IMG/VR virus record: IMGVR_UViG_3300025687_000099
Location: 1 to 42,073 of that record
Length of the DNA stretch: 42,073 bases
Strand: one strand, 5' to 3'
Source: a virus
Shown one piece after another: positions 1-42,073 of this stretch. Numbering within the stretch: position 1 is the stretch's first letter; every line of letters begins with the position of its first letter. A program made the position numbers and the translations under genes. The notes under the pieces are model-generated. The model searched no databases, was not told where the DNA came from, and saw only the letters and a list, made by a program, of their open reading frames with translations.

Positions 1-62
1 ATTTTGAGGTTTTCCGCAATCATAGTGCCAAAAACAAGTCTCACGCCTACAGAGAATTTTAA
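1..62 (+). CDS. Probable 3' end of terminase large subunit (continues from the right edge)
   Basis: The last base of the window (g) plus bases 1-2 make a GAT codon. The frame then stays open for 19 codons to TAA at 60-62, only 21 nt before the portal start. Across the join the protein reads SPNLAD, the kind of motif found near the C-terminus of large terminases. The joined protein would be 419 residues, a normal family length. The join is inferred from frame and motif. The tail after SPNLAD (FEVFRNHSAK...) is not a sequence I recognise, so a few bases missing at the junction cannot be excluded. Confidence 0.6.
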   Translation, partial: FEVFRNHSAKNKSHAYREF

Positions 63-84
63 CAGCATTGAGGTTTTACGCAAT
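4..84 (+). repeat. Imperfect 17-bp direct repeat around the terminase end and portal start
   Basis: TTGAGGTTTTCCGCAAT at 4-20 recurs at 68-84 with one mismatch (C to A). The second copy supplies the GAGG ribosome-binding site of the portal gene and ends at its TTG codon. The first copy lies inside the terminase C-terminal frame. This may be a small local duplication. Confidence 0.6.
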
Positions 85-2138
85 TGAAACGCATACCAGA
101 CGAAGACATATTAGCAATACTTGAGACCGCCCGGCAGGATGCCGTTGAGTTTCAGCGGGTCAGATCTGACAACCGGCTTAAATGGCTGAAATACTACCGG
201 CAGGAACCTTATGGGAACGAGGTCGATGGTTGGTGCCGGTCTATATCGTCTGATGTGTGGGATGCAGTGGAGGGCCTAAAGCCCAACCTTGTCGAGCGAT
301 TCACCGGCGACTTCTTCAAACTGAAATGTAAGTATCAGGAAAAGGCAGACGCTAACACCAAACTGATCAAGTATCAGCTTTACAAACACAATAAGTTTGA
401 GCAGACGCTTGACCAAAATTTCATATATCAGGTCTTAAATACAGATTTCGGCGTACTCAAGGCGTATTATACTGAGGAATGGCGCGAACGCAAACAAAAG
501 ATACCCCGTATTCCCCTTGCTGCTATGGAGCAGATGCAGCAGGATGATAAGATCGAGGTCAAAGCCGCGATACCTGTTGAAGAATTTAATGTGACCGGTG
601 AATACTGGTCCGGGTACGAAGACGTTACCATTTTGGTGAAAGAACGGGTTTTCAAGGGGTTCAAGGTTGAGTCTGTACCGGGTTCAGAGTTTTACATATC
701 CTCAGACGCTAAAGACGTTGAAACAGCCCGGTTGGTTGAGCATTGGGTGCCTAAAACACTTGATTATATCGCCAAAATGGAAAAAGCCGGGGTATTCCGT
801 AAAGGGTCCACAGTCGAAGTTGCTGAAAAACTTGATTACGATGAGGACGAAAGCGGCAGTGTAGAGGCGGAGGAGCAGGACCGTATACTTGACGGATCTG
901 GTGAGTATGAATCCCTGATGGGCATTGACACCAACGACCCACTTGTACGACCAAATGCACCCGTAAGGATTATCGAGTCCTATTTCCGTTTAGATATGAC
1001 CGGGCAGGGTGTGCTTGAACCGGTTGTTATTACCACTTGTAACAACGTTGTCCTGGCTATTCAGGAAAATATGTACCAGCGCCCCCCCTTCTTTATCTGC
1101 GCTGGTTTTCCACAGGCGCACAGAATAGATGGCACCGCCTTGGGTGCTATCCTTGAGCATGAGCAGAAAGACAAGACCAACCTCAAACGGGCGATGATCG
1201 ACGGTTATGCACAAGCCTCGATGAAAACGCCTGTTACATCTGACCCGCAGTTAGTCAATGTTCTAAAAAAGCGCACCGTTAGAACAGTTGTCCAGGGTGA
1301 TTTTAACCGTCTTGATTGGATCGAACACCCGTCACCTGATCAGGGGATATTCAAAGCCCTTGAGTTTTCAGCAAACAGTGTGGAGGAAAAAACACCCTAT
1401 AGCCGCATGGCGCAGGGCAGCACAGATGCCGGGAACGCCCTCAACAAGACCGCAAGCGGCATGAATATGGTCTTGACTTCGGCAGCACGGAAAGAACGTC
1501 TTTTAGCCCGTAGGATAGCCCGTTGCCTGGAAGAAGTAATTCGGTTCTGCTTATGGATTAACGAGAATATAGGCCCACCCCATGATATAGCGCAGATATT
1601 AGACCTGCCAGAAGGTGCCGACGAGGAACAGATCAAACAGGCCCTTTTGAAAGAATCGGAATATGAAATAGAGGTTGTTGTCGGTCTTGGCCCCCAGGAC
1701 AAGATAGAAGCAGCCCAACTTTTAGACCAGTATGTGCAATATGCAGTACAGGCCGGTATCCAGTTAGGCACCACTAAACCAAGCCACATTGCCAAAGCCA
1801 TCAAGCGGAAACACCAACTATTAGACGTACCCATAGAAAGCATGATGGTTGAGGTTGAGGAAATAGAAAAACAGGAGCAGACAGGCGAGAACCAGCTAAA
1901 GCAGCAGTTTGCTCAGATGCAGGAGCAAATGCAGCAGGTATCACAGCAAATCCAGGGATTAACACAGGAAATCCAGAACAAGGACACTGAGATCCAGCAG
2001 CTTAAAAATAATAACGAGGTCGAAAAGACAAAACACAACTTAGAGGTGAACACTTTACAAAAGCTTCACCGATTGGAGTTACAGAGTGAGAGATCAGCAA
2101 GTCGAGATAGATCTAACCGAGGAACAACAGATAATTGA
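84..2138 (+). CDS. Portal protein (P22-like)
   Basis: 684 residues. A portal forms the dodecameric ring at the capsid vertex through which DNA is packaged and ejected. The N-terminal region (SSDVWDAVEGLKPNLVERFTG, residues about 55-75) is typical of the P22-type portal family seen in podoviruses: a conserved block that opens the portal fold. The last 100 residues are Gln/Glu-rich and predicted coiled coil, resembling the helical barrel or tail of long portals. The start is TTG at 84, because an in-frame TGA lies at 69-71 and GAGG precedes the TTG. It follows the terminase directly, as expected for a packaging operon, and the next gene overlaps its last 53 nt. Confidence 0.88.
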   Translation: MKRIPDEDILAILETARQDAVEFQRVRSDNRLKWLKYYRQEPYGNEVDGWCRSISSDVWDAVEGLKPNLVERFTGDFFKLKCKYQEKADANTKLIKYQLYKHNKFEQTLDQNFIYQVLNTDFGVLKAYYTEEWRERKQKIPRIPLAAMEQMQQDDKIEVKAAIPVEEFNVTGEYWSGYEDVTILVKERVFKGFKVESVPGSEFYISSDAKDVETARLVEHWVPKTLDYIAKMEKAGVFRKGSTVEVAEKLDYDEDESGSVEAEEQDRILDGSGEYESLMGIDTNDPLVRPNAPVRIIESYFRLDMTGQGVLEPVVITTCNNVVLAIQENMYQRPPFFICAGFPQAHRIDGTALGAILEHEQKDKTNLKRAMIDGYAQASMKTPVTSDPQLVNVLKKRTVRTVVQGDFNRLDWIEHPSPDQGIFKALEFSANSVEEKTPYSRMAQGSTDAGNALNKTASGMNMVLTSAARKERLLARRIARCLEEVIRFCLWINENIGPPHDIAQILDLPEGADEEQIKQALLKESEYEIEVVVGLGPQDKIEAAQLLDQYVQYAVQAGIQLGTTKPSHIAKAIKRKHQLLDVPIESMMVEVEEIEKQEQTGENQLKQQFAQMQEQMQQVSQQIQGLTQEIQNKDTEIQQLKNNNEVEKTKHNLEVNTLQKLHRLELQSERSASRDRSNRGTTDN

Positions 2139-2376
2139 ATTGGGACGTTTAGCCGGGGAATGCCTGGAAAACGAAGCCTTTCAAGCCATCATGGAGGGAA
2201 TCGGTAAGGATCTGCAAAGCGGGTTCAACAATTTGAAGCCCACTGACAAAGATGACTTTACTGTGTTGGCGGCACAACGGGTTCTTTTCAATCGTATACT
2301 ATCCCACTTCCAGGCCTACAAAGAGCATGGCAAGGAAATACAGACAACAGCGAAACGGGAGGCGGGGTTAGTATGA
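2086..2376 (+). CDS. Small conserved protein downstream of portal
   Basis: 96 residues, mostly helical and acidic, GTG start. It overlaps the portal end by 53 nt in another frame, and GGAG lies about 10 nt upstream of the GTG. Short helical proteins in this slot are common in podovirus head modules. I recognise no function. It ends with an ATGA overlap into the next small gene, so translation is probably coupled. Confidence 0.7.
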   Translation: MRDQQVEIDLTEEQQIIELGRLAGECLENEAFQAIMEGIGKDLQSGFNNLKPTDKDDFTVLAAQRVLFNRILSHFQAYKEHGKEIQTTAKREAGLV

Positions 2377-2501
2377 TTGATTTAAGGGAACTCGATTTTA
2401 GGAAGAAAATCAAACGGATTACAAGAGAACGGAACTTGGCTTTGATGAAAATCGAAGAACTCAAGGCCGAAATAGAAAAACTTAAAAGGAAAAAGAAATG
2501 A
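2373..2501 (+). CDS. 42-residue basic coiled-coil microprotein
   Basis: It starts at ATG 2373, overlapping the preceding TGA, and ends in TGA at 2499-2501, overlapping the next ATG. The product (MIDLRELDFRKKIKRI..., 42 residues) is Lys/Arg/Glu-rich with a heptad-like leucine/isoleucine pattern (ELKAEIEKLK near the end), so a short coiled coil. ATGA overlaps on both sides argue that it is translated. Function unknown; it may be a head-assembly accessory. Confidence 0.6.
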   Translation: MIDLRELDFRKKIKRITRERNLALMKIEELKAEIEKLKRKKK

Positions 2502-2971
2502 AGAAACTTATAACCCTCATGGTTGCTGGTCTGATGCTGGTTGCCTGTAATGTTTTTGCGAATGATAATTATACCGCACTAACCAATCCCATTTATCAGA
2601 TTCAGCAGACTGTTGATTATGATGATTTCACGGACGGCGGTTCCACTGCCGGGACTCTTAATCTAACCCCCACTATTCCTGCTGGTGCAATTCCTCTGGC
2701 GTGGAAAGCCGTTGTATCAACTGGTTTCACTGGCGATACTTCCGCAACACTACTGGTTGGTATTACCGGTGATACAGATAGGTTTAGCGCATCAGATGGG
2801 CAGAACATTTTCGCAGCCGGTACATTTACCGAGTCTTCTATCGGTGAGGCGGTTTCAGGTGATGGAGGCGGGTCCGCACAGACTGTCTTACTGACACTAA
2901 CCTCCGCGTCTGATTTCGGAGCCGTGGAAGCCGGTTCGATGGTACTGACAATTTTTTACATTAGACCGTAA
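2498..2971 (+). CDS. Exported small protein between portal and scaffold
   Basis: 157 residues. The N-terminus MKKLITLMVAGLMLVAC is a clear Sec signal. It allows either lipoprotein processing at Cys17 (lipobox LVAC) or signal peptidase I cleavage after VFA at residue 21. The mature part is Gly/Thr/Ser-rich and beta-predicted, ending in a hydrophobic strand (MVLTIFYIRP). Its place between portal and scaffold would suit a capsid decoration protein, but those do not carry signal peptides. The role is unknown. See the finding on signal peptides in the virion module. Confidence 0.72.
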   Translation: MKKLITLMVAGLMLVACNVFANDNYTALTNPIYQIQQTVDYDDFTDGGSTAGTLNLTPTIPAGAIPLAWKAVVSTGFTGDTSATLLVGITGDTDRFSASDGQNIFAAGTFTESSIGEAVSGDGGGSAQTVLLTLTSASDFGAVEAGSMVLTIFYIRP

Positions 2972-2983
2972 AAGGAAAAATAA

Positions 2984-3883
2984 ATGGCAGATCAGGCAAC
3001 AATAGAAACTACCGGCGAGGCCGAGGTTCAAGAGGTTCAACCTGTATCGGAAGAAGATCTTTTAAATAGTGTGGTTGAGTCACTAGACGCGGATACCGTT
3101 GTGTCAGCCGAAGAACCACAGGAAGAAGACCAACCCGCAAAGGAAGTCGAAGAGGAACTACCAGATGAAGCCGCAGAGAAAGAAGAACCTGAACGGCATA
3201 AGGTCAAGGTAGACGGTGAAGAATTAGAGGTTGAATATAACGAACTTGTGAGAGGTTATCAGACTAACCGCCACAACACTCAAACAGCCCAACAGTTAGC
3301 GGAAGAAAGGCGGCAGCTCGCCCCGATCATAGGGTTAGCTAAACGTCTACAGGAAGACAAGGAATTTCAGCAGCACGTCTTCAGTTTTGGGAAAGAAGAA
3401 AGGGAACTCGATCCGGTAGAACAGATCAAGCGCGAAGCCAAAGAGGAAACATTAGCAGAAGTTAATAAGCGGTTTGAAGCACAGAAAACCGCAGAACATC
3501 AGGCCAAACTTGATGCTGTACGGGAACAGGCAATGCAAGACAGTGATTACGAAAGAGTGCTGGAGTTAATGGCCGATCATATCAGGTCATTTCCGAAGCA
3601 CTTGCAAGAGCAGGAGTATATGGCATTGGATCAGAACCCTGACTATTACCTCAAAGTCTTTAATGAAAAAAAAGAGTCCTTAAAGCCCAAAAAGAAAGAA
3701 CCGGAGAAAATAAAACCGCCTGTATTGGTGGCTCCTGGTCAAACTGAAGAAGTGCCGTTGCAATCCTTGAAACAGAAAAAACTTGATAAAAAGAAAGCCA
3801 AGATATTAGCGACCGGTGATTTAGATGCGTTGGCAGATTGGATTAGCGCAGATGGAGGCCTCGTCGATTCTCTTGGTTTATAA
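2984..3883 (+). CDS. Capsid scaffold protein
   Basis: 299 residues. Scaffolding proteins guide capsid-protein assembly and leave before DNA entry. The evidence is composition and place: a long Glu/Asp-rich disordered N-terminus (about residues 1-70), a helical centre with coiled-coil segments (about 95-200), a very basic Lys-rich stretch (about 225-265), and a position immediately before the major capsid gene. Scaffold proteins diverge quickly, so there is no catalytic motif to check. A good GGA-type ribosome site precedes the ATG. Confidence 0.82.
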   Translation: MADQATIETTGEAEVQEVQPVSEEDLLNSVVESLDADTVVSAEEPQEEDQPAKEVEEELPDEAAEKEEPERHKVKVDGEELEVEYNELVRGYQTNRHNTQTAQQLAEERRQLAPIIGLAKRLQEDKEFQQHVFSFGKEERELDPVEQIKREAKEETLAEVNKRFEAQKTAEHQAKLDAVREQAMQDSDYERVLELMADHIRSFPKHLQEQEYMALDQNPDYYLKVFNEKKESLKPKKKEPEKIKPPVLVAPGQTEEVPLQSLKQKKLDKKKAKILATGDLDALADWISADGGLVDSLGL

Positions 3884-3895
3884 AGGGATAAAACA

Positions 3896-4858
3896 ATGGC
3901 AGCAACACCTTTAAGTGGAACCACCACTTCAGTAACTTCCGGCGCGAGTGATACTCAGCGGGAAGAACTCGCTGATGTTATCAATAACATCGACAAAGAA
4001 AGAAATGTATTCACCGCAAGTATCAAAAAGGGTACTTGCCTTACCAAATATGTAGAATGGCCCGAAGACGAAGACGCAGACGCAGCAGACAACGCACAGC
4101 TCGAAGGCGCGGATGCAGAGTTCACGGAACTGTCCATGCCGAGTGTTGGTGCGAACAGGCTTCAGCTTTCTGCAAAATGGTTCATGGTTTCTGATATCCA
4201 GGAAGCTATCGACAAAGCGGGTCGTAAGTCTGATATCGCGTACAACATCAAAAAGAAACTGCGCGAAATGGCAAGGGACCGTGAGTACGCTATCCTGAAC
4301 AACACCTCTGCCGTGGCAATGGCAGCAGGCACAGCCGGTAAATGCAAAGGCCTCAAAGGTTGGATTACCACCAATACGTATGATTTCTCCGCTTCTTATG
4401 CGACATCTAACCTTGTCACGTTCGATATTATTAATGATGAGCTTGAGGCGTGTCAGGAAGATTACGGCGAACCGTCTTTGATTCTGGCGCCGCCGAAACA
4501 GAAACGGAAAATCTCTGATTTCGATCAGAACAGCCGTATCACTATCAACGCAGATGCCAGTGAGAAAAAGATCCTGGCGGCGGTTGATATTCTTGAAACT
4601 GACTTTGGCGTTGTTAAGGTCAAACTTTGCTACAACTTGACCCAGGCAACCAGTTCCAGCAACCTGTATGATTTCATGCCGATCATAGATCCTGATGGTT
4701 GGGAACTCTGCACCCTCAAAGGTCACGGTGTGAAGGTCGAAAAACTGGCCCGCACCGGTCTTGCCCGCAAAGTCCAGATCAGCACTGCGTTTTCTCTGAA
4801 ATGTATGAACCAGAAACGGAATGCACTGGTTTCCAAACTGTACGCGAAAGCCGCTTAA
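3896..4858 (+). CDS. Major capsid protein (SU10-like, HK97 fold)
   Basis: 320 residues. It builds the icosahedral shell. The N-terminal part (about residues 20-75: ELADVINNIDKERNVFTASI then a WPEDED stretch) and the block at about 95-135 (QEAIDKAGRKSDIAYNIKKK, followed by a basic helix ending REYAIL) match the pattern of the SU10-type major capsid family (DUF5309). A hairpin lies directly after the stop. The gene follows the scaffold by 12 nt. No protease gene is visible, so maturation probably does not need prohead cleavage. Confidence 0.85.
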   Translation: MAATPLSGTTTSVTSGASDTQREELADVINNIDKERNVFTASIKKGTCLTKYVEWPEDEDADAADNAQLEGADAEFTELSMPSVGANRLQLSAKWFMVSDIQEAIDKAGRKSDIAYNIKKKLREMARDREYAILNNTSAVAMAAGTAGKCKGLKGWITTNTYDFSASYATSNLVTFDIINDELEACQEDYGEPSLILAPPKQKRKISDFDQNSRITINADASEKKILAAVDILETDFGVVKVKLCYNLTQATSSSNLYDFMPIIDPDGWELCTLKGHGVKVEKLARTGLARKVQISTAFSLKCMNQKRNALVSKLYAKAA

Positions 4859-4863
4859 TCTAC

Positions 4864-4885
4864 AGGGGGGTGTAATAGCCCCCCT
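4864..4885 (+). terminator. GC hairpin after the capsid gene
   Basis: AGGGGGG (4864-4870) pairs with CCCCCCT (4879-4885) around an 8-nt loop, 6 nt after the capsid stop. There is no U-tract; a GGAG ribosome site and the next start follow at once. It is therefore more likely a partial terminator or a 3'-end stabiliser that raises capsid expression over downstream genes than a full stop. Confidence 0.6.
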
Positions 4886-4898
4886 CCCAGGAGTAATT

Positions 4899-5096
4899 AT
4901 GAATAATATTAAAAATATCTCTGAGGAAGGTTCTAAGCTTATTCTCAAAGCCAGTACCCAGATCACCCCATCAACAGGAACACAGGCAACACACATCACT
5001 GATGTCACTACAGCAGGTTTGTCTACAACTGACGCCGCCGCAATCAATTCAATTATCGCGGCGCTTGAAAACGTCGGGATTCTCGCGAGTAGCTAA
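4899..5096 (+). CDS. Small head-fibre-like protein
   Basis: 65 residues. The start is placed at ATG 4899, preceded by GGAG at 4890-4893; a longer upstream frame would overlap the capsid gene and has no ribosome site. The sequence has an Ala/Thr-rich centre and ends DAAAINSIIAALENVGILAS, a pattern of short fibre/decoration proteins often encoded right after SU10-like capsid genes. The assignment rests on that pattern and place only. Confidence 0.6.
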   Translation: MNNIKNISEEGSKLILKASTQITPSTGTQATHITDVTTAGLSTTDAAAINSIIAALENVGILASS

Positions 5097-5428
5097 TGGA
5101 TTTTGAAACATTTGATTTTAAGTTGTTAGGTTCGGACGCGATGTCTTGGAAAATTCATCGCGTCAAAGACCACACCGCCGTAGCCAAGTACAACCAGAAA
5201 GATAAGTTGTTTGGCAATAACGGGTGGAAAGAGGGCAAGGCAATGCGGCAAATTGGCAGAATACCGGTTGACGCATTGGAAGCTGCTGAACAGATGGGAT
5301 ATGACATGGACAGTATGGAGGGTATCTATAAGTTTTTGAACGATTACCCTCAGTTTCGAAGTGTCCCGCATATCAAGAGCCCGGTGAACGGATCGGCAGC
5401 CAGCCAGGGCCGTATAATCATTAATTAG
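5096..5428 (+). CDS. Hypothetical head-module protein
   Basis: 110 residues; the start overlaps the preceding stop (TAATG). No signal peptide or known motif. It has charged, soluble composition with a Trp/Lys/Gly-rich centre. Its place between capsid and adaptor genes suggests a minor head or head-completion component. I do not recognise a family. Confidence 0.65.
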   Translation: MDFETFDFKLLGSDAMSWKIHRVKDHTAVAKYNQKDKLFGNNGWKEGKAMRQIGRIPVDALEAAEQMGYDMDSMEGIYKFLNDYPQFRSVPHIKSPVNGSAASQGRIIIN

Positions 5429-5436
5429 GGGGCGAT

Positions 5437-6045
5437 ATGTCCACGGTTCAGAATGTAATTGACGATATCAGGATTGAGATAGACGATACCGATTCGACCA
5501 GATTTGAAGATGATACCACCCTGATACTGCCCCTGATTAAAAAGGCACTGAGAAGGGCTGAAAACATCCTTGTACGCCGGGGCATGGACTTTGCGAAAAC
5601 CTCTACTACATTAACAGTATCAAGCGGGGAGAGCACTACCGCTCTGCCTGATTTATTCAAGCTGGATGCCGGGCTATACAAAAACTATGAAGAAATCCGC
5701 AAGGTGTCCGATGACGAGTTTGAACGGACGTATAGCGGTGATTTCTGGCGTATTAACGGGTCAAACGTTGAACTTTTAAGCGCTGTCACATCTGATACCG
5801 AGTACACGTTTTATTATTATCCGTACATTGATTTTTCGGCTTACGTTGTAGGCACAACCATGCCCTGGAATGGCAGACTTGATGATATCATTGTGGATTA
5901 TGTTGCAATGCGTCTGAAGAACATTGATGAGTACGATACCAGCATGGAAAAGGAAATGCTTGCCGAAATGCAAACCAATATCCTTGAAACCTATGCACCT
6001 TTAACCCCTGTAATTCAAGATATGAACGGGCCTTCTGAAATATGA
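5437..6045 (+). CDS. Head-tail adaptor protein (gp4-like)
   Basis: 202 residues. Adaptors bind below the portal ring and seat the tail nozzle. The opening VIDDIRIEIDDTDSTRFEDD with paired hydrophobic helices, then LPDLFKLDAG and a TFYYYPYIDF block, is typical of phage adaptor/connector proteins of podoviruses. Position fits: after the capsid genes and overlapping by 4 nt (ATGA) the nozzle/stabilisation gene. No enzymatic motif is expected. Confidence 0.7.
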   Translation: MSTVQNVIDDIRIEIDDTDSTRFEDDTTLILPLIKKALRRAENILVRRGMDFAKTSTTLTVSSGESTTALPDLFKLDAGLYKNYEEIRKVSDDEFERTYSGDFWRINGSNVELLSAVTSDTEYTFYYYPYIDFSAYVVGTTMPWNGRLDDIIVDYVAMRLKNIDEYDTSMEKEMLAEMQTNILETYAPLTPVIQDMNGPSEI

Positions 6046-7574
6046 GAAAATCCTCAAAACATCAGAACCTAACCCCGCTAACCCTTGACATTACAGGCGG
6101 TATCAATCTGCAATCAAGCCCCGTTGCTCTAGCAGATAATGAAGCCCCGGTTCTGCAAAACTGGATGTATGAGAAAGGGGCTAAAACTCCGTCTACCCGT
6201 CCGGCTGTCACTTGCGAAACCACAACGGCTTGCACTGACGAAATTGTATATCTTTTTCACTATACTAAAAACGCCTCCACATCCTACTTGATGGGGGTGT
6301 CAGACCAGAACGATGTCTATTATTTTAACACCGCTACCAGTGTATGGACAGATACAACCATTGATGTAAACCAAAAGCCTACGATGATCACATTCAACGG
6401 GAAACTGTTGATGGCTGATGGGTCTACGACTCTCAAGACTTGGGATGGAACCACACCAGGCACACAGAGCATTAACGGTACCATTGCACCATCCATGATA
6501 GCTGAGATAGGCAACCGGGTTGTTGTTAATGACACCAGCGCAACAGGTCTTGATTTAGTGTGCTTTTCCAAGGTCGAAGACGAAACCGGGTGGACGTTCA
6601 CAGAGGCCGGTGGTGCTGTATCTCTCAGGGTTGGATATAAAGACGGGTCCAGCGTTGTCGGTCTGGTTAAAAATTTTAAGTCTGAGCTGATCGTTTTTAA
6701 ACAGGGTGACAGGTCGGAAACAATCCACCGTGTAAACGTGTCTGGTGCTCCGTATGCGTCAAGTGAGGTTCAATGGTACGCTGAATTTGTCATGGCCGGG
6801 CAGGGATGTAGTAATGGATTTTGTACTGAATCGGTTGATACTGCGGTCCTGTTTTTAGGGCGGTACGGCTTATCTGCTTTGGTCGCTGACGAAATGTACT
6901 CAGAATTGAACATGAGCGCTATTGGTGATGCCGTAAACACCCTTTTAGGTGCTTCGGGTAACACAAACTATGAGTTAAGATTTCTTGCCTCTACGGGTCA
7001 AATATGGATCATTAGGGATGACACAACCGTATATATCTATCACCCGCATAACGGCAAATACACAACCTATTTCTTTAATAATAACCAGATTTATTCAGTG
7101 ACCGAGACTTCGGACGGTGTTTATTTTGCCGGAGACACAGGCCACCTTTATAAATTAGATGCGTCTGCCTACAGGGATGAGTTCAGCCCGTCAACATACA
7201 CAGATTTAACAGGTGTACTAAAAACAAAAGATTTTGATTTTGGGCCGGGTCGTGGATTGGTGAAATATTTAGAAGCCATTTTCAAACCGGTCACACAAGG
7301 CACGAACACTATATCGTACTTAGATAACAGCAAGAATAGACAAACAACAATTGACACACACACAGAAGCTGGTGGCGATCTTGACGATTTTATGACCGCT
7401 TCAATGGATTTTATGGATTCCGCAGATTACGATTTTATGGGAACTGACGGGTTGCCCTGGGCCCAGGAAATCAAGAAGAAATGGAAGGGTAAACGGTTTC
7501 AATTACAGATAAATACAACAGGCCGGTGCAGTTTTGAAGGGGCAACGGCTCACGTTGCGATATTGGGGGGATAA
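6042..7574 (+). CDS. Packaged-DNA stabilisation / tail nozzle protein (P22 gp10-like)
   Basis: 510 residues. In P22-type phages this protein closes the portal channel and holds packaged DNA. The sequence is beta-rich with repeated blade-like units (for example VYYFNTATSVWTD, LLMADGSTTLKTWDG, VYFAGDTGHLYKLD), as in the beta-propeller nozzle family. The N-terminus has the typical INLQSSPVALADNEAPVLQN segment. It overlaps the adaptor gene by 4 nt and is followed by ejection-protein candidates, the P22 gene order. Confidence 0.75.
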   Translation: MRKSSKHQNLTPLTLDITGGINLQSSPVALADNEAPVLQNWMYEKGAKTPSTRPAVTCETTTACTDEIVYLFHYTKNASTSYLMGVSDQNDVYYFNTATSVWTDTTIDVNQKPTMITFNGKLLMADGSTTLKTWDGTTPGTQSINGTIAPSMIAEIGNRVVVNDTSATGLDLVCFSKVEDETGWTFTEAGGAVSLRVGYKDGSSVVGLVKNFKSELIVFKQGDRSETIHRVNVSGAPYASSEVQWYAEFVMAGQGCSNGFCTESVDTAVLFLGRYGLSALVADEMYSELNMSAIGDAVNTLLGASGNTNYELRFLASTGQIWIIRDDTTVYIYHPHNGKYTTYFFNNNQIYSVTETSDGVYFAGDTGHLYKLDASAYRDEFSPSTYTDLTGVLKTKDFDFGPGRGLVKYLEAIFKPVTQGTNTISYLDNSKNRQTTIDTHTEAGGDLDDFMTASMDFMDSADYDFMGTDGLPWAQEIKKKWKGKRFQLQINTTGRCSFEGATAHVAILGG

Positions 7575-7576
7575 AA

Positions 7577-8185
7577 ATGGGTCTTGGCCCTGGTGGTGCG
7601 GGTTCGTCTGGTGGACAGGCAAATGATGGTGGTGCCGGTCCTGGTGGTATGGGTGATGGTGGTATGGGCGGTATGGGCATGGGTCCAGATCTTGATAACG
7701 CTTTTGGTAATGTTGGCCCAGGTGGTTACTCCCCAACATCCCCGTTTGGTATAAATCCAAATATATCAAATGAAGAATGGAACAAAATGATGAGGAAAAT
7801 TGCTCCCACATCAACACCTATGGAAAGAGTCAAAGCTTCGATAAGTCGTAATTTTTCCCAGCTTACAGACCCTAAAGTAAGTTTACCAATGAAGGTTATA
7901 AATACGCTTGTGCCTGGTTCTGGGTTGATGGCGGGTCTTACTGCTGCGCTTGGTGGGATAGGGAGCGGTTTGGGTTGGGGTGGGGATGGCCCGTCTGTCG
8001 GTGGTCCGGATGCAGGTCCTGGTGCCGACCTCACACCAGAACAGTTAGGGCTGATGGGTAATTATTTTACACCCAAAACAGCACAAGCAACTAAACAAAA
8101 CTTAGGCATTAACAAGGATATCTACGAAGGATTACCCTATGAGGCCGCACTCGCATATATTTTAGGTGAAGGGGTACTATCATAA
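7577..8185 (+). CDS. Gly/Met-rich protein, candidate internal virion component
   Basis: 202 residues. The first 40 are almost all Gly, Met, Ala, Pro and Asp (GGMGDGGMGGMGMGPD), a low-complexity region. The centre has a hydrophobic Gly/Ala/Leu stretch (SGLMAGLTAALGGIGSGLGW, about residues 114-133) that could insert in a membrane. It lies just downstream of the nozzle gene and overlaps the next start by 1 nt. Place and composition suggest a DNA-ejection protein; there is no family match I can name. Confidence 0.65.
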   Translation: MGLGPGGAGSSGGQANDGGAGPGGMGDGGMGGMGMGPDLDNAFGNVGPGGYSPTSPFGINPNISNEEWNKMMRKIAPTSTPMERVKASISRNFSQLTDPKVSLPMKVINTLVPGSGLMAGLTAALGGIGSGLGWGGDGPSVGGPDAGPGADLTPEQLGLMGNYFTPKTAQATKQNLGINKDIYEGLPYEAALAYILGEGVLS

Positions 8186-8778
8186 TGGATATTGGCAATT
8201 TTAAACTCACTCAAAAGGATTATCAGTTCTCCCCGGCAGATCCACAGAACAGTAATCTGAAAGGGTTAATGACAACCAACTATGATCAGCTTAAAAAAGA
8301 CCTACAAACTCCCGGCGATCTGCAAATTAAGAGCGCATACGATAAGGCAGACTACACGATCAGGGATACGATGGGCGGCGGTGGGCTTTATGGGTCTTCC
8401 ATCCATTCGGGTGCCATATCTGACAGCGCACAAAGAAGGGCTGATTCTTTGGCGGCGAACGCTGCAAATGCCGGTGCAACAGTCGCACAGTTGCGGTCAA
8501 ACGAAAACCAGTGGTTAGGGAATGCGGCGCTGGATGAGTCCCGTATGCGGAACACATGGAATATTACTCAGGATCAGTTTAACAAAGCACTTATTCACGA
8601 TATTTTGATGTCGGATTTAGGGAACAAAAACACCTTGCAGCAGATTGACAAACAGGGGCAATGGGGAATGAATCAAACTAACGCCCAGGCTGATTCTAAT
8701 GAAAGAAACGCCATATGGGGTGGGGCTGGTGCGCTCGCAAGTGGACTTCTTAACAATTGGTCTTCCATTTTCGGGTAA
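8185..8778 (+). CDS. Candidate ejection / internal virion protein
   Basis: 197 residues, Gln/Asn/Ala-rich, helical, with a Gly-rich hinge (MGGGGLYGSS) near residue 65 and a hydrophobic C-terminus (AIWGGAGALASGLLNN). Small helical proteins of this look and position are common in podovirus ejection modules. The start overlaps the previous stop (TAATGG). No direct evidence of function. Confidence 0.6.
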   Translation: MDIGNFKLTQKDYQFSPADPQNSNLKGLMTTNYDQLKKDLQTPGDLQIKSAYDKADYTIRDTMGGGGLYGSSIHSGAISDSAQRRADSLAANAANAGATVAQLRSNENQWLGNAALDESRMRNTWNITQDQFNKALIHDILMSDLGNKNTLQQIDKQGQWGMNQTNAQADSNERNAIWGGAGALASGLLNNWSSIFG

Positions 8779-8787
8779 GGGGGCGAA

Positions 8788-10008
8788 ATGAGCGGATTAG
8801 GTTATTTCATGCAGTCGTTGGGTCAAGGCCTGATGTCTCGTCCCAAAGAAGATAAGTTATCAAGAGAAAGGTTTGAATACCAAAAAGATCAGGATTCTAA
8901 AGCCCAGGCCAGGGCTATTGTTGAGCAGGAAAGAAAGGAAAGGTTAAGGGCTTATTACAAAACAAAACTTTCAGGGTTAATACCTGAAATAGCCGAGACT
9001 GATTTCCCCGCTGGTTCATATCAGTCTATGTACGAAAATCGATCCAAGCAGGATGATGTTGTAGCAGACAATAAAAACTTCGGGTTGTTAACAGGTCTTC
9101 TGATCCCTAAAGGTGCTTCATTATCAGATGATTTGCTGAAAACGGGTGTTGACTTGTTTAAACACAAGAACCCACAACCGCAACGGTTAAGTGGTGATGC
9201 TGGTAATGCTGCGTTGATCCAACAGATAGCGCAAAACAATCCAGCGTTAGCAAATCAGATTTTAGATTATACCAAGCAAATCAAACAGTCTGGAGCGACG
9301 AAAAATATTACCCACATAAACCAACACGATAATTATAAGATGAAAAAGGCTTATGATTATGACTTTGGCAAGTACGAAAAGACCATAAACAAGGGTGAGG
9401 ATGCCAAAAAACAGATATTTTCTATCCAAGCTTTAAGGTCGATCCCGTTGGATACTGATGGCGATCCATTAGTTGGGATGAAAAACACGATAGCCAAGTA
9501 CGCCAACTCATTTGGCGTTCCTGTTGATGTTAATAAAATTAATGATATTGAGAAAGCAAAGTCTATCACCAACAGATTAGCTTTAGATGTTTTAGCAGAT
9601 TTCAAGGGTGCAACATCAGAGCGAGAACTTGAGTTTTCAAAAGACACCACAGTTAAACTGACCCAACCCCAAGAAACCCGCAAGTGGTTGATGGATGTGC
9701 AAGAGGCAAAGGCCTTGTGGGATATGGAAAAATCTAAATTCTATGAAGATTTTAGGGCACAAAATGATGGTGATGTGTCCGGTGTTGCATCAGCTTGGAA
9801 TAAACACAAAAGAACTTTGCCGGTTATCTTCGGGCGAACACCAAAGGATAAAAAACCTCTAACTTGGTATGCTTGGAAACGGGGTATTGTTGAATATTAT
9901 GTATCTAAGGGTATGAGTCCACCAAGTCAACAGGAATTAATAGAAGAATGGAACAAAACTCATGTACCAACTGAAGCGGAGTTAAAAAAATACGGGGGTG
10001 TTAACTAA
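8788..10008 (+). CDS. Candidate ejection protein, highly charged
   Basis: 406 residues. The N-terminus MSGLGYFMQSLGQGLMS is amphipathic; the rest is Lys/Gln/Asp-rich and helical without recognised motifs. It sits in a run of four genes (7577-12269) of internal-protein character between nozzle and fibres, joined by 0-9 nt gaps. By analogy with P22 and phiEco32-like phages it probably travels inside the capsid and is injected with the DNA. Confidence 0.6.
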   Translation: MSGLGYFMQSLGQGLMSRPKEDKLSRERFEYQKDQDSKAQARAIVEQERKERLRAYYKTKLSGLIPEIAETDFPAGSYQSMYENRSKQDDVVADNKNFGLLTGLLIPKGASLSDDLLKTGVDLFKHKNPQPQRLSGDAGNAALIQQIAQNNPALANQILDYTKQIKQSGATKNITHINQHDNYKMKKAYDYDFGKYEKTINKGEDAKKQIFSIQALRSIPLDTDGDPLVGMKNTIAKYANSFGVPVDVNKINDIEKAKSITNRLALDVLADFKGATSERELEFSKDTTVKLTQPQETRKWLMDVQEAKALWDMEKSKFYEDFRAQNDGDVSGVASAWNKHKRTLPVIFGRTPKDKKPLTWYAWKRGIVEYYVSKGMSPPSQQELIEEWNKTHVPTEAELKKYGGVN

Positions 10009-12269
10009 TGCCCATCCTTAACCCGTATAATGATCGAGACAATAACCAGATAACAGAGCCGGAGCAACCAAGCTCCAAGACTCAACAAGCAGGTGGTGAC
10101 GATAAATTTAATCATATAGAAAACCCTTTTGATGATCGGAATAATACCACACTACCAGAAAATTTGCAACAATCTCCTTTCCCGGTTGTTTCTGATACAC
10201 CGATTTTAGACAGGTTTTGGATGTCTGGTATTCGTGACCATGCCCCTTCCGTAAAAGCGACACTGGAATCCAAAGAATATGTTGAACCTGGTTCTGTTAG
10301 GCAATTGGGTGACACCAACAATTATATTTATAGAGATAGCAGAGATGGAAAAATAAAATATTTTGACGCCCCGGTGTCTAACGGACTTGTGAACAAAGCT
10401 ATTGAAGCATCTAAAGATTTTGCTGATATCGGACGTGATATCGTTAGGGGTACGGGTGCAGGGGTTGGTTTTGTTGGCGGCGGTGGGCAAGTCTCAGGTG
10501 CCGTTACAGGGGCGTTAACCGGTCAGTTGGCCGGGACTGTGTTTGATAAATCGGCTAGTCTTGCAGGGGTTAAAGATCTGAGATCTTCTGGTGAGTATAT
10601 TGTTGATCAGGGTGTCGAATCTTTGCTTGACGGTGTAAGCGAATTGGCTATGGTTGGTGTTAGTCAAACGGCCATACCATACTTAAAAAATCAGATAAAA
10701 CAACTTTACAATAAATCCCCTCAACTTGCAGTTAACCTTTTGAATAGGGCTAAAAACGCCGCTATTTACATTCAAAAGCGTGGTGCTATAGGTGATATAC
10801 CAGACCAAGCCCAACGTGAAGAAATGAAGCAGTGGGCAGCGTTATTTCAGGGTGAGGGAATAGACCCGACATACGGGATGCTAACCGGTAACAAAGCAGA
10901 CGCGATTATAGAGCATAAATTATTAGACGCTGATGGGTCTGGGCCTATTATGCAAGAATACGCGAGGCGTATATATGATAGTGCCTTAAACCGGTTTAAT
11001 AATATAAAAAACATCTATGACATACCAGATACTAATTACACCGAAGTTGGTATGGCACTTAAAGGTGATATGTTTGCACAATATAAGGGCGTGATCGGTG
11101 GGCAGGGTCGTGTTTACAATAGACAGGTAAAACGCCTTAAAGATTCATGGGAAAGTAAAATACCTGAAGGCTATCATGTCAATACTAACCGGATTATTGA
11201 CCATCTCGCTTCTAAATTGTCGAAAAACAACCCCCCGCTTGAAGATGGGACAATTATAACACCGAAAGGTGACGGTGACGCTTTTACAGATTTTCTCGTA
11301 AAAGAGATTGAGTGGCTAAAAACATATGCTCCAAACGGTAGAATCGATTTTAGGCGGCTTGAAAATCATAAAAAAGAACTTGGGTCTGTGTTTAGTGAAA
11401 AATACAATGTGTCCCAAAAAGACCGACAGGATTATTATTTTGCGCTAAAAGAAACAATGAAGGACGGTCTTGATTCCGTAGACCCATCCAAAAAACTAAG
11501 TAAAAATTTTGAACAGTATAACAAATTTGTAACGGATTTCATGGACCCCAAAGAGGGTGTCGGCACAAAGAAAATACTTGACACAATCACAAACAAATAC
11601 ACGCCAGAAGATGCCGCGAAATATGTTTTAGCTGGATTTAAAACCAGGGGTGGGCCTGCTGCGAGTAAGATATCTGAAATAAAAAAATATCTATCACCTG
11701 TGGAGTTCAGTTATGTGTCTGGATTGGCTCTTGAGCAACTTTCAAGATCTTCTAAGGGGTTTTCGCTTGGCACCCTTTCGTCTAACTGGAAAAACTTGTC
11801 AGAACCGACCAAAGAAGCGCTATTCGGTGATCAATTCCCTGGACTGATAAAAAATTTAGACGAGTTCGTTAAAGTTTCTGGCAGGATTGATAACTGGATA
11901 CAACAAACCAACTGGTCGAGGTCTGGGTCACATATAAACGCGAACCGGACACCAATTTCTTTGGACCCGACTTCTTGGCTTAAATCGCTTGGTGAGTTTG
12001 TAGCAAGGAGCAACAGAAAAAGCCAAGCTCATATCCTTACGGACAAACAATTTATGAATACCCTCATAGAATACGGGAAAGTTCTCGACCACACTTTCAC
12101 GTTGCAAGATAACGGTATAGTAAGGCGTGTGAATCCAGTCGATCAAAGGAAAATCAAGAACATTATGGCACGATTCGGTGTGCTTTCTATTAATGACCCC
12201 GTTGTTGCAGATTGGTTTGATTCTAATTTCCCAACCGAATCAGAAAAATTTAAAGAGTTAAGGAATTAA
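10008..12269 (+). CDS. Large ejection / internal virion protein
   Basis: 753 residues; the start overlaps the preceding stop. The N-terminal 100 residues are polar and disordered. A Gly/Val/Ala block (GAGVGFVGGGGQVSGAVTGA, about residues 148-167, continuing hydrophobic) could form a membrane-inserting helix pair, as expected for a channel-forming ejection protein. The remainder is long and helical with charged heptads. No lytic transglycosylase motif is visible. Assignment is from size, order and the hydrophobic segment. Confidence 0.62.
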   Translation: MPILNPYNDRDNNQITEPEQPSSKTQQAGGDDKFNHIENPFDDRNNTTLPENLQQSPFPVVSDTPILDRFWMSGIRDHAPSVKATLESKEYVEPGSVRQLGDTNNYIYRDSRDGKIKYFDAPVSNGLVNKAIEASKDFADIGRDIVRGTGAGVGFVGGGGQVSGAVTGALTGQLAGTVFDKSASLAGVKDLRSSGEYIVDQGVESLLDGVSELAMVGVSQTAIPYLKNQIKQLYNKSPQLAVNLLNRAKNAAIYIQKRGAIGDIPDQAQREEMKQWAALFQGEGIDPTYGMLTGNKADAIIEHKLLDADGSGPIMQEYARRIYDSALNRFNNIKNIYDIPDTNYTEVGMALKGDMFAQYKGVIGGQGRVYNRQVKRLKDSWESKIPEGYHVNTNRIIDHLASKLSKNNPPLEDGTIITPKGDGDAFTDFLVKEIEWLKTYAPNGRIDFRRLENHKKELGSVFSEKYNVSQKDRQDYYFALKETMKDGLDSVDPSKKLSKNFEQYNKFVTDFMDPKEGVGTKKILDTITNKYTPEDAAKYVLAGFKTRGGPAASKISEIKKYLSPVEFSYVSGLALEQLSRSSKGFSLGTLSSNWKNLSEPTKEALFGDQFPGLIKNLDEFVKVSGRIDNWIQQTNWSRSGSHINANRTPISLDPTSWLKSLGEFVARSNRKSQAHILTDKQFMNTLIEYGKVLDHTFTLQDNGIVRRVNPVDQRKIKNIMARFGVLSINDPVVADWFDSNFPTESEKFKELRN

Positions 12270-12270
12270 T

Positions 12271-12948
12271 ATGCCAACATTAAGCAAATCAAGTTCAATT
12301 GTAAAAACGCCCGGCGCTCAGTCGGTTAAAGAAGCGATTGAAATAAATGAAACCAATATAGATGCTGTAATCAGCCATTATAACACCAACGCTGTTGAAA
12401 CAGATGATCTACTTGGAATTGATGATAATTGTACTGCTGAACGGTTAGATTTGACTGACACACTTATTGATGTACTCACAGGCGCAAAATTAAGAGCTGT
12501 TGATGGGTTGCTGTTCGGTTCGGATACTGCCGCAGCGAACACGCTTGACGATTATGAGGAAGGCACATGGTCGGGTGTTATATCTGATGGCACTAATAAT
12601 GCCACGATGACATCAACAATGTGTATTTATACAAAAATAGGTAGGACTGTTTTTATCAGTGGACAACTTAAAACATCATCATTGGGGTCTGTGTCTGGTG
12701 TAGTTCGAATAACAGGCTTACCTTTTGCCGCAGGAAGCGGGGATCTGTACAATTCAGCCATTTGCGTTGGCTATGCGTCTGGTTTAGCTATTTCTGGTGA
12801 TACCAGCATAACTGCCACAGTCGCGGAGGGGCAAACATATTGCAATCTGAGATATTGGGATTCTGTGTCTGGGACAACAAATTTAATAGAATCAGAATGG
12901 ACCGCTGACGGGGCGATTATTTTTTCAGGGCATTATATAGCAGCATAG
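12271..12948 (+). CDS. Tail fibre / receptor-binding tip protein
   Basis: 225 residues, beta-rich. It contains AANTLDDYEEGTWSGVISDG (about residues 89-108), a motif common at the start of C-terminal beta-sandwich tips in fibres of marine and aquatic phages. The N-terminus (about 1-50) is helical and may attach to the tail. No signal peptide, unlike several later fibre-module genes. The next gene belongs to a small-protein family often found beside such fibres. Confidence 0.7.
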   Translation: MPTLSKSSSIVKTPGAQSVKEAIEINETNIDAVISHYNTNAVETDDLLGIDDNCTAERLDLTDTLIDVLTGAKLRAVDGLLFGSDTAAANTLDDYEEGTWSGVISDGTNNATMTSTMCIYTKIGRTVFISGQLKTSSLGSVSGVVRITGLPFAAGSGDLYNSAICVGYASGLAISGDTSITATVAEGQTYCNLRYWDSVSGTTNLIESEWTADGAIIFSGHYIAA

Positions 12949-12957
12949 GAGATGTAA

Positions 12958-13215
12958 ATGGCGATTACAAAAGAAACATTCATTGATAAAATCGAAATTG
13001 TTGGCGAAAGCAGAATAGTACAAGTCAGACAAGCAACTATCATCAAAGAAGACGATGTGGTTATTGGTAAATCATTCCATAGGCACACTATTACACCAGA
13101 CAGAGATCCTAAAGACGAAGATGCCGAAGTTCAGGCAGTTTGTGGGGTTGTTTGGACTGATGATGTCAAGAGTAAGTATATGGCAGAGGAGGCTATATCC
13201 AGACAACGTTACTGA
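12958..13215 (+). CDS. Small conserved fibre-associated protein
   Basis: 85 residues with GGAGATG just upstream. The sequence (VQVRQATIIKEDDVVIGKSF, then HRHTITPDRD, then DAEVQAVCGVVWTDDV) follows a pattern I associate with small proteins beside tail-fibre genes in aquatic phages. No catalytic function known; possibly a fibre chaperone or structural accessory. Confidence 0.6.
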   Translation: MAITKETFIDKIEIVGESRIVQVRQATIIKEDDVVIGKSFHRHTITPDRDPKDEDAEVQAVCGVVWTDDVKSKYMAEEAISRQRY

Positions 13216-13287
13216 TTTAGCGTCTGCTAAATTAGTAATGAAGAAAATAGTAAGATTAATATTAGCGAGGACATAGAAGGAGTTAAC

Positions 13288-13530
13288 ATGACACAATCAA
13301 TTCAAATACTTGACGACAACAGGAAGGTTCTCGGCCTCCCCCCACAGTCGATTCAAACCATATCTTCAGGGGCCGCAATAACGAGTTACAAGGCGATCAA
13401 GCCCACTGCTGATGTCGTGGCTTATTTCACGAATAACACAGCCGGAACAGCGACGATTTCTGCGGGTGACATTGTATTGGTACATGAAGATTTGCGGTTG
13501 CAAGCTGATTCTACCTGTTGGGTATTTTAG
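13288..13530 (+). CDS. Hypothetical small virion-module protein
   Basis: 80 residues with a strong GGAG ribosome site (aaggagttaac). Ser/Thr/Ala-rich, beta-predicted, ending in a hydrophobic strand with a late Cys (STCWVF). No family recognised. It lies between the fibre tip gene and the first signal-peptide gene of the fibre module. Confidence 0.6.
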   Translation: MTQSIQILDDNRKVLGLPPQSIQTISSGAAITSYKAIKPTADVVAYFTNNTAGTATISAGDIVLVHEDLRLQADSTCWVF

Positions 13531-13578
13531 GTAAATATGATGGCAGATTATACGTTTTCGCGGGGATACCGCAGCATA

Positions 13579-13773
13579 ATGAAAAAGCTGATCATTATAT
13601 TGTTCATCCTTTTTGCCGGTACAGCCTGGGCTATCACGCTGAACAATAAGATAAAGAACCCAACAGACAAGGGTATCGGGTTCTATAAAAAGAATACAGT
13701 TGCAGACAGTGGCACAGTCACCTTTAACGGAGATTCGGATGTAACATTTAATGGGGATACAGTAACATGGTGA
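13579..13773 (+). CDS. Small exported protein with Sec signal
   Basis: 64 residues from ATG 13579. An alternative ATG at 13537 would bury the signal sequence. MKKLIIILFILFAGTAWA is a textbook signal peptide with cleavage after AWA. The mature part is only about 46 residues, with a repeated element (GTVTFNGDS then VTFNGDT) resembling strands of fibre proteins. Its end overlaps the next gene by 7 nt. Role unknown. Confidence 0.55.
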   Translation: MKKLIIILFILFAGTAWAITLNNKIKNPTDKGIGFYKKNTVADSGTVTFNGDSDVTFNGDTVTW

Positions 13774-15389
13774 AAAAACGATACATAATTATAGGTATGA
13801 TCCTGCTTATTTTCGGTATCGCCTGGGCAGCGGTTGAACTGGACGGTGATGCTAATAATGCAACCGATATTTCAAAAGGTGGGACAAACGCGACTACAGC
13901 GGCAGGGGCGCGAACTGCATTAGGGCTTGCTATTGGTACGGATGTTTTAGCACCCAATGGAGTTGGAACGAGCCTCACGGCTTTAAACGGTGAAAACATA
14001 CAAGATGACACGATAGACGATGACTCTATTGATTGGACAGATATCACACTGGATGATTTTACGTTTGATGTCGGGTCTGTTGATAAAACAGAGTTCGGGT
14101 ATCTCAACGGTGTAACATCGGCCATACAGACGCAGATAAATGCTATCCCAGACACCGCCTTTACATCCCTAACAGCCGGTGACTCATACTCGAATTACGG
14201 AGATGCTGACGACGACACTATTGATGAATTGTTCGATGCTATAGATACAGCAATCGGTGGTCTTGGTGGGGGGCATGATGCTGTTACTTTAGCCGCTGGT
14301 GTCCATACTCTTACTTTATCCACCCAGGAGATAGGTATAGATGCTACGGTGGAACAACTTGCAGACCTTACACCCACCAATAATGCTTTCTTGGGTTTTG
14401 ACGGATCTGGAAACCTTGAAAACAAAACCACGATGGATTTACAGTTTATTTCATCTGCTGAGTTTGAGGGGTCAAGCGCAGATGATTATGAAACAACATT
14501 AACTGTAACCGACCCCACAGCAGATAGAACGGTGACTTTTAGGGATGATTCAGGGACGGTCGTAATTTCAGGTGATACCTTTACAGGCGAAGTGACAGCC
14601 ACGCTTGATACAGATGGATCAACAGCCCTAACGATAGCCGACAACATTATTGAGGAGGTAAATTTAGAGGCCACCAACTCCCCTACAGACAACTATATTC
14701 TTTCGTATGACTCTGCGAGTGGTGGGTTCACATGGGTGGAGGCATCTGCCGGTGGTGGTGACAGTATTTCGATAGACAGTGTTGCTGTTGTAGACCCTGA
14801 TTTCGTGTCTACGGGTGATATTGATTTTGTTGACACATCTAATACTGTAACAGCAAATCTTAAGGATGATGTTGTTGGGACTGCTGAGATGGCAGATGCA
14901 GACCACGGCGATTTTACATATTCCGGTGGCACTGCGACAATAGATGACGATGCTATAACCACAGCTAAAATCAATACGGATGCCGTCACAATGGATGGTA
15001 TAGATGCTGATGGTACTTTCCAGTCGTTAACGGGTGATTGGAGAACCACAGGCGATTTGCAAGGGGGGGTCTACACCGCTTCTTACTCATCTAACCAGAC
15101 CCTTACAGCGGCACAGTGTTACGGTGGCGTTATCTATGTTACTGGTGCAGCAACCATAACCCTTCCAGCGGTAGCAGACGGGGCGAGCGTAACCGTGATA
15201 ACTATCGGTGCCGTAGCTGTGTCCGTTGATCCCAATGCCTCTGATAAGCTCTGGCTTGATGGAACAGCTTTAGATGACGGTGACAAAGCCACAAATACCT
15301 CAACAACCGGGGATATCATTGTCCTGACCTATTATTCGGCTGATGGTTGGTATGCAACATCTAACTCATGGACTGATGGGGGTGCCTGA
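13767..15389 (+). CDS. Tail-fibre-like protein with N-terminal signal peptide
   Basis: 540 residues. The body is fibre-like: a DISKGGTNATTAAGARTALG segment (about residues 34-53), then many Asp/Thr/Gly-rich repeats (TATIDDDAITTAKINTDAV and similar) and a beta-rich C-terminus ending in DGGA. The unusual part is the N-terminus, MVKKRYIIIGMILLIFGIAWA, a Sec signal with cleavage after AWA, where fibres normally carry a tail-attachment domain. The product may therefore be secreted or membrane-held rather than built directly into the tail. It overlaps the next gene by 1 nt. Confidence 0.68.
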   Translation: MVKKRYIIIGMILLIFGIAWAAVELDGDANNATDISKGGTNATTAAGARTALGLAIGTDVLAPNGVGTSLTALNGENIQDDTIDDDSIDWTDITLDDFTFDVGSVDKTEFGYLNGVTSAIQTQINAIPDTAFTSLTAGDSYSNYGDADDDTIDELFDAIDTAIGGLGGGHDAVTLAAGVHTLTLSTQEIGIDATVEQLADLTPTNNAFLGFDGSGNLENKTTMDLQFISSAEFEGSSADDYETTLTVTDPTADRTVTFRDDSGTVVISGDTFTGEVTATLDTDGSTALTIADNIIEEVNLEATNSPTDNYILSYDSASGGFTWVEASAGGGDSISIDSVAVVDPDFVSTGDIDFVDTSNTVTANLKDDVVGTAEMADADHGDFTYSGGTATIDDDAITTAKINTDAVTMDGIDADGTFQSLTGDWRTTGDLQGGVYTASYSSNQTLTAAQCYGGVIYVTGAATITLPAVADGASVTVITIGAVAVSVDPNASDKLWLDGTALDDGDKATNTSTTGDIIVLTYYSADGWYATSNSWTDGGA

Positions 15390-15982
15390 TGCGCAAGATT
15401 ATATTTACATTTCTTGCATGTTGTTTGATTTATACAAATACCTTTGCCTGGGATGTGCAGTTGATGCAACGAGCGGTTGTCCAGAAGGTTACGAGTGGTG
15501 GTGGGTGCGCTACGCAATCAACCCTGCTTGATAAATCAGGAGCGTTTGGCGCGAATACACCAGATATAGATAGTAGTTCAATTGTTAGTGCATTTGCTGT
15601 TACTGGTAACGGGAAAGATTTATATTCCGTCACTTTTAAAACAGGCACAGCCGGGCAGGGATCTTCAGCTACATTTAGAGTATATGTCAACACATCTTTA
15701 GACTTTTCGGGGACAAATGTTTATGAAGAAAATATAACAACTCCTGGCACAACAGAAACAGAATTTACACTTACATTGGCAACCCCTACCACGCTTACAA
15801 ATTCCACCACTTATTATATAGCATTAGCAGATCCAGACGGAGCATGGGGTACAAGATGCGGTCTTACAATGATAGCCGATGTAGCACAAAATGCGTATTA
15901 TTCATCTACTGGGTTGGGTGGGTCTTTTACTCAAAATTCAAGTTCAAAATCAATTTGGGCAATAGTGAAAACATGCGATTAA
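15389..15982 (+). CDS. Exported beta-sandwich protein
   Basis: 197 residues. Signal peptide MRKIIFTFLACCLIYTNTFA, cleavage after TFA. The mature part has a Cys near residue 41, a beta-rich domain (YSVTFKTGTAGQGSSATFRV, NSTTYYIALADPDGAWGTRC) reminiscent of jelly-roll/surface-binding domains, and terminal Cys (KTCD). It may carry a disulfide. It overlaps the next gene start by 10 nt, so the two are probably coupled. Likely an extracellular or tail-surface accessory; function not known. Confidence 0.62.
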   Translation: MRKIIFTFLACCLIYTNTFAWDVQLMQRAVVQKVTSGGGCATQSTLLDKSGAFGANTPDIDSSSIVSAFAVTGNGKDLYSVTFKTGTAGQGSSATFRVYVNTSLDFSGTNVYEENITTPGTTETEFTLTLATPTTLTNSTTYYIALADPDGAWGTRCGLTMIADVAQNAYYSSTGLGGSFTQNSSSKSIWAIVKTCD

Positions 15983-18531
15983 CAAAATATATTATAATAC
16001 TTATTTTTTTTGCATCCCCTACATGGGCCTTGAACGTTGAGTTGGTGGTTAAAGAAACTCAGGGTATTGCCCGTACTAATGAGATGGTTCATAATGGCAT
16101 ACCAATTGCTAAGTCTGAGAACATAACGGCGACCACAAACCTGATAATAGAGGATTCATTTGGATCTCAAGTGGAAGCATCGTTTGAAATTCTTAGCAGG
16201 TGGAATGGGGGCCCAACAGATACATCAAACGAGATACAGTGGTTGTTAGTCTCATTTCCGGCCACTGTATCTGGTAATTCCACTGCTACTTATTACCTAA
16301 AAATTGGGACACCAATAAGTCACAGCACTACTATTTCGGTAACAGATGGTGCGAGTGACATAACAGTGGCCACAGGCGGGTCAACATTTGTTATTTCCGA
16401 AACTGCAGCTACCGTGTTTGATACACTTAAACGAGGGGTTAATACCATTGCATCCAGTAACGGTTCAACAACATCTACGATAAACGGGCAATCCGCTGCA
16501 AGCGGTGGTGCCCCTACGGTAACAATCGAAAGGGAAACAGACCACTACGTCTGCATTCTGTCTGAAGGACAGTATTCAAACACCCCTGTCGGGTCTTCTA
16601 TTTCGGAACCCATATATTACAAATTCAGATATGAGTTTTACGCCGGAGATCCAACCGCTTATGTGAGTCATAAATTTTATTGGCCCGGCTCTACATCTTT
16701 AGACAATAACAATCCGATAACCTTGGACGGCGTCTCTGTTATTTTACCGGATATGTCTGGCTATTCTTCGACAGATATTCGTCTTGATTCAGATACTTAC
16801 TATGCTGGCGTGGTTACATCTGTGGCCTACATAGAACAAGAACGAAGAACCCTGTATGCAGATGCCGATAATGCGTCTATAAATCATAATGCGTCAAGTG
16901 ATAGCCAAACATACGCTACAGCCCCGATGTTACTTAATTTTGCGACAAATGGTTCCGTAGGTGTCTCAATAGACCAAATGAAAAATTTTGCACCCCAGAA
17001 AATAAGTACCGATAGTAATGGGAAAATCACCATACATCCGATGTCTAACGGGCAGTATTTTGCCGCTTGTCAGGGCGCTTGGTCAAGATTCGCTGTTTCT
17101 GTCCTTGATAATGATGCGACTTATTCTGAATTTATAAATGATGTGCTGGCACCGCTTGAACATAGGTTATTTGCCTTCCCGACAAGAACTTACGTTTCGT
17201 CATCCGGTGTATTTTTGGAGTTTCCGAACAATAACAGTGATACAAATTGGGAAAATGAATTATCTGGAATGATATCCACATCTGGTACTTGGTATACATC
17301 GACACAAAGAAATCAAGGGTTGATGACATGGGGATCAACCATTCGTTATGATTACGAGATTGGGTCGAACACAGATTGGGCAAAATGGTATGACGGTGCT
17401 GTTGTTACAAATTACCACAATGTCCAGTCAAATACCGTTTTTGAGTTTATCCGAAATGGTGATCCCGATGTTATTTATAATTGGGCGTATCCTTATGCAA
17501 GACGGATGCTTCACACACAAATAATTCAACCAAATGACTCTATTTCATCGACTTATATGGGGTGGGGGTACTCTGGATACCAGAGGTATCGCGCCGATAC
17601 CAATTCTTCTCACTGTTATTTTGATAATCTTTTCCTGTATTACTATCTATCTGGGGATAAGGAGGTTATTGATATACTTAATGTGGGTGCTGATACACGG
17701 GACGATTGGTACACGAGAGATCCGGGGGGCGATTTGAACGACCAAGATTCAGATGATGCCGCTTTTGTCGATTATACTGGCAGGGTTGCATCACAAGTCG
17801 CATCAATCTTTAATTTTCTTGGTCATACATATGATTCAAAGTACTTAGATGATTTCAAACATATGTATAACCACGCCACATCGCAATCACTGGTCCTTTT
17901 GTCAAACGGTGACGGAAAAGAATACGGGTTTATTGCCGGTGACACAGATGTGACAACTGGTTTTATAACAACACAATTCTGGATGAATGCTAATTATTTT
18001 ATGCACTATCTGTATTGCCTATACAATGAACAGGGAAATGTATCCCTTGGGTCGAGTTCAATAACAGTAGAGAGACTTTTTAAGGCGATTGCGAACAGCT
18101 ACCAAGTGTATGTATCTGATGTTGATGGGGATGGTACATGGTCGGGTAGTTGGCTAAATCAAGGTACGGTTTCTTACACAGGTAATAAAATTGGTGGAAC
18201 AATTACGGAAATAGCATTATATCCTTCATCCGATAGTTATTTGTATGTTTCAGGTAAAACAGCGTGTGTGACCCTGATAGCAAGGGCGGCGAAAATGAAC
18301 GACAATACTGTATTAGAATCTTTTGCACAGGGCGGTGTTACATATATAGAGGGGACGGCACAATTCTCAGGAATATCAAATACACCAATAGATAAAGTAA
18401 ACGGGTTATATTTGACGCGGTATTTATACGCTCTTGGTAGTTTATACAACAACTCTGCAAATTCAACAGCAGCCATCGGAGTCGGTACGACAACAAATAT
18501 AGGGTCAGGCACAACTGTTAACATACAATGA
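15973..18531 (+). CDS. Exported polysaccharide-lyase-like protein (YetA / PcRGLX type), candidate depolymerase
   Basis: 852 residues from ATG 15973; earlier in-frame codons lie inside the previous gene. Signal peptide MRLTKYIIILIFFASPTWA. The N-terminal domain (about residues 20-115) follows the pattern of YetA-like / exo-rhamnogalacturonan lyase proteins: KETQGIARTNEMVHNGIPIA, then ILSRWNGGPTDTSNEIQWLL, then ATYYLKIG. A central beta-sandwich (about 215-330) carries YYKFRYEFYAGDPTAYVSHK. A C-terminal helical region (about 450-790) has alternating helices with YYLSGDKEV-type repeats, as in an (alpha/alpha)6 toroid. It is placed last among the fibre genes, as tailspike depolymerases often are. 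The substrate, probably host exopolysaccharide, is inferred. Confidence 0.58.
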   Translation: MRLTKYIIILIFFASPTWALNVELVVKETQGIARTNEMVHNGIPIAKSENITATTNLIIEDSFGSQVEASFEILSRWNGGPTDTSNEIQWLLVSFPATVSGNSTATYYLKIGTPISHSTTISVTDGASDITVATGGSTFVISETAATVFDTLKRGVNTIASSNGSTTSTINGQSAASGGAPTVTIERETDHYVCILSEGQYSNTPVGSSISEPIYYKFRYEFYAGDPTAYVSHKFYWPGSTSLDNNNPITLDGVSVILPDMSGYSSTDIRLDSDTYYAGVVTSVAYIEQERRTLYADADNASINHNASSDSQTYATAPMLLNFATNGSVGVSIDQMKNFAPQKISTDSNGKITIHPMSNGQYFAACQGAWSRFAVSVLDNDATYSEFINDVLAPLEHRLFAFPTRTYVSSSGVFLEFPNNNSDTNWENELSGMISTSGTWYTSTQRNQGLMTWGSTIRYDYEIGSNTDWAKWYDGAVVTNYHNVQSNTVFEFIRNGDPDVIYNWAYPYARRMLHTQIIQPNDSISSTYMGWGYSGYQRYRADTNSSHCYFDNLFLYYYLSGDKEVIDILNVGADTRDDWYTRDPGGDLNDQDSDDAAFVDYTGRVASQVASIFNFLGHTYDSKYLDDFKHMYNHATSQSLVLLSNGDGKEYGFIAGDTDVTTGFITTQFWMNANYFMHYLYCLYNEQGNVSLGSSSITVERLFKAIANSYQVYVSDVDGDGTWSGSWLNQGTVSYTGNKIGGTITEIALYPSSDSYLYVSGKTACVTLIARAAKMNDNTVLESFAQGGVTYIEGTAQFSGISNTPIDKVNGLYLTRYLYALGSLYNNSANSTAAIGVGTTTNIGSGTTVNIQ

Positions 18532-18608
18532 CTAACCCATCACAGATAGCGAGGTTCTGCTATGGCTTCAACTCGCATAGCCCACCACATCCAAAAAGGT
18601 AAGAGCAA

Positions 18609-18827
18609 ATGACAGAACAGGAATACCATGACTTATTGATCAGGGTGGACACCCGGCAAGATGTGATGGGCAAGCAGATCGAATGTATCAAGGTTTTGCT
18701 GGAAAAAAGGCAATGTCAAACTCACGCAGAAAAGATCAAGACCCTTGAGCGTATAACCTGGGGCGCTGTCTTGACATCGATTGCAGCGATTGCAAAATCA
18801 TTTTGGGGTGTGTTTGCAGGTCAATAA
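18609..18827 (+). CDS. Holin-like small membrane protein
   Basis: 72 residues. A polar N-terminus with a helical segment is followed by TLERITWGAVLTSIAAIAKS (about residues 45-64), one membrane helix near the C-terminus. This layout resembles XhlA-type lysis proteins. It is the first gene of the lysis cassette, 9 nt before the endolysin start. A short hairpin-forming region (18550-18577) precedes it. Holin function is inferred from place and topology. Confidence 0.6.
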   Translation: MTEQEYHDLLIRVDTRQDVMGKQIECIKVLLEKRQCQTHAEKIKTLERITWGAVLTSIAAIAKSFWGVFAGQ

Positions 18828-18836
18828 GGGGGTCGC

Positions 18837-19196
18837 ATGAAGCACTTCAGACCATCTGAATTTAAATGAACGTGCGGCTGTGGCCTTGGGTTCAAGGACA
18901 TGGATCAAGCGACACTATCTGCCCTGGATGACGCAAGAGAAAAGGCTAATATTCCATTTGTAATCGTATCAAGTATCCGTTGTGGACATCATAATAAGGT
19001 GGCCGGTGGCAGCAGTACATCAAGTCATTTAATCGGGTGTGCCGCTGATATTAAATGCGATAACTCATCAGATCGTATACGGATCGTGACCGCCCTTCTT
19101 GCCTCACCTATAACCCGAATTGGAATAGCAAAAAATTTTATTCACGCTGACTATGATCAGCGCAAACCTCAATATTTAATGTGGGTGTATCAATGA
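18837..19196 (+). CDS. M15-type peptidoglycan peptidase (endolysin) with in-frame TGA at codon 11
   Basis: Zn-dependent D-Ala-D-Ala carboxypeptidase/endolysin family (M15). From ATG 18837 (strong AAGGGGG site) the frame reads MKHFRPSEFK, TGA (18867-18869), then TCGCGLGFKD and the rest, 119 codons in all. Metal/catalytic pattern is intact: SSIRCGHHNK, SSHLIGCAADIKC (His and Asp ligands) and FIHADYD (final His). Relatives as I know them start EFxCxCGCG, so the TGA sits exactly at the first Cys. Options: nonsense mutation or base-call error; readthrough or selenocysteine; or initiation at ATG 18900, giving 98 residues without the Cys-rich N-terminus. The 18900 ATG has AAGGA only 1-2 nt away, a poor spacing. 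Confidence 0.75.
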
Positions 19197-19351
19197 TAGG
19201 AATGGACGCAATTATCACAGAATTTTTAGGCAAGAACTGGATGACGGTAATGGGGATATTATACCTTCTGCAAATCGTCGCCAAAGAGACACCGTGGGCT
19301 TGTGACGATAAAATAATTCAGATTCTTATGGGATGGATGAAAAAGAAATGA
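19193..19351 (+). CDS. Small lysis-cassette membrane protein
   Basis: 52 residues, ATG 19193 overlapping the endolysin stop (ATGA) and ending in an ATGA overlap with the next gene. One hydrophobic helix (WMTVMGILYLLQIVAK) is followed by TPWACDDKIIQILMGWMKKK. Small proteins with a single membrane helix and a WxxDDK motif are frequent beside phage endolysins. Holin-like or accessory lysis role inferred. Confidence 0.6.
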   Translation: MIGMDAIITEFLGKNWMTVMGILYLLQIVAKETPWACDDKIIQILMGWMKKK

Positions 19352-19749
19352 TCAGATACATCGAAGGTATAAAATATCAACTTTACGGCGATTACACAAT
19401 TAAGACAAATATTATTGGCTATACCGTGGACACCCGGTTCCTTAAACTAACCCCTGTCGGTGTTCTCACGATCAAAGCCGGGTATGCCTGGGACGGGCCA
19501 AGCGGTCCCACTTTCGATTCTCATGAGTCCATGCGGGGCAGTCTTGTCCATGATGCTTTTTACGAACTGATTAGGCGAGAACTTGTTAGCCGGACTGAGC
19601 GAGGGGCCGTAGATGATCTGTTTTACGATATTTTGGTTGAAGATGGCATGTCAAAGACCAGGGCGAAAGCCTGGCTTGTTGGTGTAAAGGCTTTTGCCGG
19701 TTTCGCAGCAGATCCGAAAAACCGCCGTAAGATTAAACTGGCACCATAA
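19348..19749 (+). CDS. DUF1353-like protein
   Basis: 133 residues from ATG 19348, which overlaps the previous TGA; an upstream ATG at 19333 is possible. The core AGYAWDGPSGPTFDSHESMR (about residues 45-64), then GSLVHDAFYELIR, is the signature of the DUF1353 family, common in lysis and late regions of phages. Function not established. C-terminus FAADPKNRRKIKLAP is basic. Confidence 0.75.
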   Translation: MIRYIEGIKYQLYGDYTIKTNIIGYTVDTRFLKLTPVGVLTIKAGYAWDGPSGPTFDSHESMRGSLVHDAFYELIRRELVSRTERGAVDDLFYDILVEDGMSKTRAKAWLVGVKAFAGFAADPKNRRKIKLAP

Positions 19750-19763
19750 AAATAAGAGGGTGT

Positions 19764-20729
19764 ATGGTTAATAGACTTACCGATAAACATCTAAATAATG
19801 TTAAAAAACTTGTTGATGATTATGGCTATCTCGGTGCAGCGAAACGGCTAAAGATAAAAAAAGAGACAGTGCGTAGGCATATGAGAGAACACCGCCGCCG
19901 TAATGGGTCGTCGGAGGAAAAGATAAACGAAAATCTGTTCCGGCAACTTTCAGAAAGGTATTCGGAACCAGAATTGCGGAGAATGGCGAACGGCAGTTTG
20001 ATCGTACCGCAACATGATTCTATCGAACATTCTTTTGAAGGCAATGAAATTTGTTTTGGTTCATTATCTGATACACATCTTGGTAGCATATATACCGATC
20101 CAGATATGTTGTATTATGCCTTTGATGAATTTGCAAACCACGGTGTTGATTTTATAACGCATAGCGGTGATGTGCATGAGGGATTGAGTCATAGACCTGG
20201 CCATATGTATGAATGCACACACCTTGGATATAGCGCACAACTTGACCACAGCCGTGCGATATTCAGCCAATGGACCGATTCAGATATTTATATGGTCGAT
20301 GGGAACCATGACAGGTGGTATATAAAAAGCAATGGTGCCTTAATAGTCGATGAACTTTGCAGGGGGCAGAAAAACCTTCACTTCATAGGCCATGATGAAG
20401 GTAATATAAATATCAATGGTATTATTATTAAGCTTTGGCATGGTGAGGACGGATCGAGCTATGCTTTTTCATACAGAATCCAGAAAATCGTTGAGAGCTT
20501 GACAGGTGGAGAGAAACCCAATCTCCTTATTTGCGGCCACACCCATAAATCCCTCTATATGTTTGACCGGCATATCCATTGTATAAGTGCGGGTGCTATA
20601 CAAAAACAATCCAAATGGATGCGGTCAAAAAGGGCCGCGAGTCACACAGGTTTTTATATCACCAGGATGGGTATAAGTGATACTGGTGTGTCTTGGATTG
20701 AACCACGGTTTTTCCCTTTCTATAGGTAG
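19764..20729 (+). CDS. Calcineurin-like metallophosphoesterase with N-terminal helix-turn-helix
   Basis: 321 residues. Residues 1-45 form a helix-turn-helix-like start (GYLGAAKRLKIKKETVRRHM). The phosphoesterase core has all signatures of the binuclear-metal fold: SDTHLGS (about 98-104), HSGDVHEG (about 133-140), DGNHDRW (about 175-181), a later WHGEDG and CGHTHKS (about 257-263). Such HTH-phosphoesterase proteins are common in phages; suggested targets are nucleic acids or nucleotides, not shown here. It is the last large gene of the rightward late block. Confidence 0.85.
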   Translation: MVNRLTDKHLNNVKKLVDDYGYLGAAKRLKIKKETVRRHMREHRRRNGSSEEKINENLFRQLSERYSEPELRRMANGSLIVPQHDSIEHSFEGNEICFGSLSDTHLGSIYTDPDMLYYAFDEFANHGVDFITHSGDVHEGLSHRPGHMYECTHLGYSAQLDHSRAIFSQWTDSDIYMVDGNHDRWYIKSNGALIVDELCRGQKNLHFIGHDEGNININGIIIKLWHGEDGSSYAFSYRIQKIVESLTGGEKPNLLICGHTHKSLYMFDRHIHCISAGAIQKQSKWMRSKRAASHTGFYITRMGISDTGVSWIEPRFFPFYR

Positions 20730-20734
20730 CTCAT

Positions 20735-20806
20735 ATGATAATCTGCCCCACCTGCGGTAAACCCGTACCTATTGACGCTAACTGCTGCCCGAATTGCGGC
20801 AAATGA
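20735..20806 (+). CDS. 23-residue zinc-ribbon microprotein
   Basis: ATG 20735 to TGA 20804-20806, 5 nt after the phosphoesterase stop. The product has CPTCGK ... CCPNCGK, two CxxC knuckles, i.e. a minimal zinc ribbon. There is little room for a ribosome site except in the end of the upstream gene (GGTAG). Such zinc-ribbon peptides are often missed. Function unknown. Confidence 0.5.
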   Translation: MIICPTCGKPVPIDANCCPNCGK

Positions 20807-20818
20807 CTTGGTTAATGA

Positions 20819-20837
20819 ATAACTCAGGTTGAGTTAT
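20819..20837. terminator. Perfect 8-bp hairpin between convergent genes
   Basis: ATAACTCA (20819-20826), loop GGT, TGAGTTAT (20830-20837). It lies between the end of the plus-strand late genes and the end of the minus-strand accessory operon. No strong T-run follows on either side. A bidirectional attenuator/terminator is the natural reading. Confidence 0.5.
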
Positions 20838-20868
20838 GAAAGCGTACATCCAATATGCAGTTCAGCGG

Positions 20869-21162
20869 CTATCCGTTTATAATTGCCGGATAGTTTGCGA
20901 ACATATTAAAGGTTGACCTGTCATCATCTTTAGAATATTTTGGGTCCGCTGCAATAGCTGATTCTTTCACCGGTCCCCAGATCATATCTATGATTTTGTC
21001 AGCCACAGCGTTACAGTTTTCATGGTTGAGTCTGCCGTCAGGACGGCGGTTATCATAAATACACATAGCTATGTTTGCCTTATAAGACATTCGAAGCCCA
21101 GGCTCTTGCAATCCACGACACATTGTTTTCCTTGCCGATTTGAAACTAATTTGATTTGCCAT
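20869..21162 (-). CDS. Hypothetical accessory protein
   Basis: 97 residues with AAAAAGGAC 6-10 nt before the ATG. Soluble, mixed composition (MANQISFKSARKTMCRGLQE, then DNRRPDGRLNHENCNAVADK). No domain recognised. Last gene of the minus-strand accessory run. Its leader carries the conserved CCGG/RCRAG hairpin at 21199-21215. Confidence 0.6.
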   Translation of the reverse strand: MANQISFKSARKTMCRGLQEPGLRMSYKANIAMCIYDNRRPDGRLNHENCNAVADKIIDMIWGPVKESAIAADPKYSKDDDRSTFNMFANYPAIING

Positions 21163-21198
21163 AATGTTTGTCCTTTTTAGGTGAAAGAATGCTGGTAT

Positions 21199-21215
21199 GA
21201 CCGGCTCGTCCGGTC
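21199..21215 (-). promoter_or_regulatory. Leader hairpin, RCRAG family (copy A)
   Basis: On the minus strand: GACCGG, loop ACGAG, CCGGTC. It is about 35 nt upstream of the start at 21162. The same pentaloop type occurs in the leaders at 25026-25039, 25577-25593 and 36880-36903. Confidence 0.6.
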
Positions 21216-21222
21216 GATTAAC

Positions 21223-21402
21223 TTAATTAGGGCGCTGGTCATCAAACAACCACGCCACGAAAAGCCACACAACCACGTTTAAATCTGACATAAAAAGTCG
21301 GTTAAAACTTTCCCAGGAAAAACGAGTAGTCAGTGTAAGAACCGTACAAGAAAGGCACCCAAAGAATGCCAACCAATAATTTTTATTTCTTGCCATTTTC
21401 AT
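21223..21402 (-). CDS. Small two-helix membrane protein
   Basis: 59 residues, ATG at 21402-21400, TAA at 21225-21223. A GGGG-containing site lies about 12 nt upstream. Two hydrophobic segments (YWLAFFGCLSCTVLTL and LNVVVWLFVAWLF) flank a polar loop (TTRFSWESFNRLFMSD). The C-terminus is acidic/polar (DDQRPN). It fills what would otherwise be a gene-free gap. Function unknown; candidate exclusion or holin-type membrane protein. Confidence 0.5.
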   Translation of the reverse strand: MKMARNKNYWLAFFGCLSCTVLTLTTRFSWESFNRLFMSDLNVVVWLFVAWLFDDQRPN

Positions 21403-21484
21403 CGTTTAAAGACCCCTTTTTTGTCGCCCTAATAAGGAGTTATACGAACCCGCATAACCCGCATTTTTGTTTGTTATCCGATTG

Positions 21485-21526
21485 ACATATATGTGATGAG
21501 ACTATCGGGTTTATTCACATATATGT
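21485..21526. promoter_or_regulatory. Paired palindromic operator-like sites
   Basis: ACATATATGTGA (21485-21496) and its inverted copy TCACATATATGT (21515-21526). Each contains the palindrome ACATATATGT, with centres 32 bp apart (about three helical turns). They lie upstream of the minus-strand gene at 21402 and downstream of the one ending at 21531. Looks like a cooperative repressor site; the binding protein is unknown. Confidence 0.5.
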
Positions 21527-21530
21527 ATTA

Positions 21531-21716
21531 TTAAGCAGAACAATTGCTTAAAATATTATTACCTTTGAATCGGACCATTGCGCCTGGGTTTTTCATATAG
21601 TGATCAACAGCGCATGAAGCACACCGAGTCTTACCATCACCGTTTCCAAAAGGCTTTCCAATCGGTGGGATTATCTCCTTTTTACAGTCGTGACAAATCC
21701 ATTTTTCCTTTTCCAT
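21531..21716 (-). CDS. Small zinc-finger-like protein
   Basis: 61 residues. CHDCKKEI near the N-terminus and TRCASCAVDHYM in the middle give two CxxC pairs, suggesting one zinc site. Start ATG 21716. No further domain. One of several Cys-pair microproteins in this phage. Confidence 0.6.
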   Translation of the reverse strand: MEKEKWICHDCKKEIIPPIGKPFGNGDGKTRCASCAVDHYMKNPGAMVRFKGNNILSNCSA

Positions 21717-21743
21717 CTCAAACCCCTTTATATGTTAACAAGT

Positions 21744-21929
21744 TTAATCTTCAAAATATTTCTCGACTCTTGCTACCGGATACCCAATAGCCAGTAGCAG
21801 TGGTTTGATTATATCATCCATAAATTCAGACACGGATAACCCAATCAAATCGGTTTCAATTGTGATGGTCTTGGTTTCAGGTTCAGGCATACCCCATTGT
21901 TGCGTAAATTGTATTTTTGTTTTGTTCAT
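21744..21929 (-). CDS. Hypothetical small protein
   Basis: 61 residues (MNKTKIQFTQQWGMPEPETK, then TITIETDLIGLSVSEFMDDI). Acidic, with a helical C-terminus. The start is adjacent to the stop of the upstream gene (21930), so the two are probably co-translated. No family recognised. Confidence 0.55.
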   Translation of the reverse strand: MNKTKIQFTQQWGMPEPETKTITIETDLIGLSVSEFMDDIIKPLLLAIGYPVARVEKYFED

Positions 21930-22187
21930 TTAGAAAAGCTCCATCTGATTCGGATCGTTACGCTTCTTCTTCTGCCGTTCGCTTTCTTTTCTCATGGGCT
22001 GTTTACCGGTCATAACCCGGCAAGCTTTTCTCCACGCTTTATATCCGCTTGAAGTTTGACCGTAATACACCTTCTTACAGAAAACATCTTTGTACCCATC
22101 TCTTAGGATTTTGTTGACGGTCAGATCGTCTTTTAGGTTCACGCCTTTTAGAAGGTCATTAACTATTTCATACGCATGGGCAATCAC
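21930..22187 (-). CDS. Hypothetical protein ending in QMELF
   Basis: 85 residues, GTG start with AAGGATGG about 7 nt upstream. Basic and helical (YGQTSSGYKAWRKACRVMTG), then a Lys/Arg-rich tail and DPNQMELF. Terminal QxxLF peptides can resemble sliding-clamp-binding motifs, but this is only a resemblance. It abuts the gene at 21929. Confidence 0.55.
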   Translation of the reverse strand: MIAHAYEIVNDLLKGVNLKDDLTVNKILRDGYKDVFCKKVYYGQTSSGYKAWRKACRVMTGKQPMRKESERQKKKRNDPNQMELF

Positions 22188-22256
22188 TATTCACCATCCT
22201 TAATTTAATTTAGCCCGTAAGTTGAATTAATTGGGGTTGTTTTCATCATATTTTCA

Positions 22257-22534
22257 GAAAGTGGCCCTTTCGGTGCCAATTTTTTTGGCCGGTGGGGGCT
22301 TTTTGAGAGAAGCCCCGAAACTCTGAAAGCTAATTATACCATACTTCTTCGCCGCTTGAATCAACAATTTTAATGTCGATAACCGGACCGCCGTCCAGGC
22401 GATAAGCCGATTTTTCACGATCCAGCAACCACGCGCGAAAACGCTTGTTACCAGGCTTTTTCTGAGGCCGCTTTTTATACTCATTTCTATATTTTTACCC
22501 CTTTTTTTATGGAAAGTGGCACTCTGAGTGCCAC
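22257..22534. repeat. Two imperfect 21-bp copies flanking the region after integrase
   Basis: Read on the minus strand, GGCACTCAGAGTGCCACTTT (starting at about 22534) and GGCACCGAAAGGGCCACTTT (starting at about 22277) share 17 of 21 positions. The right copy is part of a near-perfect palindrome (22515-22535). Candidates are integrase arm or core sites; unproven. Confidence 0.45.
22330..22494 (-). other. Open frame of about 50 codons without a standard start
   Basis: In the frame ending TAG at 22332-22330 the translation has ordinary protein character (RFRAWLLDREKSAYRLDGGP, then VIDIKIVDSSGEEVWYN). Between the upstream stop (22497-22495) and this segment there is no ATG, GTG or TTG. A different frame (22254-22538, 94 codons, ATG overlapping the integrase stop) covers the same DNA but looks less protein-like. 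It could be a gene remnant, a frameshifted gene, or one started by a non-standard codon. Confidence 0.35.
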
Positions 22535-22535
22535 T
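22515..22535 (+). terminator. Perfect palindrome at the integrase stop
   Basis: AGTGGCACTC, T, GAGTGCCACT (22515-22535), overlapping the integrase stop. On the plus strand a T-rich stretch follows (catttttcacttttttt), so it could terminate rightward transcription entering the integrase gene. On the minus strand it could end or attenuate integrase mRNA. It may alternatively be a protein-binding site related to recombination. Confidence 0.5.
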
Positions 22536-23605
22536 CATTTTTCACTTTTTTTATTAATCGCATCCTGGAAAGAAATAACATCTGCTGATTCGATTTTCTG
22601 GATATCGTCAAGGACTTTTATACCCTTGGTTTTAATTGTGACCAGAGATCTTAGATATATGTCAGTTGTGGTCGCGTTCCTGTGACGTAAAATCTTCGAT
22701 AATTCGACCAAACTGAGTCGATATGATAGTAGGGCCGCGACATGGTGCCGAATGCAATGCAACGTGAAATATTTGTATTTTACCCCGGCATCTTCAGCTC
22801 TTTTGTTAATCTTTTCCATAATTTCATTAACCCACCATTGTGCCAGTTTTTTCCCTTTGTAGGACAGTACATATTCATTGTGGGTTTTATTCTTGCATCG
22901 CTCTTTTAGAATTTCATATAGTGTATCTGTCAACTCTAAGGTATCATCTTTTCTGTCACCCTGATTCCTTTTGCCGGTCCAAAGGGTGATTTCTCTCTTT
23001 TCAAGGTTAACATCTTCCCATTTTAAGTTTCGGATCTCACCAGCCCTGGCAAGTGTATTGTAAGCGATCATAATAATATCGTGCTCAAGTGGGTCTGCAA
23101 AGGCTTTAGCTGTCTCAATATCTTCTTTCGGCGGGACATATCTTTTAAATGGCCTCTCTTTGAATTTGGTTATTTTCTTTGCGAAATTTTCAGTGACTAA
23201 CCCACGATCCATCGCATAATAAAAGAAGTTTCTCAGTTCTCTTTTGTAGCGGTTGGCCGTTTTGCCCTTTGGTATGGAGTTGAGGTATTGCTCAATCATT
23301 AAGACAGAGATTTCGTCCATATATGGATCATACCCCCAAAACTCAAGGGCTTTGTCCGTAGCGAGGGCCTTATTGTTGCATGTTTTGGGCTTCCATCTCT
23401 TTAGACAATTTATTAACCAAAGATCGGCCACGTCTCCCCATGTCATAGTCTTGCTTTCCAGTGGAGGCTTTTTTAAATGTTCTGACGTTCGAAGTTCCCA
23501 CGCCTTTGCCTCGTTCCAAGTCCTGAACCCGGTCTTTGTCTTCTGGGGAAACCCTGTCAGTCTCACCCGGCCCTTGTATGTCCCGTCCTTTTCCTTCGTC
23601 GGCAT
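22535..23605 (-). CDS. int: Tyrosine-type site-specific integrase
   Basis: 356 residues. It catalyses integration and excision of the phage genome. N-terminal arm-binding domain (about 1-45: GTYKGRVRLTGFPQKTKTGF), core-binding domain (about 55-145) and catalytic domain. Catalytic residues visible: Arg187 (LARAGEIR), His283-x-x-Arg286 (LHCIRHH), His308 (ILRHRN) and nucleophile Tyr317 (TDIYLRS). The first 236 nt overlap the C-terminal frame of the upstream excisionase-like gene. Start ATG 23605 has GGGAG about 10 nt upstream. The gene shows this phage can integrate. Confidence 0.93.
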   Translation of the reverse strand: MPTKEKDGTYKGRVRLTGFPQKTKTGFRTWNEAKAWELRTSEHLKKPPLESKTMTWGDVADLWLINCLKRWKPKTCNNKALATDKALEFWGYDPYMDEISVLMIEQYLNSIPKGKTANRYKRELRNFFYYAMDRGLVTENFAKKITKFKERPFKRYVPPKEDIETAKAFADPLEHDIIMIAYNTLARAGEIRNLKWEDVNLEKREITLWTGKRNQGDRKDDTLELTDTLYEILKERCKNKTHNEYVLSYKGKKLAQWWVNEIMEKINKRAEDAGVKYKYFTLHCIRHHVAALLSYRLSLVELSKILRHRNATTTDIYLRSLVTIKTKGIKVLDDIQKIESADVISFQDAINKKSEK

Positions 23606-23771
23606 TTTCTAAAAACTCCCATACTGAGTTGATATTAAAGCGGATACCGCCAAAATTAGAATGAGGCAGCGTTTCCCACATCTTTACGCCGTCCTTTTTC
23701 TTATATAAAAAGGCTTCGCTTATGCCAAGGTAACTGGCTAATCCTTTTATGTCAACAATTGGCCCGGTCAA
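23370..23771 (-). CDS. Excisionase-like small helix-turn-helix protein, overlapping integrase
   Basis: 133 codons from TTG 23771. Residues 1-50 (VDIKGLASYLGISEAFLYKK, then GGIRFNINSVWEFLE) match the winged-helix pattern of AlpA/excisionase-type DNA-binding proteins. From about residue 56 onward the frame overlaps the integrase gene and is charged, low in hydrophobics and probably disordered. The leader contains a 20-bp sequence also found before the gene at 39242, which supports the TTG start. Probable role: directing integrase towards excision. Confidence 0.65.
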   Translation of the reverse strand: MTGPIVDIKGLASYLGISEAFLYKKKDGVKMWETLPHSNFGGIRFNINSVWEFLENADEGKGRDIQGPGETDRVSPEDKDRVQDLERGKGVGTSNVRTFKKASTGKQDYDMGRRGRSLVNKLSKEMEAQNMQQ

Positions 23772-23797
23772 TGATTACACTTTTCCTTTGATATTCG

Positions 23798-24079
23798 TTA
23801 ATCCAAACAAGCCAATGCTTGGTCTAATGCAGCATCAAAATCATAATGATAAATGCTGTAAAAACCGATTGGGGTATCAGGATAAAAATGGATGTTTACA
23901 ATTGTATTTGTCTCAATCATGATTTTCTTAATATCCTCGTCAATGGATGGTGGACACTCCATACAAGATATTTCCTCAAGGCTTTCGGCAGCACTCTGAT
24001 AATAATCCCTATGGCTGTTTACGGTTATATGCACTCCACACTTACACCGATCTAAAAGCTGTTTGAATTTAACGTCCAT
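23798..24079 (-). CDS. Conserved phage hypothetical protein
   Basis: 93 residues from ATG 24079 (AAAAAGGTG upstream; a GTG at 24088 is an alternative). The sequence has KCGVHITVNSHRDYYQSA, a Cys-containing ECPPSIDED, and HFYPDTPIGFYSIYHYDFDA. I associate this pattern with short hypothetical proteins in phages and prophages of Proteobacteria. No function known. Confidence 0.65.
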   Translation of the reverse strand: MDVKFKQLLDRCKCGVHITVNSHRDYYQSAAESLEEISCMECPPSIDEDIKKIMIETNTIVNIHFYPDTPIGFYSIYHYDFDAALDQALACLD

Positions 24080-24143
24080 GTCATTCACCTTTTTATATTG
24101 TTAAACCTCCCGGCTGTGTCATGTATTTTCCGGGGGTTACTTG

Positions 24144-24168
24144 AGTTGTAAAGTATTTCTTTACAACT
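24144..24168. terminator. Perfect 10-bp stem after the gene at 24184
   Basis: AGTTGTAAAG (24144-24153), loop TATTT, CTTTACAACT (24159-24168). It is just downstream of the minus-strand gene that ends at 24184. No T-run on the minus strand; likely an attenuator or mRNA 3'-end stabiliser in the accessory operon. A second weaker CCCGG/CCGGG stem follows (24107-24135) before the next gene. Confidence 0.5.
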
Positions 24169-24183
24169 GGCCTTTATCGGTGG

Positions 24184-24432
24184 TTAAATATCCTCAAGCT
24201 TGCCCTGGACATAATCAATCAGCACAGAGTCATCTATTTTAGCAGCCCAAAACTTATAGAGTAAATCTGCCATCTCATCACAATTGTTCAGGTTCCGGCA
24301 GATCTCCATAGCGGTGTGCTTATTGTAAATCGTGACATATTCCGAAGCATCACGCAGGATTACACAAGGATCACACCCACAGGTTTCAGGGTGGCATTTG
24401 CATCTGTTATTACGGACTTCATATTTACTCAT
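24184..24432 (-). CDS. Cys-rich conserved phage protein
   Basis: 82 residues. N-terminal RCKCHPETCGCDPCVILRD (residues about 10-28) has six cysteines and is a recognisable start of small phage hypotheticals. The rest is helical (EICRNLNNCDEMADLLYKFW). It may bind metal. No function known. Confidence 0.62.
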   Translation of the reverse strand: MSKYEVRNNRCKCHPETCGCDPCVILRDASEYVTIYNKHTAMEICRNLNNCDEMADLLYKFWAAKIDDSVLIDYVQGKLEDI

Positions 24433-24445
24433 ATATGACTCTCCT

Positions 24446-24751
24446 TTATTTGGTGTACTCTTGAATGGGCGTTGATGAATGTTTCATAACTTCAATGCCC
24501 ATAATTACCCATCCATCCAGCAGGCCATAAATAGGCCCATGCAAAATATAATGGACTTCGCATTCTATTTCTCTGCCGGTGTAAACCAGCTTGCATCCGT
24601 TTCTCATTTCAACACCGGTGTGTTGAGTTTCCTGCAAAAGAAGCGTGTCGGATTCTTTGTAATCACGGTCATTTTTTCTAAGCTCAAAATCTTTTAAACC
24701 GTTATAGACATGGCTGAAAACCATAGGGTCGGTTTTTAATCTGTGAATCAT
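24446..24751 (-). CDS. DUF3850 family protein (ASCH-like fold)
   Basis: 101 residues. The opening HRLKTDPMVFSHVYNGLKDF, then ELRKNDRDYKESDTLLLQE, and the closing YILHGPIYGLLDGWVIMGIE are the conserved blocks of DUF3850, an ASCH/PUA-like domain thought to bind RNA or modified nucleotides. Whole-length match to the family. It has a long structured leader (24774-24846). Regulatory target unknown. Confidence 0.82.
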   Translation of the reverse strand: MIHRLKTDPMVFSHVYNGLKDFELRKNDRDYKESDTLLLQETQHTGVEMRNGCKLVYTGREIECEVHYILHGPIYGLLDGWVIMGIEVMKHSSTPIQEYTK

Positions 24752-24773
24752 TTAGAACACTCCTTGTCTGGTA

Positions 24774-24846
24774 GCGGGGTCCATGTCCTGGCACTCTCGA
24801 TCCGACAATCCAGGCATTTAACAGGCCGTGAACGAGCGGACCCCGC
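24774..24846 (-). ncRNA. Structured leader upstream of the DUF3850 gene
   Basis: GCGGGGTCC (24774-24782) pairs with GGACCCCGC (24838-24846), nine perfect base pairs. An inner CCTGG/CCAGG stem is possible. The element lies in the 5' leader of the minus-strand gene starting at 24751. Looks like an RNA control element; no known riboswitch recognised. Confidence 0.4.
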
Positions 24847-24859
24847 GATATTTTATGTA

Positions 24860-24991
24860 TTATTTAGCTGATTTCTCAACGCGCAGCACCCGGCGTTCTA
24901 AGTCTGCCAGGCGTTGTGCCATCAGCTCGCGTTTCTGTAATTCTGTTTTCTCGTTTGTATACTGTTTTGGTTTAGATCTTTGGGGTTTCAT
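24860..24991 (-). CDS. 43-residue basic coiled-coil protein
   Basis: Start chosen at ATG 24991, which has AAGGAGG at ideal spacing; a longer frame from 25045 would cover the leader hairpin. The product is Lys/Arg/Glu-rich (QKRELMAQRLADLERRVLRV), a short coiled coil. No function known. Confidence 0.55.
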   Translation of the reverse strand: MKPQRSKPKQYTNEKTELQKRELMAQRLADLERRVLRVEKSAK

Positions 24992-25025
24992 TTTTGTCCT
25001 CCTTGTTAAGGTAATGACGTACATA

Positions 25026-25039
25026 ACCGGCTTGTCCGT
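25026..25039 (-). promoter_or_regulatory. Leader hairpin, RCRAG family (copy B)
   Basis: Minus strand: CACGG, loop ACAAG, CCGGTT; only three to four base pairs here, but the loop and flanks match copies A and C. It lies about 35 nt before the start at 24991. Confidence 0.45.
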
Positions 25040-25052
25040 GTTCATTGGCTTA

Positions 25053-25259
25053 TTATTTTTCGACTAAACCATTTGCAGTCATTACATATTCTTTTGGGTC
25101 TTCAGAATTGATATATGTAACATCTTTGACGATTTCACCAATTGGAATAGCAGACGGGTGTATGTCGAAGCTTTCACCGTCCCACCTATCGGCCCAATAG
25201 ACTAAAGTGTCAATGTTTCCTGGGACTAATTGCGATCTAAAATACTCAAAACGTTCCAT
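25053..25259 (-). CDS. Hypothetical small protein
   Basis: 68 residues from ATG 25259, preceded by GGAGG. Sequence MERFEYFRSQLVPGNIDTLV, then YWADRWDGESFDIHPSAIPI. Acidic, possibly a small beta/alpha fold. No family recognised. Preceded upstream by the Cys-rich gene at 25292. Confidence 0.55.
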   Translation of the reverse strand: MERFEYFRSQLVPGNIDTLVYWADRWDGESFDIHPSAIPIGEIVKDVTYINSEDPKEYVMTANGLVEK

Positions 25260-25291
25260 TGTTAATTCCTCCATCTAAGAATTGCCGGGGA

Positions 25292-25555
25292 TCACTGGCA
25301 CAAAGCCCTTCCACAATACTGACAATATTTTATTCCGTGACCACCACATATACATCTTTTAAATTTAGTGGGCTTTGTGCCCACGTGCATTTGAGTATTG
25401 GACGGCCCTGGAAGAGGGCACCATTGCGGGATTTCTTTGAAAATATTTACATCTATTCTCATACGTGCAGATTTGGTACAAAAGTGATTTCTGCAATCAA
25501 TTGTCCCGCAATTTCCACACTTGTAGCAATTTGTAATCTCTATTAATTTTTTCAT
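25292..25555 (-). CDS. Cys-rich zinc-binding-like protein, paralogue of 26042
   Basis: 87 residues from ATG 25555. N-terminal CYKCGNCGTIDCRNHFC is rich in Cys/His; the C-terminus has CICGGHGIKYCQYCGRALCQ. Two zinc sites are plausible. The segment PSNTQMHVGTKP and the ending CGRALCQ are shared with the 87-residue protein at 26042. No known function. Confidence 0.62.
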   Translation of the reverse strand: MKKLIEITNCYKCGNCGTIDCRNHFCTKSARMRIDVNIFKEIPQWCPLPGPSNTQMHVGTKPTKFKRCICGGHGIKYCQYCGRALCQ

Positions 25556-25576
25556 AAGTCCGTCCAATGTAATGAT

Positions 25577-25593
25577 CACCGGCTCGTCCGGTG
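25577..25593 (-). promoter_or_regulatory. Leader hairpin, RCRAG family (copy C)
   Basis: Minus strand: CACCGG, loop ACGAG, CCGGTG, six perfect base pairs, about 22 nt upstream of ATG 25555. Same loop as copy A. Confidence 0.6.
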
Positions 25594-25620
25594 CATTATT
25601 TTATTAATAAAAATGCGTGT

Positions 25621-25809
25621 TCAGCAAACCACAACTTCGTTTGTACAACATGGACATATAATTAAACCACCATCGTTAAACTGGTGCTTGTGAATTCTGA
25701 ACCCATCGTGTTCTGGTGTAATTGTGAATTTTTCACCATTATGTTCGAACGAAATCCGGTCGGTTTTGTTAGATATATTTTTATCGTTTCCAATTCTGAC
25801 AATCTCCAT
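25621..25809 (-). CDS. Hypothetical small protein with C-terminal Cys pairs
   Basis: 62 residues from ATG 25809 (GGAGG upstream). Beta-rich N-terminal part (MEIVRIGNDKNISNKTDRIS, FTITPEHDGFRIHKHQF) and ending LIICPCCTNEVVVC, a possible zinc knuckle. No family recognised. A structured leader precedes it. Confidence 0.55.
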   Translation of the reverse strand: MEIVRIGNDKNISNKTDRISFEHNGEKFTITPEHDGFRIHKHQFNDGGLIICPCCTNEVVVC

Positions 25810-25849
25810 ATTTACCTCCAAGCATTTTTGTTAATATTGTGATAACCGG

Positions 25850-25928
25850 TGCGGGGCATGTAGGTGGTATTTTAGGGCACCCTGTACAGAGGTTCCACCC
25901 GCCGCCTACGAGGACTACACACCCCGCA
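25850..25928 (-). ncRNA. Nested-stem structured leader
   Basis: Outer stem TGCGGGG (25850-25856) with CCCCGCA (25922-25928); inner stem GTAGG (25860-25864) with CCTAC (25905-25909); apical hairpin AGGG, CA, CCCT (25874-25883). It precedes the minus-strand gene at 25809. The same DNA also contains a 52-codon minus-strand frame (ATG at 25939, MNTVAGCVVLVGGG...), so coding cannot be ruled out. Confidence 0.42.
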
Positions 25929-26041
25929 ACCGTGTTCATTATTTTATTGGCCCCTACACCGGATTTAGTGCTTCTTCTCTACCCCGGTACGGCTTAGCAT
26001 AATGTTATCTCCAGCACTCCACCGGGGGCCAATGCCGGGGA

Positions 26042-26305
26042 TCACTGGCTCAAAGCCCTTCCACACCATTTGCAGAAGGGAGGCCAGGGATAATTTTTCT
26101 TTTCTGTTTCGCATTCTCCGCATGGCTTTGTGTCCATGTGCATTCGAGTATTGGACGGCCTTTTCAAGATGGCAAGGGCCGACTCTAAAACCTCTATTCT
26201 GTATTTCAGTAAAAAACAGGCTGAATCATCCCAAGATTTTAATGCCTTGCGATAGTCGGCCTTCCACGTTGCCAATAGATGATCTATCTCTTCAATTTTA
26301 TTCAT
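26042..26305 (-). CDS. Helical protein with C-terminal zinc knuckle, paralogue of 25292
   Basis: 87 residues from ATG 26305, the same length as its paralogue. The N-terminal half differs: helical (IEEIDHLLATWKADYRKALK). The C-terminal half is shared: PSNTRMHMDTKP, then CGECETEKK and CKWCGRALSQ. This looks like a duplicated zinc-binding tail with exchanged N-terminal modules. Function unknown. Confidence 0.62.
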   Translation of the reverse strand: MNKIEEIDHLLATWKADYRKALKSWDDSACFLLKYRIEVLESALAILKRPSNTRMHMDTKPCGECETEKKNYPWPPFCKWCGRALSQ

Positions 26306-26323
26306 AGTCCGCTCCAATAAGGA

Positions 26324-26370
26324 GTTATGCGGATTGCGCGTGCGCGCGTTCCTATATATGGGCCGCATAA
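26324..26370 (-). promoter_or_regulatory. Long leader stem before gene 26042
   Basis: TTATGCGG and CCGCATAA form an eight-base-pair stem enclosing a GCGC-rich inner hairpin (GCGC, GTGC, GCGC). It sits in the 5' leader of the minus-strand gene starting at 26305. The adjacent leader sequence (26307-26331) is also found at 21423-21446. Confidence 0.5.
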
Positions 26371-26399
26371 TTTCCTGAATTGATATTCATTTCTGTACA

Positions 26400-26762
26400 T
26401 CATATTAATGAATCAACTCGTTCGCCTTTTGCACCGATTCTGCCGCAACATTCACAAGGGTGTGATTGATGTGCAGCACACCCAGGATGACCGCAGGGTT
26501 TACCATCTTCAAATACGCGTTCTTCATAAGGACCACCGGCCATCATCGCATCCAAAAATGTCACCATCTTTTGCCCATCAGTCCACTGATCCCAACCAAC
26601 CTTGTTCCTGATTTCGTTGGCCTCAACCATGTCGATATTATCCATATGTCTTGCAAGGGATTGTCGATATGATTCTTCGGTTTCACCTTCATTGGGTTGC
26701 CGAAACCCTCTTACTTTTGCCCTGTCTTTTAGGCTCTGAAAATCTGGGAAATTCATTGGCAT
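26400..26762 (-). CDS. Conserved phage hypothetical with C-terminal Cys/His cluster
   Basis: 120 residues. N-terminal FPDFQSLKDRAKVRGFRQPN, then GETEESYRQSLARHMDNIDM and EIRNKVGWDQWTDGQKMVTF, is a pattern I know from short phage proteins. The tail CGHPGCAAHQSHPCECCGRI has five Cys and two His, a likely zinc site. No function known. First large gene of the accessory run after 26794. Confidence 0.62.
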   Translation of the reverse strand: MPMNFPDFQSLKDRAKVRGFRQPNEGETEESYRQSLARHMDNIDMVEANEIRNKVGWDQWTDGQKMVTFLDAMMAGGPYEERVFEDGKPCGHPGCAAHQSHPCECCGRIGAKGERVDSLI

Positions 26763-26793
26763 GATATTACTCCTTATCTTTTATAAATTTGAC

Positions 26794-27027
26794 TCAACCT
26801 TGACCACACGCCGTTTCATTATTCCCGGTCTTATCGCGGTCCTTATAAAACATGCTTTCTGGGTTGGTTAGGGCAAAGATCCAACACAACGCTTCTTTTG
26901 TGCAAGAGTGGGCCATGTCTGCCGGGTTTTGAATTGAATAATATTTGTCGTGCGATGTTGACGCAGAAAAGCCAGAGAGATTCGATAACCTCTTTGGCTT
27001 GTTAGCTGATACAGATTTTGTAGTCAT
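26794..27027 (-). CDS. Hypothetical protein, first gene of the accessory operon
   Basis: 77 residues, ATG 27027 with AAGGGG 5-9 nt upstream. Contains LSGFSASTSHDKYYSIQNPA, then DMAHSCTKEALCWIFALTNP. No named family. A sigma70-like promoter (27079-27107) and the 30-bp repeat lie directly upstream, so it is probably the promoter-proximal gene of the leftward accessory operon. Confidence 0.6.
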   Translation of the reverse strand: MTTKSVSANKPKRLSNLSGFSASTSHDKYYSIQNPADMAHSCTKEALCWIFALTNPESMFYKDRDKTGNNETACGQG

Positions 27028-27041
27028 TTGGACCCCTTACG

Positions 27042-27071
27042 AGGTCCGGTGTCACGATTGGGTAGCGCGAC
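27042..27071. repeat. 30-bp direct repeat, left copy
   Basis: Identical over 30 bases, same orientation, to 30247-30276; core TCACGATTGGGTAGCGCGAC. It lies between the lipoprotein gene and the accessory operon. A GGACC/GGTCC stem (27030-27047) overlaps its edge. Confidence 0.92.
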
Positions 27072-27078
27072 TATGGTA

Positions 27079-27107
27079 AATTTATCTAAATTTTATAATT
27101 TTGTCAA
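27079..27107 (-). promoter_or_regulatory. Leftward sigma70-type promoter
   Basis: Minus strand TTGACA (27107-27102), 17-bp spacer, TAAATT (27084-27079, four of six consensus). Predicted transcription start about 27072, exactly at the edge of the 30-bp repeat. It would drive the accessory operon from 26794 leftwards. Confidence 0.55.
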
Positions 27108-27110
27108 GCG

Positions 27111-27290
27111 CTAATTTAAGATATTTACGATATCGTACACAATGACTCCGATATCCATCAGGTCAACCGTGGTTTCCTTTATTTTTTCGGTCTGTTGGTC
27201 CTGTTTAGCTTGCTGCTCGACGGTCATTGGCTGTTTTGCAGCGCATGACATAAGCGCCAGGAATGCTATTATTACGATAAGTTTTTTCAT
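27111..27290 (-). CDS. Small lipoprotein
   Basis: 59 residues, ATG at 27290-27288. MKKLIVIIAFLALMSCAAKQ is a lipoprotein signal with lipobox LMSC (Cys16) and +2 Ala, predicting outer-membrane anchoring in a Gram-negative host. The mature part is about 44 residues, Gln/Lys/Glu-rich then hydrophobic (DLMDIGVIVYDIVNILN). It lies 9 nt after the PEP-CTERM gene; last in the repressor operon. Prophage lipoproteins often block superinfection at the surface; that role is inferred here. Confidence 0.62.
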   Translation of the reverse strand: MKKLIVIIAFLALMSCAAKQPMTVEQQAKQDQQTEKIKETTVDLMDIGVIVYDIVNILN

Positions 27291-27299
27291 AGCAGTATT

Positions 27300-28052
27300 T
27301 TACCTTTTCCGCTGTATTTTTGCAAGCCCCAACAACCCAACACCAAACAGGATAAGCGTTGACGGTTCTGGAACAGGGTTGAGTTCGTCAGGCTCACCAG
27401 GGCGAATATATGTCAGTGACCGGACACCCCAGGCCCATTGTGACGATACGCCCCGGTAGGGTTGCCACATAATGCTTTCGGACTCGCCCCATCCCGTATA
27501 AAACCCGTAGAGCATATTTGCCAGATCGTACCCTATAATTGGTACGGAATGGTTCGGGCCGCTCGTACCAGATGCCACATACCCTACCAATGGCCGACCG
27601 GCATCAATTTCATCGACGATATACTGAAAATCTGTGCTTGTATTATATGATACCCAATCCGTGTACCCGCGCCATGCGGCGTAATTTCGCGCACCGTCAT
27701 CTATGCGGGACACATATGTTGACCCCATTGAGAGCGAACCCTCAGAAGTGCCCATGAAATCCGCTATAGACGTATCAGGCGGTGGTGTGCCGGTTCTGTC
27801 CGGCTTCGGGTCATAAAAATAGTTATGTTCCGGGCTGGATATGTGGTCTTGTACGTTGGCGGTTAGAAAAACATCAGAACCGGTCGCATCAAACAGATTG
27901 TCATACCCGTTCATATCCCAATAACCCAAAACCATACCTACGGCTGTAGGGGAGCATCCGTGATACCAACTATACGCTGGTACATTATCTATTGTGACGG
28001 GTGATGCGTATGCGGTGCTGCAAAACAATAATATAATGATTATCTTTTTCAT
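27300..28052 (-). CDS. Secreted C39-like cysteine-peptidase-fold protein with PEP-CTERM sorting signal
   Basis: 250 residues from ATG 28052 (GGGAGG upstream). Signal peptide MKKIIIILLFCSTAYA. The body begins YSWYHGCSPTAVGMVLGYWD, with the expected nucleophile Cys, and later NHSVPIIGYD with the catalytic-type His, the pattern of C39-like papain-fold proteins. The C-terminus is a full tripartite PEP-CTERM signal: VPEPS, a hydrophobic helix (TLILFGVGLLGLAK) and a basic end (RKR). That signal is processed by an exosortase, a host enzyme linked to exopolysaccharide. I know of few phage examples. Part of the five-gene operon with the repressor. Confidence 0.85.
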   Translation of the reverse strand: MKKIIIILLFCSTAYASPVTIDNVPAYSWYHGCSPTAVGMVLGYWDMNGYDNLFDATGSDVFLTANVQDHISSPEHNYFYDPKPDRTGTPPPDTSIADFMGTSEGSLSMGSTYVSRIDDGARNYAAWRGYTDWVSYNTSTDFQYIVDEIDAGRPLVGYVASGTSGPNHSVPIIGYDLANMLYGFYTGWGESESIMWQPYRGVSSQWAWGVRSLTYIRPGEPDELNPVPEPSTLILFGVGLLGLAKIQRKR

Positions 28053-28063
28053 GCCGCCTCCCG

Positions 28064-28282
28064 TCACCGATCAATGGATAATGGACACAATTGATATCCT
28101 GCAACTGTGATAGCAGCAGATCCGCTTGGACAGTCGTAAATACATATCTTGTTCATTCCATCGACATATTCACTCTTCAAAAAACACATCACTGCGTAGG
28201 CTGGTGTGGTTGTTTTAACGTGCAGAAAAATAGCGAACAATAGTACCATAAAGCAAAACAAAGAAATGATTATTTTTTTCAT
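28064..28282 (-). CDS. Small secreted Cys-containing protein
   Basis: 72 residues. Long signal sequence (MKKIIISLFCFMVLLFAIFL, then HVKTTTPAYA), mature part about 42 residues with four Cys: CFLKSEYVDGMNKICIYDC and LCPLSI. Two disulfides are likely in the periplasm or outside. GGGAGGC site upstream. Lies 12 nt after the PAS gene and 11 nt before the PEP-CTERM gene. Similar short proteins occur in other phages as I recall, without known role. Confidence 0.62.
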   Translation of the reverse strand: MKKIIISLFCFMVLLFAIFLHVKTTTPAYAVMCFLKSEYVDGMNKICIYDCPSGSAAITVAGYQLCPLSIDR

Positions 28283-28294
28283 GTTGCCTCCCTG

Positions 28295-28966
28295 TTAACC
28301 TGTCTTTAATTTTAGTTCCTGCTGCGTGATACGTCTTACGTTGAAAACGATATTTTTTCCACCTGCGGGACTGATATAACCCACCTTGTGCCTGGTTTCG
28401 TCATAAAGAGAGAATTTGTACTCAATGTCCACCGGCTCATGAGTTTCAAGCACCTTTTTAACTGCACGTTTGACAGCGCGAATATATTCGGGCCAGATAG
28501 TATCATATATATTGACGCCGATTACATTACCGACTGCGCGGTCCGGAAATGCGACAGCCAGAATATAGCCGGATTCAGATACAATGAACGAATTTTGACT
28601 GCTACTCACTACCTCCCTATCCGGTAATTGCATTGGGTTGGTTCTTGGTCTGATGATTGCTTTCCGCCAAAACATGAAAATATACCCACCATACGAGTTT
28701 TTTATGATGTGAAGTTCAGCCGCTGGAACCTCTGTGTTTTTATCAATCCTGTAACTAGACATATTGAGAAAAACCGGTTTGGAACGTGCGATATGCGGCA
28801 GTACAGAATTGATCAAGCGCGAGTTTTTAGGGCCTAAAAACGGGCCAAAATGTGCTCCTAATGGAATCCGGGGGTCTTGAGATGATATGGCCCTGCACTG
28901 GCTGTCAGTCACTATTATATTGTCCGGTTCCCGCCTCTCCCACTCCCCCGGAGGCGGGCGTTTCAT
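28295..28966 (-). CDS. PAS-domain protein coupled to the repressor gene
   Basis: 223 residues, no signal peptide. Residues about 120-215 look like a PAS sensor domain: NSFIVSESGYILAVAFPDRA, GVNIYDTIWPEYIRAVKRAV and a closing GKNIVFNVRRIT strand. The first 110 residues may be a second, weaker PAS-like unit. The start ATG overlaps the repressor stop (ATGA), so the two are made together. No kinase, cyclase or DNA-binding part is fused. A cytosolic sensor of a small molecule or redox state that modulates the repressor is a reasonable inference. Confidence 0.6.
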   Translation of the reverse strand: MKRPPPGEWERREPDNIIVTDSQCRAISSQDPRIPLGAHFGPFLGPKNSRLINSVLPHIARSKPVFLNMSSYRIDKNTEVPAAELHIIKNSYGGYIFMFWRKAIIRPRTNPMQLPDREVVSSSQNSFIVSESGYILAVAFPDRAVGNVIGVNIYDTIWPEYIRAVKRAVKKVLETHEPVDIEYKFSLYDETRHKVGYISPAGGKNIVFNVRRITQQELKLKTG

Positions 28967-29418
28967 TCCCCCGTTGTGCCGTTCTTTTGGCTACCTCTTT
29001 CTCCCTTTATTTCTTTGATTTTCTGTCTGATAGCTGAAACTATATCACCAAAAGCTATCGGGTCTAATTCCTCTAATTCCAACAGATGTTCATTTGCGAT
29101 TCTTGCAAGATTTTTATTTTTGAATTTTTGAATTATTTGGTAGTGAAGCCAAACTTCAGGATCTTTAATTTTGACTATCGATTCGTCGTCTTGTTTTATG
29201 GATGCAACAAACTCGGAAACTGTTTCAAACCCACAAGCTTTTGCAACTGTTTTTTGTGTCTGCCGCCCTGCATTTTTAGCTCTATTAATGATTTGATAAA
29301 TGTGATTAGGAGCACATTTATATTTACCAGCCAAAACCTTCACGCTCATTTTGTCGGCGTAAAAAGAGAGAGCCTTTAAAAAATCATCGTATTCTTTGTC
29401 GTAAACAACCATAAACAT
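28963..29418 (-). CDS. Phage repressor (CI-type helix-turn-helix, no cleavage domain)
   Basis: 151 residues. Residues about 12-60 form a helix-turn-helix (MSVKVLAGKYKCAPNHIYQI, then INRAKNAGRQTQKTVAKACG). The C-terminal part is helical and charged and shows no S24/LexA autoproteolysis site, so classical RecA-driven cleavage is unlikely. It is transcribed away from the Cro-like gene across an operator-rich gap, the usual repressor position. Translationally coupled to the PAS gene downstream. Alternative start ATG 29412 is possible. Confidence 0.75.
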   Translation of the reverse strand: MFMVVYDKEYDDFLKALSFYADKMSVKVLAGKYKCAPNHIYQIINRAKNAGRQTQKTVAKACGFETVSEFVASIKQDDESIVKIKDPEVWLHYQIIQKFKNKNLARIANEHLLELEELDPIAFGDIVSAIRQKIKEIKGERGSQKNGTTGE

Positions 29419-29420
29419 AA

Positions 29421-29496
29421 AGTTAACCTATTGGTTTAAAAAAACAATTCACAAAAGTGAACTAAAGTGAATTTTTTTGTTGACATCAGTTAACTG
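29421..29496. promoter_or_regulatory. Operator cluster between repressor and Cro-like genes
   Basis: Elements seen: TTCAC, AAAA, GTGAA (29448-29461) and overlapping AATTCAC/GTGAATT (29446-29473); GTTAAC (29422-29427); and the perfect palindrome CAGTTAACTG (29487-29496) inside the rightward promoter spacer. The GTTAAC core appears twice and the TTCAC core three times including inverted copies. Two operator types, possibly one for each regulator. Confidence 0.6.
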
Positions 29497-29508
29497 TTTA
29501 GTTACAAT
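29480..29508 (+). promoter_or_regulatory. Rightward early promoter
   Basis: TTGACA (29480-29485), 17-bp spacer, TACAAT (29503-29508). The -35 is a full consensus match, the -10 five of six. Predicted start of transcription is 29514-29516, at or within a base or two of the Cro-like ATG (29516), so the mRNA would be leaderless. The palindrome in the spacer makes it repressible. Confidence 0.78.
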
Positions 29509-29515
29509 GCGAACC

Positions 29516-29710
29516 ATGAAGATCACACAAACATATTTAGCAGCTTGCCTTGGCGTTTCCAAGCCATATGTGAACAGATTAGTTCACGCTAAACAACGGC
29601 CTAACTGGAAAAGGGCTAAACAATTAGCCCGGATCACAAACACAAGTCCCGAACTATGGCTTGAAGGTTCAGCGGTCGAAATTCAACAAGTCTTGGGGGT
29701 AGCGGCATGA
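29516..29710 (+). CDS. Cro-like small DNA-binding protein
   Basis: 64 residues from ATG 29516. An upstream frame start at 29477 is ruled out because it lies upstream of the promoter -35. Sequence MKITQTYLAACLGVSKPYVN, then KQRPNWKRAKQLARITNTSP, is a complete helix-turn-helix of the Cro/YdaS type. Divergent from the repressor, directly under the rightward promoter with no leader. Expected role: lytic switch. Confidence 0.78.
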   Translation: MKITQTYLAACLGVSKPYVNRLVHAKQRPNWKRAKQLARITNTSPELWLEGSAVEIQQVLGVAA

Positions 29711-29805
29711 GTTTATTAATCTCACCATTTAAATTTATTACATCGTTCATGCTGCTGCCTCCTTTATTTAACCATAACAATAAAAAATCAAACAGGGAAT
29801 TATAA
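29707..29805 (+). CDS. Possible 32-residue hydrophobic microprotein
   Basis: ATG 29707 overlaps the Cro-like stop (ATGA); stop TAA 29803-29805. Product MSLLISPFKFITSFMLLPPL then a polar tail. The ATGA overlap suggests coupled translation. On the opposite strand a 38-codon frame (29750 to 29634) has a very strong AAAGGAGG site, so the segment may instead encode, or also encode, an antisense peptide. Confidence 0.35.
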   Translation: MSLLISPFKFITSFMLLPPLFNHNNKKSNREL

Positions 29806-29807
29806 AG

Positions 29808-30242
29808 ATGTGCGAAATATCTAACACACTCCACGAGATGCCAAAAAAACACGGCCTTAGTGTTGAATGGATAGCAGACCATATCGGATGTAACCCGACA
29901 TCATTGCACCGGCAGTTGAACCCGCATGACCATTACCCCTTTCCACTAAAAAAACTAATCCCCTTCATGAAAGCCTGTAGCGATGATTTATCGGTACTTG
30001 ACTTGATTGAATCAAGGCTTGGCAGGGTAGCGTTCAAGCTACCGCAAACAGACCAGAAATTAGTAACAAAAGATGTTGTAGAAATGATCCGTCAATTCTC
30101 CGATTCAATTCGGCTGATGGCAGATATTATTGAAGACAACAAAATAGACAAACAAGAAGACGTGCAACTCGGCAAGCACCTTATCAAGCTGAATCAGCAA
30201 ATTAACGAGATGCAAGCCCGGTTAATGAATAAATATCAATAA
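29808..30242 (+). CDS. CII / CP76-like regulatory protein
   Basis: 144 residues. GLSVEWIADHIGCNPTSLHR, then QLNPHDHYPFPLKKLIPFMK and SVLDLIESRLGRVAFKLP, is the conserved body of the phage CII-like/CP76 regulator family. C-terminal about 60 residues are helical, fit for oligomerisation. In temperate phages these proteins activate or modulate the establishment of lysogeny. Third gene of the rightward early transcript. Confidence 0.8.
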   Translation: MCEISNTLHEMPKKHGLSVEWIADHIGCNPTSLHRQLNPHDHYPFPLKKLIPFMKACSDDLSVLDLIESRLGRVAFKLPQTDQKLVTKDVVEMIRQFSDSIRLMADIIEDNKIDKQEDVQLGKHLIKLNQQINEMQARLMNKYQ

Positions 30243-30246
30243 AGGA

Positions 30247-30286
30247 AGGTCCGGTGTCACGATTGGGTAGCGCGACACTGGACCGA
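30247..30286 (+). repeat. 30-bp direct repeat, right copy, within a long hairpin
   Basis: 30247-30276 is identical to 27042-27071. Here it extends into an 11-bp stem: GGTCCGGTGTC (30248-30258) with GACACTGGACC (30274-30284), one G-T wobble, loop holding ACGATTGGGTAGCGC. It follows the CII-like gene stop by 4 nt and precedes the membrane protein gene at 30300. Confidence 0.85.
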
Positions 30287-30299
30287 AAGGAGAGACACA

Positions 30300-30479
30300 A
30301 TGGCAGACACATTAGACAAGGCACTTACGGTAACAATGATGGCGGTTTGTTTTTTTATATCGTTTTCTGCACCGTATTTTTTTGATTATCCATATCAGGC
30401 CAGAACCCTTGGTTTCGCTGGCGCTTTCGGTTTTTTATACTTCGGCCTGAAATTTTGGATCAAGGCCGCGAGGGGGTAG
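30300..30479 (+). CDS. Small membrane protein
   Basis: 59 residues, ATG 30300 with AAAGGAG upstream. Two hydrophobic helices (VTMMAVCFFISFSAPYFF and LGFAGAFGFLYFGLKFWI) separated by DYPYQART; basic C-terminus. Early expressed. Function unknown; possibly host takeover or exclusion. Confidence 0.55.
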   Translation: MADTLDKALTVTMMAVCFFISFSAPYFFDYPYQARTLGFAGAFGFLYFGLKFWIKAARG

Positions 30480-30481
30480 GT

Positions 30482-30760
30482 ATGTACGGTCACACAAGTA
30501 TCAGACGGTTAATTTCAGACGCATTAGCCGAATACAGGGACAATCTCAATATTTGTTTAACGATTGATGGTATGAGAGTAGACCCGGAATCCAACACAAA
30601 CGAGGATATCAGGGAAGATAATACAATCAGTATAAATATGGATTTTGGTTTAAGGGATATCATTTTTCGCCATCCTGAAGAGTTTGTGCCTGAATTACAC
30701 GATCCCCTGTTTACAGATGAAGAAAAAAAGCTTTTAGCAGAAAGGAAGGTGGCAGCATGA
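30482..30760 (+). CDS. Hypothetical early protein
   Basis: 92 residues from ATG 30482. Contains NICLTIDGMRVDPESN and an acidic C-terminal region (DEEKKLLAERK). The motif TIxGMRVD recurs in the next gene (VTIAGMRVDIDN), hinting at a shared small domain. ATGA overlap with the next gene. No family named. Confidence 0.6.
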   Translation: MYGHTSIRRLISDALAEYRDNLNICLTIDGMRVDPESNTNEDIREDNTISINMDFGLRDIIFRHPEEFVPELHDPLFTDEEKKLLAERKVAA

Positions 30761-30972
30761 CACTTAAAGAAATCGAAAAAAACATTCAGGAACTCGCTGC
30801 TGAAATGGCAATGAGCATCATTAAGCATATGGGCGTAACCGTTACAATAGCCGGTATGCGGGTTGATATAGACAATATCGAAAAAGAGATTGACGGTATC
30901 AAGGTCGAGATCAACGGCCCTGTATATGCTGATGGGGTTGAGTATGACCTTGTTGAAAGGGAGGTAGCATGA
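30757..30972 (+). CDS. Hypothetical early protein sharing TIxGMRVD
   Basis: 71 residues, start overlapping the previous stop. N-terminal helix (LKEIEKNIQELAAEMAMSII), then GVTVTIAGMRVDIDN and an acidic beta part. Overlaps the next gene by 4 nt. Function unknown. Confidence 0.58.
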   Translation: MTLKEIEKNIQELAAEMAMSIIKHMGVTVTIAGMRVDIDNIEKEIDGIKVEINGPVYADGVEYDLVEREVA

Positions 30973-31910
30973 ATACAGAAACAGCATTAGTGCCTAAAGA
31001 TATTAAACCAATTGTTCTGTTTTCAGAAAACGGTCTCGATCCTGTTTTGGCAGAGATTGGGAAAAAAATATCCGCCTTTAAGCCGGATGTTTCAACACTA
31101 AACGGTCGTAAGGAAATAGCCTCGTTTGCTTATAAAATAGCCCAATCCAAGACATTTATCGACAACGCCGGTAAAGAGTTGGTCGCAGAGCAAAAGGCTA
31201 GAATAAAGCTTGTTGATGCCGAGCGCAAACGGGCAAGGGATTGGCTTGACGAAAAAAAGGCTGAAGTCCGTAAACCCCTGACTGAATACGAAGAGGCTGA
31301 AAAGCTCCGTATCGAAGAAGAGGCGTTGCGCATTGAGATTGAAACAGCACACGAAGAAGCGTTGAGAGAAAACGAGTTGGTTGACCGGCAACGCGAAATT
31401 GAGCGCAAAGAGGCTGAACTCAGACGGCAGGAAGAAGAACGTAGGCAAAAAGAAGAGGCTGAACGCGCTGAACGTGAAAGAATCGAGCGCGAAGAACGGT
31501 TGAAAAAAGAAGCGGCTGAACGCGCGAAACGAGAAGCAGATGAAAAGATCAGACATGAGCGTGAAGAAAAAGAACGGATTGAGCGCGAAGCCAAAGAAGC
31601 CGCAGAAAAAGCAGAACGCGATAGGATAGCCGCAGAAGAACGGGCCAGGATCGAAAAAGAGTTGGCGGTCAAACGCGCGAGGGAAGAAGCGGCGGCGGTT
31701 GCAAAAGCTGAACGTGAGGCAGAAGAAAAGCGACAACGCGAGTTGCAGGCAGAGGCGGACAGAAAAGCGGCGAATAGAAAACATCAAGCTTCCGTGAATA
31801 ATAAAATCCTTCAGGCCCTTAACATTATCGGTGTTAATGAAGACACCGGGAAAAAATTAATAACTGAAATCGTGCACGGCAACATTCCTTTTGTTTCTAT
31901 CAACTACTAA
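30969..31910 (+). CDS. Long coiled-coil phage protein (DUF1351-like)
   Basis: 313 residues. The N-terminal globular part (about 1-85: LNGRKEIASFAYKIAQSKTF, IDNAGKELVAEQKARIKLVD) matches small phage proteins found in recombination modules. Residues about 100-275 are an uninterrupted Glu/Arg/Lys/Ala coiled coil. The C-terminal domain (about 276-313) is compact (NNKILQALNIIGVNEDTGKK). It sits directly upstream of the YqaJ exonuclease pair. Probably accessory to recombination; mechanism unknown. Confidence 0.7.
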   Translation: MNTETALVPKDIKPIVLFSENGLDPVLAEIGKKISAFKPDVSTLNGRKEIASFAYKIAQSKTFIDNAGKELVAEQKARIKLVDAERKRARDWLDEKKAEVRKPLTEYEEAEKLRIEEEALRIEIETAHEEALRENELVDRQREIERKEAELRRQEEERRQKEEAERAERERIEREERLKKEAAERAKREADEKIRHEREEKERIEREAKEAAEKAERDRIAAEERARIEKELAVKRAREEAAAVAKAEREAEEKRQRELQAEADRKAANRKHQASVNNKILQALNIIGVNEDTGKKLITEIVHGNIPFVSINY

Positions 31911-31925
31911 ATAAGGAGGGTTATT

Positions 31926-32441
31926 ATGACTACAGAAAAAACCCACTACAGAAAGGCATTTGACGCCCCGTATTTAAGCAGTGCGGATATTGTTGAGCCA
32001 ACGGTATTAACGATCAAAAACGTTCAACTTCTGCCCGATAAAACCAAAAAAACAAAAGATAAATTCAACACTGCTTTTTTTATCGAAAAAGAGATCAGGC
32101 CTGGCGAAGAACTCAAACCTATGATCCTGAATGCCACAAACTCACGGACCATGCGGAATTTGACGGGTTCAGCCTTTATTGACGATTGGAACAACATACC
32201 GGTCACGGTCTATGTTGATAAGAACGTCCGTTTTGGTCGCAACACGGTTGAGGGGTTAAGGATTAGCACCGAGGCCCCGAGGCTAAGAAAACCGGAGCTG
32301 TTACCCCAAACACAGGCATGGGATAGGGCTATTGCCGCTTACCATAGAGAGGGGAATCTCAATTCCGTAAAACGTCACATGGAAATTAGCGCTGAGAATG
32401 AAGCGGCTTTAATCGCGGAGGCTGAAAAGAATGTGGCATAA
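31926..32441 (+). CDS. Conserved recombination-module protein
   Basis: 171 residues. Blocks YRKAFDAPYLSSADIVEPTV, LKPMILNATNSRTMRNLTGS and FIDDWNNIPVTVYVDKNVRF are conserved in small phage proteins next to YqaJ nucleases, as I recall. The fold resembles a small beta-barrel, so single-strand DNA binding is possible but not shown. Overlaps the nuclease gene by 11 nt. Confidence 0.65.
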   Translation: MTTEKTHYRKAFDAPYLSSADIVEPTVLTIKNVQLLPDKTKKTKDKFNTAFFIEKEIRPGEELKPMILNATNSRTMRNLTGSAFIDDWNNIPVTVYVDKNVRFGRNTVEGLRISTEAPRLRKPELLPQTQAWDRAIAAYHREGNLNSVKRHMEISAENEAALIAEAEKNVA

Positions 32442-33054
32442 TATTGAACAGAACACGGACGAGTGGTTGGCTATGAGGGCCGGTAAGATTACTGGTTCTG
32501 TAATCGGAAGCATAATGGCAAACTACGGCAAGGCGTTTGGAGAACCTGCAAAAAAATTATCTGTAAACATTGCTGTAGAGCGGTTGACCGGAAAAATGAT
32601 AGATAGCGATGGTTTTTCAAACGCCCATATGGATCGGGGCCACGCAGAGGAACCAATAGCCCGGTTGCGGTACGAAGAACTCTATTTCACAGATGTTACC
32701 AACGGTGGTTTTTTTGATAACGGGGACACTGGTTGCTCACCAGACGGGCTGGTTTCGGATAATGGTGTGATAGAAATCAAATCAGTCCTCCCCACCGTTC
32801 ACTACGCCACAATCAAACGAAAGTCTTTCGATCCAAAATACAAATGGCAACTTGTATTTAATCTGCGTGAATCGGGCCGAGATTGGATTGATTATATCTC
32901 TTACTGTTCTTCTTTCCCTCAAGAAAGCAACCTTTTTGTATGCCATACAGAAAAAGAAGCTTTTTCAAACGAACTGGAAATGATTGAAACCCGGTTGGCT
33001 GAATTTAAAGCACTGGTTGAAACCGTGATGAACGACATTAGGGCGGCAGCATGA
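32431..33054 (+). CDS. YqaJ-like phage exonuclease (lambda Exo family)
   Basis: 207 residues. Lambda-type exonucleases degrade one strand of dsDNA ends for single-strand annealing. Motifs: GKITGSVIGSIM (about 18-29), GHAEEPIARLRYEEL (about 70-84), GCSPDGLV (catalytic Asp, about 107-114), VIEIKS (catalytic Glu-x-Lys, about 118-123) and KWQLVFNL (Gln, about 144-151). Length is normal. Partner annealing protein is not certain; the upstream gene is a candidate. Confidence 0.85.
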   Translation: MWHNIEQNTDEWLAMRAGKITGSVIGSIMANYGKAFGEPAKKLSVNIAVERLTGKMIDSDGFSNAHMDRGHAEEPIARLRYEELYFTDVTNGGFFDNGDTGCSPDGLVSDNGVIEIKSVLPTVHYATIKRKSFDPKYKWQLVFNLRESGRDWIDYISYCSSFPQESNLFVCHTEKEAFSNELEMIETRLAEFKALVETVMNDIRAAA

Positions 33055-33497
33055 TTGATTGTTTAGCTAAAAAGACCGGAAAGGGCCAGGTAACTGTATT
33101 CAGCGAGTCTGATGCTGAGTTGTTTGATGACTTCTATATCAACGAACCGTTGCGGGTTAAGGTTACAAGAGCCAGTAAAGTTAAAACACGGTCGTACATA
33201 GAACTATCCTGTTACAAGGGGTCTTGTCAGTACATTGCCAACATGAATTTCAACGAGAACATGAATACCAAAGAGAAGGTGGATCATCTAACTAAGATCC
33301 GGTGCGGTTTTGTTGAAACAGTTATCTACGACGACAAAACAAAACAAACCCATTGGTTGGTTAAATCACTAAGTTATAAGAACTGCGATCAACCCGAAAG
33401 CCACAGATATATTGCGTCTGCGCTTGAACATCATGCAGGATTAGTAGGAATCAGTAATGTGGACGATTATGTCAAACTTTTAGATGCTCAAAAATAA
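33051..33497 (+). CDS. Hypothetical phage protein, possible DUF1367 relative
   Basis: 148 residues, ATGA overlap with the exonuclease gene. Order of elements (basic beta N-terminus LRVKVTRASKVKTRSYIELS, middle LTKIRCGFVETVIYDD, then HRYIASALEHHAGLVG) faintly resembles DUF1367-type proteins of recombination modules. Weak evidence. Followed by a conserved leader hairpin. Confidence 0.55.
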   Translation: MIDCLAKKTGKGQVTVFSESDAELFDDFYINEPLRVKVTRASKVKTRSYIELSCYKGSCQYIANMNFNENMNTKEKVDHLTKIRCGFVETVIYDDKTKQTHWLVKSLSYKNCDQPESHRYIASALEHHAGLVGISNVDDYVKLLDAQK

Positions 33498-33500
33498 ACC

Positions 33501-33530
33501 GGTAATCCGGACTGCTTCGCGCCGGATACC
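33501..33530 (+). promoter_or_regulatory. Leader hairpin related to the RCRAG family (copy D)
   Basis: GGT-A-ATCCGG (33501-33510) pairs with CCGGATACC (33522-33530), nine base pairs with a bulged A, loop of 11 nt. Flanks match copy E at 36880-36903 (AAACCGGT before, CCTCAACA after). Precedes the gene at 33564. Confidence 0.6.
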
Positions 33531-33563
33531 TCAACAATTATTTTTCTTTAGGAGAATTTTAAC

Positions 33564-33785
33564 ATGAAAACAGCTGTATTCGTCGGTGGGGCTTTCGATA
33601 TGACTAAAAGGCAAGTTGATTCAACACAAACAAGAATATCCTTCTTTGAACCTTATGACCCAGGTTTTTGTGCTGACCATAACATACCAGATCAGAAGGT
33701 TGATTGCCGTATCATATGGTACAGACTTCAATTTAAAACGTCCCAAGGTGTTTTGATTTACGAGTATGATCTACGAGAAAAATAA
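33564..33785 (+). CDS. Hypothetical small early protein
   Basis: 73 residues (MKTAVFVGGAFDMTKRQVDS, then TRISFFEPYDPGFCADHNIP). Beta-rich, no motif, no signal peptide. AGGAG site upstream, after leader hairpin D. Function unknown. Confidence 0.55.
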   Translation: MKTAVFVGGAFDMTKRQVDSTQTRISFFEPYDPGFCADHNIPDQKVDCRIIWYRLQFKTSQGVLIYEYDLREK

Positions 33786-33848
33786 TAAAAACATGAACAT
33801 GGACAGGCTACGCCAGCCAGTTATGTTGAGCATTATTGGAAACAACCC

Positions 33849-34040
33849 ATGATATGCCCAAACTGCAAAAAAGAAATGAAATGTCCCTGTAGTAACTGCA
33901 ACAACACCGGGACAGTATGGAAATGGGTAACAGGTAACGGTCACATAGAGTGCGGATACTGCGGGTATAGTATGGATATGGCAGCTTTTGAGGCCGAAGA
34001 ATACCGGCAATATTTGGAGAGTAGAACGGAGGGTTTATGA
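33849..34040 (+). CDS. Zinc-ribbon small protein
   Basis: 63 residues. CPNCKKEMKCPCSNCN and ECGYCGYSM give several CxxC pairs, at least one zinc site. Its end overlaps the HNH endonuclease start by 4 nt, so the two are coupled; it may assist DNA binding. A 19-codon frame (33793-33852) precedes it with an ATGATATG overlap and is not convincing. Confidence 0.62.
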   Translation: MICPNCKKEMKCPCSNCNNTGTVWKWVTGNGHIECGYCGYSMDMAAFEAEEYRQYLESRTEGL

Positions 34041-34444
34041 CACCATACAAACCACCAAGAGAAAGAATCAAAATCAAACGCAATTCCGCAATTTGGAAAC
34101 GATTGGTTAAGCGAGTCCAGGAGCGCGACAGATACAGGTGCCAAGTATGTGGCAATATCTTCCCGAAGAACATGCTTGCACCACATCATGTAAAGACAGT
34201 CGGGGCCGGTGGGGATGATGCCCAATATAATTTAATCTCTGTCTGCCAGTTTTGCCATCACGACTTACACAAGGGGGTTACGATGATACCAGCAATATCA
34301 AAACAAAAATACAAATCACGAATCCCAACCCGGCAGCAGTGGGTTGAATACGAGCGCGAAAAATCGTTGATACAGCAGACATCAAAAACACAGCAGGAAG
34401 AAGACAGGAAACTTGAAGAACTTCGGGAACGGTTGGGAATTTAA
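34037..34444 (+). CDS. HNH endonuclease
   Basis: 135 residues. The HNH core spans about 31-75: DRYRCQVCGNIF, APHHVKTVGAGGDD and NLISVCQFCHHDLHKG, with both zinc CxxC pairs and the catalytic HH. Basic N-terminus, helical C-terminus (about 100-135). In phages such free HNH proteins may nick DNA for packaging or act as homing nucleases. Here it lies in the replication block rather than by the terminase. Overlaps the initiator gene by 1 nt. Confidence 0.85.
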   Translation: MTPYKPPRERIKIKRNSAIWKRLVKRVQERDRYRCQVCGNIFPKNMLAPHHVKTVGAGGDDAQYNLISVCQFCHHDLHKGVTMIPAISKQKYKSRIPTRQQWVEYEREKSLIQQTSKTQQEEDRKLEELRERLGI

Positions 34445-35163
34445 TGTCAGCACAAAAGGAGAATGGCTATACCGCGATAGCCAATGAACTTATGGAAGCA
34501 TTAGCATCATATTCAATTCCAGCAACACAAATGCAATGTCTTTTTGTTGTTCTGAGGGATACTTACGGTTGGAATAGAAAGACAAGCTCTATATCGCTTA
34601 CAAGGTTCGCTGATCTTACAGGATTAGACAGAAGGCATGTCCATAGAGCATTAACCGAGCTATCCAAAAAGAACATCATAAAAGTCGAAAAACGTAGTGC
34701 CAAAGATGGAACAAAATTAACCTCTATGTACCGCCTAAACAAGATATACACATCTTGGGTTTTTGTTCCAAAGAAGGCACGGGGTAGTGCCATTAATGGA
34801 ACAAAACCTAGTACCAAAGATGGTACTGATAAAAACAATATAAAACAAAAAGAAAAAATATATAAAAAAGAAAGTTTGGGGATGTATGAAGTCGCTGTGA
34901 AAATCCCAGAGAACTATTCCATACAAAAAGAGCATTTAGAATATGCTTTGTCAAAAGGTTTGTCTAATTCACAGGCTAAAGATCAATTTGAGGCCTTCAA
35001 ACTCCATTTCCAGAAAACAGGTAAAAAATATCAATCTTGGTATGCAACATATCAAACATGGGTGCGGAATGCGATTAAGCGAGGTTACATAAAGATTATC
35101 CAGCTTCCAAAGCCACAATCTCAAGAAGACATTGATAAAGAACTTGCGGAGAAATTAGCATGA
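34444..35163 (+). CDS. Replication initiator, phage O-like
   Basis: 239 residues. N-terminal winged-helix (about 10-85: MQCLFVVLRDTYGWNRKTSS, LTGLDRRHVHRALTELSKKN) as in phage replication protein O. The C-terminal region (about 140-239) is helical and could load helicase (AKDQFEAFKLHFQKTGKKYQ). The origin iterons lie inside the gene, exactly as in lambda O. Overlaps the DnaB gene by 4 nt. Confidence 0.8.
   Translation: MSAQKENGYTAIANELMEALASYSIPATQMQCLFVVLRDTYGWNRKTSSISLTRFADLTGLDRRHVHRALTELSKKNIIKVEKRSAKDGTKLTSMYRLNKIYTSWVFVPKKARGSAINGTKPSTKDGTDKNNIKQKEKIYKKESLGMYEVAVKIPENYSIQKEHLEYALSKGLSNSQAKDQFEAFKLHFQKTGKKYQSWYATYQTWVRNAIKRGYIKIIQLPKPQSQEDIDKELAEKLA
34695..34875 (+). other. Predicted replication origin: four iterons plus AT-rich stretch
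   Basis: Iterons with consensus TAGTGCCAaagATGGAACA: 34695-34716, 34761-34780 (inverted), 34785-34806 and 34809-34834 (diverged, TAGTACCAAAGATGGTACTG). An A-rich stretch follows (34829-34875) that would melt easily. Location inside the O-like gene mirrors lambdoid ori. Confidence 0.7.
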
Positions 35164-36461
35164 TAGAACCGTTACTTGACAGAACCCCACCGCATGACAT
35201 GGATGCTGAACAGGCTATTTTGTCAGCCTTGTTTATCAATAACGCTGGCTTCGAATATGTAGATGATTTGAATCCTGATGATTTTTACAAAGGGGCGCAC
35301 AAGAAGATATTCAGAGTTATGCTTTCTCTGACCAAGAAAAAAGAACCTGTCGATTTGGTGACGGTAGCTCATGAATTGAAAGCCCTGGATGAATTAGAAT
35401 CAATAGGCGGCGCAGCTTATCTTGCTGCTATATCTGACAGCGCACCAGTAGCCCTAAACGTGAGGAAGTACGCCAATGTTGTTAAAAACCATGCCGTCAC
35501 AAGGCAGATGATAACAACTGCGTCTGAAATTATTGAAAGGGGTTTAACGGTCAAAGACGTTGAGCAGTATATCAACGAGTCCCAATCCAAAATATTACAG
35601 ATACAGACCACAAGCAGCAAAGATCAGATTTTTGATATGGAAACATTGATGCACGATGCGTTAGACCGGATCGAATCAGCCAGCCGGGATCAGTCAGGCA
35701 CAGGATATACGCTTGGGATGCCGTTGCTTGATAATTTTATACAAGTTATCGGCAGTAAGTTGATATTGATCGCAGCAAGGCCGGGGATGGGCAAAACAGC
35801 ACTTGCTTTATCTATCGCTCGTTATCTTGCCAACAGAGGTATCAAAGTCGGGTTTCTGTCAATCGAAATGGACAAGGAATCTTTGGCAGACCGGTTGTTA
35901 TCGATTGAATCAGATGTAAATAGCCTGTGTTTTTATGCAAAGGAATCATTAAGCAAAGAGAGTATGGGGGCTATCAAGATGTCGGCTGAAAATCTGTCAG
36001 TCCTGCCTATTTATGTAGACGATGCAGATTGTAAAATACAGGATGTCGAGCGCAAATGTCGCAAGTTTAAGAAAATGGGGTGCCAGGTTATTTTTATTGA
36101 CCAGCTATCAAAAATACGCGGTCAAATAAATCAATCAAAATTTGAAACTTACACAGACAATTGCAGCAATATAGCCCTGCTTAAAAAAGAGTTGAGATTA
36201 CCAATTTTCCTTCTTTGTCAACTCAACCGGAACGTAGAGCAACGGCAGGATAAGAAACCGGAATTATCAGATTTAAAGCAAACAGGAATGCTTGAAGAAG
36301 ATGCGGATATGGTCTTTTTGATTTATCGGCCAGGATACTACGACGAAACGAAAGACCCATCCAGAACAGATATAATTTTAGCTAAGAACAGACAGGGCGC
36401 TTTAGGCGTAGAACAGCGCGTCTTGTTCAAACAAAAACGCGGGATGTTCGAACTAATTTAA
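35160..36461 (+). CDS. dnaB: Replicative DNA helicase (DnaB family)
   Basis: 433 residues. N-terminal DnaB domain (about 7-105: PHDMDAEQAILSALFINNAG), linker, then RecA-like motor with Walker A ARPGMGKT (about 206-213), H1a GFLSIEMDKESLADRLL, Walker B-region VIFIDQLSKI and a later LLCQLNRNVEQR. Hexameric ring helicase loaded at the origin by the O-like protein. Full family length; ATGA overlap upstream. Confidence 0.93.
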   Translation: MIEPLLDRTPPHDMDAEQAILSALFINNAGFEYVDDLNPDDFYKGAHKKIFRVMLSLTKKKEPVDLVTVAHELKALDELESIGGAAYLAAISDSAPVALNVRKYANVVKNHAVTRQMITTASEIIERGLTVKDVEQYINESQSKILQIQTTSSKDQIFDMETLMHDALDRIESASRDQSGTGYTLGMPLLDNFIQVIGSKLILIAARPGMGKTALALSIARYLANRGIKVGFLSIEMDKESLADRLLSIESDVNSLCFYAKESLSKESMGAIKMSAENLSVLPIYVDDADCKIQDVERKCRKFKKMGCQVIFIDQLSKIRGQINQSKFETYTDNCSNIALLKKELRLPIFLLCQLNRNVEQRQDKKPELSDLKQTGMLEEDADMVFLIYRPGYYDETKDPSRTDIILAKNRQGALGVEQRVLFKQKRGMFELI

Positions 36462-36472
36462 AGGAGAATAAC

Positions 36473-36868
36473 ATGAACTTAGCAATCCTTCTTGGGAATG
36501 TCGGCAGAGATCCAGAAATACGTTATGCACAATCGGGGACAGCGGTCGTTAATTTCACATTAGCCACAAACAAAAAGGTTAATGGTGAGGATAAAACATC
36601 CTGGCACCGTTGTGTGGTGTTTGGGAAGACTGCGGAGATTATCGAACAGTATGTTAAGAAAGGCTCGAAGATTGGGGTTGAAGGCGAAATATCTTACGGC
36701 AGCTATGATAAAGATGGAACTACGGTTTACACTACGGACATTATTGTAAACCGCTTCCATTTCGCCGGAGAAAAAGCCCAAAGTCACCCCAAACAGCAGC
36801 CAAACCAGGCACAAAGTCAGGGACACCAGGGGCAGGGGCCGATACCGGATGATGACATCCCCTTTTGA
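36473..36868 (+). CDS. ssb: Single-stranded DNA-binding protein
   Basis: 131 residues. OB fold (about 1-100: NLAILLGNVGRDPEIRYAQS, then TSWHRCVVFGKTAEI, KGSKIGVEGEISYGSYDKDG) and a Gln/Pro/His-rich tail ending DDDIPF, the canonical acidic tip that binds partner proteins. 11 nt after dnaB with AAGGAG site. Confidence 0.93.
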   Translation: MNLAILLGNVGRDPEIRYAQSGTAVVNFTLATNKKVNGEDKTSWHRCVVFGKTAEIIEQYVKKGSKIGVEGEISYGSYDKDGTTVYTTDIIVNRFHFAGEKAQSHPKQQPNQAQSQGHQGQGPIPDDDIPF

Positions 36869-36879
36869 TCAAACAAACC

Positions 36880-36903
36880 GGTGATCCGGGCAAGCCGGAT
36901 ACC
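36880..36903 (+). promoter_or_regulatory. Leader hairpin, RCRAG family (copy E)
   Basis: GGT-G-ATCCGG (36880-36889), loop GCAAG, CCGGATACC (36895-36903), nine base pairs with one bulge. Starts 12 nt after the ssb stop and precedes the gene at 36937. Very similar to copy D. Confidence 0.65.
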
Positions 36904-36936
36904 TAAACATTAACAAAAAACTAAAGGAGGGTTGAT

Positions 36937-37251
36937 ATGAGTCCTGAAACTGAAAAACCTGGGGTACTGCGGGATGCGATATCTGAATCAGATTATCATG
37001 TAATCGCTAGAGAGATAGCAGATTTAGTATTGCAGAAACAAGCGGCTTATGGTGATTCTTTCGGACAGGCCGGAGATTTCCTCTTGCTTTTATACCCCGG
37101 TGGTATCCCAACAGAAAAATATGCCGACATGCTAACTATTGTTCGGATCTTCGATAAATTAAAACGCATTGCAACAGACAGGGATGCCCTAGGGGAAAGT
37201 CCCTATGGTGATATTCTAGGGTATTGCCTTCTTTCTTTGGGGGTTAAATAA
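36937..37251 (+). CDS. DUF1599-like small protein
   Basis: 104 residues. ADLVLQKQAAYGDSFGQAGD (about residues 29-48), then LLYPGGIPTEKYADMLTIVR and ESPYGDILGYCLLSLG, is a recurring phage protein pattern related to the DUF1599 / nucleotide-modification-associated group. Possible nucleotide metabolism role, not established. Leader hairpin E lies upstream, AAAGGAGG site. Confidence 0.7.
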   Translation: MSPETEKPGVLRDAISESDYHVIAREIADLVLQKQAAYGDSFGQAGDFLLLLYPGGIPTEKYADMLTIVRIFDKLKRIATDRDALGESPYGDILGYCLLSLGVK

Positions 37252-37617
37252 ATGTCACCAATGGAACGGACCCTCGCGATTATAAAACGTCACGGTTTGA
37301 AGTGGTGGAAAGTTGAATACTGGCAGCAGTGGGCAAGACGCAGGGTAGATCTGTTTAATATCATAGATTTAATTGTATTGGATGCCGGGATAGTCGGTGT
37401 GCAGGTGTGCGGGTCTGACTTCGCAGCTCACAAGCGAAAGCTTTTAAAAGATGAGGCTGATAATACAAAAGCATGGCTTAAAAACGGCGGCAAAATAGAG
37501 TTGTGGGGATGGCGAAAACTCAAGAAAGTGAAGGGTAAAAAAGCTACACACTGGAAGCCGAGAATAGCTGATATTACGTTATACAACGGTGAGCTATATT
37601 TTGAGGAAAGGGGGTAA
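37252..37617 (+). CDS. Nuclease-fold protein, VRR/PD-(D/E)XK-like
   Basis: 121 residues. TLAIIKRHGLKWWKVEYWQQ, then RRVDLFNIIDLIVLD (Asp of the fold), GVQVCGSDFAAHKRKL (Q-x-V core, Lys) and ELWGWRKLKKVKG match small phage proteins of the restriction-nuclease-like superfamily. Key acids are not fully clear. Likely DNA repair or junction processing. Overlaps nothing; next start 1 nt after. Confidence 0.6.
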   Translation: MSPMERTLAIIKRHGLKWWKVEYWQQWARRRVDLFNIIDLIVLDAGIVGVQVCGSDFAAHKRKLLKDEADNTKAWLKNGGKIELWGWRKLKKVKGKKATHWKPRIADITLYNGELYFEERG

Positions 37618-37618
37618 G

Positions 37619-38215
37619 ATGAAACCAGATGTAATATACATAACAGATTGCAGTGATTATGCCCCATCATTAGACGGGGAGATGTTCTGCGAATGCACGA
37701 TTGACCAGATCGTATACAAGGAAATTAAATTGCCAAACGGTTCAAAAGTAAAAAATTATTCCTGTAAAGAGCACGGCGGTCTTGTGATGTGCCGTGTCAT
37801 AAAATGCGTTGATTGTGGTGTTGAATTTGTTGTCGGCCGGACTGGTAGAGCACCGTTCAGGTGTGACAAACATCGTAAAGAGCGGAGGCGTGAAATATCC
37901 CGTAGACAAAAAAGGAAACAGCGGGCAAAGCCACAGAACGATAACCTGTGCGCCGTTCCAAAGCCGGAAAAGGGAACGCCAGAATATCTAAGGCGTCAAG
38001 CGAGTATAGATGCCTCTGGCTGTAAAAACCGGGGCGTATGCCTGTCACGATGCTCTATTGATGATAAGTTCATCCCCTGGTGTTGCCAATGCACAAATTA
38101 TAAGTACGAAAAACCACATATCATGATGAGCAGGTACGATGACAGCCATTTATTGCCCAATCTGAGAGGTGTCGGCGATGTATATAAACAATACATATGG
38201 AAGAAATCAGCATGA
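37619..38215 (+). CDS. Cys-rich multi-zinc-ribbon protein
   Basis: 198 residues from ATG 37619 (GGGGG site). Cys pairs: MFCECTIDQ, CRVIKCVDCGVEF, CDKHRKE, CKNRGVCLSRCS and WCCQCTNY. A basic linker (RRREISRRQKRKQRAKPQ) separates N- and C-terminal zinc modules. Probable nucleic-acid-binding protein; specific role unknown. Confidence 0.6.
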   Translation: MKPDVIYITDCSDYAPSLDGEMFCECTIDQIVYKEIKLPNGSKVKNYSCKEHGGLVMCRVIKCVDCGVEFVVGRTGRAPFRCDKHRKERRREISRRQKRKQRAKPQNDNLCAVPKPEKGTPEYLRRQASIDASGCKNRGVCLSRCSIDDKFIPWCCQCTNYKYEKPHIMMSRYDDSHLLPNLRGVGDVYKQYIWKKSA

Positions 38216-38298
38216 ACGAGCTTGCAATATTGTTACTAATCGGCGTTATTGCCCTGATCGTCGGTATTGTGGTCGGGTTTAATATCAGGGAAGAATAA
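38212..38298 (+). CDS. 28-residue single-helix membrane microprotein
   Basis: ATG 38212 overlaps the previous stop (ATGA), TAA at 38296-38298. Product: MNELAILLLIGVIALIVGIV then VGFNIREE, one membrane helix with short tails. Coupled translation makes it credible. Function unknown. Confidence 0.5.
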   Translation: MNELAILLLIGVIALIVGIVVGFNIREE

Positions 38299-38342
38299 AC
38301 TTTACAATATATAAAGATGATTGGAACCTATGACCAAAACTC

Positions 38343-38489
38343 ATGAAAGCCGCAATTGAAATAAAAGAAATCCCGCAATATCAGACCACAACAGAGGCTA
38401 GGAAGGTAAAACTCGTTTTGGTTGCAACTGGTACAAAGGAAGAAATTAAAAAATATGTGCGACAGATTAAAAAAATTCAGACATCTTGA
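38343..38489 (+). CDS. 48-residue hypothetical protein overlapping the methyltransferase start
   Basis: ATG 38343 to TGA 38487-38489. Basic/acidic mix (KAAIEIKEIPQYQTTTEARK, then VKLVLVATGTKEEIKKYVRQ). Its last 35 nt overlap the methyltransferase start (38455), which suggests coupling. Not recognised. Confidence 0.5.
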   Translation: MKAAIEIKEIPQYQTTTEARKVKLVLVATGTKEEIKKYVRQIKKIQTS

Positions 38490-39219
38490 CTTGTTCTCAG
38501 GTATCGGCGGTTTTGCCCTGGCTGCGTCCTGGGTATGGGGGCAGCAACATGAAATACATAGCTTTGTTGAGATAGAACCATTTGCACAGAAAGTGTTAAA
38601 AAAACATTGGCCTGATGTGCCTATTCATGAGGATGTTACGACATATGAACATGACGGAAGTTCAATTGACATTATTTCAGGTGGATTCCCCTGTCAAGAT
38701 CTCTCATCAAATGGAAAACATCTTGGATTTGAGGGGGAGAGATCAAGTCTCTACGGTGAAATCCTTCGTATTTGTCACGATGTTAGACCAAAGTACGTTG
38801 TCATGGAAAACGTGCCAAACCTGCTTATTGGCGGGGGGGGGGAGTGGTTTGGAAGATTTCTCAGGGATTTGGCCCAAAGCGGGTACGATGCGGAGTGGGA
38901 GAGTATATCGGCGGCCTCGTTTGGATTTAACCATATCAGAGATAGAATATTCATTGTGGCCCACCCCACAAGCGTCAGATGGTCAACGGTTAAATTTCAA
39001 AATAGAGTCTCATCTACGCACAAAAGGCTTTCAAGGGAATATAGTAGTCCAAGCAATCAAAAGACTCGGAGGATATCCAAAGCCGACATTACCACAGAAG
39101 TTGATGGGATACCCAACTTCCTGGACCAACTTAAAGGATATGGAAATGCCATAGTCCCACAAGCTGTTGTCCCAATATTTGAAGCAATAAAACTCATAGA
39201 AGAACAAAATTCAGATTAA
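38455..39219 (+). CDS. DNA (cytosine-5) methyltransferase
   Basis: 254 residues from ATG 38455. Motif I DLFSGIGGF (about 12-20), motif IV GGFPCQDLS (Cys nucleophile, about 77-85), motif VI MENVPNLL (about 117-124), motif VIII RDRIFIVAHP (about 163-172) and motif X GYGNAIVPQ (about 228-236). Methylates cytosine in DNA; a lone phage enzyme, no restriction partner in the window. The target-recognition region is short. A ten-G tract (38833-38842) lies right after motif VI, and another frame over the same DNA also looks like methyltransferase-type protein (38615-39154). Confidence 0.9.
   Translation: MCDRLKKFRHLDLFSGIGGFALAASWVWGQQHEIHSFVEIEPFAQKVLKKHWPDVPIHEDVTTYEHDGSSIDIISGGFPCQDLSSNGKHLGFEGERSSLYGEILRICHDVRPKYVVMENVPNLLIGGGGEWFGRFLRDLAQSGYDAEWESISAASFGFNHIRDRIFIVAHPTSVRWSTVKFQNRVSSTHKRLSREYSSPSNQKTRRISKADITTEVDGIPNFLDQLKGYGNAIVPQAVVPIFEAIKLIEEQNSD
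38615..39154 (+). CDS. Alternative-frame ORF inside the methyltransferase gene
   Basis: 179 codons in the +1 frame. From about residue 62 it reads SWKTCQTCLLAGGGS, EDFSGIWPKAGTMRSGRVY, EYSLWPTPQASDGQR and KLMGYPTSWTNLKD. The combination W-P-K-A-G-T-M-R-S-G, L-W-P-T-P-x-A-S-D and L-M-G-Y-P is, as I recall, typical of C-terminal segments of phage DNA-methylase-like proteins. It overlaps the C-terminal two thirds of the real enzyme. It could be a true overlapping gene, or the C-terminus made after slippage in the G tract. First 60 residues look arbitrary. Confidence 0.4.
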   Translation: MCLFMRMLRHMNMTEVQLTLFQVDSPVKISHQMENILDLRGRDQVSTVKSFVFVTMLDQSTLSWKTCQTCLLAGGGSGLEDFSGIWPKAGTMRSGRVYRRPRLDLTISEIEYSLWPTPQASDGQRLNFKIESHLRTKGFQGNIVVQAIKRLGGYPKPTLPQKLMGYPTSWTNLKDMEMP

Positions 39220-39241
39220 TGATTATCAAAGGAAAAGTGTA

Positions 39242-39427
39242 ATGAAAATAGACATATTGATACACACCATCCCTATCCGGCAGACAGATACAAAGCCGCC
39301 AAAATACGAATTATCGCTTACTGTTTTGGGTGAAAAGGCTGAAATAGACAAGGTTTGGCAGCAGATATTAGAGATCCAGGCGTTTAAACCCAAAGAAGAC
39401 GTTATTTCAAAACAACCCGTAATCTAA
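39242..39427 (+). CDS. Hypothetical small protein
   Basis: 61 residues, AAAGGAAAAG site within a 20-bp sequence also found before the excisionase-like gene. Contains IDILIHTIPIRQTDTKPPKY, then LTVLGEKAEIDKVWQQILEI; a small beta/alpha unit. No function known. Confidence 0.58.
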   Translation: MKIDILIHTIPIRQTDTKPPKYELSLTVLGEKAEIDKVWQQILEIQAFKPKEDVISKQPVI

Positions 39428-39442
39428 AATAAAGGAGCAGAA

Positions 39443-39580
39443 ATGATCATTATCGAGACAATAGGCCGGTGCTGCAATGTATTTGTAGGCACTGTAATCA
39501 TGACACTGGTGTGCATTGTGCTGGCCGGGTTTGCGTGGGACCGGGGCAAAACGTGGCTAAAAACCAAATTGCGAGGATGA
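39443..39580 (+). CDS. 45-residue membrane protein
   Basis: ATG 39443 with AAAGGAG upstream; TGA at 39578-39580, 1 nt before the next ATG. One hydrophobic helix (VFVGTVIMTLVCIVLAGFAW), basic C-terminus (KTWLKTKLRG). Function unknown. Confidence 0.55.
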   Translation: MIIIETIGRCCNVFVGTVIMTLVCIVLAGFAWDRGKTWLKTKLRG

Positions 39581-39581
39581 A

Positions 39582-39767
39582 ATGAAAATACCGCCAGGAT
39601 GGGAAAAAACCAAATGCCCACTCACTGGTTACTATTGCGCTCTTGTGTGTGTTACCGGCGATCAGGTTGGGCTGTATGATTGTAGAGGGTTGGCACGGTG
39701 CAGGTATCGGAATGAACTTAAAATAAGGCGAAAAGATGAAAAAAGAACTGTTAAAACTGCTCAGTAA
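39582..39767 (+). CDS. Small Cys-containing protein
   Basis: 61 residues. CPLTGYYCALVC, then YDCRGLARCRYRNE; four to five Cys, basic C-terminus. Possible zinc binding. It overlaps the next gene by 32 nt. Confidence 0.55.
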   Translation: MKIPPGWEKTKCPLTGYYCALVCVTGDQVGLYDCRGLARCRYRNELKIRRKDEKRTVKTAQ

Positions 39768-39933
39768 CGGCTATTGGGAACCCGATATGTGTCCTGTGTG
39801 TGGGGGTGGGGTGTCGGTAACTCAGAGTAATGCCAGATTGAGAGACCAGCCAGGAAGACGTAGACGGAAACAATGCCTCGATTGCAGTCATACTTTTCAT
39901 ACTCTTGAGATATTAGAAGAACCCGCAGCATAA
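39736..39933 (+). CDS. Zinc-ribbon regulator-like protein (NrdR / Ogr-type)
   Basis: 65 residues. MCPVCGGGVSVTQSNARLRD, RRRRKQCLDCSHTFHTLEIL shows one complete zinc ribbon with the C-x2-C ... C-x2-C-x3-F-x-T order shared by the N-terminal part of NrdR and the phage late-gene activators Ogr/Delta. It lies just before the late block, where a late activator would fit. Which of the two it resembles more cannot be decided by eye. Confidence 0.55.
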   Translation: MKKELLKLLSNGYWEPDMCPVCGGGVSVTQSNARLRDQPGRRRRKQCLDCSHTFHTLEILEEPAA

Positions 39934-40013
39934 ACCTACCTAAAATTCCTACCTTTTTAAAAATCGTCTATATCTGGACGGTAACGGCTCCCTATTCTTG
40001 ATACTGTAATAGT
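39934..40013 (+). other. Intergenic stretch before the late genes
   Basis: About 80 nt without a gene. Contains a repeated CCTACCT (39937-39943 and 39952-39958) and an AT-rich TTGATACTGTAATA. No clear -35/-10 pair. Possible late promoter region, not demonstrated. Confidence 0.3.
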
Positions 40014-40136
40014 GTGGAAGAAGAACGTACAGAACAAGAAGGTCAAGGAGACAACCCGGTATATCCCAAAGGCGACCAAATGCCCGGTCAGCCCGAAGGC
40101 TGTCTCCGTGTCCCGAAACGAGAGCCGGAAAGCTAA
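40014..40136 (+). CDS. Possible 40-residue protein with GTG start
   Basis: GTG 40014 to TAA 40134-40136, whose last A begins the next ATG. Product MEEERTEQEGQGDNPVYPKG, then Pro/Glu-rich; acidic and disordered. No good ribosome site. Credible mainly through the TAATG junction. Confidence 0.35.
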   Translation: MEEERTEQEGQGDNPVYPKGDQMPGQPEGCLRVPKREPES

Positions 40137-40438
40137 TGCTGACCATCCACGATACCCCACAGGATATTATCCAGGCGTATGATGCAGACGAGCAGAGCGC
40201 AGAGTACATCCAGGGGCAGATTGATTTTGCCGGGTGTTGGGGTTTCATTGATGAGGACAATATCAACGTATACATAGCACCACAATGCTCAAAGCTATCT
40301 ATAATCGAGCTTTTTGCCCATGAGATAAGCCACAGGGAGGAAAACAAGTTGAGGCGGCTCAAGGGTGAAGATTTTGCGACATACAATGCAGCATTAATGA
40401 CAGAGGCTTTCTTGCATCTTCAGAAGGTGAGGGGATGA
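40136..40438 (+). CDS. HExxH zincin-like small protein
   Basis: 100 residues. LFAHEISHREENKL (about residues 60-73) holds the HExxH metalloprotease signature in a helix. N-terminal part is acidic with FAGCWGFIDEDNINVYIAPQ, the strand before the active-site helix. A third zinc ligand is not obvious. Small zincin-like proteins like this occur in phage genomes; substrate unknown. ATGA overlap with the next small gene. Confidence 0.6.
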   Translation: MLTIHDTPQDIIQAYDADEQSAEYIQGQIDFAGCWGFIDEDNINVYIAPQCSKLSIIELFAHEISHREENKLRRLKGEDFATYNAALMTEAFLHLQKVRG

Positions 40439-40548
40439 GCGACAAAAAAGAATCATACCGTAAGAATTTAGGGTCAAAGAAATACCGCACCAATTATGAT
40501 GCGATTTTCAAAAAGGACAAAAAGAAATGCCAGTCGGGAAACCGTTAA
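40435..40548 (+). CDS. 37-residue basic protein
   Basis: ATG 40435 overlaps the previous stop; TAA 40546-40548. Lys/Tyr/Asn-rich (MSDKKESYRKNLGSKKYRTN). Its end overlaps the small terminase start (40527) by 22 nt. Unknown function. Confidence 0.45.
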   Translation: MSDKKESYRKNLGSKKYRTNYDAIFKKDKKKCQSGNR

Positions 40549-40883
40549 AATTTGGTGATTGTTGGCAGCTCGACCACGACTGTTTTGCGTACTTTGAGGA
40601 ATGTGATGAAAACGGCGAACCATACACCATCACAGGTCTTGCACTTGCCTTGGAAACCACCAGGAAAACCCTCATTGAGTACGCCAACAGGCCTGAATAT
40701 GTAAACACTATAAAATACTACAAAACAAAAGTCGAAAATTACGCAGAGAAAAATTTATTCGGAAGAAACCCAACCGGGCCTATTTTCGCGCTGAAAAATT
40801 TCGGATGGCAGGACAAGACACAGCAGGAACACTCAGGTGATTTGACTGTAAGAACAGGGATAAACCGCGCACCGAATGATTGA
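40527..40883 (+). CDS. Terminase small subunit (P22 gp3-like DNA-packaging protein)
   Basis: 118 residues. Recognises the pac site on concatemeric DNA. Contains TITGLALALETTRKTLIEYA (helix-turn-helix, about 34-53) and ends NPTGPIFALKNFGWQDKTQ, the hallmark of small terminases of this group. Overlaps the large subunit by 8 nt. Confidence 0.8.
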   Translation: MPVGKPLKFGDCWQLDHDCFAYFEECDENGEPYTITGLALALETTRKTLIEYANRPEYVNTIKYYKTKVENYAEKNLFGRNPTGPIFALKNFGWQDKTQQEHSGDLTVRTGINRAPND

Positions 40884-42073
40884 TACAGGATACTATCCCC
40901 GAGAGCAACAGGCAGAGATACATGACAACCTAAAGAGGTTTAGCGTACTGGTCTGCCATCGTCGTTTTGGTAAAACGGTCCTGGCTATTAATTCCCTGAT
41001 TGATGCAGCATTGGCGAAGGATTTGATAAACCCCAGGTATGCCTACATCGCACCACTGTATAAACAGGCCAAGTCCGTGGCCTGGGACTACTTGAAGCAA
41101 TTTTCAAGACCGATACCAGGCATAATGATCAACGAATCAGAACTCAGGATAGATTACCCGAATGGTGCCAGGATACAACTCTTCGGGGCTGATAATCCTG
41201 ATAGTTTGAGAGGTCAGTACTTTGATGGCGTTGTTATTGATGAGGTGGCACAATGCCAACCTACACTATACGGTGAGGTCATTAGACCGACTTTGGCGGA
41301 CCGCAAGGGGTGGGTGATATTTATTGGAACACCAAAGGGGCATGATCATTTCTATGATCTGTACCAGTTGGCAAGGCGCGACGATGATTGGTATTGCAAA
41401 CGGTTTAAAGCGTCCGAAACAGGTATTCTTGACGCTGATGAACTACACCAGGCCAGAAAACAAATGTCAGAGTCGGAATACAGTCAGGAGTTTGAATGTG
41501 ACTTTGATATATCGTCTTCGTTCGTTCTGATCCCCATACAGGTAATAGAGTCAGCATTCGACAGGAAGGTAACATTTCATGGGCATCCAAGAATTATGGG
41601 TATTGATGTCGGCATGTCTCTTGGTGGCGATGCTTCAGCGATAGTCATACGGCAGGGCGGTAAGATCACGGACGCAATAGAGTTTAGGTTTGATGATACA
41701 TTTCAAATAGCCGGTAAGGTTCGGGATATCTTTTACGAGCGCACCTGCTCACAGGGGTATATAGACTCGATTGGTTATGGTGCGGGTGTTGCCCATACGC
41801 TGCAAGCATGGGGGTTGCCTATAACACCTATCAACGTGGCTGAGAAAGCAGCAGAGAGCGATAAATTCCAGAACCTAAAAGCTGATTTATGGTGGAGGAC
41901 TAAAGATTTCTTCAACGAGCAGACATGCACGTTACCAAGCGATGACAGCCTGATGCACAAATTAGCGGCTGAACTATCCACGCCTGAGTACGAATACACC
42001 ACCAGCGGTAAGATTAAAATCCAGAGCAAGCAGGATCTATTCAAGCTTGGGAAACCGTCACCCAACCTGGCCG
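40876..42073 (+). CDS. terL: Terminase large subunit, runs off the window
   Basis: 399 complete codons visible from ATG 40876. ATP-driven packaging motor and nuclease. Walker A CHRRFGKT (residues 27-34), Walker B GVVIDE (118-123), coupling motif GTP (151-153) and nuclease-domain start IMGIDVGMSLGGDAS (about 235-249). The visible end, KLGKPSPNLA, is close to the usual C-terminus. The open frame continues into bases 1-62, completing a 419-residue protein if the genome is circular. Confidence 0.92.
   Translation, partial: MIDTGYYPREQQAEIHDNLKRFSVLVCHRRFGKTVLAINSLIDAALAKDLINPRYAYIAPLYKQAKSVAWDYLKQFSRPIPGIMINESELRIDYPNGARIQLFGADNPDSLRGQYFDGVVIDEVAQCQPTLYGEVIRPTLADRKGWVIFIGTPKGHDHFYDLYQLARRDDDWYCKRFKASETGILDADELHQARKQMSESEYSQEFECDFDISSSFVLIPIQVIESAFDRKVTFHGHPRIMGIDVGMSLGGDASAIVIRQGGKITDAIEFRFDDTFQIAGKVRDIFYERTCSQGYIDSIGYGAGVAHTLQAWGLPITPINVAEKAAESDKFQNLKADLWWRTKDFFNEQTCTLPSDDSLMHKLAAELSTPEYEYTTSGKIKIQSKQDLFKLGKPSPNLA

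Follow-up and report, generated by a model that had tools for sequence, protein, structure and literature searches.

A probable repressor operon of an uncultivated temperate phage with genes for three predicted exported proteins, one carrying a PEP-CTERM tag

Introduction

Cargo genes that lie behind the repressor gene of a temperate phage, in one operon with it, are known from lambda (rexAB) and BTP1 (cI-bstA) (PMC7067206). In the IMG/VR virus record analyzed here (42,073 bases; this whole stretch is referred to as the window), five genes on the minus strand, between positions 27111 and 29418, appear to be arranged in the same way, and three of them are predicted to encode exported proteins. 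One of these ends in a PEP-CTERM tag, i.e., the type of signal for which a PEP-CTERM/EpsH (exosortase) sorting system has been proposed in bacteria (PMC1569441). Why would a phage place a protein with such a tag directly behind its repressor? An earlier note on this DNA had suggested that the five genes form an undescribed lysogenic-conversion or surface-exclusion system. We have analyzed the coding evidence, the control region, the individual proteins and their relatives, and weighed this suggestion against other readings of the locus.

Results

The record is a nearly complete phage genome

The portal gene begins near the left end of the record, and the terminase gene is truncated by its right end. 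A contig from another data set (L002) bridges both ends, with 118 bases in between; it is 98.8% identical to the last 1,957 bases of the record and 99.98% identical to the first 4,612 bases. This joining of the ends indicates that the record is, judging from the sequence, the nearly complete, circularly permuted genome (about 42.2 kb) of an uncultivated temperate phage. A further contig (L020) was 99.6% identical to positions 34966-41030, and the same phage was present as pieces in at least three data sets. The gene set (terminase, portal, scaffold, major head protein, DnaB, replication initiator, RecE-like exonuclease, methyltransferase and tyrosine integrase) points to a temperate tailed phage, the temperate character following from the integrase (minus strand, 22535-23605; PF00589, E = 2.8e-19; phrog_1, E = 7e-47).

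No close relative of the phage was found in the phage collection. A tRNA or a tRNA-end attachment site was searched for as a clue to the host and not found. DnaB and integrase matches were spread across Firmicutes and other groups, with 24-36% identity, and SSB matches (42-44%) were found in Gammaproteobacteria and on Collimonas plasmids. The defence-system library gave no match, and Rfam gave none within 20700-31000.

Five closely spaced genes on one strand

All five open reading frames listed by the earlier note were recovered on the minus strand between 27111 and 29418, with junctions of -4, +12, +11 and +9 nt. A terminator scan found no terminator-like site on the minus strand between the genes of the operon. 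The sole such site within it, a weak one, falls within the C39 gene (27950-27937); overall, terminator-like sites were at the level expected by chance (10 found, 9.0 expected). The cargo genes are thus on the same strand as the repressor gene, closely spaced and with no terminator ahead of them, as is found for the cargo of repressor operons. Just beyond the lipoprotein gene, a promoter-like site on the minus strand (27079-27107; TTGACA-17-TAAATT, 10/12) probably marks the distal border of the operon and the beginning of another leftward unit.

Coding potential was assessed with a codon score trained on the other genes of the same phage, antisense ORFs serving as controls (mean -0.124, sd 0.070, maximum 0.013). 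The genes for the HTH protein (0.112) and the lipoprotein (0.108) scored above every antisense control, and those for the C39-like protein (0.004) and the PAS-like protein (-0.007) came close to the top of the control range. The ORF of the small secreted protein (-0.131) was not distinct from the controls; remote relatives of it exist in phages, as described below.

The presumed repressor and the divergent control region

The first gene of the operon (28963-29418, minus strand) encodes an HTH protein of 151 residues and is divergent from genes for a Cro-like and a CII-like protein. The Cro-like HTH protein is encoded on the plus strand (29507-29710; HTH_3, E = 5.4e-7); to judge from the position of the promoter, it probably starts at an ATG (29507 or 29516) and not at the TTG that is listed (29477). 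The CII-like activator follows on the same strand (29808-30242; Phage_CP76, PF06892, E = 2.3e-12; phrog_101, E = 1.5e-14). Since this is a normal temperate control region, the HTH protein encoded opposite Cro and CII is likely to be the phage repressor, an assignment that depends mainly on its position. The earlier note had called it a repressor outright; the position agrees with this, but the HTH itself is below the cut-off in every Pfam model, the best scores being those of HTH_28 (E = 0.0012), Mor (E = 0.0023) and HTH_23 (E = 0.0031). Pfam detected neither a LexA-type (S24) nor any other autocleavage domain in the protein, and induction would therefore probably proceed through another input.

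The region between the divergent genes (29419-29515) contains a strong rightward promoter-like site (TTGACA-17-TACAAT, 29480-29508), which agrees with the consensus at 11 of 12 positions, and an operator-like inverted repeat (29438-29452 and 29467-29481, 13/15). Repeats at least as good as the latter arose in 8 of 300 shuffles and in 4 of 433 windows taken from the same phage. For the repressor operon, no strong promoter was seen in the sequence, the best candidate under relaxed conditions matching at 8 of 12 positions.

A direct repeat of 35 nt brackets this immunity module, with its left copy at 27042-27076 and its right copy at 30247-30281 (both plus strand, 33/35 identical); its 19-nt core would be expected 0.01 times by chance. 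The right copy forms a strong predicted hairpin (-22.7 kcal/mol, z -4.1) between the CII gene and the next one, and the left copy is located in the leader of the leftward unit that follows the operon. From this placement, the opposing transcripts would carry complementary stretches of 30 nt. The pair could represent protein-binding sites, a point of RNA contact or the borders of an exchanged module.

The second gene encodes a PAS-like protein

The next gene (28295-28966, minus strand) overlaps the stop of the repressor gene by 4 nt and encodes a protein of 223 residues, predicted to be cytosolic. The earlier note had taken it for a PAS sensor. The ORF, its coordinates and a PAS-like match were retrieved, but the match (PAS_3) was below the Pfam cut-off: its E value was 0.056 for the whole protein and 0.022 for the C-terminal half, and the best score was 15.4 bits as compared with a cut-off of 25.6. 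We therefore describe the protein, from its sequence, as PAS-like and do not class it as a PAS protein. A model built from the single sequence had a mean pLDDT of 33, too poor for a structure search. In the C-terminal half of this low-confidence model, the order of the elements (strand-strand-helix-strands) would fit a PAS domain. No output domain was found in the protein, and no relatives were detected in phages, plasmids or IMG/VR. That its two halves are a tandem repeat found no support, as 124 of 500 shuffles reached the score.

A C39-like protein with a PEP-CTERM tag

The fourth gene (27300-28052, minus strand) encodes a papain-fold protein of 250 residues. A strong Shine-Dalgarno sequence, GGGAGGCGG, precedes its ATG at 28052, and the GTG at 28067 given by the ORF finder, 15 bases upstream, is therefore not likely to be the start. 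As claimed by the earlier note, the protein combines a C39-like domain with a PEP-CTERM tag, and both scored above the curated cut-offs: 46.3 bits (cut-off 24; E = 8.5e-12) for Peptidase_C39_2 (PF13529), 31.6 bits (cut-off 20.7; E = 1.5e-7) for PF07589, and 24.3 (cut-off 16) for the PEP-CTERM model TIGR02595. The tag has the form VPEPS-helix-QRKR. At the C-terminal end, VPEPSTLILFGVGLLGLAKIQRKR-stop, a hydrophobic helix is followed by a basic cluster, and the model placed a helix, with low confidence, at residues 230-249. The N terminus shows a putative signal peptide, MKKIIIILLFCSTAYA; this call, like the other signal-peptide and lipobox calls reported here, was made by inspection.

In a model based on five sequences (mean pLDDT 59), residues 14-220 adopt a papain-like fold. 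The best matches of this model were the C39-like peptidase 3erv (Z 12.2, rmsd 3.0 over 152 residues), staphopain (Z 11.9) and SpeB (Z 11.8); interpain was a further match. As far as the model goes, the protein thus has a papain-like, C39-type fold. Two residues are invariant across the five divergent sequences: Cys33, with which a helix begins, and His168, which is part of a strand; they are the counterparts of the catalytic Cys and His. As read from the alignment, the position of the oxyanion Gln is occupied by Tyr in all five sequences, and that of the third catalytic residue (Asn/Asp) by Thr in the phage protein and by Asp in two relatives. The Tyr at the oxyanion position and the Thr at the third catalytic position make protease activity uncertain.

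No exosortase was found in the phage itself. The earlier note held that the tag requires a host exosortase; the phage side of this claim is borne out, and dependence on the host enzyme would follow if the PEP-CTERM tag works.

Two further predicted exported proteins

The gene between those for the PAS-like and C39-like proteins (28064-28282, minus strand) encodes a protein of 72 residues with a predicted signal peptide and a mature part containing four cysteines. The last gene of the operon (27111-27290, minus strand) encodes a predicted lipoprotein of 59 residues with the lipobox LMSC and Ala at position +2. Both had been put forward as exported proteins, and as predictions they hold, the ORFs being present and the signals visible. 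The PHROG matches of the lipoprotein were weak and concerned the signal end only. They included the Cor superinfection exclusion family (phrog_1119, residues 1-37; E = 0.0034) and an Rz-like spanin (E = 0.003), spanin families scoring similarly to Cor.

A remote match assigned the small secreted protein to phrog_4641 (E = 5.8e-4). Related proteins occur in phages of Vibrio lentus and in Salmonella Seunavirus; the Seunavirus relative adjoins genes for a lipoprotein and a membrane protein. Since phrog_4641 is centred on this virulent-type group of Salmonella phages, the protein need not be a lysogenic-conversion factor. From these matches, it is best described as a recurrent phage-exported protein that is not tied to lysogeny. 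That its best relatives are found in Seunavirus, a non-lysogeny setting, is an observation that speaks against a reading of the operon as lysogenic cargo.

Origin and rarity of the PEP-CTERM cargo

The closest matches of the C39-like protein were bacterial. A Salipiger plasmid encodes a large RTX protein whose C-terminal domain is 47% identical to it, and it shares 40-45% identity over its full length with a protein of identical architecture from a Sedimentisphaerales MAG (L023:442-1224), in whose genome two exosortases above cut-off and further PEP-CTERM proteins were found. A Bacteroidota MAG contained a distant relative, and matches were obtained in 7 of 392 Planctomycetota genomes. The gene therefore looks bacterial in origin. 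The relative from Planctomycetota is not taken to indicate the host; the terminases found in Planctomycetota genomes were all distant (best identities of about 30-38%).

No relative of the C39-PEP-CTERM protein was found in 50,697 phage records. When the same records were probed with the last 33 residues alone, the only match, in Gordonia phage GMA2, was internal to a gene and non-significant (E = 2), and it was rejected. The probe retrieved annotated PEP-CTERM proteins from about a dozen plasmid records, which indicates that it works. A profile of two C39 domains had no match in IMG/VR, and exact peptide patterns of the C39-PEP-CTERM, PAS-like, repressor and small proteins retrieved no close relatives there. 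A DNA pattern for VPxYxWxxGCxPT led to three IMG/VR contigs (L041-L043), which encode secreted C39-like proteins without PEP-CTERM. Among the records fetched, 19 have the terminase in common with the phage, and the gene was absent from these as well. Many of the 19 are fragments, none covers the homologous region, and two belong to the same phage but end short of the operon. Finally, no phage-encoded PEP-CTERM protein was described in the open-access full-text literature searched. PEP-CTERM cargo is thus rare in phages, a statement that holds for the phages sampled, the collection being biased toward hosts without exosortase.

Discussion

The layout of the operon recalls two known arrangements. 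As in lambda rexAB and BTP1 bstA, the cargo of the phage lies directly after the repressor gene, on the same strand and opposite Cro and CII; it differs from them in containing three predicted exported proteins, and family searches showed no relation to Rex or BstA. In phage TP-J34, the gene order is int-ltp-orf3-repressor, and the superinfection-exclusion lipoprotein Ltp, transcribed from the prophage, blocks DNA injection (PMC3952083). TP-J34 and TP-778 share with the present phage the succession of an HTH-only repressor, a small cytosolic gene, a lipoprotein and an integrase, all on one strand against cro. Here, however, the PAS-like protein replaces a protein with a metalloproteinase motif, there are additional secreted and PEP-CTERM proteins, and the signals are of the Gram-negative type. 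To speak of an undescribed system was consequently an overstatement: the slot and its logic are well known, and the cargo alone is new.

The C39-like protein resembles the substrates of the PEP-CTERM/EpsH system in its putative signal peptide, PEP motif, helix and basic tail, but it is encoded by a phage without an exosortase of its own and in a single copy, whereas tag-bearing genomes usually encode several such proteins. Its relative from the Sedimentisphaerales MAG is encoded, in contrast, by a bacterium rich in PEP-CTERM proteins (L036-L038), and the fetched stretch showed no phage context.

The interpretation that we favor, with moderate confidence, is that the five genes are the lysogeny operon of a temperate phage, to which lysogenic-conversion cargo acting on the envelope has been added. 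It draws on the gene order and spacing, the absence of intergenic terminators, the tag, the papain-like fold, the divergent Cro and CII genes and the lack of a phage exosortase. By analogy with the precedents of cargo behind a repressor, the cargo genes would be on in the lysogen, where transcription from the repressor promoter would continue through the genes of the PAS-like protein and of the three exported ones. The C39-like protein would cross the inner membrane by means of its signal peptide and be retained by its C-terminal helix; the tag would then hand it over to the host exosortase and thus bring it to the cell exterior, with the exopolysaccharide layer. Destinations would be the outer membrane for the lipoprotein and the periplasm or the outside for the small Cys-containing protein. 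Together, the exported proteins would change the envelope of the lysogen, the most plausible benefit being that infection by related phages is blocked or lowered, with aggregation coming second. The formation of flocs and biofilms in other bacteria involves PEP-CTERM proteins (PMC9850573, PMC12188702); the operon may have a function in biofilm or surface exclusion, as proposed by the earlier note. The PAS-like protein, whose gene overlaps that of the repressor by 4 nt, would most plausibly tune a repressor that has no domain for self-cleavage of the kind present in SOS-inducible repressors, and it is the nearest candidate for the other input that induction would probably need. Most likely, then, we are dealing with a known kind of lysogenic-conversion cargo that would use a new sorting route.

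Other readings deserve consideration. The exported genes might be on mainly during infection, for example in a leftward burst driven by CII from a promoter near the CII start, and act early on the envelope in both the lytic and the lysogenic course. We regard this as rather unlikely, and the same is true of the role that would go with it, a superinfection block or protection of the membrane. Such a timing would agree with the occurrence of the small secreted protein family in Seunavirus, beside a lipoprotein and a membrane protein, and in Vibrio phages, as well as with the presence of a CII-like gene with a leftward promoter-like site (9/12) at its start (29844-29816). This promoter-like site is, however, within what chance would give (26 found, 20.4 expected), and maintenance transcription would follow through the same genes unless there were a terminator in between, and none was seen. 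That the C39-PEP-CTERM gene is a recent capture from bacteria, a passing passenger with no working role in the phage, appears improbable. Its nearest relatives are indeed bacterial and no other phage searched contains it, but its reading frame is unbroken, a strong Shine-Dalgarno sequence of its own and all sorting features are present, and it is in tight register with its neighbors. With only 40-50% identity to the nearest relatives, nothing points to a recent acquisition from any source sampled.

A different emphasis would make the PAS-like sensor the true point of the operon, induction being triggered by a metabolic or redox signal rather than by DNA damage and the exported genes being unrelated passengers. 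The 4-nt overlap with the repressor gene and the repressor's lack of S24 or other domains for autocleavage would fit this, as would two precedents: the second gene in the lysogeny module of TP-J34, which encodes a putative metalloproteinase in a comparable slot (PMC3952083), and VqmA of VP882, a PAS-containing phage regulator that governs induction (PMC8284805). VqmA, which carries a DNA-binding domain and works via the antirepressor Qtip, is a distant precedent: it resembles the present case in that a PAS-type sensor is tied to the lysis-lysogeny switch, but the protein described here lacks an output domain and is a putative PAS protein at most. With a PAS match below the Pfam cut-off, a model of mean pLDDT 33, no relative found and two halves no more alike than by chance, we consider this explanation unlikely. 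A bolder version would make a self-contained circuit of the operon. The Cys protein would be the precursor of a signal, the C39 protease displayed by the exosortase would cut it, and the PAS-like protein would sense the product or a linked metabolite and act on the repressor, so that lysogens would read the density or the matrix state of their own biofilm. We view such a circuit, and with it this sensing of the biofilm, as very improbable. In a milder form, a PAS-controlled, SOS-independent repressor switch would be combined with an exclusion protein displayed in the matrix.

Returning to the lysogenic-conversion cargo that we favor, the phage would, if the lysogen expresses these genes, use the exosortase/PEP-CTERM pathway, the substrates of which are linked with extracellular matrix, flocs and biofilms, to put a protein of its own on the cell surface. 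The locus would also offer an autocleavage-free repressor paired with a candidate sensor protein. If this interpretation is true, lysogeny would be linked to a matrix-level change of the surface in environmental bacteria, which would provide a testable handle on the effects of prophages on biofilms.

Genome completeness and repeats around the immunity module

The terminase gene is truncated at the right end of the window (position 42073). Contig L002, which comes from another data set and is nearly identical to both ends of the window, bridges positions 42073 and 1 and contains 118 bases that are absent from the window. The record is therefore a permuted, nearly complete genome.

The immunity module is flanked on both sides by copies of a 35-nt direct repeat (27042-27076 and 30247-30281), which are identical at 33 of the 35 positions. 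Ahead of gene 30300, the right copy folds into a strong hairpin; the left one forms the leader of the next unit in the leftward direction. With the copies placed in this way, the opposing transcripts would share about 30 nt of complementary sequence. The Cro-like gene (29477-29710) has a promoter-like site (29480-29508) across its listed start; its message could be leaderless if translation began at the ATG at 29516.

Small genes and other proteins

Two small genes (25283-25579 and 26033-26368) encode Cys pairs and CxxCGRAL endings. They have stretches of 33 and 37 nt in common, with 92-97% identity, and apparently arose by a recent gene duplication. Short dispersed repeats, direct or inverted, adjoin small genes (21197-21225 and 25575-25603; 21425-21446 and 26310-26331; 23774-23803 and 39214-39243). 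The leftward small-gene region encodes a DUF3850 protein (24446-24751; PF12961, E = 2e-23).

The small secreted protein of the window (28064-28282, minus strand) has a relative in Vibrio phage 1.190.O (L039:2932-3147), a small putative exported protein that carries no annotation. In the late gene region, an 895-aa protein (15844-18531) matched a PcRGLX-like (rhamnogalacturonan lyase-like) domain below the threshold (E = 0.0017), and is possibly a polysaccharide-active tail protein.
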